From Tupaia tana (taxonomy: Eukaryota; Chordata; Mammalia; Scandentia; Tupaiidae), in NCBI GenBank assembly GCA_026018925.1, contig JAKSZU010000013.1:248001-312000 (forward strand): 64,000 bases of DNA, given 5' to 3'. The notes below the pieces were generated by a model. The model was not told the DNA's origin. It saw nothing but the letters and a program-made list of their open reading frames with translations, and made no database searches. Of the stretch, positions 1-64,000 are shown piece by piece. How positions within the stretch are numbered: the stretch's first letter is position 1; the number at the start of each line of letters is the position of its first letter. Both the position numbers and the translations under genes were made by a program.

Positions 1-437
1 CTGCTGTGGCACAAGGATGTCATGATGGAGCCGTGGGGCCTCTGTGGTGTGACCCTATGGGCATCAGCCCTGTGCTCTCACTTGCAGAGATGAGAAAAAC
101 CCTAGAGCCCATGCACACTCTGGCTCTGGGAGAGAGACCCATGTGCTGTCTGACTCAGCACATGTTGCACCCCATTCTTTATAGTTGTTTGCTTTTGAGT
201 TTTAAAATTATTTTTCTTTTTTCAGAATTAAAGTTTATTTTTATAGCTTGTTTAATCAAGTTTGAAACAATGTGATAATGGTTACATTAAGATAAATATT
301 ACAGGACAACAAAAAACATACTCTTATGTACTAACTTATGTTCATTGTAAATTAAATAAAAATTCCAAGTAATAATAGCTTCCCCCAAAATAAGATATAA
401 GTCTAGCTTGCAACGTAAAACCTAATGAATTCCAAAA
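1..437. other. Unassigned sequence at window start
   Basis: No gene, SINE or LTR recognised here. From about 180 onward it is A/T-rich. The only open frames are short and lack any family signature. Confidence 0.4.
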
Positions 438-632
438 GTAGAGTAGTCAACAGATAAAGATGTTAACTCCCAAAATGATCTATAAGCTAATGTGATTTTT
501 ATCAAAATCCCAACATGATCTATGTAGTAGACAAGCTAATTCTAAAAATTGTGTGGAAGACAGGAGCAACTAAAACAGTTTTGAAAAACAATTTGGGCCA
601 TCATACTACCTAATTTTAAGACTCACTATCGC
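438..632 (+). mobile_element. Old, decayed LINE-1 ORF2 fragment
   Basis: The stretch resembles the part of L1 ORF2 just after the reverse-transcriptase core: a run reading roughly 'atcaaaatcccaac', then 'acaagctaattctaaaaatt', then a segment ending 'catactacctaattttaag'. This is the sense orientation. It is frameshifted and has indels, so it is a fossil. There is no poly-A tail or target-site duplication I can see, so its boundaries are approximate. Confidence 0.6.
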
Positions 633-1059
633 TGCAGCAATGGAGACAGCAGTGTTGGAGGATAGTCACAGAACAGTCCACATGACCGTTATCTGATGTA
701 ATGTGAGAGCGATTCATTGGACAAGAGTGGTCATTCAGCCCCCCTTCCTTTCAACCACTGTGTTGTATTTGCTCATAGCAATGAGACTGCTTCATGACTT
801 GTGACTGTCTTTCCCAGGATCTTCATAGTCAGAGCTTTCCTTTATTTGCTCAAGACCTCCAGCACCTCATTATGACCCAGACAGTGCAGTGTTCCCGCAC
901 CCCTAGCCTCCATGCATACTTCTGCCTTAGGCTTCCTTAGTGTTTCCCAATTGTGGGAGGCTGCGCACCAACAAGTCTGCCAAGGCCTTTTTCATGAGTC
1001 TCTTACTATTGCCATCTTAGGCTCAGAGAGCAAACAATTACAAAGGCCAAAATTGGCTA

Positions 1060-1545
1060 AACCATACTCTGATTGGCCACTTCCCATAGCAAATCGGTGA
1101 GCTTAGAATCCCTCAGATTTGCATATCTGGCACCTCATGATTGGTCCACAAAAGCAACCAGTCATAACCCACCTTTTTACTATCCTTCATTCAACCAATC
1201 ACGGCCCACCAACATGTATATAACCGCAATCCCTGGCCCACAGTCGCCAGACGACCCTGAAGACCCTGAAGAGCTGTGACACCGCGTCATCTCCGGACAA
1301 CCCTGAGTAGTGACACCGCGTCGTCTCCAGACAACCCTGAGTTGTGACACTGCGTCGTCTCCGGACGGCCCTGAAGGGTTGTAATACTGTGTCGTCTCCG
1401 TGCTGCCCACAATAAACGGACGACCCTGAAGAGTTGTAACACTGCGTTGTCTCCGTGCTGTGACACTGCATTGTTTGTCCCGTCTCTCACTCCTTCCCTC
1501 AGGAAACCTGTTCGACTGGCCCCCAGATTGGGACACCAAATTCCT
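1060..1545 (+). mobile_element. LTR-like promoter segment (probable ERV LTR fragment)
   Basis: Three CCAAT-type boxes lie at 1,072 (ATTGG), 1,140 (ATTGG) and 1,195 (CCAAT). They are followed by a TATA-like TATATAA at 1,217 and an AATAAA at 1,411. This promoter-plus-polyadenylation layout is typical of a retroviral LTR. A short 'tggcccccagattgggac' at about 1,517 sits where a primer-binding site could be, but I cannot name the tRNA. LTR edges and ERV class are not determined. A host promoter is the alternative. Confidence 0.45.
1252..1478. repeat. Minisatellite, about 34-50 bp unit, 5 copies
   Basis: Repeats of a GC-rich unit containing 'accctga' followed by a variable 'tgtgacaccgcgtcgtctcc' block. 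Units vary in length, and one carries an inserted AATAAA segment. It creates overlapping minus-strand open frames that are repeat artefacts. It lies inside the LTR-like segment, downstream of the TATA-like box. Confidence 0.8.
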
Positions 1546-1824
1546 ACTTGAACTATTCCCCACCACCTTCAGATTTTTGCTCCTCTTTTCCTAAATGCCT
1601 TCATGCTACTGAGAGCCCTGTCTCCTGCCCCTCCCTGCTCTGATTGTCTCTGTAACAATTATCACCCATAAGGCTGGGTAGGTCAGTCTCTGTCTCTGCC
1701 TCTTGTCTGCCCTGGAGGGGCCTCAGGCTCTTACTGAATGAAGTACATGCCTCCTATCCCATAGCTCTTCTCTGAGACAGTTCTATACACCTGATCTGGA
1801 TTAAACGCAAAACTGTCAGCATTT
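1546..1824. other. Unassigned sequence
   Basis: Low-copy-looking, pyrimidine-rich sequence between the LTR-like segment and a SINE pair. No coding or repeat signature recognised. Confidence 0.35.
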
Positions 1825-1840
1825 ACCACTGGTATTTTTC

Positions 1841-2391
1841 TTTCTTTCTTTCTTTTTTAATTTTGAGAGGTTTTTGTTATAGGGTGTGTGTGCTCGCCAG
1901 GCAGACAGAGAGAGAGATAGAAAGCGAGAAATCACCTCCCCAGGGGGGATGGCCACATTGCAATCCCTTCTCCTCCATTCTCCTCTCGGGATCTTGGACA
2001 CGAACGCACACGCGCCTGGCATGAGTTTTAAGTCACCGGGTCCAGGACACAAACTACGGTCGACTACATGGGAGTCCAGCGACATAGCCATTACGCTAAC
2101 TGCTGGTCCCAACCACTGGGTTTTTTTGTTTGTTTGTTTGTTTTGTTTTGTTTTTTTTGAGAGGTTTTCGCTATAGGGCATGTGCGCTCGCCAGAAAGTG
2201 AGAGACAGAGAGATAGAAAGTGAGAAATCACCCCCCAGGAGGGATGGCCACACTGTAATCCCTTCTCCTCCATTCTCCTCTTGGGATCTTGGGCACGCAC
2301 ACACATGGGCCCGCCCGGCGTCCGGGACTTGAACCGCAGTCGACTACATGGGAGTCCAGCGACATAGCCATTACTCTAACTGCTGGTCCCG
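1841..2391 (-). mobile_element. Two tRNA-derived SINEs in tandem at one target site
   Basis: Two minus-strand SINE copies (about 1,841-2,111 and 2,121-2,391), each beginning on the plus strand with a T-rich tail and ending in the complement of the tRNA-like head. The sequence 'accactggtatttttc' occurs at 1,825-1,840 and again at 2,392-2,407. A partial copy, 'accactggg', sits between the SINEs at 2,112-2,120. The outer pair is a 16-bp target-site duplication. The middle copy suggests two insertions at the same site, or a second insertion into the first duplication. Confidence 0.85.
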
Positions 2392-2407
2392 ACCACTGGT
2401 ATTTTTC

Positions 2408-3676
2408 ATGCATTTTGCCATTTAGTCTCTGTCCCCAGCAGATAGGCCCCGCTATGGGGAGCCCCTTGAATGGCCATCTTCTCAGAGGTTCAGCAGCCAG
2501 CAAGCCTTGGACTCCAGGCTCTTCTGATTTCTGTTTTGTTCTGTTGCTTATCCAGGAAGAGCATCCTCTTGTTTGAATCCAGCTATGGAATTTGGGTTTT
2601 ATCTTCTCTTAGTTCTGTAATTGAGGTAGAGGAAGGAGCATCTGGACTGTCTCCCTGTCTCTAGCCTGGTTAGGTTTAAAAGCTTTTTTCCTTTCTATTT
2701 TTTGTATGTGTATTCCCAGCTCTGCCTTGATGTGGGGTCCATAAATCTCCCATCCTCAAGTCCATTTTTGGGACAGGCATATGTCCACTGGGTGAACCGA
2801 GCTACTCAGCAACTCTCACACAGAGTTGTGTGTCCACTGGGAAGAGCTGAATAGATGCATAGGTCTTGGATGCCACAAGGCACCGCGAATTGTTACCATT
2901 TTAGTTCCAACAATGAGATTTTACACCTTGGTCAGGAGTAATATACTTCAGAGTTCTATTGTGGATGTTTTCTTTGTTCAACCTCATACCTCCAATTTAT
3001 AATCTGTGGATTTTTGTACAACCTGTTGAATGTACAGCACATGCCTTTCTCCTCTCTCTGTAAATCTGGAGAAGACAACCATTCTGCACACACATCTAGC
3101 AGTGAAGGCCGAGCAGGCTCGGACACAGCATTCTCCTAATCCAGCTGTGTCCTTAGCGCCACTACCTGGAGTGTCTCAATGCCTTCCTGAGCATCATGCA
3201 TCTAAGTGAGCTACCCTTTTGTGTCCAAGCAGAGTGCTGCTGGGTCTCCTCCCTGTTCTGTTAATGTGTGTGTTCACACTGATGCTGAGTTCAGCTTCAC
3301 TGAGGATCTCTGTGACACTACTGAGAGGTGGTGAACAGCCCAAGGCAGTGCTGGTTTCTCCATTGGGCTTCTGATGTGATGCTTAGCTAGTCTTTGTAGA
3401 TGAGCTAAAGGCCCTCCTTTAACCTCTCCCTTGACCTGGTTATTATACTCTGGAGTGCCCCGCCTGGACACTGCACAGTCTCATGTCTGTGGCCAATCTG
3501 AGCTTGCCTGCTTTGGTAGCAGCCCTCCCTCTAAAATGGGAGTGGTCCTTATTGTTAATTAATATATAAGCCCCAAGATAAGGACAAGAAACGAAAAGAG
3601 CAAAAAGGGAATCAGTGCTAACTGAGGGACAGATGAGATACTAATGAGTGGAGATTCATTTAGGATAAGAATAAAA
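2408..3676. other. Unassigned sequence, no gene recognised
   Basis: About 1.3 kb with several short open frames, none with a recognisable domain. A minus-strand frame at 3,274-3,471 (65 aa) is the least random-looking but matches no family I know. It could be old ERV interior or unique host sequence. Confidence 0.35.
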
Positions 3677-3691
3677 AGATTACATTTTCTA

Positions 3692-3971
3692 GGGAACCAG
3701 CAGTTAGCGTAATGGCTATGTCGCTGGACTCCCACGTAGTCGACCGCGGTTCGCATCTCCGACCCGGTGGCTTACAACTCACGCCGGGCGCGTGTGCGTG
3801 CGTGCCCAAGATCCCGAGAGGAGAATGGAGGAGAAGGGATTGCGGCGTGACCATCCCCCCTGGGGGGTGATTTCTCGCTTTCTGTCTCTATGTCTCTCTC
3901 TCTCTGTCTGGCAAGCGCACGCGCCCTATAGCGAAAAAAAAAAAAAACCTCTCCAAAAAAAAAAAAAAAAA
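3692..3971 (+). mobile_element. tRNA-derived SINE, full length
   Basis: Reference-quality copy of the long SINE type. The head carries a Pol III A box-like 'ttagcgtaatgg' and B box-like 'ggttcgcatctcc'. A body of about 130 bp follows, then a pyrimidine-rich stretch, 'ccctatagcg' and a poly-A tail. A perfect 15-bp target-site duplication, 'agattacattttcta', flanks it at 3,677-3,691 and 3,972-3,986. The head resembles a tRNA; CYN SINEs of colugo are reported as tRNA-Ile derived, which would fit. Confidence 0.95.
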
Positions 3972-4145
3972 AGATTACATTTTCTAAACTTTATGAAAAC
4001 AACTTGGAAAAATGATAGGCAGAAAGCATTAAACTTCAGGGAAGAGTGACATGGTTACACTTCAGTATGAATTGTTAGGTTTTAAGCTCACCTAAAGATA
4101 AGCTTCATTAATTGGGATAATTTAGAATATTCAAGGATGTAGAAG

Positions 4146-4358
4146 GCCAGCCCTGTAGCACAGTGGTTAAGCACTTTGCATAGGTACCCAGATCCCATGG
4201 CTCAAATCCTAGCCCTGGTGGCTTGAAGAACACAGATGCATGTGTACATGTACCCAGAATCTTGGGGGGATGGAGTAATGGAAGAAAAAGGATTGTGTCA
4301 TAACTATGCCCAATGGGGGGGCGTGCGATTTCTCCCTCTGGCAATTAAAAAGTTTAGC
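4146..4358 (+). mobile_element. Diverged tRNA-derived SINE
   Basis: Starts with 'ggccagccctgtagcacagt', keeps the A-box/B-box spacing, then a degraded body with 'cagaatcttggggggatgg' where younger copies read 'aagatcccgagagg'. It is older than the copies at 3,692 and 13,208. Confidence 0.7.
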
Positions 4359-4360
4359 AA

Positions 4361-4530
4361 GGGGCCAGTAGACGGTGTAGTGGTTAGCGGTTACATTGCT
4401 AGACTCCCACATGGTCGACCATGATTCAAGTCCCAGACCTGGTGGCTTGAAACTCATGCCAGGCCCATGTGCATGCATGCTCAAGATCCCGGGAGGAGAA
4501 TGGAAGAGAAGGGGGTTAATTTCTCTCCCT

Positions 4531-4586
<56 letters not shown>

Positions 4587-4612
4587 ACAGTAAAGCAAAA
4601 ACGTATAAAAAA
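4361..4612 (+). mobile_element. tRNA-derived SINE with internal CT microsatellite
   Basis: The head reads 'ggggccagtagacggtgtag' and carries the A and B boxes. The body is like the long SINE type, but its pyrimidine stretch has expanded into a CT microsatellite at about 4,523-4,586. The minus-strand Arg-Glu dipeptide frame across it is a microsatellite artefact. Confidence 0.8.
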
Positions 4613-4753
4613 TGTTTAGAGAATATATTGATAGAAAGGCACAGGCGGTGGTGGGTGCTGACTCCAACCATACAGTTGGGTTAAGGCCATTAGGACCCAG
4701 GGCCTTAACTTCCATGTAGTCCCTACCCGCTCACCTGCTGGCCATGCGGGAAC

Positions 4754-4865
4754 TTTTTCTTCACCATAGGTACATGTGCTCGCCAGAAAGAGACAGAGAC
4801 AGTGAGACAAAGTGAGAAATCACCCTCCAGGGGGATGGCCACAGCACAATCCCTTCTCCTACCAG
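4754..4865 (-). mobile_element. SINE fragment (3' part)
   Basis: The reverse complement of the SINE tail region ('gctcgccagaaagagacag', 'agtgagaaatcaccctcc', 'caatcccttctcct') without the tRNA head. It lies just left of element 0, which inserted next to it. Confidence 0.75.
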
Positions 4866-4904
4866 AACTTTTAAAAACAACAAAACCATTTTTTTAAATT
4901 TAAA

Positions 4905-5650
4905 TTTATTTATTTGCATCCATTCACTGTATATCATTACGGCATACAAAATGAGATTTTCCATCCAGAGTACACTGTATATTGTCTCAAGCATATCAAT
5001 AAACATGTTATTGTCAGCAAATAATTTTCCATTTCTTGTTTTCTGTATGTTTTGCTTTTTTTCCCCATCCTTGATTCCCTATTTCTTACCCTCTGCCATC
5101 TCCCACTCTCCTCCCACACTGTCTCTGGTATCTCTGCTTTCTATACTGTTTTTCCCCCACATTTTATTGAATTACTAAAGACCTTAATTAATCTAAATAT
5201 TTTCATAGCAAACATAGCTGATATATACATTTCCATGAATACGAGTCTAACTTTAAGTATCCTATAAAGTAGCACCTAGCTGGGGCTATATATCTTACTG
5301 CAGTCATTGAATAGATATTTTTTTCCTGAAACTTTTTGTTTTGTAACTTAATTTACATTCTTTCCCTAAGCATCATCACAGCATACAAAATGTGATTTCC
5401 CATCCAGAATATACTGCATAGTGACTTAATCATGCAGATTATTATAAAAGAATTTTCCATTTCTAGTTCCTAGAATTATTTTTACCCCTCTTTCTGACCC
5501 TCTGTCCTTTCCCACCCTCTTCTCACACTATCTCTGGTGTCTAAAATTGTCTTCCATTCCTTTCCCACCCACATTGTATTGATCCCACAATTTCTTACAT
5601 AATCTAACTACTTTCAATAGTGAGTACACTCATTACTATTAAGAAAACCA
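4905..5650 (-). repeat. Two-module 3' UTR of element 0
   Basis: Two diverged tandem modules of roughly 330 bp. Module A (about 4,905-5,240) and module B (about 5,345-5,650) share an ordered set of blocks: 'catacaaaatg', 'tttccatccag', 'tactg', a 'ccctct' stretch and 'aatctaa'. The same pair is present in elements 1, 2 and 3, so the duplication predates this family's spread. Confidence 0.75.
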
Positions 5651-5885
5651 GTTTTAACTTAAATCAGAGAAATGCCAAGGAACTTTTCTTAAAGGCAGGA
5701 AACAGGATAGGATTCTGTTCAAATGGTAGGTGCATGAACCTATCAGTCTCATGTACTTTTATCTTCTGTTCTGGTTCAATTTTCCTGATTAAATTCTGGG
5801 ATATAATATTCAACTCCAGACTTGTCCCTACGATTAAGTTGGCCACTTTCATAGTTTTTGAAGTCTTATTTCCGTGTGTCTGTAT

Positions 5886-6887
5886 TTAATTTTCCTGATA
5901 TAGCACACCCTTGAGAACTTCTTGGAGATCTGGTCTGGTGCTGATAAATTCTTTCAGGTTTTGTTTATCTGAGAATGTTCTTGTCTTTTCTTCCCACATG
6001 AAAGATAATCTTGCTGGGTACAGTGTTCTTGGCTGAAATTGCTTCTCTCTTAACACTTTGAATATATTTTCCCATTCTTTCCTTGCCCGCATTGTTTCCG
6101 ATGAGAGATCTGCTGTTAGCCTGATGGGATGTCCTTTGTAGGTAACTTGATGTTTTTCTCTTGCCAATCTTAGTATCTTGTCTTTGTCTGTGGTTTTGGT
6201 CAACCTGGCTATAATGTGTCTTGGAGAAGATCTTCTTAGGTTGATTCTATTTGGGGTCCTTTGTATTTCTTGGGACTGGATCTTCAAATGCCTCTCTAGG
6301 TTTGGAAAGTTTTCTTGCAGGATTTCATGGAATAGATTATCAATGCCCTTATGGGTCTCTTCACCTTCTGGAATGCCAATTATCCAGATGTTTGGATGTT
6401 TGATGATATCTAGTACCTCTTGTATATTATTCTCAAATTTTTGGGCCATTTTCTCAGTCTTCGTGGTAGATTTTTCTAGGCCAGCAATTTTGTCTTCTAC
6501 GTCTGAGATTATATTTTCTGAATGATCTAATCTGCTTTTAATACTTTCGAGGGAGATTTTGACTTCCTATATTATAGACTTCATCTCCAACAGTTCCGTT
6601 AGAGTTTTTTGTAAAGTGTGTAATTCCTCTTTTAGATCTTGCAAGAATTTCCTCGTCTCCTGGAACTCGTCAACTTCTTTCTCCTTTCTCTTTAGCAGCT
6701 CATTGTCTCCCTTCTCTTCCATCTCTGTTAGCTTTGACATTATGAATGCTCTAAATTCCTTATCAGACATATCCATGATTTTCACTGACCTGCTTGTGGA
6801 TGAAGAAGAGTTACTCTTTTCCCTTGGAGGAGAGGTATTTTCTTGCTTTCCCATATTTCTTGTGATCCGGCGGTGATTTCTTGTCAT
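5886..6887 (-). pseudogene. LINE ORF1 (RNA-binding chaperone), one nonsense codon
   Basis: A 334-codon L1-type ORF1. In the L1 family, ORF1 protein is a trimeric nucleic-acid-binding chaperone of the retrotransposition particle. Visible here: a basic, Ser-rich N-terminus; a long charged coiled-coil region; the RRM-type core with 'IIGIPEGEETHKG' and 'RRSSPRHIIARLTK'; and the C-terminal domain with 'QVTYKGHPIRLTADLSSE'. The start is the ATG at 6,887, shared by all four copies. The frame is broken once, by an in-frame TAG (plus-strand bases 6,567-6,569) where element 1 has Gln. The rest reads through to the TAA at 5,886-5,888. It is therefore close to intact but not functional as it stands. Confidence 0.92.
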
Positions 6888-7230
6888 CTTATGGATGGTG
6901 TGTTTCTTTCAAATTCTTGAAGTTCAGTCTGAATGTTCAGGAGCAAGCAGACAGAGGTGATCTAGAATCTCTTAGCTATTCTTTTGTGATCGCTGGTGCA
7001 CCAGATTCAGTAGATATTGAGGAATATTTTAACCCTATTAGTATTTGGATGTTTAGCTACAGTGCCCTTAGATCCGTCTAAAAACATTAAATGGATATTG
7101 GAGAGTGGAGAGACAAGAAAAAGGAAAATGAAAAAGAGAGAAACAACAACAAAAAGAAAAAAATGAAAAAAATTATAATTACTGTTTTTTCTTTTAAAAA
7201 AAAAAAAAAATCACAAAATAGAAAACTGCA

Positions 7231-7717
7231 CGGTGCATTGCATGCCGTGCGAAATACCTAGTTTGCAGGAGCTATGAGGAATCTTCTTCTGAAGGCCTGG
7301 CCTCTCCTGCCTGGGTGGGAGGACCAGAGAGGATTATTAACAAGATAAAAGGTGGAGCTGAGAGCAAGAGAAAAACTTTACCTTTAAAAATAAATGTAAA
7401 AAGGAAAAATGACCAAAAAAATGGGAAGACAGAAGCAGGGAGAGACAGAGACACAGAAACAGAGATAGAAGGCCAGGCTGGGGGGGCTCCCTACCACGCT
7501 AGCTTGTTTGCTGAAGGCTGAATTATCAGTAGAAAATCTTCATTTCTCTGGTACCCTGAAATACCTAGTTCACAGGAGTCATGAGGAATTTTCTTCTGAA
7601 GGCCTGCCTCTCCTGCCATGCTAGCTTGTTTGCTGGAGGCTGAATTATCAGTAGAAAACCTTCATTTTTCGTGTGCCCTGAAATACCTAGTTCACAGGAG
7701 CCATGAGGAATCTTCTC
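7231..7717 (-). repeat. 5' UTR promoter monomers of element 0
   Basis: One full old-type monomer followed, toward the 5' end, by a short unit and a truncated terminal unit. Recurrent blocks are 'cacaggagccatgagg', 'cttctgaaggcctg' and 'gctagcttgtttgctg'. The full unit contains 7,311-7,494 (184 bp). The next unit lacks this segment, joining directly at 7,616/7,617. On the minus strand the missing segment starts with GT and ends with AG. The monomers are homologous to the 340-bp and 329-bp arrays further right. Confidence 0.8.
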
Positions 7718-7732
7718 AAAAACAACAAAACC

Positions 7733-8300
7733 TTTAAATGTGTTCTGTGAGCATGGTAATCTGGTTATTGACAAATTGTGTTCAGCATTAAATTTTATCC
7801 TGAGCCACGGTTTTCTTGCAGAAAATGAATTTAACCTGCCTGACCTGAACACTGCCACCTCATCCACGTGGAGCACTCTGCAGGCACCTTAACCCAGGGA
7901 GCCCAAGTTTGGGGCACATCTCCCCACCCCCAAATATCCCCAAAGAACAGAATGAAAGCCCACCTTGTAGGAAGTAGACATTCCTGTAAGAAGACATTCT
8001 TTTCAAATACGCTTCCTTTTGAAAAAATAAATTATAATTTTGCATATATACCAAAATACTATAAATGTCCATTTTGATTTTTTTTTAAATGAGATGAATT
8101 TGCTCCTCCAAATCTAAAATGCATTGATGCTGCAAGAAAGGGCAATGTTTTATAACAAGCGTTTTTGTCAAGAATAGGACTTACAGAGCTAACAGCTCTC
8201 AAATCCATCAAGCCCTTCTTCCAGACTGACACCACGCACCTCCCCACACACACCTCGATCTTTTGCATCCTCACAGTTCCTGCCAGCCCAGTACCCCAAC
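7733..8300. other. Unassigned A/T-rich to neutral sequence
   Basis: No repeat or coding signature recognised between element 0 and the CpG-rich island. Confidence 0.35.
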
Positions 8301-8319
8301 AGTCTCAGGAAAATGTGCT

Positions 8320-8910
8320 CCAGAAGGACCTGCGCTCTGGGAGTAACCTGCCCGGGTTCCTGGTCCGCCTGTACCCGCCTCCATGTCGGGCAAGCTGGGA
8401 AGGACTCTTAGGAGCATTTCCTGCAAGGGCCGGCGGCTTACAACTCTGCGCGCGTGACCAGCCCACAGGCCTCCAAGGACAGTCGCTGCGAGACCCGACC
8501 GCAGTCACCGCCTCTCGGACACCCGGGAAGTGCAGGCGGGGCCGAGGGCCAGCCACGCCTGGCAGGAGGCATGGAGTCGGGGCGCGTGCGTGGGGAGGAG
8601 TTGCACGTGTGCCACGAGTTCGGCCCCTGGTCAGATACTGCTGCTCACTCCTTGGATAGTGGCAAGAAGCAAGGTGCGGCAGACCCAGGCTGTGCGCACA
8701 AAGTTGGCGCATCCGTTCTGTCCCTCCAGGACCGGCGTCCTGAGGAGCGGCCGGGCCTGCCTTCCTGAGCAGGATTTGTTATTTCTCTTTCATTTCCTTT
8801 TCTCGTCAGTTGCTGTTTTTCTCGGGCCAGGCCGTCCACGGGACGCTATCAGCAGGAACCACATCAGAAAGCGGAGACAGACCAGCGAACGTGTCTCGCT
8901 CGCCCTTTAG
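8320..8910. promoter_or_regulatory. CpG-rich island, possible promoter/first exon
   Basis: GC content and CpG density rise sharply here compared with the A/T-rich surroundings, for example 'ctctgcgcgcgtgacc', 'gagacccgaccgcag' and 'gagtcggggcgcgtgcg'. In mammals such islands usually mark promoters. Open frames run across it on both strands, including one from 8,572 with an ATG in moderate context, but none matches a known family. I do not call a gene. Transcript data would be needed to choose a strand. Confidence 0.6.
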
Positions 8911-9900
8911 TGTCCCACTAGGATCTGACAGATGCTTCGGTTTTACTTTGTATTGTCTTTTTATTTTTATTACAAAATTGCCAATTAAGAGAAATGGGAA
9001 AATATACTACTCCCACGTGTCTGTTCCCAAGCATGACTTCTGGGGCTTTCCCCCTCCCAGCCCCAATTCCAAGTTCCGAAACCCCGAACTGGTCCACCCT
9101 CCAGAGCCCTGGCTCGCAGGGTCACCACGGTGGGAGGAAACCATATCACTGACAGAACCGCCTCCTGTGCTGGGAAGAGACGATGTGGACCCAGGGCGCC
9201 TCAGTCCAGTGGGCTGGGATTGGGGCAGGAGTTCAAAGCAGGAATTCCATTTGCACAGGGGCTGTCGGTGAAGGGTGTAGTGGCCAGTGAGGACATGATG
9301 TCACTCACTTATTTACTCTTGGTGTAAGCACCAAGTTCTCGGTGACACTTGGTAAGGGGGTACTGCCCTTTAAGTGATCACAAGGGACCTACAAGTAGTT
9401 CTGGATAATTTTGAACCCTTGACCTCAATTCCACCGCTACCCTGCTCGTTTCTCAGGATCACCAGAGAAAACAGTGCTTAACTGGAGCTGCTATGGAGTT
9501 GAACAATGCAACTTTTTATTTAAAAATCACTCTGCATTGCCATCTAGGAAAGTCTGTTAATTATGTTATTTTTGTTCTTTATACCAAAAAGCTGTATGTA
9601 CAAATATGTGGAGAATGGATAGTGCCTCTGCTCCCAGCAGCGCTGAACCCTGGGAGTTATCCTGTGAAGTGTATTAAAACACCCGTGCTGTGCTTTGTAT
9701 TTTTACAAATTTTTATAAAATGTATGCTTCAGAAATAATTTTTTAAAAATAAATGAAAAGGGGTAAATTCACAGGTATGTTCCACCTTCACTCCTGAAAT
9801 TGTCTAGAATCGATTTGTCACCAGGGGTCCAAGCCCACACTCCATTGTGAAATGGCTCTGTGTAGAACACTCTTGAACTACAGAGTTCCTTTATGGATTT
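8911..9900. other. Unassigned sequence downstream of CpG island
   Basis: About 1 kb with no recognised repeat. The end, about 9,640-9,760, is A/T-rich with several AATAAA-like motifs (for example at about 9,748), as in a 3' UTR, but there is no frame to attach it to. Confidence 0.3.
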
Positions 9901-9910
9901 GAGGTTAATA

Positions 9911-9912
<2 letters not shown>

Positions 9913-9945
<33 letters not shown>

Positions 9946-10115
9946 GCCGGGGGGCATGTGTACTTGCCAGAGAGAGAAAGTGAGAAAGCACCCTCCATGG
10001 GTATGGTCACAGCCAAAATCCTCCCTCCTCCATTTTTCCTTCCTTTCAGGATTTTGGGCACATATGTACCTGTGCCCAGCATGTTTTTCAAGCTGCCAGT
10101 CGTTTTTCAAGCAAA
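9913..10115 (-). mobile_element. tRNA-derived SINE, diverged, with long poly-T
   Basis: A poly-T run (about 9,913-9,940) followed by the reverse complement of the SINE tail and body ('gtgagaaagcaccctccatg', 'attttgggcacatatg'). The tRNA head is largely missing or decayed. Confidence 0.75.
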
Positions 10116-10459
10116 CCATGCAGTAACATGTGAGCAATTGCCCCTTGTATTTTTATATACATAATTTTATCATTTTAAAAGTCCTATGTTTTAAATAACT
10201 ATGATTTTGGGGGTTGTATTATTAAAATATGTACATCAGTAAAGAGTTTTAGACAATGAAACAAAAAAAAGATTAAAATCCCAACCTGCAAACAACCACT
10301 GTTAACATGTTGATAGTTTTATTTCATTCAAATGTTTCAAATTAATATGTGAGGTATATATTTAGAGCATGTTTACAGTTCTGTAGCCTATGTTATCATT
10401 TAAATATGCATTGTGACATTTCCTGTGTCTTTGAATACTTTTAAGAATACTATTTTTGG

Positions 10460-10672
10460 GCTAGCGGGTGATATGGAGGTTAAGGCAGCTGGATCTGAGG
10501 TGACCAAATCTATGGTTTGAGTCCAGAACATACACTTGAAAAATCATAGTAGGGGTGTGTTCATGCATGCTCAAAATCCCAGAAGAAGAGAAGGGACTAC
10601 AGGATGGCCATCCCCACTGGGGGTTGATTTCTCACTTTCCTCTCCCTCTGGTGAGCAAATATACCCTGTAGG

Positions 10673-10703
<31 letters not shown>
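10460..10703 (+). mobile_element. Diverged tRNA-derived SINE with poly-A tail
   Basis: The head begins 'ggctagcgggtgatatgg', then SINE body blocks 'gcatgctcaaaatccc' and 'ttgatttctcactttcc', ending in an A-run of about 30 at 10,672-10,703. Confidence 0.75.
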
Positions 10704-10704
<1 letters not shown>

Positions 10705-10836
10705 CCCACGTAATATTTGAATCAATTTGCAGAAACTTTTCCTTTTATTATGAAGTATATGTACAATTTACTAAGGAATATAAAGAGTGTACAATCACTC
10801 AGGTCAAGACCTACACAGCCTGTTTCAGGCACTTCT

Positions 10837-11709
10837 TTTTTTAAATTTTTTAATTATTATTTATACATTTAATCACAATATGTCAGTTAGATTGTAAAGA
10901 GACTTTACCCAGTATGATATATACCTCAGTCCAGCTCAGTTGAGAATAGTATACACGTCCTCATCAATGAATAATAAACCATATCTATATCCCACAAATG
11001 TCTTAGCTCTCTGTTTCTTCCCCAAAATTTCCTTCCCTATGCTCTTCCCCTCCCACTCTTTCCACTTTGTCCATAACAATTGTTAATGCTTTTATGTCCT
11101 CCAGTCTTTCAGTCTATACCATAGAGTAAAGACAGTCAGTATATGTTAAATGGAGATGTACAATGTCTCTCTTTCATAGCTTGACTTGCTTCACTCAGCA
11201 ACAAATCTTCCATATTCTCCCACTTTCTATCAAATTCCAGGGCCTTGTTGTTTTTTATGGCTGAGTAGTATTCCATGGAGTATATGTGCCATACTTTTTC
11301 AATCCATTCATCTGTTTGTGGACATTTGGGTTGGTTTCATGTCTTAGCAATCATGAATAATAAATATAGATGTGCAAGCACTTTTCTGACTGAGCATTTT
11401 CTGGTCCTTTGGGTAGATACCCAGGAGTAGAATTGCTGGATCATATGGTAGTTCTATTTGAAGGTCTTTGAGGAACCTCCATATTATTCTCCTCAGTGAC
11501 TGGTCCAATTTACATTCCCACCAACATTGTAGGAGTGTTCCCCTTTCACTGCATCCCATCCAGCACTTAACAATTTTTTTTTTTAATCTTTGCAATTCTA
11601 ACTAGGGTTAGGTGATAAAATTGTGTTCCGAAAGAGAGATGAACTTGATGCTGCAATCCTCCAGCCTCCATAGGTTTTTGACATAGGGCAGGTATCACCA
11701 TGCCCTCTC
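10837..11709 (-). mobile_element. 5'-truncated LINE-1 (3' end)
   Basis: A minus-strand L1 3' end: A/T-rich 3' UTR (10,837 to about 11,150), then the ORF2 C-terminus. It is flanked by 'cctgtttcaggcacttct' at 10,819-10,836 and a copy with one mismatch at 11,710-11,727, a convincing 18-bp target-site duplication. Recognisable L1 ends at about 11,622. The last roughly 85 bp inside the duplication are not L1 sequence I recognise and may be a 5' rearrangement. Confidence 0.85.
11190..11622 (-). pseudogene. LINE-1 ORF2 C-terminal fragment
   Basis: Decayed C-terminus of the L1 endonuclease/reverse-transcriptase protein. The Cys-rich end is visible as 'CWMGCSERGTLLQCWWECK' followed by '[19 protein letters not shown]' and 'LLGIYPKD', the characteristic late ORF2 block. 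Frameshifts and stops interrupt it, and there is no catalytic domain. Confidence 0.85.
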
Positions 11710-11777
11710 CCTGTTTCAGGCAGTTCTGAGCACCAATTTCAATCAAAATCACCTCCTACTCACCACTATCCTTTATT

Positions 11778-12364
11778 ACTGTGGAAAGAAGTCTGACTTT
11801 TTTCCTATTTTTCCAAAGTCCTCTCCAGAGGGCCTTGAGGGAGTCAAACCCACAAATATTAACAGACCATTCCCCCCCCCCCCCCCCCTTAACAGGATTC
11901 TTCCTGCATCCTGTCCCTGGCATGGTATCTTTGAGATGTATATTCAACTGATTATAGTATATTCTTTTGCTAACCTCTTCCCAAGGCACAGAACTTCCCT
12001 TTCTTTGAGATGTAGATTAAGGATTTCTTTACAAATCTCTTCCCAGGACACAGATCTTCCCTTCCAATCACCAACCTAGGAATTGTGGAACCCACCTATA
12101 ACCTACAAGCTTCCCCACCTATAACGTACAAGCCTTCCCCCTCTTCCACATGTTCTGCCTCTCTGGGCCAGACCAATGGAAATCTCTTCACTAATTTTGT
12201 TTGTAAATCTCAAAATCAAATAAAAGGAACCCCTGTCCGTAATCACCCTGAGAAAGACATGTATGCCTCCTCTCTGGGCCTAGGTCACTCATATTCTGCT
12301 TAGAAGTAAACCACATTAATTATGAATTATTAATTTTTAGAGTTTTTTTTTTCCCCCTTTGACA
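11778..12364 (+). mobile_element. ERV LTR, family X copy 1
   Basis: About 587 bp, starting TG ('tgtggaaagaagtctgac') and ending CA ('tttgaca'). It contains an AATAAA-type signal in 'aaatcaaataaaagg'. The family is defined by comparison with two other copies in this window: a minus-strand copy at 27,443-27,980 and a copy split by element 3 (28,068-28,244 plus 54,255-54,576). A 17-C homopolymer at 11,872-11,888 is peculiar to this copy. Downstream sequence may be the ERV leader, so this may be a 5' LTR rather than a solo LTR. Confidence 0.75.
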
Positions 12365-13190
12365 AGATGGCAACCCAGATGGGATCAGAGATGAACCAGA
12401 GATCTTCCAAGGGGACACTTGGAACCTGGTGCCGGTACCAGCAGTGGGCCCTTTGTGCGCTCTCCAGCTTTGAGCCTCTCCTCGGGGAAGATTCAGTAAG
12501 CTCTCTGGCCTCAGACCTCCAAAATTTGGTAGATGGTCTGGTTTATTTCTAAGCTGGTTTGCTTGTTCATCTGTCTTATACTTGTTTGTTTTGGGTAACC
12601 CAGGTTTGTTCCCTCCTTGTGAGGAGCAGTGGTTTCCTCCTCTTTCAGGAGGGTTAGTGATTTACTCCCCTCTCAGGAGGAGCAGTGGTTTGCTCTCTTC
12701 AGGGAGAGGGGCAGCAATTTGTACCCCTGTGGCGAGGAGCAGCAGTTTGCTCTCTCTGAGCAAGGTGTAGTGTTTTGTTCCCATTTGAGTGGGTTAGGAA
12801 ACTAAAAGTATGAAAGTGTATTAGTTTAAAAAAAAGGAAAAAAGGAAAAAAAAGTAAGGATTCTAAGGAGTCTTCCACTTTTACCTTCTTGAAGCTACTT
12901 CAATTGGCTACTATGCGTTTGCACTGGAGAAACTGAACTGTCTTATTCATAGGCGAAAGAGAGACTGAGCATCTCAGCTCTGCAGATAAAGGGCATTTGC
13001 TCCTCCCTGCCAGATGTCCCCCCTCCAGGTGACTGGGAGCCATACTGGGAGTGTCTGGAGTGGGTAAGATTTCCTCCTCTTAGGACTAGTAGCAGCCCTA
13101 TAGGGAATCCCAAGCACAATAATTAATAACAGGCACATCCAGTGAACACAAAATAAGAGCTGACCACTCAAGTGTTTTGGGCTCCCTTCA
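12365..13190. other. Possible ERV leader/interior, with a G-rich minisatellite
   Basis: Follows LTR copy 1. Contains a repeat of 'ggagcagtggtttgctc'-like units of about 36-38 bp at about 12,586-12,790, roughly five copies. No gag or pol frame is recognisable. Assignment to the ERV rests on position only. Confidence 0.4.
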
Positions 13191-13207
13191 AGAGTGCTAG
13201 ATCTTTG

Positions 13208-13479
13208 GGAACCAGCAGTTAGCGTAATGGCTATGTCGCTGGACTCCCACGTAGTCGACCGCAGTTCATGTCCCAGACCTGGTGGCTTAAAACTCACGCC
13301 GGGCGCGTGTGCGTGCGTGCCCAAGATCCCGAGAGGAGAATGGAGGAGAAGGGATTGCAGCGTGACCATCCCCCCTGGGGGGTGATTTCTCGCTTTCTGT
13401 CTCTATGTCTCTCTCTGTCTGTCTGGTGAGTGCACGCGCCCTATAGTCAAAATCTCTCCAAAAGGAAAAAAAAAAAAAA
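13208..13479 (+). mobile_element. tRNA-derived SINE, full length
   Basis: Very close to the copy at 3,692 (same head, body and 'ccctatag' tail). Flanked by a target-site duplication: 'agagtgctagatctttg' at 13,191-13,207 and a copy with one mismatch at 13,480-13,496. Confidence 0.93.
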
Positions 13480-13496
13480 AGAGTGCTAGATCCTTG

Positions 13497-14415
13497 AAGG
13501 GAACTGAGACATGTAAGACGAGTAATCTCGACACTAGAGTGACATTTAGTGGAGAGATGCTCAAAAAAGCATATTAAAATCCTTAGATTTCCACAGGCTG
13601 GTTTCTCCTTTTAAAAATGGATTTAAGAAAAAAAAAGGAAATAAGACATCTACAGTTTTAAAAGGCAAAAATGATGACTCCTTTTGGGCACCACAGTTAC
13701 CTTTATGTATGATATCTATGGAGCCTTGACCTGCAGGTATTTAAGTAAATGGGAAAAATTACAAAAGGTGATCTTGGTTAAAATTTTCTCAGGCAGAAGT
13801 TTCGATATTTATAAATCTTTTTGCACACTAAATAATAGAATCTGTATTTCATTAAAAAGAATAAGGTTGATACTTTAATTAGTATAAATTCATTTTTTTT
13901 AAAGATGACAAAATTAACTGCTTGTAAAAGTTAACAAGAATAAATTTGAGACTATCTCAACAAAAATAACAGAAGCTGCTTGTGAAATTAAAAAGGCGCC
14001 CAAAACTTCCCTTGTCTGGACAACTTCTGTCTTTTCTTATTCTTTCTCTTACCAGAAATAAACTTGGGAAACATACACATTAGCATATTAGTCACCATAA
14101 TGGTTATTGTCAACAAACTAAAATCTGGCTCCCTCTCTAGGATACTATGGGCCAAACCTTAAGCACATGATAGGAAGAAGAAAAGCCTAGCCTTGTTGCT
14201 ACGTGCAGGGACAAAGAGCAGGACAGCTCATCGTGAAAGGGACCATTCTGCTAGACTTTTTGTTTTATTTTAATTTTTGTATTTTTGTTTAAGTGCGTAA
14301 GTCTCTACTGAGTTGATCATGTACTTAATCAGCTTTAGAGGGTGTGTTCATGTACTTAATCAGTTTTAGAAGGTGTGTTCATCTGGTGGACCTCTTTGAT
14401 TTGCAAAGTCTTAGA
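13497..14415. other. Unassigned A/T-rich sequence
   Basis: No SINE, LINE or coding signature recognised. Could be decayed ERV interior. Confidence 0.3.
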
Positions 14416-14857
14416 TAACATTTTCAATTTTTATTTTTAGGATTTTTTTTCTTTGTATTATCATCATAATCTTTATATTACATTGGATTACATACAACTT
14501 TACAGTGTATTACATTGCTTCTTCAAAAAAGAATGCCATGCATGTCAGTCAATACAGAGACATTAATCTCCCCACTTCATCATTCAATATCTTTTCTATG
14601 TTTTTCCCGATCATTATTATTATTATTCTAATTATTTTTTTAAACAGTCAATCACTAGTTCTCATTTTGCTTGTAAAAAGACTTTACCCATTATGAAATA
14701 CTTCTCAGACCAATCCAGTTGATAATATTATACATGCCATCATCAACAGGTAGTAAGCCATATCTGTTTCCCACTAACGTCCTGCCTATTTGTTCTCTTG
14801 CTATCTTTCTCTATCCTCTTCTCTTCACCCCTCCAATTCCACACTGTCTTATTCTCG

Positions 14858-15810
14858 TTAAGTACTTTCACTGCTTTTATGTCCTTCAATATTTCGTTCT
14901 CTACCATAGAGTGCAGATAGTCGGTATATATTAAGTGGATACATACAATATCTTTCTTTCATAGCCTGGCTTACTTCACTCAGCAATAGATCCTCCATAT
15001 CTGACCACTTTCTATCAAATGCCAGGGTCTTGTTATTTTTTATGGCTGAGTAGTATTCCATAGAGTATATATATATATACCACACTTTCCAATCCATTCA
15101 TCTGTTTGTGGACATTTGGGTTGGTTCCATGTCTTGGCAATTGTGAATAATGGTGCAATAAACATTGATGTGCAAGCACTTTTCCAACTGAGCGTTTTCC
15201 TGTCCTTTGGATAGATACCCAGAAGTGGGATTGCTGGTAGTTCTATTTGTAGATCTTTGAGGAACCTCCATATTGTTCCCCACAGTGGTTGAACCAGTTT
15301 ACATTCCCACCAAGAGTGTAAGAGGGTTCCCTTTTCACCACATCCCCGCCAACACTTATCACTTTTTATATTCTTAATCTTTGCCATTCTGACAGGGGTT
15401 AGGTGGTATCTCATTGTGGTTTTTACCTGCATCTCCCTTATGATGAGGGATATTGACCATTTCCTCATATGCTTATTGGCTGTTCATATGTCTTCTTTAG
15501 AGAGATTTTTGTTCATCTCATTTTCCCATCTTTTAATTGGGTTAATCATTTTTTTTTTTCACATAAGGCACTTGAGTTCCCTATGTATTCTGGTTATCAG
15601 TCCCTTGTCTGAGGCATATTTAACAAAAATATCTTCCCATTCTGAGGGTTGTCGGTTCACACTTGTTACTGTCTTTTGCTGTGCAGAAACTTCTTAGTCT
15701 GATATAGTCCCACTTGTCTATTTTAGGGATTATTGCCTGTGCTTTGGGAGTCTGATTTAAGAAGTCTTTGCCTACTCGAATGTCTCCCCAGAGTTTCCCC
15801 AGCATTTTCC
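14858..15810 (-). pseudogene. LINE-1 ORF2 C-terminal part (minus portion)
   Basis: Broken frames encode the end of L1 ORF2 protein: '[19 protein letters not shown]' (the Cys-rich zinc-knuckle-like end), '[12 protein letters not shown]', 'LLGIYPKD' and '[11 protein letters not shown]', all landmarks of the C-terminus. Endonuclease and most of the reverse transcriptase are absent. Frameshifts separate the pieces. It is better preserved than the copy at 11,190. Confidence 0.88.
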
Positions 15811-15876
15811 ACTAGTAGTTTTATTGTTTGAGGTCTTAGGTTCAGATCTTTGATCCATTTTGAGTTAATTTTTGTT

Positions 15877-16466
15877 AACGGTGAATGGAATCCCTTTCAC
15901 CATAGCCACAAGATGTATAAGATACCTAGGGATAAACCTAACTAAGAAAGTTAAAGACCTTTATAAAGAAAACTATGAAAATCTTAAAAATGGTATTGAA
16001 AGTGACATAAAAAAGTGGAAGGACATCCCATGCTCCTGGATTGGAAGAATTAACATAATCAAAATGGCAATTCTACCCAAATTAATCTACATGTTTAATG
16101 CAATTCCAATCAAAATACCAGAGATATTCTTCACAGATCTAGAAAAGACAATCATAGAACTTGTCTAGAATCATAAAAGACCTCGTATTGCAAAAGCAAT
16201 CCTGCACAAGAAGAATGGAGTGGGAGGCATATCACTCCCTGATCCCAAGATATACTATAAAGCTGTAGTCATCAAAACAGCATGGTATTGGCATAAAAAC
16301 AGACATGTGGACCAATGGAATAGAATAGAGACCCCAGAAATTACCCCCAAAACTTACAGCCAACTGATCTTTGACAAAGGATATAAGTCAATCCATTGGG
16401 AAAAGGAAAACCTCTTTAGTAAATAGTGCTGGAAAAACTGGGTATTCAGCTGCAGAAAGATGAAAC
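15877..16466 (+). pseudogene. LINE-1 ORF2 segment (inverted portion)
   Basis: Encodes the region after the reverse-transcriptase core: '[19 protein letters not shown]', '[20 protein letters not shown]', then after a stop at 16,166-16,168 '[20 protein letters not shown]' and '[12 protein letters not shown]'. In L1 this block precedes the Cys-rich end found on the other strand just to the left. It is inactive because of stops and inversion. Confidence 0.9.
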
Positions 16467-16479
16467 TAACATTTTCTAT

Positions 16480-18220
16480 TTTAATAGAAAAAAAATCATC
16501 AGTTTTCTGGCAGCAGTAGGCTTGAGGTTTTGTTTTTTTTTTGTTTTGTTTTGTTTTTTTTCCCTTTTTGCTAGCAGACAGCAACTTTCTATCTTGTAAA
16601 ACATTTTAAAATTTTGTTATTCCAGTGGTAGTTTCCTCTCAGTCCTTGTCTCCTTATTTATTTATTTTTTATCATAACCAAAGCCTGTAAACAAACCTTG
16701 GATTCCAAGACCCTTAGAAAAATTTGTTTTTTGTTTTGTTTTGTTTTGTTTTCCCAGTCTTAGCCCTTTTCAAGATGGATTCACAGTTTTAAGATAATGA
16801 TGCAGGAGGTTGGGGTGCAATCCTTTTGTCTCATGCTCATGAGGTAATAGAGCCATGGTCACAGAACAAATACTGAAATAGAGTTATCAGAGCTCCCAGG
16901 CAGGGAATGAGTCCTGGAAAGTAGATTGTTAATGGAAAACAGAATTGTTTTCTGGTTTTTTTTTTTTTTTTTCCTTTTTCTTATCTGTGTCTGAGGTTTT
17001 TTGTTTGTTTGTTTGTTTTGTTTTGTTTTTAAATCTAGGCTGGTTCAGCTTCTGAGACATTCATGTAAGAAGAGAAGTAGCTGCAGAATGGCTGGCTTTC
17101 ATATTGAGAAATGCCAGCTCATTGACAAACTTAACTGCTGCTCAAAGGAGCTTGTAGGGAGTGAGTCCTCTAATAGGTATGCTGCTATGGGAAGGGAAAA
17201 TTGAGCTACAAGATCTATATGTTAAAAAAATAAATAAATATTTCTAATAGGCATATGAAAGGCATATGGGTAGGCACTTACTAGAGAAGGCCAACTGTTT
17301 TGGACATGAGGTTAGGTATTGACATTTAACCTGGGTTTTAGTTAAAAAAAAAAAAAAAAAAAAAAAGGCAGGGGCAAGTCTGTATCTAATCTCTTTGTTT
17401 TAGTTTCTTGGATTTTTCGTAGTTTTGAAGGAATTAGCATCCACATACGGATGCACTTCCTGGATGTCAATTCCATGTTTCATTCCAGTGGTGAATTTTC
17501 TGTGTATATAGCTGGGATATCAGGAGGACAATAACAACCTTCCTGTTGCCAAGAGTAAGATATAAAGGGCTAGTTTAACCCAGGGACACTTTTTAACTCT
17601 CTTATATGTTCATTTGTGTTGTACTTATGTATGTTGTATGTCATGTTTATGTGGCAAAATCCTTAAGGAATTCTATTAAATTTGGCATGTAAATAAAGAG
17701 CGCTCATAGGATTTAATCCAAATGCTTTAAAGTTCACGTGACTTAAGTAAATAAGCCTACTACAAATTTAAAAATAAAGGTTAAAGATGTCTTCATAACT
17801 GTCAGCCTAGGCTTTACTAATCAAACTACAAAATTGTTTTGATATTATTGATTTAGTAGAAATAGATTTCAGACTTATCAGCAACTTAATATCCATATGG
17901 TATATATATTTAACATGTTATAAAAAGTTAATAGAAAAATAAATAACTGACTTTCTGATATCTTTTGATATTTCGATAGCCCAGGCATAGGTTTTAAGAT
18001 AAATCTGCTTATTGTAAGTATAATGTTACAAAAAGATAATTTTAGACCTTAAAAGGAATTAATGCTATGTTAAGTTACTATTGATTAATATAACCTGTAA
18101 AGTTTTTCACTTGATTTCTGACTCTTAGGGTTATTTTGTCATACAGAAAAATTGTAAAAAAAAAAAAAAAATACATGACAAGTCAAATTGGTTACTTATA
18201 AAAAAAAAAATCAAGGTTAA
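16480..18220. other. Unassigned A/T-rich sequence
   Basis: About 1.7 kb with poly-T, poly-A and (GTTTT)n tracts (for example 16,725-16,750 and 17,000-17,030) but no recognisable retroelement or gene. Confidence 0.3.
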
Positions 18221-18223
18221 GAG

Positions 18224-18345
18224 GGCTGGCAGGTGGTATGATGGCTAACTGTTAAGATGCTGGGCTCCCACATGGCTGACTGTAGTTCAAATCTCAGACC
18301 TGGCAGCTTCCTTTCTTGCTTTCCCTCTCTGGTCGAATTTTACAT
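18224..18345 (+). mobile_element. Short-form tRNA SINE
   Basis: A tRNA head only ('gggctggcaggtggtatgat', B box-like 'agttcaaatctc') followed at once by 'ctttccctctctggtcgaat'. It lacks the 130-bp body of the long form, so it represents the short subtype also seen at 26,368. Confidence 0.75.
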
Positions 18346-18841
18346 AATTCTTAAAAAATATTAAGTTTACGAAAGGGTAAAAATTAAGGTTAATATATGT
18401 TATTTTACATACAAAGTTACAAAACATTAAAATCTCATTGGAGTAAATTCTACTGTAAGGCATACAAATATTCTTTTTAACATTTCTTTGGGGGGTGGTC
18501 TAAATAAAGGATTATTAAGGTTATATCAAAGTATTATGTAAAAATCCTTAGAGGGGGATTTAAAAGCCAAAAACTGTTTCAGCCCATCTTACCTAAAAGG
18601 CTGTCTTAGTATGGGATGGATAGAAGGATAGGGTCACACAAATGGCTAACACCTTGATTAAATAAGATGTCATTGTGACCTGGGCCCATCTGTGGACTTG
18701 TTTGACAGTAATGGAAGGCTGTGGTCAGAGTTTGTTAAAAGCATCTCATTTATTTTCTGAGGGGCGGTTCCCAAAATTCTATTCAGGGGTCAACCTACAC
18801 AAAGTAGAAGACAGCGGGAAAAAAAGTTTTTTTTCTTGTTG
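18346..18841. other. Unassigned sequence
   Basis: A/T-rich, no recognisable element between two SINEs. Confidence 0.3.
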
Positions 18842-19090
18842 TGAGCAGCAGTTGGTGTAATGGCTATGTCGCTGGACTCCCATGTAATCAACCATGGTTC
18901 AAGTTCCAGACCCAGTGGCTTAAACTCATGCCAAGCGTGTGTGCATGCGTGCTGAAGATCCTGAGAGGAGAATGGAGGAGAAGTGATGGCAGTGTGGCCA
19001 TCACCCCAGGGGGAGGGGGGTAATTTCTCACTTTCTGCTTTCTTTCTCTCTTTCTGGTGAGTGTGCGTGCCCTATAGCAAAAATCTCTCC
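18842..19090 (+). mobile_element. tRNA-derived SINE, moderately diverged
   Basis: Long-form head and body with substitutions ('gagcagcagttggtgtaatg', 'aagatcctgagaggag'). Ends 'ccctatagcaaaaatctctc'. Confidence 0.85.
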
Positions 19091-19133
19091 AAAGAAAAAC
19101 TATTTCTTGGTTTTTGTTTGTAAAAAAAAAAAA

Positions 19134-19399
19134 GGGGAACCAGCAGTTACCATAATGGCTATGTCGCTGGACTCCCACGTAGTCGACCGCGGTTCGTGTC
19201 CCGGACCCGGTGACTTAAAACTCACGCCAGGCGCGTGTGCGTGCGTGCCCAAGATCCCGAGAGGAGAATGGAGGAGAAGGGATTGCGGCGTGACCATCCC
19301 CCTAGGGATGATTTCTCGCTTTCTGTCTCTAATGTCTCTGTCTATCTGGCGAGCACACGTGCCCTATAGCAAAAATCTCTCCAAAAAAAAAAAAAAAAA
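19134..19399 (+). mobile_element. tRNA-derived SINE, young
   Basis: Long form with intact boxes and a poly-A tail at about 19,383-19,399. Lies about 45 bp from the preceding SINE in the same orientation. Confidence 0.9.
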
Positions 19400-19901
19400 G
19401 TGAAAAATAAAATTACTGTATGGTAAAGTATTTGTGCTAAAGCCAGATGACTAAAACAAAAACATTTTTAATTGAAAAAAGGAACAAATACTAAGTCAAG
19501 ATATATTGAGTTAAAATTTGAGTTCAAAGGACAAAAATAGAGACTAAAAGAAAATTTCATTAAAAAAATTTATGATTTTTATATAACAAGTTGGCTAAAA
19601 TTGAAGAAAGCACTATATATGTTTTCCTAGAAAAAAATAAATTAAAAAATTATTTTTGGCCCTGTACTTAAAATCAAGTTTTTTTTTTAAGTATTAATCT
19701 CTCAGTAAACTGTAAACATAATGCAGATAATTTCTCTAAAGCTTAGTAACTTAAGAAATAAGAAACATTTTTATGCTTAATATTTGTATTTAGTGAAACT
19801 TGATTACAAATAGAGCTTTAAAGAATTATAGACTTTTTAATTGTGTAACTTTTTATAATTGTCAAGACAATTATAAAAAGTTAAATATACTTAGTTAAAT
19901 A
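19400..19901. other. Unassigned A/T-rich sequence
   Basis: Very A/T-rich. Contains a near-palindromic 'aactttttataattgtcaag' / 'caattataaaaagtt' pair at about 19,847-19,882. No element recognised. Confidence 0.35.
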
Positions 19902-20215
19902 TACTCAGTGACTTATTTTTTTATTATTTAAATTTATTTATTTACATTCATTCACTGTACATCATGACAACACACAAAATGAGATTTTCCATCCAGAGTA
20001 CACTGTATATTGACTCAATCAAGCACATCAGTATACATGTTATCATCAAGAAATAATTTTCCATTTCTTGTTTTCTATAGGTTTTGCTTTTTTTTTACTC
20101 GTCCTTGATTCCCTATCTCTTACCCTCTACCATCTCCCACTCTCCAGCCACACTGTCTCTGGTATCTATGTTTGCTTTCTATACTGTTTTCCCCCACATT
20201 TTATTGAGTCACTAA

Positions 20216-20465
20216 AGATTTTTTTTTTTTTTTTTTTGGAGAGGTTTTTGCTATAGGGCGTGTCTGCTCGCCAGCCAGACAGAGAGAGACAGAAAGCGAG
20301 AAATCACCACGCCGCAATCCCTTCTCCTCCATTCTCCTCTCAGGATCTTGGGCACGCACACACACATGCCCAGCGTGAGTTTTAAGTCACTGGGTCCAGG
20401 ACACGAACCGCGGTCGACTACGTGGGAGTCCAACGACATAGCCATTATGCTAACTGCTGATCCCA
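20216..20465 (-). mobile_element. SINE inside element 1 3' UTR
   Basis: A long-form SINE in minus orientation. A T-run (20,219-20,237) precedes 'ggagaggtttttgctatagg', and the head ends 'taactgctgatccc'. It splits the 3' UTR between 'cactaaagat' and 'cttaattaatctaaat', which are contiguous in element 0 apart from a single base. Confidence 0.9.
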
Positions 20466-21297
20466 AGATCTTAATTAATCTAAATGTTTTCATAGCAAGC
20501 ACAGCTGATATATACATTTCTATGAACACAACTCCTACATTACGCATAAGCCTCAATGAGTAGAATGAGCATCCTATAAAGTAGCACCTAGCTGGGGCTA
20601 TATACCATACTGCAGTCATCAAATAGGTATTTTTTTTTTCTGAAACTTTTTTTTCAACTTAATTTACATTCTTTCCCTAAGCATCCTCACAACATACAAA
20701 ATGTGATCTCCCATCCAGGATATACTGCATAGTGGCTTAATCATACATATTATTATCACAAATTTTCAATTTCTAGTTTCTAGAAAATTTTTTTACCCCT
20801 ATTTCTGACCCTCTGTCCTTTTCCACCCTCTTCTCACACTATCTCTGGAGTCTACAATTGTCTTCCATTCCTTTCCCACCCACATTGTATTGATCACATA
20901 ATTTCTTAAATAATCTAACTACTTTCAATAGTAAGTTCACTTGATACTATTAAGAAAACCAGTTTTAACTTAAATCAAAGAAATGCTAAGCAACTTTGTT
21001 TAAAGCCAAGAAACAGGGTAGGCTTCTGATCAAATGATAGGTGCATGAACCTATCCATATCTCAAGACAGGACACAAATCTTTACAACCAAATAACAGTC
21101 TACAAGAAAATCAGCAATATTTTAGACAAAAGTCATAAAATTATACTTCGCCAATTCAGTCTCATATACTTTATCTTCTGTTCTGGTTCAATTTTCCTGA
21201 TTAAATTCTGGGATATAATATTCAGCTCCAGACTTGTCCCTATGATTAAGGTGGCCACTCTCTTAATTTTTGAACTCTTATTTCTGTGTATTTGTAT

Positions 21298-22278
21298 TTA
21301 ATTTTCCTGATATAGCATTCCCTTGAGAACTTCTTGGAGATCTGGTCTGGTGCTGGTAAATTCTTTCAGGTTTTGTTTATCTGAAAATGTTCTTGACTTT
21401 TCTTCCCACATGAAAGATAGTCTTGCTAGGTACAGTATTCTTGGCTGAAATTGCTTTTCTCTTAACACTTTGAATATATTTTCCTATTCTTTCCTCACTC
21501 GCATTGTTTCCGATGAGAGGTCTGCTGTTAGCATGATGGGATATCCTTTGTAGGTAACTTGATGTTTTTCTCTTGCCAGTCTTAGTGTCTTGTCTTCGTC
21601 TGTGGTTTTGGTCAACCTGGCTATAATGTGTCTTGGAGAAGATATTCTTGGGTTGATTCTATTTGGAGTCCTTTGTATTTCTAGGGACTGGATCTTTGAG
21701 TGCCTCTGCAGGGTTTCATGGAATAGATTATCAATGTCCTTATAGGTCTCTTCGCCTTCTGGAATGCCAATTATCCAGATGTTTGGATGTTTGATGGTAT
21801 CTAGTACTACTTGTATATTATTTTCAATTTTGGGGGCAATTTTCTCAGTCTTTGTGGTGGATTTTTCTAGGCCAGCAATTTTTTCTTCTATGTCTGAGAT
21901 TCTATTTTCTGTATGATCTAGTCTGCTTTTAATACTTTCAAGGGAGATTTTGACTTCCTGTATTATAGTCTTCATCTCTAACAGGTCCCTTTGATTCATT
22001 TTTAAAGTGTGTAATTCCTCTCTTAGATCTTGCAAGAATTCCCTCACCTCCTGGAACTCTTCAACTTCTTTCTCCTTTCTCTTCAGCAGTTCATTGTCTC
22101 CTTTCTCTTCCATCTCTGTTAGCTTCACCATTTTGAATGTTCTAAATTCTTTATCAGACATTTCCCTGATTTCCTTTGAACTGCTTGTGGATGAAGAGGA
22201 GTTATTCTTTTCCCTTAGAGGAGAGGTATTTTCTTGCTTTCTCATATTTCTTGTGGTCCTGCAGTGATTTCTAGTCAT
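21298..22278 (-). pseudogene. LINE ORF1, element 1, one nonsense codon and a 21-bp deletion
   Basis: Same ORF1 protein as in element 0: Ser-rich basic N-terminus, coiled coil, RRM-type core ('IWIIGIPEGEETYKD', 'SPRHIIARLTKTTDEDK') and C-terminal domain ('QVTYKGYPIMLTADLSSE'). Two defects are visible. Relative to element 0, seven codons are missing in frame before 'RHSKIQSLEIQ'. A TAG at plus-strand 21,484-21,486 replaces the Trp after 'MRVRKE'. After the stop the same frame continues to the TAA at 21,298-21,300. Length is 981 bp against 1,002 in element 0, exactly the 21-bp difference. Confidence 0.92.
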
Positions 22279-22309
22279 CTGATGGATGGTGTGTTTCTTC
22301 CTAATTCTT

Positions 22310-22352
22310 TTATTTATTTATTTATTTATTTGTTTATTTATTTATTTATTTT
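22310..22352. repeat. TTTA microsatellite at the 3' end of element 2
   Basis: About ten TTTA/TTTG units. This is the complement of an A-rich TAAA tail, an expanded retroelement 3' end. Confidence 0.9.
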
Positions 22353-23457
22353 TCCATCCAAAATACACTGTGTATTGGCTCAGTCATGCACATCAACATA
22401 CATGTTTTCAGCAAATAATTTTTCAATTCTTATGTCTTGTATACTTTGTTTTTTGTTTTGCCATCCTTGATTCCTTATCCCTCACCCTCTGCCATGTCCC
22501 ACCCTCCTCCCACATTGTCTCTGGTATCCATGGTTGCTTTCTATGCCTTCCCTCCCCCATTTAGTTGATTTACTAATGAACTTAATTAGTCTAAATATAT
22601 CCAATAGCTAGCACAGCTGATATATACCTATACATGAACCCAAGTCTGACTTTAGGCATAAACCCCAGTGAGTAGAATGAACATATTATAAAGTAGTACC
22701 CAGCTGGGGCTATATAGCTTACTGCAGTCATCAAATATGCATTTTTTAAAAAATTTCGATACGAACAGTTTTAACATTTTTTTTTCTCCTGCAACTTTTT
22801 TTTTTTTTAAATTACTTAGCATTCATTCCCTGAGCATCATCACAACGTACTAAATGTGGTTTCCCATCTAGAATAAACTGCATAGTGGTATAATCAAGCA
22901 TGTTATCATCAATAATATTCCATTTCTACTTTCATACATATGTATATGTATATATATGTTTTTTACCCCATGAAAGGACCCTCTGCCCTTTCCCACTCTC
23001 TTATTACACTATCTCTGCTATATACAGTTGTCTTCCACTCCTTTTTCCCCAACATCTTGTTGGCCACACAATATCATAAGTAATCTAACTACTTTCAGCA
23101 GGTAATTTCAAGAGTAGTTTTGAACAGGTAATGATATTTCCTTGAAACTTAAAGCCTAGAAACAGGTTAGTATTCTGTTCAAACAGTAGGTACATGAACC
23201 TGTCAACAGCTCAAGACAGGACAAAAATCCTTTAAAACCAGAAAACAAAACTTAGGAGAAAAGCAGCAATAATTCAGTCAAATCACAGAATGTTGTTTCA
23301 TCGGTTGTCTCATGTACTTAATCTTTCTTCTGTTAAGGTTCGATCTTCTAGATTGAATTCTGGGATATAATATTCATCTCCAAACATTGTCCCTACAATT
23401 AAGTTGCCCATTTTTGAACTCTTATTTTTGTGTGTCTGCATTTAATTTTACTGACAT

Positions 23458-24421
23458 AGGACTCCCTTAAGAACTTCTTGGAGATCCGGTCTGGTGCTGG
23501 TAAATTCTTTCAGGTTTTTTTATCTGGGAAAGTTCGTGTCTTTTCTTCCCAAATGAATGATAACCTGGCTGGGTACAGAATTCTCGGTTGAAATTGCTTT
23601 TCCCTTAATACTTTGAATATATTTTCCCATTCTCTCCTCGCTCGCATTGTTTCCAATGAGAGGTCTGCCGTTAGTCTGATAGGATACCCTTCTCTTGCCA
23701 GTCTTAGTATCTTGTCTTTGTCTGTGGTTTTGGTCAATCTGGCTATAATGTGTCTTGGAGAAGATCTTCTTGGGTTGATTCTATTTGGGGTCCTCTGTAT
23801 TTCTTGGGACTGAATCTTTGAGTGCCTCTCCAGGTTTGGAAAGTTTTCTTGCAGGATTTCATGGAATAGATTGTCAATGCCCTTATGAGTCTCTTCACCC
23901 TCTGGGATGCCTATTATCCGGATGTTTGTATGTTTAATTGTATCTAGTACTTCTCGCATATTATTCTCAAATTTTTGGGCCATTTTCTCAGTCTTTATTT
24001 TGGATTTTTCTAGGCCAGCCATTTTCTCTTCTACATCTGAAATTCTATTTTCTGTATGATCTAGTCTGCTTTTAATACTTTCAAGGGAGATTTTGACTTC
24101 TTGTATTATAGCCTTCATCTCTAACAGTTCCATCTGATTCTTTTGTAAAGTGTGAAATTCCTCTTTTAGATCTTGCATGAATTTCCTCACCTCCTGGAAC
24201 TCTTCAACTCCTTTCTCCTTCCTCTTCAGCAGTTCCTTGTCTCTCTTCTTTTCCATCTCTGTTAGCTTTGCCATTATGAATGTTCTGAATTCTTTATCAG
24301 ACATTTCCATGAATTCCCTTGAACTGTGTGTGGATGAAGAGGAGCTATCCGTTTCCCTTGGAGGAGAGGCATTTTCCTGCTTCTCCATATTTCTTGTGGT
24401 CCTGCAGCGATTTCTAGTCAT
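23458..24421 (-). pseudogene. LINE ORF1, element 2, late frameshift
   Basis: The longest surviving ORF1: 303 codons from the ATG at 24,421. Residues 1-40 are basic and Ser-rich. About 45-160 form a charged heptad-rich coiled coil. The RRM-type core holds 'IRIIGIPEGEETHKG' (about 167-181) and 'RRSSPRHIIARLTK' (about 218-231). A C-terminal domain follows. Compared with the other copies, seven codons are deleted in frame where they read 'KHQVTYK' (about position 244), which removes part of a conserved C-terminal-domain block. A 1-base loss in a T-run near 23,515 shifts the last residues. It is probably inactive. Confidence 0.92.
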
Positions 24422-24650
24422 CTGATGGATGGTCGGGTTCTTCCCAAACTTTGAAGTTCAATATGAGGGTCGGGAAGTGTGCAGAAAAGGAAGCAGAGAG
24501 AGGGAAACAATACCAATAACAGGGAAAAAAAACAGACGAGAAACAGAGAAAAGGAAGAGAAAAATTTTTGAATAAATCTAAAAAAGAAAAATTAATATTC
24601 AAAAAATTTCAGTAAAAATCAAAAATTAGAAAACCGCGCGGCGCGCTAAG

Positions 24651-25294
24651 ATCTCAGGAGCCATGGAGCAGACTGTCTCTTGAAGAAGGGCTGTTCTGGG
24701 AGGAGGAGAGGGGATTGTTAGCAAAATAAAGGCCTAGGAGGGAGGGGCCAAAGGGCCCTGTAAAACACCTCACCTTAAAAAATTCTAAAAAGCAAAAATT
24801 TTAAAAAAGACAGAGAGAGAGAGAGAGAGAGAGGTAGAGAGAGACAAAGGTTGATTCAGAGACAGGAGACTTAAAAAGGGGTTTTTCCTACCACGTGGGG
24901 TTTGTATGCTGGAGGCCCAGTTAGCAGTGGGACATCTTCCTTTCTCCCAAAATGGCTAGATCTCAGGAGCCATGGAGCAGACTGTCTCTTGAAGAAGGGC
25001 TGTTCATGTGGGGTTTGTATGCTGGAGGCCCAGTTAGCAGTGGGACATCTTCCTTTCTCCCAAAATGGCTAGATCTCAGGAGCCATGGAGCAGACTGTCT
25101 CTTGAAGAAGGGCACGCGGGATTTGTATGCTGGAGGCCCAGTTAGCAGTGGGACATCTTCCTTTCTCTCAAAATGGCTAGATCTCAGGAGCCATGGAGCA
25201 GACTGTCTCTTGAAGAAGGGCACACAGGGTTTGTATGCTGGAGGCCCAGTTAGCAGTGGGACATCTTCCTTTCTCCCAAAATGGCTAGATCTCC
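24651..25294 (-). repeat. 5' UTR monomers of element 2: one full, three spliced-type
   Basis: Unit starts ('atctcaggag') at 24,651, 24,960, 25,073 and 25,181, with the truncated end at 25,289. Lengths are 309, 113, 108 and 108 bp. The full unit contains a 196-bp segment, 24,696-24,891, which on the minus strand begins GT ('gtaggaaaaa') and ends AG after a pyrimidine stretch. The 113-bp unit lacks exactly this segment (junction 25,004/25,005). The two 108-bp units (junctions 25,112/25,113 and 25,220/25,221) fit use of a second AG 5 nt further on. Confidence 0.9.
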
Positions 25295-25599
25295 TCTTCC
25301 TAATTCTTGAAGTTAATCTGAACATTCAGAAGCAAGCAGAAAGAGATGATCTCTCAGTCATTCTGTTGTGATCACTTTGTGCAGTAGATTCAGTAGATAT
25401 TGAAGAATATGTTAACCCTAATAGTATTTGGATGTTTAGCTACAGTGCCCTTAGATCCATCTGGAAACACAGTAAATGGATATTGAAGAGTGAAGAAACA
25501 AGAAAAAAGGAAATGAAAAAGTGAGAGATAAACAACAAAGAAACAGAAAAAAGAAGGAAAAAAATTGTAATTGTTTTTCTTTAAAAAAAAAAAAAAAAA

Positions 25600-26196
25600 A
25601 GCACTATTTCACAGGAGCCATGAGGGATCTTCTGAAGGCCTGGCCTCTCCTGCCTGGGTGTGAGACCAGAGGGGATTATAAACAAGACAAAAGGTGAAGC
25701 TCAGAGTCAGAGAAAAACTTTACCTTTAAAAAATTTTTGAAAAAGGAAAATTATGGAACCAGCAGTTAGCATAATGACTAGGTCACTGGACTCCCACGTA
25801 GTCGACTGCAGTTTGTGTCCCAGACCGGGTGGCTTAAAACTCACACTGGGCACGTGTGTGTGCGTGCCCAAGATCCTGAGAGGAGAATGGAGGAGAAGGG
25901 ATTGAGGCATGACCATCACCCCTGGGGGGTGATTTCTCACTTTCTGTCTCTATGTCTCTCTCTGTCTGTCTGGCGAGCGTACGTGCCCTATAGCAATAAA
26001 CCTCTCCAAAAAAAAAAGAGAAGACAGAAGCCTGGAGAGACAGAGACAGAGACACAGAGACAGAGAGAGAGGGCCAGATGAGAGCTTCCTACCATGCTAG
26101 CTTGTTTGCTGGAGGCTAAATTATCAGTAGAAAATCTTCACTTCTCTTGTACCCTGAATTGACTATTTCGCAGGAACCATGAGGGATCTTCTTCTC
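25600..26196 (-). repeat. 5' monomers of element 1 (old type), split by a SINE
   Basis: A monomer with 'ttcacaggagccatgagg', 'cttctgaaggcctgg' and 'gctagcttgtttgctgg', then a partial terminal copy ending 'gagggatcttcttct' at the target-site duplication. The end point nearly coincides with that of element 0. Confidence 0.8.
25755..26018 (+). mobile_element. SINE inside a monomer of element 1
   Basis: A long-form SINE on the plus strand, 'ggaaccagcagttagcataa' to 'caataaacctctccaaaaaa'. The monomer sequence resumes at 'gagaagacagaagcctgg', which matches the uninterrupted old-type monomer at about 7,425. Confidence 0.9.
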
Positions 26197-26367
26197 TACT
26201 CAGTGACTTATAATCCTGTTGTGCCCTAATATTGTATTGAGTTTTCTGACATATTCTTAATATAGTTGTTTTTTTTTAATTTATTTTTAGACCTAAATGT
26301 TCATTTTTTTTTCTTCCAGTAGAGCCCCTGGAAAACCTCAAAAAATGCTTGTAAAAACTAATCTGGT

Positions 26368-26563
26368 TGGGGCTGGCAAATGGCGTGGTGGTTAAAGGCG
26401 CTAGACTCCCACATGGCCGACCACGGTTCAAGTCTCGGACCTGGCGGCTTGCTTTCTCACTTCCTCTCTCTCTCTCTGTCTCTCTCTGATCAAACTGAAA
26501 AATAATAATGATATAATAATAAATAAAGTTAAATAAAATAGTTCTTTAAAAAAAAAAAAAAAA
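26368..26563 (+). mobile_element. Short-form tRNA SINE with perfect target-site duplication
   Basis: Head 'tggggctggcaaatggcgtg' with B box-like 'ggttcaagtctc', no long body, a CT-rich stretch, an A/T-rich tail and poly-A. The 15-bp duplication 'aaaaactaatctggt' lies at 26,353-26,367 and 26,564-26,578. Confidence 0.92.
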
Positions 26564-26698
26564 AAAAACTAATCTGGTATATCAGTTTATGTAAGGTTCA
26601 TTGTCAAATCAGTTTTTGTAAGGATCATCCTCAACTACTTTTTGCATATTTTTGGTACTAATATGTTCAAATCATGAATTTATGACATTAATGTTCTT

Positions 26699-26963
26699 TT
26701 TTTTTTGGAGAGGTTTTCGCTATAGGGCACGTGAGCTCACCAGACAGAGAGAGAGAGACATAGAGACAGAAAGCGAGAAATCACCCCCCCAGGGGGAATG
26801 GTCATGCCACAATCCCTTCTCCTCCATTCTCCTCTCGGGATCTTGGGCATGCATGCACACGCGCCCGGTGTGAGTTTTAAGCCACCGGGTCCAGGACGTG
26901 AACCGTGGTCGACTACGTGGGAGTCCAGCGACATAGCCATTATGCTAACTGCTGGTTCCCAAT
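26699..26963 (-). mobile_element. tRNA-derived SINE, long form
   Basis: A T-run, then 'ggagaggttttcgctatagg', ending 'gctaactgctggttcccaat'. A 12-bp target-site duplication, 'attaatgttctt', lies at 26,687-26,698 and 26,964-26,975. Confidence 0.93.
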
Positions 26964-26975
26964 ATTAATGTTCTT

Positions 26976-27204
26976 GAAATAACACTCACTTATAAGTTTA
27001 TCTTAAATTGCTGTGTATGAGAAAAGAATTGTTTTCTCAATTATCCTTATTGTACTGAACTGTCAAGTTATTTATACATATTTTTTATTTTTTGCCATTC
27101 ATACTTCTGAAAATTGCTCCCCTCTCCACTAAACTTTGAGACCTGACTCTCCTTCTCTTGGAGAAAAGTGGCTATTGGGTCAGACATGTCCTTCTCCCAG
27201 GACT
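26976..27204. other. Unassigned sequence
   Basis: A/T-rich, then neutral. No element recognised. Confidence 0.3.
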
Positions 27205-27442
27205 CCACTGCCTGTAACCATGGGACTTGACTACTAGGAATGAACCTTCCTAGCACCATGGCACCTGACTCCTTGGGTAAGCCTTCCTAACACCGTGGGA
27301 CCTGACTCCTAGGGATGAGACTTTCTAGCACCATGGGACCTGACTCCTAGGGCTGAACCTTCCTAGCACTGTGGGGCCTGACTCCTAGGGATGAGCCTTC
27401 CTAGCACCATGGGATCTGACTACTTGGGATGAGCCTTTCTAG
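27205..27442. repeat. Minisatellite, about 38-bp unit, 5-6 copies
   Basis: Repeats of 'ttcctagcaccatgggac' followed by 'ctgactcctagggatgag', with scattered substitutions. It abuts the minus-strand LTR copy at 27,443, so it may belong to the ERV leader just past that LTR's 3' end. Confidence 0.85.
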
Positions 27443-27980
27443 TGTCGACGGAAAAAAATAACCAACTGTAAAATTAATAATTAATAATTAATGTGGTTTA
27501 TTTCCAAGCCAACTGTGAGTGACCTAGGCCGGAGAAGAGGCATACATGCCTTTTCTTGGGGTGATCATGTACAGAGGTTCCTTTTATTTGCTTTTGAGAT
27601 TGATAGACAACATTTAGTGAAAAGATTTTTCATTGATCTGGCCCAAAAAGGCGGGACGTGTAGAAGCTGGGGGGGTGGGCTTGTAAGTTATAGGTGAGTT
27701 CCACAATTTTTAGGTCGGTGATTGGAAGGAAAGATCCCTGTCTTAGTTAAAGAAAGGCTTAATCTACATCTCAAGGAAAAAGGAAGTTCTGTGTCTTGGG
27801 AAGAAATAAGCAAAAGAATACACTGTAATCGGTTGAAATATACATCTCAAAGATACTATGCCAAGGACAGGAGGTAGGAAGAATCCTGTTAATAGAAAAT
27901 AAATGGTCTGTTAATGTTTGTGGGCATGACTTCCCCAGGCCTTTTGGAAAATAGAAAAAGTAGTCAGACTTCTGTCCACA
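27443..27980 (-). mobile_element. ERV LTR, family X copy 2 (minus strand)
   Basis: The reverse complement of LTR copy 1: 'gtggtttatttccaagcc' at 27,492 corresponds to its 3' part, and 'gtcagacttctgtccaca' ending at 27,980 to its 5' end. It lies head to head with copy 3, which starts at 28,068. The spacer between them is 87 bp. Confidence 0.8.
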
Positions 27981-28456
27981 CTAGCAACACAGGAGCTGTC
28001 AATTTTGTGGCCTACACATGTATTCAGATGAATGATTTTTGGCCAAACAGGGGGAACTGTGGACAGAAATCTGACTGCTTTTTCCTATTTTTCCAAAGTC
28101 CTCTCCAGAGGGCCTTAGGGGGAGTCAAACCCACAAACATTAACAGACCATTTTTTCCCCCCATTTAACAGGATTCTTCCTGCATCCTGTCCCTGGCATA
28201 GTATCTTTGAGATGTATATTCAACTGATTACAGTATATTCTTTTTTTTTTTAACTTTTCTTTTTTTTTTAAATTTATTTATTTACATTCATTCACTGTAC
28301 ATCATTATAGCATACAAAATGAGATTTTTCCATTCACAGTGCACTGTATATTGGCTCAATCAAGCACATCAAGATGTGTGTTATTGTCAACACATAATTT
28401 TCCATTTCTTGTTTTCTGTATATTTTGCCTTTTTTCCCATCCTTGATTCCCTATCT

Positions 28457-28908
28457 TGTAAGGGCGCCGGCCGCCTGGCTCGGCACACTTTCTGTTCAGA
28501 GGATACGCGACCCCCAATCAACCACAAGAGTCGGTTCTTGATGCAAAATGCAAGAGGTTTTATTTTTCCAGCCGGCTGGGGTCCAAGAAAACACCTGACA
28601 CAGCAGGCCTGAGCGAGGACCCCGTTTTTAGGGTTATAGGTCTTTTTATAAGCAGGAGAAGGTATGAGGAAGTTTAACGGGTAGTTCATTTCTAGGGGGA
28701 AGAGTGGCAGTCTTGTGACACACGTGCATGGGTTGTCTTTCTAGTTCCATGTCCACATTCCTTTTGCTCCATTCCTGGAGGTTTGCATAATTAAGTCTGT
28801 CGGGGCAGTTTATCACAAGGGCAGTTTATCACAAGGGCGTCCGGCAAAAGCAAAGGTTAAATTTTATCTCTACAGAGCAGAAAGACATAATTTAAATTTA
28901 TTCTTACA
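28457..28908 (-). mobile_element. Solo LTR (gammaretrovirus-like ERV1), copy a
   Basis: 452 bp with ends TGTAAG...CTTACA and a 4-bp target duplication, 'atct' (28,453-28,456 and 28,909-28,912), as usual for gammaretrovirus-like ERVs. On the minus strand a TATA-like 'cttataaaaag' precedes an AATAAA signal in 'aaaaataaaacctcttgc', the R-region layout of this class. There is no internal sequence, so it is a recombined solo LTR. It interrupts 3' UTR module A of element 3. Confidence 0.92.
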
Positions 28909-29352
28909 ATCTCACCCTCTGCCATCTCCCACCCACCTCCCACATTGTGTCTGGTTTCTATTGTTGCTTTCTCTGCCTCCCCTATTTTATTGTTTCACTA
29001 AATATCTTAATAAATCTAAATATTTTCAATAGCAAGCACAGCTGAAATATACATATCCATGAACACAAGTCTGACTTTAGGCATAAACCTCAGTGAGTAG
29101 AATGAATATACTATAAAGTAGCACCTACCTAGGGCTATATAGCTTACTGCAGTCATCAGATAGGTATTTTTAATGCCCTTTTTTTTTTCTGAAAAATTTT
29201 TTTTCTATTAATTTACATTCATTCCCTGAGCATCATCACAACATACAAAATGTGGTTTCCCGTCTAGAATAAACTGGATAGTGACTTAATCAACTGGATA
29301 GTGGCTTAATCATGCATGTTATCATCTATAATATTCCATTTCTACTTTCATG

Positions 29353-29804
29353 TGTTAGGGCGCCGGCCGCCTGGCTCGGCGCGCTTTCTGTCCAGAGGAT
29401 ATGTGACCCCCAATCAACCACAAGAGTCGGTTCTTGATGCAAAATGCAAGAGGTTTTATTTTTCCAGCCGGCTGGGGTCCAAGCAAACACCTGACGCAGC
29501 AGGCCTGAGCGAGGACCCCGTTTTTAGGGTTATAGGTCTTTTTATAAGCAGGAGAAGGTATGCAGAAGTTTAACGGGTAGTTCATTTCTAGGGGGAAGAG
29601 TGGCAGTCTTGTGACACACGTGCATGGGTTGTCTTTCTAGTTCCTTGTCCACATTCCATTTGCTCCGTTTCTGGAGGTTTGCATAATTAAGTCTGTCAGG
29701 GCAGTTTATCACAAGGGCAGTTTATCACAAGGGCGTCCGGCAAAAGCAAAGGTTAAATTTTATCTCTACAGAGCAAAAAGGCATAATTTAAAATTATTCT
29801 TACA
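29353..29804 (-). mobile_element. Solo LTR (gammaretrovirus-like ERV1), copy b
   Basis: Also 452 bp, same family and orientation as copy a, differing at roughly a dozen positions. It has its own 4-bp duplication, 'catg' (29,349-29,352 and 29,805-29,808), so it is a separate insertion and not the partner LTR of one provirus. It interrupts 3' UTR module B of element 3. Confidence 0.92.
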
Positions 29805-30330
29805 CATGTATATATTTTTTTTACCCCATGTCTGACCCTCTGCCCTATTCCACTCTCTTATTACACTATCTCTGCTGTCTACAGTTATCTTCAATTCCTT
29901 TTCTCCCGACATTTCATTGATCACACAATATCATAAGTAATCTAACTGTTTACAATAGCAAGTTCAGCTGATGGTTTCAAGAAAAGCAGTTTTGAACTGG
30001 TAAGGATATTTCCTTGAAACTTAAGGTTTCAAGGTTAGTATTCTGTTCAAATATTAGGTACATGAATCCATTGACAGCTCAAGACAGGACAAAAATCCTT
30101 AAAACCGGACAACAAAGCTTAGAAGAAAAGCAGCAATATCTTAGTCAAGTCATAGAATGCTGTTTCATCAGTTCAGTCTCATGTACTTAATTTTCTTCTA
30201 TTTCTGTTGAGGTTCGATTTTCCAGATTGAGCTCTGGGATATAATACTCAACTCCAGACTTTGTCCCTACAATTAAGTTGCCCATTTTCTTAGTTTCTGA
30301 ACTCTTGTTTCTGTGTGTCTGCATTTAATT

Positions 30331-31326
30331 TTACTGACATAGCACTCCCTTAAGAACTTCTTGGAGATCTGGTCTGGTGCTGGTAAATTCTTTCAGGTCT
30401 TGTTTATCTAGGAATGTTCGTGTCTTTTCTTCCCAAATGTATGATAACCTTGCTGGGTACAGAATTCTCGGTTTAAATTGCTTTTCCCTTAATGCTTTGA
30501 ATATATTCTCCCATGCTCTCCTCGCTCGCATTGTTTCCGATGAGAGATCTGCTGTTAGTCTGATGGGATATCCTTTGTAGGTAACTTGCCGTTTTTCTCT
30601 TACCAGTCTTAGTATCTTGTCTTTGTCTGTGGTTTTGGTCAATCTGGCTATAATGTGTCTTGGAGAAGATCTTCTTGGGTTCATTCTATTTGGGGTCCTC
30701 TGTACTTCTTGGGAATGGATCTTTGAGTGCCTCTCCAGGTTTGGAAAGTTTTCTTACAGGATTTCATGGAATAGATTATCAATGCCCTTATGAGTTTCTT
30801 CGCCTTCTGGGATGCCTATTATCCGGATGTTCGGACGTTTAATTGTATCTACTATTTCTTGTATATCACTATCAATTTTTTGGGCCATTTTCTCAGTCTT
30901 CATGGTGGATTTTTCTAGGCCAGCAATTTTCTCTTCTACATCTGAGATTCTATTTTCTGTATGATCTAGTCTGCTTTTAATACTTTCAAGGGAAATTTTG
31001 ACTTCTTGTATTATAGCCTTCATTTCTAACAGTTCCATCTGATTCTTTTGTAATGTGTGAAATTCCTCTTTTAGATCTTGCATGAATTTCCTCACCTCCT
31101 GGAACTCTTAAACTCCTTTCTTCTTCCTCTTCAGTAGTTCCTTATCTCTCTTCTCTTCTATCTCTGTAAGCTTTGCTATTATGAATGTTCTGAATTCTTT
31201 ATCAGACATTTTCATGACTTCCACTGAACTGTGTGTGGATGAAGAGGAGTTATCCTTTTCTTTTGGAGGAGAGGTATTTTCCTGCTTCCCCATATTTCTT
31301 GTGGTCCTGCAACGATTTCTAGTCAT
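30331..31326 (-). pseudogene. LINE ORF1, element 3, two nonsense codons
   Basis: 331 codons plus stop, starting at the ATG at 31,326 shared with the other copies. The N-terminus, coiled coil, RRM-type core ('IRIIGIPEGEETHKG', 'RRSSPRHIIARLTK') and C-terminal domain ('QVTYKGYPIRLTADLSSE') are all present. Two single-base changes stop it. One is a TAA at plus-strand 31,108-31,110 where element 2 has Glu. The other is a TAA at 30,754-30,756 where other copies have Gln. Otherwise the frame is continuous. The protein is dead while the adjacent monomers are almost identical, so the array has been homogenised independently of ORF1 function. Confidence 0.93.
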
Positions 31327-31596
31327 CTTGTGGATGGTCGACTTCGTCCCAAACTTGGAAGTTCAATCTGAGGGTTGAGGACTGTGTAGAAAAGGAAACA
31401 GAGAGAGGGAAACAAAAGCAACAACAGCAAAAAAAAAAAAAGAAAAAAAAATACAAAATGGACAACAAACAAAGAAAAAGTGAAAAAATGAAGAGACAAA
31501 CTTTCAAATAAAACTAAAAAAAGGTAAATTAATATTCAAAAAATTTCAAAAAACCCAAAAATTAGAAAACCGTGCGGCGCACAAGCGCCGCAAGAC
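31327..31596 (-). other. 5' UTR linker of element 3
   Basis: Non-repeated sequence between ORF1 and the first monomer. It has a polyadenine-rich middle and ends in a CpG-rich 'ccgtgcggcgcacaagcgcc', the counterpart of 'ccgcgcggcgcgctaag' in element 2. No coding signal. Confidence 0.75.
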
Positions 31597-31663
31597 ATGG
31601 CTAGATCACAGGAGCCATGGAGCTGGTTCTTGAAGAAGGGCTGTTCTGTTCCCTCCGCCTCTC

Positions 31664-31868
31664 CTGGGTGGGGAGTGGGAGAGGGAATTATTAACAAGAT
31701 AAAGGGCTATGTGGGGCCAACAGGCCCAGATAGATGTCTCACCTTAAACAAAATTCTAAAAAGCAAAAATTTTAAAAAAATTTAAAAAAGAGAGAGGAGT
31801 CAGAGACAGAGACAGAGCTAGAGAGAGACAATGACAGATACAGAGAGAGGAGGCCTGAATCTTCCTAC
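31664..31868 (-). other. Inferred intron within the array 1 monomer (example unit)
   Basis: On the minus strand this 205-bp segment starts 'gtaggaagattcagg' and ends 'ccctctcccactccccacccag', a good pyrimidine tract with AG. A possible branch site, 'gttaataat', lies just upstream. The short unit near 54,134 lacks exactly 205 bp and its junction is exactly the joined exons. Splicing is an inference from genomic sequence; no transcript is seen. Confidence 0.7.
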
Positions 31869-34800
31869 CACACGAGTTGTCTATACTGGAGGCTGAATTA
31901 TTAGTGGGATCTCTTCATTCCTCCGTTTCCCCCAACATGGCTAGATCACAGGAGCCATGGAGCTGGTTCTTGAAGAAGGGCTGTTCTGTTCCCTCCGCCT
32001 CTCCTGGGTGGGGAGTGGGAGAGGGAATTATTAACAAGATAAAGGGCTATGTGGGGCCAACAGGCCCAGATAGATGTCTCACCTTAAACAAAATTCTAAA
32101 AAGCAAAAATTTTAAAAAAATTTAAAAAAAGAGAGAGGAGTCAGAGACAGAGACAGAGCTAGAGAGAGACAATGACAGATACAGAGAGAGGAGGCCTGAA
32201 TCTTCCTACCACACGAGTTGTCTATACTGGAGGCTGAATTATTAGTGGGATCTCTTCATTCCTCCGTTTCCCCCAACATGGCTAGATCACAGGAGCCATG
32301 GAGCTGGTTCTTGAAGAAGGGCTGTTCTGTTCCCTCCGCCTCTCCTGGGTGGGGAGTGGGAGAGGGAATTATTAACAAGATAAAGGGCTATGTGGGGCCA
32401 ACAGGCCCAGATAGATGTCTCACCTTAAACAAAATTCTAAAAAGCAAAAATTTTAAAAAAATTTAAAAAAGAGAGAGGAGTCAGAGACAGAGACAGAGCT
32501 AGAGAGAGACAATGACAGATACAGAGAGAGGAGGCCTGAATCTTCCTACCACACGAGTTGTCTATACTGGAGGCTGAATTATTAGTGGGATCTCTTCATT
32601 CCTCCGTTTCCCCCAACATGGCTAGATCACAGGAGCCATGGAGCTGGTTCTTGAAGAAGGGCTGTTCTGTTCCCTCCGCCTCTCCTGGGTGGGGAGTGGG
32701 AGAGGGAATTATTAACAAGATAAAGGGCTATGTGGGGCCAACAGGCCCAGATAGATGTCTCACCTTAAACAAAATTCTAAAAAGCAAAAATTTTAAAAAA
32801 ATTTAAAAAAGAGAGAGGAGTCAGAGACAGAGACAGAGCTAGAGAGAGACAATGACAGATACAGAGAGAGGAGGCCTGAATCTTCCTACCACACGAGTTG
32901 TCTATACTGGAGGCTGAATTATTAGTGGGATCTCTTCATTCCTCCGTTTCCCCCAACATGGCTAGATCACAGGAGCCATGGAGCTGGTTCTTGAAGAAGG
33001 GCTGTTCTGTTCCCTCCGCCTCTCCTGGGTGGGGAGTGGGAGAGGGAATTATTAACAAGATAAAGGGCTATGTGGGGCCAACAGGCCCAGATAGATGTCT
33101 CACCTTAAACAAAATTCTAAAAAGCAAAAATTTTAAAAAAATTTAAAAAAAGAGAGAGGAGTCAGAGACAGAGACAGAGCTAGAGAGAGACAATGACAGA
33201 TACAGAGAGAGGAGGCCTGAATCTTCCTACCACACGAGTTGTCTATACTGGAGGCTGAATTATTAGTGGGATCTCTTCATTCCTCCGTTTCCCCCAACAT
33301 GGCTAGATCACAGGAGCCATGGAGCTGGTTCTTGAAGAAGGGCTGTTCTGTTCCCTCCGCCTCTCCTGGGTGGGGAGTGGGAGAGGGAATTATTAACAAG
33401 ATAAAGGGCTATGTGGGGCCAACAGGCCCAGATAGATGTCTCACCTTAAACAAAATTCTAAAAAGCAAAAATTTTAAAAAAATTTAAAAAAAGAGAGAGG
33501 AGTCAGAGACAGAGACAGAGCTAGAGAGAGACAATGACAGATACAGAGAGAGGAGGCCTGAATCTTCCTACCACACGAGTTGTCTATACTGGAGGCTGAA
33601 TTATTAGTGGGATCTCTTCATTCCTCCGTTTCCCCCAACATGGCTAGATCACAGGAGCCATGGAGCTGGTTCTTGAAGAAGGGCTGTTCTGTTCCCTCCG
33701 CCTCTCCTGGGTGGGGAGTGGGAGAGGGAATTATTAACAAGATAAAGGGCTATGTGGGGCCAACAGGCCCAGATAGATGTCTCACCTTAAACAAAATTCT
33801 AAAAAGCAAAAATTTTAAAAAAATTTAAAAAAGAGAGAGGAGTCAGAGACAGAGACAGAGCTAGAGAGAGACAATGACAGATACAGAGAGAGGAGGCCTG
33901 AATCTTCCTACCACACGAGTTGTCTATACTGGAGGCTGAATTATTAGTGGGATCTCTTCATTCCTCCGTTTCCCCCAACATGGCTAGATCACAGGAGCCA
34001 TGGAGCTGGTTCTTGAAGAAGGGCTGTTCTGTTCCCTCCGCCTCTCCTGGGTGGGGAGTGGGAGAGGGAATTATTAACAAGATAAAGGGCTATGTGGGGC
34101 CAACAGGCCCAGATAGATGTCTCACCTTAAACAAAATTCTAAAAAGCAAAAATTTTAAAAAAATTTAAAAAAGAGAGAGGAGTCAGAGACAGAGACAGAG
34201 CTAGAGAGAGACAATGACAGATACAGAGAGAGGAGGCCTGAATCTTCCTACCACACGAGTTGTCTATACTGGAGGCTGAATTATTAGTGGGATCTCTTCA
34301 TTCCTCCGTTTCCCCCAACATGGCTAGATCACAGGAGCCATGGAGCTGGTTCTTGAAGAAGGGCTGTTCTGTTCCCTCCGCCTCTCCTGGGTGGGGAGTG
34401 GGAGAGGGAATTATTAACAAGATAAAGGGCTATGTGGGGCCAACAGGCCCAGATAGATGTCTCACCTTAAACAAAATTCTAAAAAGCAAAAATTTTAAAA
34501 AAATTTAAAAAAGAGAGAGGAGTCAGAGACAGAGACAGAGCTAGAGAGAGACAATGACAGATACAGAGAGAGGAGGCCTGAATCTTCCTACCACACGAGT
34601 TGTCTATACTGGAGGCTGAATTATTAGTGGGATCTCTTCATTCCTCCGTTTCCCCCAACATGGCTAGATCACAGGAGCCATGGAGCTGGTTCTTGAAGAA
34701 GGGCTGTTCTGTTCCCTCCGCCTCTCCTGGGTGGGGAGTGGAAGAGGGAATTATTAACAAGATAAAGGGCTATGTGGGGCCAACAGGCCCAGATAGATGT

Positions 34801-37800
34801 CTCACCTTAAACAAAATTCTAAAAAGCAAAAATTTTAAAAAAATTTAAAAAAGAGAGAGGAGTCAGAGACAGAGACAGAGCTAGAGAGAGACAATGACAG
34901 ATACAGAGAGAGGAGGCCTGAATCTTCCTACCACACGAGTTGTCTATACTGGAGGCTGAATTATTAGTGGGATCTCTTCATTCCTCCGTTTCCCCCAACA
35001 TGGCTAGATCACAGGAGCCATGGAGCTGGTTCTTGAAGAAGGGCTGTTCTGTTCCCTCCGCCTCTCCTGGGTGGGGAGTGGGAGAGGGAATTATTAACAA
35101 GATAAAGGGCTATGTGGGGCCAACAGGCCCAGATAGATGTCTCACCTTAAACAAAATTCTAAAAAGCAAAAATTTTAAAAAAATTTAAAAAAGAGAGAGG
35201 AGTCAGAGACAGAGACAGAGCTAGAGAGAGACAATGACAGATACAGAGAGAGGAGGCCTGAATCTTCCTACCACACGAGTTGTCTATACTGGAGGCTGAA
35301 TTATTAGTGGGATCTCTTCATTCCTCCGTTTCCCCCAACATGGCTAGATCACAGGAGCCATGGAGCTGGTTCTTGAAGAAGGGCTGTTCTGTTCCCTCCG
35401 CCTCTCCTGGGTGGGGAGTGGGAGAGGGAATTATTAACAAGATAAAGGGCTATGTGGGGCCAACAGGCCCAGATAGATGTCTCACCTTAAACAAAATTCT
35501 AAAAAGCAAAAATTTTAAAAAAATTTAAAAAAGAGAGAGGAGTCAGAGACAGAGACAGAGCTAGAGAGAGACAATGACAGATACAGAGAGAGGAGGCCTG
35601 AATCTTCCTACCACACGAGTTGTCTATACTGGAGGCTGAATTATTAGTGGGATCTCTTCATTCCTCCGTTTCCCCCAACATGGCTAGATCACAGGAGCCA
35701 TGGAGCTGGTTCTTGAAGAAGGGCTGTTCTGTTCCCTCCGCCTCTCCTGGGTGGGGAGTGGGAGAGGGAATTATTAACAAGATAAAGGGCTATGTGGGGC
35801 CAACAGGCCCAGATAGATGTCTCACCTTAAACAAAATTCTAAAAAGCAAAAATTTTAAAAAAATTTAAAAAAAGAGAGAGGAGTCAGAGACAGAGACAGA
35901 GCTAGAGAGAGACAATGACAGATACACAGAGAGGAGGCCTGAATCTTCCTACCACACGAGTTGTCTATACTGGAGGCTGAATTATTAGTGGGATCTCTTC
36001 ATTCCTCCGTTTCCCCCAACATGGCTAGATCACAGGAGCCATGGAGCTGGTTCTTGAAGAAGGGCTGTTCTGTTCCCTCCGCCTCTCCTGGGTGGGGAGT
36101 GGGAGAGGGAATTATTAACAAGATAAAGGGCTATGTGGGGCCAACAGGCCCAGATAGATGTCTCACCTTAAACAAAATTCTAAAAAGCAAAAATTTTAAA
36201 AAAATTTAAAAAAAGAGAGAGGAGTCAGAGACAGAGACAGAGCTAGAGAGAGACAATGACAGATACAGAGAGAGGAGGCCTGAATCTTCCTACCACACGA
36301 GTTGTCTATACTGGAGGCTGAATTATTAGTGGGATCTCTTCATTCCTCCGTTTCCCCCAACATGGCTAGATCACAGGAGCCATGGAGCTGGTTCTTGAAG
36401 AAGGGCTGTTCTGTTCCCTCCGCCTCTCCTGGGTGGGGAGTGGGAGAGGGAATTATTAACAAGATAAAGGGCTATGTGGGGCCAACAGGCCCAGATAGAT
36501 GTCTCACCTTAAACAAAATTCTAAAAAGCAAAAATTTTAAAAAAATTTAAAAAAAGAGAGAGGAGTCAGAGACAGAGACAGAGCTAGAGAGAGACAATGA
36601 CAGATACAGAGAGAGGAGGCCTGAATCTTCCTACCACACGAGTTGTCTATACTGGAGGCTGAATTATTAGTGGGATCTCTTCATTCCTCCGTTTCCCCCA
36701 ACATGGCTAGATCACAGGAGCCATGGAGCTGGTTCTTGAAGAAGGGCTGTTCTGTTCCCTCCGCCTCTCCTGGGTGGGGAGTGGGAGAGGGAATTATTAA
36801 CAAGATAAAGGGCTATGTGGGGCCAACAGGCCCAGATAGATGTCTCACCTTAAACAAAATTCTAAAAAGCAAAAATTTTTAAAAAATTTAAAAAAGAGAG
36901 AGGAGTCAGAGACAGAGACAGAGCTAGAGAGAGACAATGACAGATACAGAGAGAGGAGGCCTGAATCTTCCTACCACACGAGTTGTCTATACTGGAGGCT
37001 GAATTATTAGTGGGATCTCTTCATTCCTCCGTTTCCCCCAACATGGCTAGATCACAGGAGCCATGGAGCTGGTTCTTGAAGAAGGGCTGTTCTGTTCCCT
37101 CCGCCTCTCCTGGGTGGGGAGTGGGAGAGGGAATTATTAACAAGATAAAGGGCTATGTGGGGCCAACAGGCCCAGATAGATGTCTCACCTTAAACAAAAT
37201 TCTAAAAAGCAAAAATTTTAAAAAAATTTAAAAAAGAGAGAGGAGTCAGAGACAGAGACAGAGCTAGAGAGAGACAATGACAGATACAGAGAGAGGAGGC
37301 CTGAATCTTCCTACCACACGAGTTGTCTATACTGGAGGCTGAATTATTAGTGGGATCTCTTCATTCCTCCGTTTCCCCCAACATGGCTAGATCACAGGAG
37401 CCATGGAGCTGGTTCTTGAAGAAGGGCTGTTCTGTTCCCTCCGCCTCTCCTGGGTGGGGAGTGGGAGAGGGAATTATTAACAAGATAAAGGGCTATGTGG
37501 GGCCAACAGGCCCAGATAGATGTCTCACCTTAAACAAAATTCTAAAAAGCAAAAATTTTAAAAAAATTTAAAAAAAGAGAGAGGAGTCAGAGACAGAGAC
37601 AGAGCTAGAGAGAGACAATGACAGATACAGAGAGAGGAGGCCTGAATCTTCCTACCACACGAGTTGTCTATACTGGAGGCTGAATTATTAGTGGGATCTC
37701 TTCATTCCTCCGTTTCCCCCAACATGGCTAGATCACAGGAGCCATGGAGCTGGTTCTTGAAGAAGGGCTGTTCTGTTCCCTCCGCCTCTCCTGGGTGGGG

Positions 37801-40800
37801 AGTGGGAGAGGGAATTATTAACAAGATAAAGGGCTATGTGGGGCCAACAGGCCCAGATAGATGTCTCACCTTAAACAAAATTCTAAAAAGCAAAAATTTT
37901 AAAAAAATTTAAAAAAAGAGAGAGGAGTCAGAGACAGAGACAGAGCTAGAGAGAGACAATGACAGATACACAGAGAGGAGGCCTGAATCTTCCTACCACA
38001 CGAGTTGTCTATACTGGAGGCTGAATTATTAGTGGGATCTCTTCATTCCTCCGTTTCCCCCAACATGGCTAGATCACAGGAGCCATGGAGCTGGTTCTTG
38101 AAGAAGGGCTGTTCTGTTCCCTCCGCCTCTCCTGGGTGGGGAGTGGGAGAGGGAATTATTAACAAGATAAAGGGCTATGTGGGGCCAACAGGCCCAGATA
38201 GATGTCTCACCTTAAACAAAATTCTAAAAAGCAAAAATTTTAAAAAAATTTAAAAAAAGAGAGAGGAGTCAGAGACAGAGACAGAGCTAGAGAGAGACAA
38301 TGACAGATACAGAGAGAGGAGGCCTGAATCTTCCTACCACACGAGTTGTCTATACTGGAGGCTGAATTATTAGTGGGATCTCTTCATTCCTCCGTTTCCC
38401 CCAACATGGCTAGATCACAGGAGCCATGGAGCTGGTTCTTGAAGAAGGGCTGTTCTGTTCCCTCCGCCTCTCCTGGGTGGGGAGTGGGAGAGGGAATTAT
38501 TAACAAGATAAAGGGCTATGTGGGGCCAACAGGCCCAGATAGATGTCTCACCTTAAACAAAATTCTAAAAAGCAAAAATTTTAAAAAAATTTAAAAAAGA
38601 GAGAGGAGTCAGAGACAGAGACAGAGCTAGAGAGAGACAATGACAGATACAGAGAGAGGAGGCCTGAATCTTCCTACCACACGAGTTGTCTATACTGGAG
38701 GCTGAATTATTAGTGGGATCTCTTCATTCCTCCGTTTCCCCCAACATGGCTAGATCACAGGAGCCATGGAGCTGGTTCTTGAAGAAGGGCTGTTCTGTTC
38801 CCTCCGCCTCTCCTGGGTGGGGAGTGGGAGAGGGAATTATTAACAAGATAAAGGGCTATGTGGGGCCAACAGGCCCAGATAGATGTCTCACCTTAAACAA
38901 AATTCTAAAAAGCAAAAATTTTAAAAAAATTTAAAAAAGAGAGAGGAGTCAGAGACAGAGACAGAGCTAGAGAGAGACAATGACAGATACAGAGAGAGGA
39001 GGCCTGAATCTTCCTACCACACGAGTTGTCTATACTGGAGGCTGAATTATTAGTGGGATCTCTTCATTCCTCCGTTTCCCCCAACATGGCTAGATCACAG
39101 GAGCCATGGAGCTGGTTCTTGAAGAAGGGCTGTTCTGTTCCCTCCGCCTCTCCTGGGTGGGGAGTGGGAGAGGGAATTATTAACAAGATAAAGGGCTATG
39201 TGGGGCCAACAGGCCCAGATAGATGTCTCACCTTAAACAAAATTCTAAAAAGCAAAAATTTTAAAAAAATTTAAAAAAGAGAGAGGAGTCAGAGACAGAG
39301 ACAGAGCTAGAGAGAGACAATGACAGATACAGAGAGAGGAGGCCTGAATCTTCCTACCACACGAGTTGTCTATACTGGAGGCTGAATTATTAGTGGGATC
39401 TCTTCATTCCTCCGTTTCCCCCAACATGGCTAGATCACAGGAGCCATGGAGCTGGTTCTTGAAGAAGGGCTGTTCTGTTCCCTCCGCCTCTCCTGGGTGG
39501 GGAGTGGGAGAGGGAATTATTAACAAGATAAAGGGCTATGTGGGGCCAACAGGCCCAGATAGATGTCTCACCTTAAACAAAATTCTAAAAAGCAAAAATT
39601 TTAAAAAAATTTAAAAAAGAGAGAGGAGTCAGAGACAGAGACAGAGCTAGAGAGAGACAATGACAGATACAGAGAGAGGAGGCCTGAATCTTCCTACCAC
39701 ACGAGTTGTCTATACTGGAGGCTGAATTATTAGTGGGATCTCTTCATTCCTCCGTTTCCCCCAACATGGCTAGATCACAGGAGCCATGGAGCTGGTTCTT
39801 GAAGAAGGGCTGTTCTGTTCCCTCCGCCTCTCCTGGGTGGGGAGTGGGAGAGGGAATTATTAACAAGATAAAGGGCTATGTGGGGCCAACAGGCCCAGAT
39901 AGATGTCTCACCTTAAACAAAATTCTAAAAAGCAAAAATTTTAAAAAAATTTAAAAAAGAGAGAGGAGTCAGAGACAGAGACAGAGCTAGAGAGAGACAA
40001 TGACAGATACAGAGAGAGGAGGCCTGAATCTTCCTACCACACGAGTTGTCTATACTGGAGGCTGAATTATTAGTGGGATCTCTTCATTCCTCCGTTTCCC
40101 CCAACATGGCTAGATCACAGGAGCCATGGAGCTGGTTCTTGAAGAAGGGCTGTTCTGTTCCCTCCGCCTCTCCTGGGTGGGGAGTGGGAGAGGGAATTAT
40201 TAACAAGATAAAGGGCTATGTGGGGCCAACAGGCCCAGATAGATGTCTCACCTTAAACAAAATTCTAAAAAGCAAAAATTTTAAAAAAATTTAAAAAAGA
40301 GAGAGGAGTCAGAGACAGAGACAGAGCTAGAGAGAGACAATGACAGATACAGAGAGAGGAGGCCTGAATCTTCCTACCACACGAGTTGTCTATACTGGAG
40401 GCTGAATTATTAGTGGGATCTCTTCATTCCTCCGTTTCCCCCAACATGGCTAGATCACAGGAGCCATGGAGCTGGTTCTTGAAGAAGGGCTGTTCTGTTC
40501 CCTCCGCCTCTCCTGGGTGGGGAGTGGGAGAGGGAATTATTAACAAGATAAAGGGCTATGTGGGGCCAACAGGCCCAGATAGATGTCTCACCTTAAACAA
40601 AATTCTAAAAAGCAAAAATTTTAAAAAAATTTAAAAAAGAGAGAGGAGTCAGAGACAGAGACAGAGCTAGAGAGAGACAATGACAGATACAGAGAGAGGA
40701 GGCCTGAATCTTCCTACCACACGAGTTGTCTATACTGGAGGCTGAATTATTAGTGGGATCTCTTCATTCCTCCGTTTCCCCCAACATGGCTAGATCACAG

Positions 40801-43800
40801 GAGCCATGGAGCTGGTTCTTGAAGAAGGGCTGTTCTGTTCCCTCCGCCTCTCCTGGGTGGGGAGTGGGAGAGGGAATTATTAACAAGATAAAGGGCTATG
40901 TGGGGCCAACAGGCCCAGATAGATGTCTCACCTTAAACAAAATTCTAAAAAGCAAAAATTTTAAAAAAATTTAAAAAAAGAGAGAGGAGTCAGAGACAGA
41001 GACAGAGCTAGAGAGAGACAATGACAGATACAGAGAGAGGAGGCCTGAATCTTCCTACCACACGAGTTGTCTATACTGGAGGCTGAATTATTAGTGGGAT
41101 CTCTTCATTCCTCCGTTTCCCCCAACATGGCTAGATCACAGGAGCCATGGAGCTGGTTCTTGAAGAAGGGCTGTTCTGTTCCCTCCGCCTCTCCTGGGTG
41201 GGGAGTGGGAGAGGGAATTATTAACAAGATAAAGGGCTATGTGGGGCCAACAGGCCCAGATAGATGTCTCACCTTAAACAAAATTCTAAAAAGCAAAAAT
41301 TTTAAAAAAATTTAAAAAAAGAGAGAGGAGTCAGAGACAGAGACAGAGCTAGAGAGAGACAATGACAGATACAGAGAGAGGAGGCCTGAATCTTCCTACC
41401 ACACGAGTTGTCTATACTGGAGGCTGAATTATTAGTGGGATCTCTTCATTCCTCCGTTTCCCCCAACATGGCTAGATCACAGGAGCCATGGAGCTGGTTC
41501 TTGAAGAAGGGCTGTTCTGTTCCCTCCGCCTCTCCTGGGTGGGGAGTGGGAGAGGGAATTATTAACAAGATAAAGGGCTATGTGGGGCCAACAGGCCCAG
41601 ATAGATGTCTCACCTTAAACAAAATTCTAAAAAGCAAAAATTTTAAAAAAATTTAAAAAAGAGAGAGGAGTCAGAGACAGAGACAGAGCTAGAGAGAGAC
41701 AATGACAGATACAGAGAGAGGAGGCCTGAATCTTCCTACCACACGAGTTGTCTATACTGGAGGCTGAATTATTAGTGGGATCTCTTCATTCCTCCGTTTC
41801 CCCCAACATGGCTAGATCACAGGAGCCATGGAGCTGGTTCTTGAAGAAGGGCTGTTCTGTTCCCTCCGCCTCTCCTGGGTGGGGAGTGGGAGAGGGAATT
41901 ATTAACAAGATAAAGGGCTATGTGGGGCCAACAGGCCCAGATAGATGTCTCACCTTAAACAAAATTCTAAAAAGCAAAAATTTTAAAAAAATTTAAAAAA
42001 GAGAGAGGAGTCAGAGACAGAGACAGAGCTAGAGAGAGACAATGACAGATACAGAGAGAGGAGGCCTGAATCTTCCTACCACACGAGTTGTCTATACTGG
42101 AGGCTGAATTATTAGTGGGATCTCTTCATTCCTCCGTTTCCCCCAACATGGCTAGATCACAGGAGCCATGGAGCTGGTTCTTGAAGAAGGGCTGTTCTGT
42201 TCCCTCCGCCTCTCCTGGGTGGGGAGTGGGAGAGGGAATTATTAACAAGATAAAGGGCTATGTGGGGCCAACAGGCCCAGATAGATGTCTCACCTTAAAC
42301 AAAATTCTAAAAAGCAAAAATTTTAAAAAAATTTAAAAAAGAGAGAGGAGTCAGAGACAGAGACAGAGCTAGAGAGAGACAATGACAGATACAGAGAGAG
42401 GAGGCCTGAATCTTCCTACCACACGAGTTGTCTATACTGGAGGCTGAATTATTAGTGGGATCTCTTCATTCCTCCGTTTCCCCCAACATGGCTAGATCAC
42501 AGGAGCCATGGAGCTGGTTCTTGAAGAAGGGCTGTTCTGTTCCCTCCGCCTCTCCTGGGTGGGGAGTGGGAGAGGGAATTATTAACAAGATAAAGGGCTA
42601 TGTGGGGCCAACAGGCCCAGATAGATGTCTCACCTTAAACAAAATTCTAAAAAGCAAAAATTTTAAAAAAATTTAAAAAAGAGAGAGGAGTCAGAGACAG
42701 AGACAGAGCTAGAGAGAGACAATGACAGATACAGAGAGAGGAGGCCTGAATCTTCCTACCACACGAGTTGTCTATACTGGAGGCTGAATTATTAGTGGGA
42801 TCTCTTCATTCCTCCGTTTCCCCCAACATGGCTAGATCACAGGAGCCATGGAGCTGGTTCTTGAAGAAGGGCTGTTCTGTTCCCTCCGCCTCTCCTGGGT
42901 GGGGAGTGGAAGAGGGAATTATTAACAAGATAAAGGGCTATGTGGGGCCAACAGGCCCAGATAGATGTCTCACCTTAAACAAAATTCTAAAAAGCAAAAA
43001 TTTTAAAAAAATTTAAAAAAGAGAGAGGAGTCAGAGACAGAGACAGAGCTAGAGAGAGACAATGACAGATACAGAGAGAGGAGGCCTGAATCTTCCTACC
43101 ACACGAGTTGTCTATACTGGAGGCTGAATTATTAGTGGGATCTCTTCATTCCTCCGTTTCCCCCAACATGGCTAGATCACAGGAGCCATGGAGCTGGTTC
43201 TTGAAGAAGGGCTGTTCTGTTCCCTCCGCCTCTCCTGGGTGGGGAGTGGGAGAGGGAATTATTAACAAGATAAAGGGCTATGTGGGGCCAACAGGCCCAG
43301 ATAGATGTCTCACCTTAAACAAAATTCTAAAAAGCAAAAATTTTAAAAAAATTTAAAAAAGAGAGAGGAGTCAGAGACAGAGACAGAGCTAGAGAGAGAC
43401 AATGACAGATACAGAGAGAGGAGGCCTGAATCTTCCTACCACACGAGTTGTCTATACTGGAGGCTGAATTATTAGTGGGATCTCTTCATTCCTCCGTTTC
43501 CCCCAACATGGCTAGATCACAGGAGCCATGGAGCTGGTTCTTGAAGAAGGGCTGTTCTGTTCCCTCCGCCTCTCCTGGGTGGGGAGTGGGAGAGGGAATT
43601 ATTAACAAGATAAAGGGCTATGTGGGGCCAACAGGCCCAGATAGATGTCTCACCTTAAACAAAATTCTAAAAAGCAAAAATTTTAAAAAAATTTAAAAAA
43701 GAGAGAGGAGTCAGAGACAGAGACAGAGCTAGAGAGAGACAATGACAGATACAGAGAGAGGAGGCCTGAATCTTCCTACCACACGAGTTGTCTATACTGG

Positions 43801-46800
43801 AGGCTGAATTATTAGTGGGATCTCTTCATTCCTCCGTTTCCCCCAACATGGCTAGATCACAGGAGCCATGGAGCTGGTTCTTGAAGAAGGGCTGTTCTGT
43901 TCCCTCCGCCTCTCCTGGGTGGGGAGTGGGAGAGGGAATTATTAACAAGATAAAGGGCTATGTGGGGCCAACAGGCCCAGATAGATGTCTCACCTTAAAC
44001 AAAATTCTAAAAAGCAAAAATTTTAAAAAAATTTAAAAAAGAGAGAGGAGTCAGAGACAGAGACAGAGCTAGAGAGAGACAATGACAGATACACAGAGAG
44101 GAGGCCTGAATCTTCCTACCACACGAGTTGTCTATACTGGAGGCTGAATTATTAGTGGGATCTCTTCATTCCTCCGTTTCCCCCAACATGGCTAGATCAC
44201 AGGAGCCATGGAGCTGGTTCTTGAAGAAGGGCTGTTCTGTTCCCTCCGCCTCTCCTGGGTGGGGAGTGGGAGAGGGAATTATTAACAAGATAAAGGGCTA
44301 TGTGGGGCCAACAGGCCCAGATAGATGTCTCACCTTAAACAAAATTCTAAAAAGCAAAAATTTTAAAAAAATTTAAAAAAGAGAGAGGAGTCAGAGACAG
44401 AGACAGAGCTAGAGAGAGACAATGACAGATACAGAGAGAGGAGGCCTGAATCTTCCTACCACACGAGTTGTCTATACTGGAGGCTGAATTATTAGTGGGA
44501 TCTCTTCATTCCTCCGTTTCCCCCAACATGGCTAGATCACAGGAGCCATGGAGCTGGTTCTTGAAGAAGGGCTGTTCTGTTCCCTCCGCCTCTCCTGGGT
44601 GGGGAGTGGGAGAGGGAATTATTAACAAGATAAAGGGCTATGTGGGGCCAACAGGCCCAGATAGATGTCTCACCTTAAACAAAATTCTAAAAAGCAAAAA
44701 TTTTAAAAAAATTTAAAAAAGAGAGAGGAGTCAGAGACAGAGACAGAGCTAGAGAGAGACAATGACAGATACAGAGAGAGGAGGCCTGAATCTTCCTACC
44801 ACACGAGTTGTCTATACTGGAGGCTGAATTATTAGTGGGATCTCTTCATTCCTCCGTTTCCCCCAACATGGCTAGATCACAGGAGCCATGGAGCTGGTTC
44901 TTGAAGAAGGGCTGTTCTGTTCCCTCCGCCTCTCCTGGGTGGGGAGTGGGAGAGGGAATTATTAACAAGATAAAGGGCTATGTGGGGCCAACAGGCCCAG
45001 ATAGATGTCTCACCTTAAACAAAATTCTAAAAAGCAAAAATTTTAAAAAAATTTAAAAAAAGAGAGAGGAGTCAGAGACAGAGACAGAGCTAGAGAGAGA
45101 CAATGACAGATACAGAGAGAGGAGGCCTGAATCTTCCTACCACACGAGTTGTCTATACTGGAGGCTGAATTATTAGTGGGATCTCTTCATTCCTCCGTTT
45201 CCCCCAACATGGCTAGATCACAGGAGCCATGGAGCTGGTTCTTGAAGAAGGGCTGTTCTGTTCCCTCCGCCTCTCCTGGGTGGGGAGTGGGAGAGGGAAT
45301 TATTAACAAGATAAAGGGCTATGTGGGGCCAACAGGCCCAGATAGATGTCTCACCTTAAACAAAATTCTAAAAAGCAAAAATTTTAAAAAAATTTAAAAA
45401 AAGAGAGAGGAGTCAGAGACAGAGACAGAGCTAGAGAGAGACAATGACAGATACAGAGAGAGGAGGCCTGAATCTTCCTACCACACGAGTTGTCTATACT
45501 GGAGGCTGAATTATTAGTGGGATCTCTTCATTCCTCCGTTTCCCCCAACATGGCTAGATCACAGGAGCCATGGAGCTGGTTCTTGAAGAAGGGCTGTTCT
45601 GTTCCCTCCGCCTCTCCTGGGTGGGGAGTGGGAGAGGGAATTATTAACAAGATAAAGGGCTATGTGGGGCCAACAGGCCCAGATAGATGTCTCACCTTAA
45701 ACAAAATTCTAAAAAGCAAAAATTTTAAAAAAATTTAAAAAAAGAGAGAGGAGTCAGAGACAGAGACAGAGCTAGAGAGAGACAATGACAGATACAGAGA
45801 GAGGAGGCCTGAATCTTCCTACCACACGAGTTGTCTATACTGGAGGCTGAATTATTAGTGGGATCTCTTCATTCCTCCGTTTCCCCCAACATGGCTAGAT
45901 CACAGGAGCCATGGAGCTGGTTCTTGAAGAAGGGCTGTTCTGTTCCCTCCGCCTCTCCTGGGTGGGGAGTGGGAGAGGGAATTATTAACAAGATAAAGGG
46001 CTATGTGGGGCCAACAGGCCCAGATAGATGTCTCACCTTAAACAAAATTCTAAAAAGCAAAAATTTTAAAAAAATTTAAAAAAAGAGAGAGGAGTCAGAG
46101 ACAGAGACAGAGCTAGAGAGAGACAATGACAGATACAGAGAGAGGAGGCCTGAATCTTCCTACCACACGAGTTGTCTATACTGGAGGCTGAATTATTAGT
46201 GGGATCTCTTCATTCCTCCGTTTCCCCCAACATGGCTAGATCACAGGAGCCATGGAGCTGGTTCTTGAAGAAGGGCTGTTCTGTTCCCTCCGCCTCTCCT
46301 GGGTGGGGAGTGGGAGAGGGAATTATTAACAAGATAAAGGGCTATGTGGGGCCAACAGGCCCAGATAGATGTCTCACCTTAAACAAAATTCTAAAAAGCA
46401 AAAATTTTAAAAAAATTTAAAAAAGAGAGAGGAGTCAGAGACAGAGACAGAGCTAGAGAGAGACAATGACAGATACAGAGAGAGGAGGCCTGAATCTTCC
46501 TACCACACGAGTTGTCTATACTGGAGGCTGAATTATTAGTGGGATCTCTTCATTCCTCCGTTTCCCCCAACATGGCTAGATCACAGGAGCCATGGAGCTG
46601 GTTCTTGAAGAAGGGCTGTTCTGTTCCCTCCGCCTCTCCTGGGTGGGGAGTGGGAGAGGGAATTATTAACAAGATAAAGGGCTATGTGGGGCCAACAGGC
46701 CCAGATAGATGTCTCACCTTAAACAAAATTCTAAAAAGCAAAAATTTTAAAAAAATTTAAAAAAAGAGAGAGGAGTCAGAGACAGAGACAGAGCTAGAGA

Positions 46801-49800
46801 GAGACAATGACAGATACAGAGAGAGGAGGCCTGAATCTTCCTACCACACGAGTTGTCTATACTGGAGGCTGAATTATTAGTGGGATCTCTTCATTCCTCC
46901 GTTTCCCCCAACATGGCTAGATCACAGGAGCCATGGAGCTGGTTCTTGAAGAAGGGCTGTTCTGTTCCCTCCGCCTCTCCTGGGTGGGGAGTGGGAGAGG
47001 GAATTATTAACAAGATAAAGGGCTATGTGGGGCCAACAGGCCCAGATAGATGTCTCACCTTAAACAAAATTCTAAAAAGCAAAAATTTTAAAAAAATTTA
47101 AAAAAAGAGAGAGGAGTCAGAGACAGAGACAGAGCTAGAGAGAGACAATGACAGATACACAGAGAGGAGGCCTGAATCTTCCTACCACACGAGTTGTCTA
47201 TACTGGAGGCTGAATTATTAGTGGGATCTCTTCATTCCTCCGTTTCCCCCAACATGGCTAGATCACAGGAGCCATGGAGCTGGTTCTTGAAGAAGGGCTG
47301 TTCTGTTCCCTCCGCCTCTCCTGGGTGGGGAGTGGGAGAGGGAATTATTAACAAGATAAAGGGCTATGTGGGGCCAACAGGCCCAGATAGATGTCTCACC
47401 TTAAACAAAATTCTAAAAAGCAAAAATTTTAAAAAAATTTAAAAAAGAGAGAGGAGTCAGAGACAGAGACAGAGCTAGAGAGAGACAATGACAGATACAG
47501 AGAGAGGAGGCCTGAATCTTCCTACCACACGAGTTGTCTATACTGGAGGCTGAATTATTAGTGGGATCTCTTCATTCCTCCGTTTCCCCCAACATGGCTA
47601 GATCACAGGAGCCATGGAGCTGGTTCTTGAAGAAGGGCTGTTCTGTTCCCTCCGCCTCTCCTGGGTGGGGAGTGGGAGAGGGAATTATTAACAAGATAAA
47701 GGGCTATGTGGGGCCAACAGGCCCAGATAGATGTCTCACCTTAAACAAAATTCTAAAAAGCAAAAATTTTAAAAAAATTTAAAAAAAGAGAGAGGAGTCA
47801 GAGACAGAGACAGAGCTAGAGAGAGACAATGACAGATACACAGAGAGGAGGCCTGAATCTTCCTACCACACGAGTTGTCTATACTGGAGGCTGAATTATT
47901 AGTGGGATCTCTTCATTCCTCCGTTTCCCCCAACATGGCTAGATCACAGGAGCCATGGAGCTGGTTCTTGAAGAAGGGCTGTTCTGTTCCCTCCGCCTCT
48001 TCTGGGTGGGGAGTGGGAGAGGGAATTATTAACAAGATAAAGGGCTATGTGGGGCCAACAGGCCCAGATAGATGTCTCACCTTAAACAAAATTCTAAAAA
48101 GCAAAAATTTTAAAAAAATTTAAAAAAAGAGAGAGGAGTCAGAGACAGAGACAGAGCTAGAGAGAGACAATGACAGATACAGAGAGAGGAGGCCTGAATC
48201 TTCCTACCACACGAGTTGTCTATACTGGAGGCTGAATTATTAGTGGGATCTCTTCATTCCTCCGTTTCCCCCAACATGGCTAGATCACAGGAGCCATGGA
48301 GCTGGTTCTTGAAGAAGGGCTGTTCTGTTCCCTCCGCCTCTCCTGGGTGGGGAGTGGGAGAGGGAATTATTAACAAGATAAAGGGCTATGTGGGGCCAAC
48401 AGGCCCAGATAGATGTCTCACCTTAAACAAAATTCTAAAAAGCAAAAATTTTAAAAAAATTTAAAAAAAGAGAGAGGAGTCAGAGACAGAGACAGAGCTA
48501 GAGAGAGACAATGACAGATACAGAGAGAGGAGGCCTGAATCTTCCTACCACACGAGTTGTCTATACTGGAGGCTGAATTATTAGTGGGATCTCTTCATTC
48601 CTCCGTTTCCCCCAACATGGCTAGATCACAGGAGCCATGGAGCTGGTTCTTGAAGAAGGGCTGTTCTGTTCCCTCCGCCTCTCCTGGGTGGGGAGTGGGA
48701 GAGGGAATTATTAACAAGATAAAGGGCTATGTGGGGCCAACAGGCCCAGATAGATGTCTCACCTTAAACAAAATTCTAAAAAGCAAAAATTTTAAAAAAA
48801 TTTAAAAAAAGAGAGAGGAGTCAGAGACAGAGACAGAGCTAGAGAGAGACAATGACAGATACAGAGAGAGGAGGCCTGAATCTTCCTACCACACGAGTTG
48901 TCTATACTGGAGGCTGAATTATTAGTGGGATCTCTTCATTCCTCCGTTTCCCCCAACATGGCTAGATCACAGGAGCCATGGAGCTGGTTCTTGAAGAAGG
49001 GCTGTTCTGTTCCCTCCGCCTCTCCTGGGTGGGGAGTGGGAGAGGGAATTATTAACAAGATAAAGGGCTATGTGGGGCCAACAGGCCCAGATAGATGTCT
49101 CACCTTAAACAAAATTCTAAAAAGCAAAAATTTTAAAAAAATTTAAAAAAGAGAGAGGAGTCAGAGACAGAGACAGAGCTAGAGAGAGACAATGACAGAT
49201 ACAGAGAGAGGAGGCCTGAATCTTCCTACCACACGAGTTGTCTATACTGGAGGCTGAATTATTAGTGGGATCTCTTCATTCCTCCGTTTCCCCCAACATG
49301 GCTAGATCACAGGAGCCATGGAGCTGGTTCTTGAAGAAGGGCTGTTCTGTTCCCTCCGCCTCTCCTGGGTGGGGAGTGGGAGAGGGAATTATTAACAAGA
49401 TAAAGGGCTATGTGGGGCCAACAGGCCCAGATAGATGTCTCACCTTAAACAAAATTCTAAAAAGCAAAAATTTTAAAAAAATTTAAAAAAGAGAGAGGAG
49501 TCAGAGACAGAGACAGAGCTAGAGAGAGACAATGACAGATACAGAGAGAGGAGGCCTGAATCTTCCTACCACACGAGTTGTCTATACTGGAGGCTGAATT
49601 ATTAGTGGGATCTCTTCATTCCTCCGTTTCCCCCAACATGGCTAGATCACAGGAGCCATGGAGCTGGTTCTTGAAGAAGGGCTGTTCTGTTCCCTCCGCC
49701 TCTCCTGGGTGGGGAGTGGGAGAGGGAATTATTAACAAGATAAAGGGCTATGTGGGGCCAACAGGCCCAGATAGATGTCTCACCTTAAACAAAATTCTAA

Positions 49801-52800
49801 AAAGCAAAAATTTTAAAAAAATTTAAAAAAGAGAGAGGAGTCAGAGACAGAGACAGAGCTAGAGAGAGACAATGACAGATACAGAGAGAGGAGGCCTGAA
49901 TCTTCCTACCACACGAGTTGTCTATACTGGAGGCTGAATTATTAGTGGGATCTCTTCATTCCTCCGTTTCCCCCAACATGGCTAGATCACAGGAGCCATG
50001 GAGCTGGTTCTTGAAGAAGGGCTGTTCTGTTCCCTCCGCCTCTCCTGGGTGGGGAGTGGGAGAGGGAATTATTAACAAGATAAAGGGCTATGTGGGGCCA
50101 ACAGGCCCAGATAGATGTCTCACCTTAAACAAAATTCTAAAAAGCAAAAATTTTAAAAAAATTTAAAAAAAGAGAGAGGAGTCAGAGACAGAGACAGAGC
50201 TAGAGAGAGACAATGACAGATACAGAGAGAGGAGGCCTGAATCTTCCTACCACACGAGTTGTCTATACTGGAGGCTGAATTATTAGTGGGATCTCTTCAT
50301 TCCTCCGTTTCCCCCAACATGGCTAGATCACAGGAGCCATGGAGCTGGTTCTTGAAGAAGGGCTGTTCTGTTCCCTCCGCCTCTCCTGGGTGGGGAGTGG
50401 GAGAGGGAATTATTAACAAGATAAAGGGCTATGTGGGGCCAACAGGCCCAGATAGATGTCTCACCTTAAACAAAATTCTAAAAAGCAAAAATTTTAAAAA
50501 AATTTAAAAAAAGAGAGAGGAGTCAGAGACAGAGACAGAGCTAGAGAGAGACAATGACAGATACAGAGAGAGGAGGCCTGAATCTTCCTACCACACGAGT
50601 TGTCTATACTGGAGGCTGAATTATTAGTGGGATCTCTTCATTCCTCCGTTTCCCCCAACATGGCTAGATCACAGGAGCCATGGAGCTGGTTCTTGAAGAA
50701 GGGCTGTTCTGTTCCCTCCGCCTCTTCTGGGTGGGGAGTGGGAGAGGGAATTATTAACAAGATAAAGGGCTATGTGGGGCCAACAGGCCCAGATAGATGT
50801 CTCACCTTAAACAAAATTCTAAAAAGCAAAAATTTTAAAAAAATTTAAAAAAAGAGAGAGGAGTCAGAGACAGAGACAGAGCTAGAGAGAGACAATGACA
50901 GATACAGAGAGAGGAGGCCTGAATCTTCCTACCACACGAGTTGTCTATACTGGAGGCTGAATTATTAGTGGGATCTCTTCATTCCTCCGTTTCCCCCAAC
51001 ATGGCTAGATCACAGGAGCCATGGAGCTGGTTCTTGAAGAAGGGCTGTTCTGTTCCCTCCGCCTCTCCTGGGTGGGGAGTGGGAGAGGGAATTATTAACA
51101 AGATAAAGGGCTATGTGGGGCCAACAGGCCCAGATAGATGTCTCACCTTAAACAAAATTCTAAAAAGCAAAAATTTTAAAAAAATTTAAAAAAAGAGAGA
51201 GGAGTCAGAGACAGAGACAGAGCTAGAGAGAGACAATGACAGATACAGAGAGAGGAGGCCTGAATCTTCCTACCACACGAGTTGTCTATACTGGAGGCTG
51301 AATTATTAGTGGGATCTCTTCATTCCTCCGTTTCCCCCAACATGGCTAGATCACAGGAGCCATGGAGCTGGTTCTTGAAGAAGGGCTGTTCTGTTCCCTC
51401 CGCCTCTCCTGGGTGGGGAGTGGGAGAGGGAATTATTAACAAGATAAAGGGCTATGTGGGGCCAACAGGCCCAGATAGATGTCTCACCTTAAACAAAATT
51501 CTAAAAAGCAAAAATTTTAAAAAAATTTAAAAAAAGAGAGAGGAGTCAGAGACAGAGACAGAGCTAGAGAGAGACAATGACAGATACAGAGAGAGGAGGC
51601 CTGAATCTTCCTACCACACGAGTTGTCTATACTGGAGGCTGAATTATTAGTGGGATCTCTTCATTCCTCCGTTTCCCCCAACATGGCTAGATCACAGGAG
51701 CCATGGAGCTGGTTCTTGAAGAAGGGCTGTTCTGTTCCCTCCGCCTCTCCTGGGTGGGGAGTGGGAGAGGGAATTATTAACAAGATAAAGGGCTATGTGG
51801 GGCCAACAGGCCCAGATAGATGTCTCACCTTAAACAAAATTCTAAAAAGCAAAAATTTTAAAAAAATTTAAAAAAAGAGAGAGGAGTCAGAGACAGAGAC
51901 AGAGCTAGAGAGAGACAATGACAGATACAGAGAGAGGAGGCCTGAATCTTCCTACCACACGAGTTGTCTATACTGGAGGCTGAATTATTAGTGGGATCTC
52001 TTCATTCCTCCGTTTCCCCCAACATGGCTAGATCACAGGAGCCATGGAGCTGGTTCTTGAAGAAGGGCTGTTCTGTTCCCTCCGCCTCTCCTGGGTGGGG
52101 AGTGGGAGAGGGAATTATTAACAAGATAAAGGGCTATGTGGGGCCAACAGGCCCAGATAGATGTCTCACCTTAAACAAAATTCTAAAAAGCAAAAATTTT
52201 AAAAAAATTTAAAAAAAGAGAGAGGAGTCAGAGACAGAGACAGAGCTAGAGAGAGACAATGACAGATACAGAGAGAGGAGGCCTGAATCTTCCTACCACA
52301 CGAGTTGTCTATACTGGAGGCTGAATTATTAGTGGGATCTCTTCATTCCTCCGTTTCCCCCAACATGGCTAGATCACAGGAGCCATGGAGCTGGTTCTTG
52401 AAGAAGGGCTGTTCTGTTCCCTCCGCCTCTCCTGGGTGGGGAGTGGGAGAGGGAATTATTAACAAGATAAAGGGCTATGTGGGGCCAACAGGCCCAGATA
52501 GATGTCTCACCTTAAACAAAATTCTAAAAAGCAAAAATTTTAAAAAAATTTAAAAAAAGAGAGAGGAGTCAGAGACAGAGACAGAGCTAGAGAGAGACAA
52601 TGACAGATACAGAGAGAGGAGGCCTGAATCTTCCTACCACACGAGTTGTCTATACTGGAGGCTGAATTATTAGTGGGATCTCTTCATTCCTCCGTTTCCC
52701 CCAACATGGCTAGATCACAGGAGCCATGGAGCTGGTTCTTGAAGAAGGGCTGTTCTGTTCCCTCCGCCTCTCCTGGGTGGGGAGTGGGAGAGGGAATTAT

Positions 52801-54005
52801 TAACAAGATAAAGGGCTATGTGGGGCCAACAGGCCCAGATAGATGTCTCACCTTAAACAAAATTCTAAAAAGCAAAAATTTTAAAAAAATTTAAAAAAAG
52901 AGAGAGGAGTCAGAGACAGAGACAGAGCTAGAGAGAGACAATGACAGATACAGAGAGAGGAGGCCTGAATCTTCCTACCACACGAGTTGTCTATACTGGA
53001 GGCTGAATTATTAGTGGGATCTCTTCATTCCTCCGTTTCCCCCAACATGGCTAGATCACAGGAGCCATGGAGCTGGTTCTTGAAGAAGGGCTGTTCTGTT
53101 CCCTCCGCCTCTCCTGGGTGGGGAGTGGGAGAGGGAATTATTAACAAGATAAAGGGCTATGTGGGGCCAACAGGCCCAGATAGATGTCTCACCTTAAACA
53201 AAATTCTAAAAAGCAAAAATTTTAAAAAAATTTAAAAAAAGAGAGAGGAGTCAGAGACAGAGACAGAGCTAGAGAGAGACAATGACAGATACAGAGAGAG
53301 GAGGCCTGAATCTTCCTACCACACGAGTTGTCTATACTGGAGGCTGAATTATTAGTGGGATCTCTTCATTCCTCCGTTTCCCCCAACATGGCTAGATCAC
53401 AGGAGCCATGGAGCTGGTTCTTGAAGAAGGGCTGTTCTGTTCCCTCCGCCTCTCCTGGGTGGGGAGTGGGAGAGGGAATTATTAACAAGATAAAGGGCTA
53501 TGTGGGGCCAACAGGCCCAGATAGATGTCTCACCTTAAACAAAATTCTAAAAAGCAAAAATTTTAAAAAAATTTAAAAAAGAGAGAGGAGTCAGAGACAG
53601 AGACAGAGCTAGAGAGAGACAATGACAGATACAGAGAGAGGAGGCCTGAATCTTCCTACCACACGAGTTGTCTATACTGGAGGCTGAATTATTAGTGGGA
53701 TCTCTTCATTCCTCCGTTTCCCCCAACATGGCTAGATCACAGGAGCCATGGAGCTGGTTCTTGAAGAAGGGCTGTTCTGTTCCCTCCGCCTCTCCTGGGT
53801 GGGGAGTGGGAGAGGGAATTATTAACAAGATAAAGGGCTATGTGGGGCCAACAGGCCCAGATAGATGTCTCACCTTAAACAAAATTCTAAAAAGCAAAAA
53901 TTTTAAAAAAATTTAAAAAAGAGAGAGGAGTCAGAGACAGAGACAGAGCTAGAGAGAGACAATGACAGATACAGAGAGAGGAGGCCTGAATCTTCCTACC
54001 ACACG

Positions 54006-54140
54006 AGTTGTCTATACTGGAGGCTGAATTATTAGTGGGATCTCTTCATTCCTCCGTTTCCCCCAACATGGCTAGATCACAGGAGCCATGGAGCTGGTTC
54101 TTGAAGAAGGGCTGTTCTGTTCCCTCCGCCTCTCCACGCG
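54006..54140 (-). repeat. Spliced-type short monomer at the distal end of array 1
   Basis: A 135-bp unit, joined at 54,134/54,135 ('gcctctc' to 'cacgcgag'), which is a full unit minus the 205-bp GT-AG segment. It is followed by the truncated terminal monomer that ends the element at 54,254. Confidence 0.85.
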
Positions 54141-54576
54141 AGTTGTCTATACTGGAGGCTGAATTATTAGTAGGATCTCTTCATTCCTCCATTTCCCCCA
54201 ACATGGCTAGATCGCAGGAGCCATGGAGCTGGTTCTTGAAGAAGGGCTGTTCTCTACAGTATATTCTTTTGCTAACCTCTTCCCAAGGTGCAGAACTTTG
54301 CTTTCCTTGAGATGTAGATTAAGGATTTCTTTACGAATCTCTTCCCAGGACACAGATCTTCCCCGCTTCCACATGTTCCACCTCTCTGGGCCAGACCAGT
54401 GTAAATCTCTTCACTAATTTTGTCCGTAAATCTCAAAATCAAATAAAAGAAACCCCTGTCCATAATCACCCCAAGAAACACATGTATGCCTCCTCTCCAG
54501 GCCTAGGCCATTCATATTCTGCTTGGAAATAAACCACATTAATTACTAATTTTTAGAGTTGGTTATTTTTTTGACA

Positions 54577-54690
54577 TTATAATCAGCATTTTTATTATAG
54601 TTGTACCTACCTATGTATGCATCAGTAAATTATGTAGTTTATTTTTACTTTTTATTAACTTTATATAATTATTTCTTTCTTGTTTTTTTA
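54577..54690. other. A/T-rich flank right of LTR copy 3
   Basis: No element recognised. Confidence 0.3.
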
Positions 54691-54741
54691 AAAGTTTTGC
54701 TATAAGCCACGTGCACTCACTGGAATGAGAGCAAGAGCGAG

Positions 54742-54779
<38 letters not shown>

Positions 54780-54899
54780 TGAGTATGATTTCCTGAGTGG
54801 GATTAGGGGATGGCCATACTGCAATCCCTTCTCCTCCATTCTCCTTTAGGGACTTTCAGCATACTCACCCAGCATAGTTTTCATGCCACTGGGTCCAGG
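54691..54899 (-). mobile_element. SINE cut by the assembly gap
   Basis: The reverse complement of the SINE tail and body: 'gttttgctataagccacgtg', an expanded GA microsatellite at about 54,736-54,776, then 'ccttctcctccattctcc'. It ends at 'gggtccagg', just before the gap, so the tRNA head is not in the assembly. Confidence 0.85.
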
Positions 54900-54999
54900 N
54901 NNNNNNNNNNNNNNNNNNNNNNNNNNNNNNNNNNNNNNNNNNNNNNNNNNNNNNNNNNNNNNNNNNNNNNNNNNNNNNNNNNNNNNNNNNNNNNNNNNN
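54900..54999. other. Assembly gap, 100 N
   Basis: Exactly 100 N, the usual placeholder for a gap of unknown size. Left is a SINE cut mid-body; right is the middle of a monomer. The true content is unknown. Confidence 0.98.
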
Positions 55000-55017
55000 A
55001 AAATTAAAAAAAAAGAC

Positions 55018-55062
<45 letters not shown>

Positions 55063-55669
55063 AAGAGAGAGACCAAGATTGATTCAGAGACAGGAGATAT
55101 GAAAGGGGTTTTCCTACCATGTGGGATTTTGTATGCTGGAGGCCCAGTTAGGAGTGGGACATCTTTCTTTCTCCCAGCATGTCTACATCTCAGGAGCCAT
55201 GGAGCAGGCTGTCTCTTGAAGAAGGGCTGTTCTGGGAGGAGGAGAGGGGATTATTAACAAAACAAAGGCCTAGGAGGGAGGGGCCAAAGGGCCCTGTAAG
55301 AAGCCTCACCTTAAAAAATTCTAAAAAGCAAAAATTAAAAAAAAAAGACAGACAGAGAGAGAGAGAGAGAGAGAGAGAGGTAAAGAGAGAGACCAAGATT
55401 GATTCAGAGACAGGAGATATGAAAGGGGTTTTCCTACCATGTGGGATTTTGTATGCTGGAGGCCCAGTTAGGAGTGGGACATCTTTCTTTCTCCCAGCAT
55501 GTCTACATCTCAGGAGCCATGGAGCAGGCTGTCTCTTGAAGAAGGGCTGTTCTGGGAGGAGGAGAGGGGATTATTAACAAAACAAAGGCCTAGGAGGGAG
55601 GGGCCAAAGGGCCCTGTAAGAAGCCTCACCTTAAAAAATTCTAAAAAGCAAAAATTAAAAAAAAAAGAC

Positions 55670-55706
<37 letters not shown>

Positions 55707-55993
55707 AAGAGAGAGACCAAGATTGATTCAGAGACAGGAGATATGAAAGGGGTTTTCCTACCATGTGGGATTTTGTATGCTGGAGGCCCAGTTAGGAGTG
55801 GGGACATCTTTCTTTCTCCCAGCATGTCTACATCTCAGGAGCCATGGAGCAGGCTGTCTCTTGAAGAAGGGCTGTTCTGGGAGGAGGAGAGGGGATTATT
55901 AACAAAACAAAGGCCTAGGAGGGAGGGGCCAAAGGGCCCTGTAAGAAGCCTCACCTTAAAAAATTCTAAAAAGCAAAAATTAAAAAAAAAGAC

Positions 55994-56028
<35 letters not shown>

Positions 56029-56315
56029 AAGAGAGAGACCAAGATTGATTCAGAGACAGGAGATATGAAAGGGGTTTTCCTACCATGTGGGATTTTGTAT
56101 GCTGGAGGCCCAGTTAGGAGTGGGACATCTTTCTTTCTCCCAGCATGTCTACATCTCAGGAGCCATGGAGCAGGCTGTCTCTTGAAGAAGGGCTGTTCTG
56201 GGAGGAGGAGAGGGGATTATTAACAAAACAAAGGCCTAGGAGGGAGGGGCCAAAGGGCCCTGTAAGAAGCCTCACCTTAAAAAATTCTAAAAAGCAAAAA
56301 TTAAAAAAAAAAGAC

Positions 56316-56360
<45 letters not shown>

Positions 56361-56647
56361 AAGAGAGAGACCAAGATTGATTCAGAGACAGGAGATATGA
56401 AAGGGGTTTTCCTACCATGTGGGATTTTGTATGCTGGAGGCCCAGTTAGGAGTGGGACATCTTTCTTTCTCCCAGCATGTCTACATCTCAGGAGCCATGG
56501 AGCAGGCTGTCTCTTGAAGAAGGGCTGTTCTGGGAGGAGGAGAGGGGATTATTAACAAAACAAAGGCCTAGGAGGGAGGGGCCAAAGGGCCCTGTAAGAA
56601 GCCTCACCTTAAAAAATTCTAAAAAGCAAAAATTAAAAAAAAAAGAC

Positions 56648-56688
<41 letters not shown>

Positions 56689-56976
56689 AAGAGAGAGACC
56701 AAGATTGATTCAGAGACAGGAGATATGAAAGGGGTTTTTCCTACCATGTGGGATTTTGTATGCTGGAGGCCCAGTTAGGAGTGGGACATCTTTCTTTCTC
56801 CCAGCATGTCTACATCTCAGGAGCCATGGAGCAGGCTGTCTCTTGAAGAAGGGCTGTTCTGGGAGGAGGAGAGGGGATTATTAACAAAACAAAGGCCTAG
56901 GAGGGAGGGGCCAAAGGGCCCTGTAAGAAGCCTCACCTTAAAAAATTCTAAAAAGCAAAAATTAAAAAAAAAAGAC

Positions 56977-57017
<41 letters not shown>

Positions 57018-57305
57018 AAGAGAGAGACCAAGATTGATTCAGAGACAGGAGATATGAAAGGGGGTTTTCCTACCATGTGGGATTTTGTATGCTGGAGGCC
57101 CAGTTAGGAGTGGGACATCTTTCTTTCTCCCAGCATGTCTACATCTCAGGAGCCATGGAGCAGGCTGTCTCTTGAAGAAGGGCTGTTCTGGGAGGAGGAG
57201 AGGGGATTATTAACAAAACAAAGGCCTAGGAGGGAGGGGCCAAAGGGCCCTGTAAGAAGCCTCACCTTAAAAAATTCTAAAAAGCAAAAATTTAAAAAAA
57301 AAGAC

Positions 57306-57340
<35 letters not shown>

Positions 57341-58628
57341 GAGGTAAAGAGAGAGACCAAGATTGATTCAGAGACAGGAGATATGAAAGGGGTTTTCCTA
57401 CCATGTGGGATTTTGTATGCTGGAGGCCCAGTTAGGAGTGGGACATCTTTCTTTCTCCCAGCATGTCTACATCTCAGGAGCCATGGAGCAGGCTGTCTCT
57501 TGAAGAAGGGCTGTTCTGGGAGGAGGAGAGGGGATTATTAACAAAACAAAGGCCTAGGAGGGAGGGGCCAAAGGGCCCTGTAAGAAGCCTCACCTTAAAA
57601 AAATTCTAAAAAGCAAAAATTTAAAAAAAAAGACAGACAGACAGAGAGAGAGAGAGAGAGAGAGAGAGTGAGAGGTAAAGAGAGAGACCAAGATTGATTC
57701 AGAGACAGGAGATATGAAAGGGGTTTTCCTACCATGTGGGATTTTGTATGCTGGAGGCCCAGTTAGGAGTGGGACATCTTTCTTTCTCCCAGCATGTCTA
57801 CATCTCAGGAGCCATGGAGCAGGCTGTCTCTTGAAGAAGGGCTGTTCTGGGAGGAGGAGAGGGGATTATTAACAAAACAAAGGCCTAGGAGGGAGGGGCC
57901 AAAGGGCCCTGTAAGAAGCCTCACCTTAAAAAATTCTAAAAAGCAAAAATTTAAAAAAAAAGACAGACAGACAGAGAGAGAGAGAGAGAGAGAGAGAGTG
58001 AGAGGTAAAGAGAGAGACCAAGATTGATTCAGAGACAGGAGATATGAAAGGGGTTTTCCTACCATGTGGGATTTTGTATGCTGGAGGCCCAGTTAGGAGT
58101 GGGACATCTTTCTTTCTCCCAGCATGTCTACATCTCAGGAGCCATGGAGCAGGCTGTCTCTTGAAGAAGGGCTGTTCTGGGAGGAGGAGAGGGGATTATT
58201 AACAAAACAAAGGCCTAGGAGGGAGGGGCCAAAGGGCCCTGTAAGAAGCCTCACCTTAAAAAATTCTAAAAAGCAAAAATTTAAAAAAAAAGACAGACAG
58301 ACAGAGAGAGAGAGAGAGAGAGAGAGAGTGAGAGGTAAAGAGAGAGACCAAGATTGATTCAGAGACAGGAGATATGAAAGGGGTTTTCCTACCATGTGGG
58401 ATTTTGTATGCTGGAGGCCCAGTTAGGAGTGGGACATCTTTCTTTCTCCCAGCATGTCTACATCTCAGGAGCCATGGAGCAGGCTGTCTCTTGAAGAAGG
58501 GCTGTTCTGGGAGGAGGAGAGGGGATTATTAACAAAACAAAGGCCTAGGAGGGAGGGGCCAAAGGGCCCTGTAAGAAGCCTCACCTTAAAAAATTCTAAA
58601 AAGCAAAAATTTAAAAAAAAAGACAGAC

Positions 58629-58663
<35 letters not shown>

Positions 58664-61600
58664 GAGGTAAAGAGAGAGACCAAGATTGATTCAGAGACAG
58701 GAGATATGAAAGGGGTTTTCCTACCATGTGGGATTTTGTATGCTGGAGGCCCAGTTAGGAGTGGGACATCTTTCTTTCTCCCAGCATGTCTACATCTCAG
58801 GAGCCATGGAGCAGGCTGTCTCTTGAAGAAGGGCTGTTCTGGGAGGAGGAGAGGGGATTATTAACAAAACAAAGGCCTAGGAGGGAGGGGCCAAAGGGCC
58901 CTGTAAGAAGCCTCACCTTAAAAAATTCTAAAAAGCAAAAATTAAAAAAAAAAAGACAGACAGACAGAGAGAGAGAGAGAGAGAGAGAGTGAGAGGTAAA
59001 GAGAGAGACCAAGATTGATTCAGAGACAGGAGATATGAAAGGGGTTTTCCTACCATGTGGGATTTTGTATGCTGGAGGCCCAGTTAGGAGTGGGACATCT
59101 TTCTTTCTCCCAGCATGTCTACATCTCAGGAGCCATGGAGCAGGCTGTCTCTTGAAGAAGGGCTGTTCTGGGAGGAGGAGAGGGGATTATTAACAAAACA
59201 AAGGCCTAGGAGGGAGGGGCCAAAGGGCCCTGTAAGAAGCCTCACCTTAAAAAATTCTAAAAAGCAAAAATTAAAAAAAAAAGACAGACAGACAGAGAGA
59301 GAGAGAGAGAGAGAGAGAGTGAGAGGTAAAGAGAGAGACCAAGATTGATTCAGAGACAGGAGATATGAAAGGGGTTTTCCTACCATGTGGGATTTTGTAT
59401 GCTGGAGGCCCAGTTAGGAGTGGGACATCTTTCTTTCTCCCAGCATGTCTACATCTCAGGAGCCATGGAGCAGGCTGTCTCTTGAAGAAGGGCTGTTCTG
59501 GGAGGAGGAGAGGGGATTATTAACAAAACAAAGGCCTAGGAGGGAGGGGCCAAAGGGCCCTGTAAGAAGCCTCACCTTAAAAAATTCTAAAAAGCAAAAA
59601 TTTAAAAAAAAAGACAGACAGACAGAGAGAGAGAGAGAGAGAGAGAGAGTGAGAGGTAAAGAGAGAGACCAAGATTGATTCAGAGACAGGAGATATGAAA
59701 GGGGTTTTCCTACCATGTGGGATTTTGTATGCTGGAGGCCCAGTTAGGAGTGGGACATCTTTCTTTCTCCCAGCATGTCTACATCTCAGGAGCCATGGAG
59801 CAGGCTGTCTCTTGAAGAAGGGCTGTTCTGGGAGGAGGAGAGGGGATTATTAACAAAACAAAGGCCTAGGAGGGAGGGGCCAAAGGGCCCTGTAAGAAGC
59901 CTCACCTTAAAAAATTCTAAAAAGCAAAAATTTAAAAAAAAAGACAGACAGACAGAGAGAGAGAGAGAGAGAGAGAGAGTGAGAGGTAAAGAGAGAGACC
60001 AAGATTGATTCAGAGACAGGAGATATGAAAGGGGTTTTCCTACCATGTGGGATTTTGTATGCTGGAGGCCCAGTTAGGAGTGGGACATCTTTCTTTCTCC
60101 CAGCATGTCTACATCTCAGGAGCCATGGAGCAGGCTGTCTCTTGAAGAAGGGCTGTTCTGGGAGGAGGAGAGGGGATTATTAACAAAACAAAGGCCTAGG
60201 AGGGAGGGGCCAAAGGGCCCTGTAAGAAGCCTCACCTTAAAAAATTCTAAAAAGCAAAAATTTAAAAAAAAAGACAGACAGACAGAGAGAGAGAGAGAGA
60301 GAGAGAGAGTGAGAGGTAAAGAGAGAGACCAAGATTGATTCAGAGACAGGAGATATGAAAGGGGTTTTCCTACCATGTGGGATTTTGTATGCTGGAGGCC
60401 CAGTTAGGAGTGGGACATCTTTCTTTCTCCCAGCATGTCTACATCTCAGGAGCCATGGAGCAGGCTGTCTCTTGAAGAAGGGCTGTTCTGGGAGGAGGAG
60501 AGGGGATTATTAACAAAACAAAGGCCTAGGAGGGAGGGGCCAAAGGGCCCTGTAAGAAGCCTCACCTTAAAAAATTCTAAAAAGCAAAAATTTAAAAAAA
60601 AAGACAGACAGACAGAGAGAGAGAGAGAGAGAGAGAGAGTGAGAGGTAAAGAGAGAGACCAAGATTGATTCAGAGACAGGAGATATGAAAGGGGTTTTCC
60701 TACCATGTGGGATTTTGTATGCTGGAGGCCCAGTTAGGAGTGGGACATCTTTCTTTCTCCCAGCATGTCTACATCTCAGGAGCCATGGAGCAGGCTGTCT
60801 CTTGAAGAAGGGCTGTTCTGGGAGGAGGAGAGGGGATTATTAACAAAACAAAGGCCTAGGAGGGAGGGGCCAAAGGGCCCTGTAAGAAGCCTCACCTTAA
60901 AAAATTCTAAAAAGCAAAAATTAAAAAAAAAAGACAGACAGACAGAGAGAGAGAGAGAGAGAGAGAGTGAGAGGTAAAGAGAGAGACCAAGATTGATTCA
61001 GAGACAGGAGATATGAAAGGGGTTTTCCTACCATGTGGGATTTTGTATGCTGGAGGCCCAGTTAGGAGTGGGACATCTTTCTTTCTCCCAGCATGTCTAC
61101 ATCTCAGGAGCCATGGAGCAGGCTGTCTCTTGAAGAAGGGCTGTTCATGTGGGATTTTGTATGCTGATTCAGAGGCCCAGTTAGGAGTTAGGGACATCTT
61201 TCTTTCTCCCAGCATGTCTACATCTCAGGAGCCATGGAGCAGGCTGTCTCTTGAAGAAGGGCTGTTCTGGGAGGAGGAGAGGGGATTATTAACAAAACAA
61301 AGGCCTAGGAGGGAGGGGCCAAAGGGCCCTGTAAGAAGCCTCACCTTAAAAAATTCTAAAAAGCAAAAATTAAAAAAAAAAGACAGACAGACAGAGAGAG
61401 AGAGAGAGAGAGAGAGTGAGAGGTAAAGAGAGAGACCAAGATTGATTCAGAGACAGGAGATATGAAAGGGGTTTTCCTACCATGTGGGATTTTGTATGCT
61501 GGAGGCCCAGTTAGGAGTGGGACATCTTTCTTTCTCCCAGCATGTCTACATCTCAGGAGCCATGGAGCAGGCTGTCTCTTGAAGAAGGGCTGTTCATGGG

Positions 61601-63235
61601 GATTTTGTATGCTGGAGGCCCAGTTAGGAGTGGGACATCTTTCTTTCTCCCATGTCTACATCTCAGGAGCCATGGAGCAGGCTGTCTCTTGAAGAAGGGC
61701 TGTTCTGGGAGGAGGAGAGGGGATTATTAACAAAACAAAGGGGAGGGAGGGGCCAAAGGGCCCTGTAAGAAGCCTCACCTTAAAAAATTCTAAAAAGCAA
61801 AAATTAAAAAAAAAACAGACAGACAGAGAGAGAGAGAGAGAGAGAGAGAGTGAGAGGTAAAGAGAGAGACCAAGATTGATTCAGAGACAGGAGATATGAA
61901 AGGGGTTTTCCTACCATGTGGGATTTTGTATGCTGGAGGCCCAGTTAGGAGTGGGACATCTTTCTTTCTCCCAGCATGTCTACATCTCAGGAGCCATGGA
62001 GCAGGCTGTCTCTTGAAGAAGGGCTGTTCTGGGAGGAGGAGAGGGGATTATTAACAAAACAAAGGCCTAGGAGGGAGGGGCCAAAGGGCCCTGTAAGAAG
62101 CCTCACCTTAAAAAATTCTAAAAAGCAAAAATTAAAAAAAAAAGACAGACAGAGAGAGAGAGAGAGAGAGAGAGAGTGAGAGGTAAAGAGAGAGACCAAG
62201 ATTGATTCAGAGACAGGAGATATGAAAGGGGTTTTCCTACCATGTGGGATTTTGTATGCTGGAGGCCCAGTTAGGAGTGGGACATCTTTCTTTCTCCCAG
62301 CATGTCTACATCTCAGGAGCCATGGAGCAGGCTGTCTCTTGAAGAAGGGCTGTTCTGGGAGGAGGAGAGGGGATTATTAACAAAACAAAGGCCTAGGAGG
62401 GAGGGGCCAAAGGGCCCTGTAAGAAGCCTCACCTTAAAAAATTCTAAAAAGCAAAAATTTAAAAAAAAAGACAGACAGACAGAGAGAGAGAGAGAGAGAG
62501 AGAGAGTGAGAGGTAAAGAGAGAGACCAAGATTGATTCAGAGACAGGAGATATGAAAGGGGTTTTCCTACCATGTGGGATTTTGTATGCTGGAGGCCCAG
62601 TTAGGAGTGGGACATCTTTCTTTCTCCCAGCATGTCTACATCTCAGGAGCCATGGAGCAGGCTGTCTCTTGAAGAAGGGCTGTTCTGGGAGGAGGAGAGG
62701 GGATTATTAACAAAACAAAGGCCTAGGAGGGAGGGGCCAAAGGGCCCTGTAAGAAGCCTCACCTTAAAAAATTCTAAAAAGCAAAAATTAAAAAAAAAAG
62801 ACAGACAGACAGAGAGAGAGAGAGAGAGAGAGAGTGAGAGGTAAAGAGAGAGACCAAGATTGATTCAGAGACAGGAGATATGAAAGGGGTTTTCCTACCA
62901 TGTGGGATTTTGTATGCTGGAGGCCCAGTTAGGAGTGGGACATCTTTCTTTCTCCCAGCATGTCTACATCTCAGGAGCCATGGAGCAGGCTGTCTCTTGA
63001 AGAAGGGCTGTTCATGGGGATTTTGTATGCTGGAGGCCCAGAGGGTGGGACATCTTTCTTTCTCCCAGCATGTCTACATCTCAGGAATGGAGCAGGCTGT
63101 CTCTTGAAGAAGGGCTGTTCTGGGAGGAGGAGAGGGGATTATTAACAAAACAAAGGCCTAGGAGGGAGGGGCCCCCTGTAAGAAGCCTCACCTTAAAAAA
63201 TTCTAAAAAGCAAAAATTAAAAAAAAAAGACAGAC

Positions 63236-63272
<37 letters not shown>

Positions 63273-63563
63273 AAGAGAGAGACCAAGATTGATTCAGAGA
63301 CAGGAGATATGAAAGGGGTTTTCCTACCATGTGGGATTTTGTATGCTGGAGGCCCAGTTAGGAGTGGGACATCTTTCTTTCTCCCAGCATGTCTACATCT
63401 CAGGAGCCATGGAGCAGGCTGTCTCTTGAAGAAGGGCTGTTCTGGGAGGAGGAGAGGGGATTATTAACAAAACAAAGGCCTAGGAGGGAGGGGCCAAAGG
63501 GCCCTGTAAGAAGCCTCACCTTAAAAAATTCTAAAAAGCAAAAATTAAAAAAAAAAGACAGAC

Positions 63564-63600
<37 letters not shown>

Positions 63601-64000
63601 AAGAGAGAGACCAAGATTGATTCAGAGACAGGAGATATGAAAGGGGTTTTCCTACCATGTGGGATTTTGTATGCTGGAGGCCCAGTTAGGAGTGGGACAT
63701 CTTTCTTTCTCCCAGCATGTCTACATCTCAGGAGCCATGGAGCAGGCTGTCTCTTGAAGAAGGGCTGTTCTGGGAGGAGGAGAGGGGATTATTAACAAAA
63801 CAAAGGCCTAGGAGGGAGGGGCCAAAGGGCCCTGTAAGAAGCCTCACCTTAAAAAATTCTAAAAAGCAAAAATTAAAAAAAAAAGACAGACAGACAGAGA
63901 GAGAGAGAGAGAGAGAGAGAGTGAGAGGTAAAGAGAGAGACCAAGATTGATTCAGAGACAGGAGATATGAAAGGGGTTTTCCTACCATGTGGGATTTTGT
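55000..64000 (-). repeat. Array 2: about 29 LINE monomers of a ~329-bp type, open at both ends
   Basis: Unit starts ('atgtctacatctc') recur about 29 times from 55,179 to 63,717, mostly at 329-332 bp, with outliers of 319-326 bp and three short units beginning near 61,093, 61,542 and 62,960. Most length change is in a GA microsatellite. The unit is homologous over its whole length to the monomers of element 2 and, more distantly, to array 1 and the old type. By analogy the LINE body would lie to the left, in the gap. The array continues beyond 64,000. Open frames in it are repeat and microsatellite artefacts. Confidence 0.95.
61093..63070 (-). repeat. Three spliced-type short monomers within array 2
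   Basis: Junctions at about 61,145/61,146, 61,594/61,595 and 63,012/63,013 join 'gggctgtt' to 'catg(t)ggg', removing the same segment that is 216 bp (63,770-63,985) in a full unit. On the minus strand that segment starts GT and ends AG. Neighbouring units also carry odd 3-6-bp losses, for example at about 61,741, 63,041, 63,085 and 63,171. Confidence 0.8.

Follow-up and report, generated by a model that had tools for sequence, protein, structure and literature searches.

Apparent exon-intron promoter monomers in a half-L1-like family of Tupaia tana, with copies apparently derived from spliced RNA

One insertion of an L1-type element in the 64-kb window (the whole stretch of DNA analysed here) carries 5'UTR units of 309, 113, 108 and 108 bp, sizes that were given in the preliminary description and borne out when the layout was read from the 5' end, on the minus strand. 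The question that this locus raises is how units so unequal in length arose. Judging from their sequence, each promoter repeat resembles an exon followed by an intron, and many copies of the element seem to have been written into DNA from spliced RNA. Splicing would then have altered the promoter of the element again and again, and in some cases eliminated it.

The insertions and the monomers of element 2

The window contains four ORF1-bearing L1-type insertions, all on the minus strand: E0, E1, E2 and E3, whose target-site duplications measure 15, 15, 14 and 16 bp, respectively. Past a 100-N gap lies an additional monomer array (array B). Element 2 (E2) is a genuine insertion, as its 14-bp duplication (AAGAATTAGGAAGA, at 25,295-25,308 and 22,296-22,309) and its (TAAA)n tail attest, and its insertion site is the 5' region of E1, an older relative. 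The elements share the layout of a monomeric L1 5'UTR, and it is the layout only that is compared here: tandem units in the promoter region, then a partial unit and a tether, then ORF1. In a Pfam scan of the ORF1 frames, the L1 RNA-binding domain expected of a half-L1 (PF02994) was found in E0, E1 and E2, and PF17490 in E0 and E2; E3 has no single long ORF1 frame in the stretch translated. In E0 and E2, ORF1 and the 3' duplication lie about 2 kb apart, which is shorter than an L1 ORF2, and it is on this shortage of space that we regard the family as probably ORF1-only and half-L1-like. Bao and Jurka (2010, cited in PMC4859970) reportedly described elements called HAL1 or half-L1 that possess ORF1 without ORF2. 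By that description the present family resembles them, and it was presumably mobilised in trans. The window had no matches when scanned against Rfam and for tRNAs, and an exon word had 0 matches in the viral contigs scanned. A GC-rich hairpin at the border of the last partial monomer and the tether is strong in E3 (31540-31600; -17.1 kcal/mol, z -3.4), less so in E0 (7200-7260; z -1.5) and unsupported in E2 (z 0.05). The 3' part of E3 has two 452-bp stretches (28457-28908 and 29353-29804) that are 96% identical.

Table 1. Features of the window; exon and intron names are putative, and a slash within letters marks a junction
Feature	Position	Strand	Remarks
E0 retained 184-nt intron	7311..7494	-	
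E0 first exon	7617..7717	-	older family; read as spliced, GCTAGCATG/GCAGGAGAGG
Element 2 (E2)	22310..25294	-	probably ORF1-only L1-type insertion: monomer 5'UTR, tether, ORF1 and 3' region
E2 ORF1 frame	23510..24421	-	L1 RNA-binding and dsRBD-like domains (PF02994, PF17490)
E2 tether acceptor CAAAG/TTTGGGAAGAACCC	24448..24450	-	identical junction in copies L083, L088 and L090
E2 partial last monomer	24649..24695	-	cut ahead of the donor and joined to the tether
E2 retained 196-nt intron	24696..24891	-	donor CACGTG/GTAGGA, branch-like TGCTAAC, pyrimidine tract, CCCAG
E2 113-nt exon of the full 309-bp unit	24892..25004	-	
E2 108-nt exon	25005..25112	-	3' junction 25,005/25,004 is first-AG; with the following AACAG, 113-bp period
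E2 108-bp short unit	25113..25220	-	second-AG junction 25,113/25,112 at 3' end
E2 first (partial) exon unit	25221..25294	-	3' end is second-AG (108-type) junction 25,221/25,220
Array A (5'UTR of E3)	31595..54253	-	66 full 340/341-bp monomers and 1 short unit
E3 first exon	54135..54254	-	read as spliced, CTCGCGTG/GAGAGGCGG, at the family's own AG
Array B	55000..64000	-	25 full monomers of ~330 bp and 3 short; junctions 61,146/61,145, 61,595/61,594 and 63,013/63,012, all CATG/AACAG

When the three short junctions of E2 were split-aligned to the full unit, each had two equally good placements 1 nt apart, one of which is GT...AG, confirming that the 196-bp segment has the GT-AG ends on the sense strand that had been described for it. 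The donor is the one given in Table 1, and the acceptor is TTTTGCTAACAATCCCCTCTCCTCCTCCCAG/AACAG/CCC, i.e. two AGs sit 5 nt apart, which accounts for units of 113 and of 108 bp; as had been proposed, both 108-type junctions use the second AG. The possible branch site and the pyrimidine tract ahead of the AG are present as well. Two earlier statements need amendment: the full unit minus 196 bp is nearly, and not exactly, the 113-bp unit, since one base at the donor side differs (CACATG versus CACGTG, over 101 nt aligned), and the claim that LINE promoter monomers hold a GT-AG intron stands as to the GT-AG junctions, the element in question being probably ORF1-only and half-L1-like. The last exon bases ahead of the junction differ among the E2 units within 24892-25294 (CCCCACGTG, CCCCACATG, TCCCGCGTG and CCCTGTGTG), mostly at would-be CpG positions, which in our reading looks as if they had been methylated after insertion.

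The splice sites of all four monomer families were scored with a splice-site matrix. By this matrix, the first AG of E2, which is the one used, is the best of the 18 AGs in the unit and the second AG is the fourth, while the donor used is second among 11 GTs; the acceptor used ranks first in arrays A and B and third of 22 in E0, and the donor used is only second-best in all four families. What outscores that donor in every family, by the same matrix, is an intronic donor-like AAGGTGAG (AAGGTAAA in E0) within 24696-24891 and its homologues. No splice product from AAGGTGAG was found in the 101 sources searched, and use of this stronger donor was rejected on that account, the single match to a looser pattern, at locus L004, being read as a point change in the donor.

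Junctions in other monomer families and in the host genome

Units of the window were tallied by an exon word, save the first unit of E2, which has no such anchor word and was read directly. Full units number 66 in array A, 25 in array B and one each in E0, E2 and E1 (that of E1 interrupted by an inserted repeat), and there are eight short junctions, three in E2, three in array B and one each in E3 and E0. In all eight, which come from four divergent monomer families, the GT-AG of the junction's own family is among the two or three equivalent best placements. The acceptors of E3 and E0 are their own family's AG (CCCACCCAG/GAGAGG and CCCACCCAG/GCAGG), at positions that differ from that of E2. 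Under uniform random deletion the five junction types would have a joint probability of about 2e-12, provided that they are independent, in agreement with the earlier argument that such deletion is unlikely to give GT-AG ends and a matching second acceptor. Two of the junctions in array B (B.1 and B.2) share a 1-nt change on the donor side and may represent one event.

E3 is flanked by 16-bp repeats at 54,255-54,270 and 28,229-28,244, making it a single insertion about 26 kb long, and the 66 monomers of its array A vary at just 5 of 341 columns. The array probably expanded after E3 had inserted; the longest promoter in a mouse survey has 28 monomers (PMC2176070, accessible text).

The host genome (2.95 Gb) was searched for the exon end followed by the exon start with any 0-30 bases between them, a pattern that had 3,859 matches, compared with 0 for its reversed control. 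According to the preliminary description, junctions scattering off the GT and AG positions would speak against splicing; among the matches listed (100 of the 3,859), 98 lie on the first AG (92, of which a few differ in a base next to the junction) or the second (6), and the remaining two, both in an exon-only array of contig C18, hold one extra G. The gap classes counted were 0-30, 31-61 and 124-154. The 31-61 class has 82 matches, and all 70 of those given with letters are the A-type junction of another monomer family, exact or slightly changed. The 2,555 matches with gaps of 124-154 were considered as a deletion class and rejected, the listed places being two successive short units. None of these counts of short units equals a number of splicing events, because short units can be inherited.

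The array of C18 (L009-L032, from 20,637 to near the contig's end) is a tandem array of 113-bp exon-only units and was apparently born from spliced monomers. At L006 and L007 (C1197, near 97.26 Mb) there are long arrays that mix short and full monomers, with similar blocks repeated in a satellite-like fashion.

Order of units, tether junctions and 5' ends

The layout of copies was read at 40 loci picked for having a short unit, one for each place listed on contigs C111, C220 and C231 (C18 was left out). Short units lie 5' and full units 3' in 29 of them, including L050, where an ordinary deletion has cut the intron and joined it to the tether; in eight others, short units are followed by a tether splice. 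The other three are L034 (short-short-tether), L046 (a complex array) and L051, in our reading a tether-spliced element interrupted by the insertion of a short-full element. A strict short-then-full order in 29 loci would have a chance probability of 4e-16 under independence of the copies, which holds only in part, and exceptions to the order occur in L034, L046, L080 and L098.

In the tether-spliced class the monomer donor is joined to an AG just ahead of ORF1. At one acceptor position the junction reads TG/ATTGAACTTCC, TG/TTTGAACTTCC or TG/ACTGAACTTCC, and its other forms are TG/TTTGGGAAG and TG/AAACCGACC or AAACTGACC. Unspliced relatives have an AG directly ahead of each of these, the exception being L048, whose junction TG/TTCGGG matches no AG seen in unspliced tethers. 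Copies with the E2-type tether, in which CCCTCAG/ATTGAAC has become CCCTCAT, use the next AG, CAAAG/TTTGGG. The ATTGAAC form of the junction has 308 exact matches genome-wide, and L042, a tether-spliced copy, ends in an A-rich tail and is flanked by a 15-bp target-site duplication.

To avoid selecting for splicing, copies were also chosen by their ORF1: among 2,209 candidates 40 places were scored, of which one is E2, 26 were read and 13 were left out. Seventeen of the 26 contain a splice junction, 11 of them being tether-spliced (8 ATTGAAC, 3 TTTGGG) and 6 spliced otherwise; 8 are unspliced and one, L086, is an old copy with a deletion. Since these copies are 98-99% like E2 in ORF1, the sample speaks for one young group. 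The third exon end of L094, which runs into the tether, was not scored as a splice, and L098 is rearranged near the tether. Five of the six spliced copies outside the tether-spliced class still hold an intron. In the 25 copies that remain when L086 is dropped, a monomer acceptor was used by 9 of 14 upstream donors versus 2 of 25 last donors (Fisher p 4e-4; p 0.02 with the tether-spliced copies excluded), which suggests that the intron of the last monomer is in most cases not removed by splicing to a monomer acceptor. The last monomer of E0-E3 is partial and has no donor, which fits exon definition, and selection or inheritance could contribute to the retention.

The 5' ends of 43 elements (the 40 layout loci plus L003, L005 and L008) were placed on the monomer, with a comparison that reached 15 nt into the intron: 35 fall inside the exon, eight on the last 2-4 nt ahead of it and none deeper. 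They span -4 to +59 of the first exon base, with 8 at -4 to -2, 11 at +21, 11 at +38 to +42 and the rest between or beyond these, the placements of L055 and L060 being based on poor alignments. Each of E0-E3 begins with one G that is missing from its internal copy, as in the first exon unit of E2 (E1 was compared with the copy in E0), and an extra 5' G is what one expects from reverse transcription of the cap (PMC4859970, accessible text). With 5' ends at or just after the intron end, the intron sits just upstream of the next start, and it is probably promoter DNA.

A mechanism, its alternatives and known L1 splicing

Taken as a whole, the evidence makes it very likely that the monomers are exon-intron cassettes, the transcripts of which were spliced and the products reverse-transcribed into the genome. 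Each 5'UTR monomer would be a non-coding exon of 113-135 nt followed by a GT-AG intron of 184-214 nt, in tandem, with RNA polymerase starting at or just after the intron end. The DNA upstream of each inner start would then be the intron of the previous monomer, which for this reason probably holds promoter sequence. In transcripts from an upstream monomer, a monomer donor would be joined to either the first or the second AG in a monomer further along, or alternatively the last donor to the AG just ahead of ORF1, and capped spliced RNAs would be reverse-transcribed into short units or tether-less copies. The acceptor of the last monomer would usually be passed over since the partial last exon lacks a donor, as exon definition predicts. 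What can be read directly are the junctions and their agreement with the AGs of the respective family, the target-site duplications and the 5' ends, and from them we infer that the spliceosome made the deletions. The original proposal, that 5'UTR transcripts spanning several monomers are spliced and then reverse-transcribed, thus gains support from the junctions, and it can be extended, as tether acceptors seem to be reached too and the last intron is mostly kept.

One may also consider that slippage or unequal exchange within a tandem array deleted DNA and so left the short units, with GT-AG ends by coincidence. Arrays do change as DNA, as seen in the near-identical monomers of array A and the exon-only 113-bp array of C18, and two deletions that are not of the splice type were met, in L050 and L086. 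Nevertheless, with just two or three equivalent placements per break, GT-AG ends in four families with acceptors at partly non-homologous positions, tether junctions on AGs that track subfamily changes and a joint null as small as that given above, we regard this explanation as very improbable. It is even harder to believe that the 113-bp unit came first and was later enlarged by insertion of the 196-bp segment: both unit lengths do coexist in arrays, but the segment is present and alignable in the full units of all four families, old E0 included, and short exons match the full exons of their own element (1.2% divergence within an element, versus 7.6% between short exons of different loci).

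A different matter is how often splicing took place. It might have occurred once or a few times per subfamily, with later copies inheriting their short units from a spliced master, i.e. splicing would be rare and its products successful. In favour of this, the short-then-full layout recurs and, in a comparison of 29 elements, the own full exon was closer than the nearest short exon elsewhere in 7, the two tied in 16 and the foreign exon was closer in 6. Yet first-AG and second-AG units are mixed within single elements (E2, L005, L046, L055, L059, L067 and L070), splice products exist in four monomer families, and tether-spliced copies, in which no fewer than three acceptor positions occur (one with 308 matches in the genome), would be unlikely masters because they are without intron and tether. 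On balance we consider such inheritance from few spliced masters rather doubtful as the full account. Repeated splicing, as the cassette mechanism has it, seems clear across monomer families; within young families it is no more than likely, given the ties and the closer foreign exons just mentioned.

In human L1, 5'UTR splicing has been described as a rare dead end (PMC5860796, accessible text). Here it is conceivable, and we offer this tentatively, that a promoter unit built as an exon-intron cassette makes splicing an inheritance switch, with spliced copies as the majority product and not rare accidents. RNA that keeps the last intron would found promoter-bearing copies, whereas RNA spliced to the ORF1 acceptor would found sterile ones, and the missing donor of the truncated last monomer would shield the promoter intron by denying exon definition. 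Loss of the promoter, and with it a dead end, may be expected for the tether-spliced copies. Short-unit junctions stand at thousands of genomic places, nearly all of those looked at (100 of the 3,859) being of the splice type, and the layout with short units first and the last intron kept ties the survival of the promoter to the choice of splice site. This would give a natural, countable readout of splicing limiting or shaping a mobile element, and would offer one route by which monomer arrays could contract, give rise to exon-only repeats and be deprived of promoters.

Neither a monomer described as an exon-intron cassette nor a family in which most copies are spliced was found in the accessible open-licence literature. 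The closest monomeric system is mouse L1, in which splice sites lie within the monomers (PMC2176070), with predicted donors at cognate monomer positions and acceptors in M1 and the tether (Belancio 2006, cited in PMC9022269), and in which 22 copies were possibly made by splicing (cited in PMC9022269). It is like the present family in having a monomeric 5'UTR with such sites; the accessible text of these two sources mentions neither an intron in each monomer nor short monomers of exon size, so that the two are set apart by description, not by sequence. In human L1, spliced integrated retrotransposed elements (SpIREs; Larson et al. 2018) make up about 2% of full-length copies, and as in the present case they involve GT-AG removal within the 5'UTR or from the 5'UTR to ORF1, followed by retrotransposition, with alternative acceptors and loss of promoter sequence (PMC5860796, accessible text). 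GT-AG deletions within the 5'UTR are found here too, as are a duplication and an A-rich tail, the hallmarks of retrotransposition, in E0-E3 and L042. SpIREs derive from an autonomous L1 with ORF1 and ORF2, and E0-E3 have no room for ORF2, so that the present copies work like a SpIRE but are not filed as one. They also differ in frequency, with 17 of 26 ORF1-chosen copies spliced as against about 2%, and in that every monomer here seems to be an exon-intron cassette, whereas the word 'monomer' is absent from the main text of PMC5860796. Thus, L1 5'UTR splicing followed by retrotransposition is already known in human (PMC5860796) and has been suggested for mouse (PMC9022269), as far as the accessible texts go; what is new relative to human SpIREs is the exon-intron monomer.
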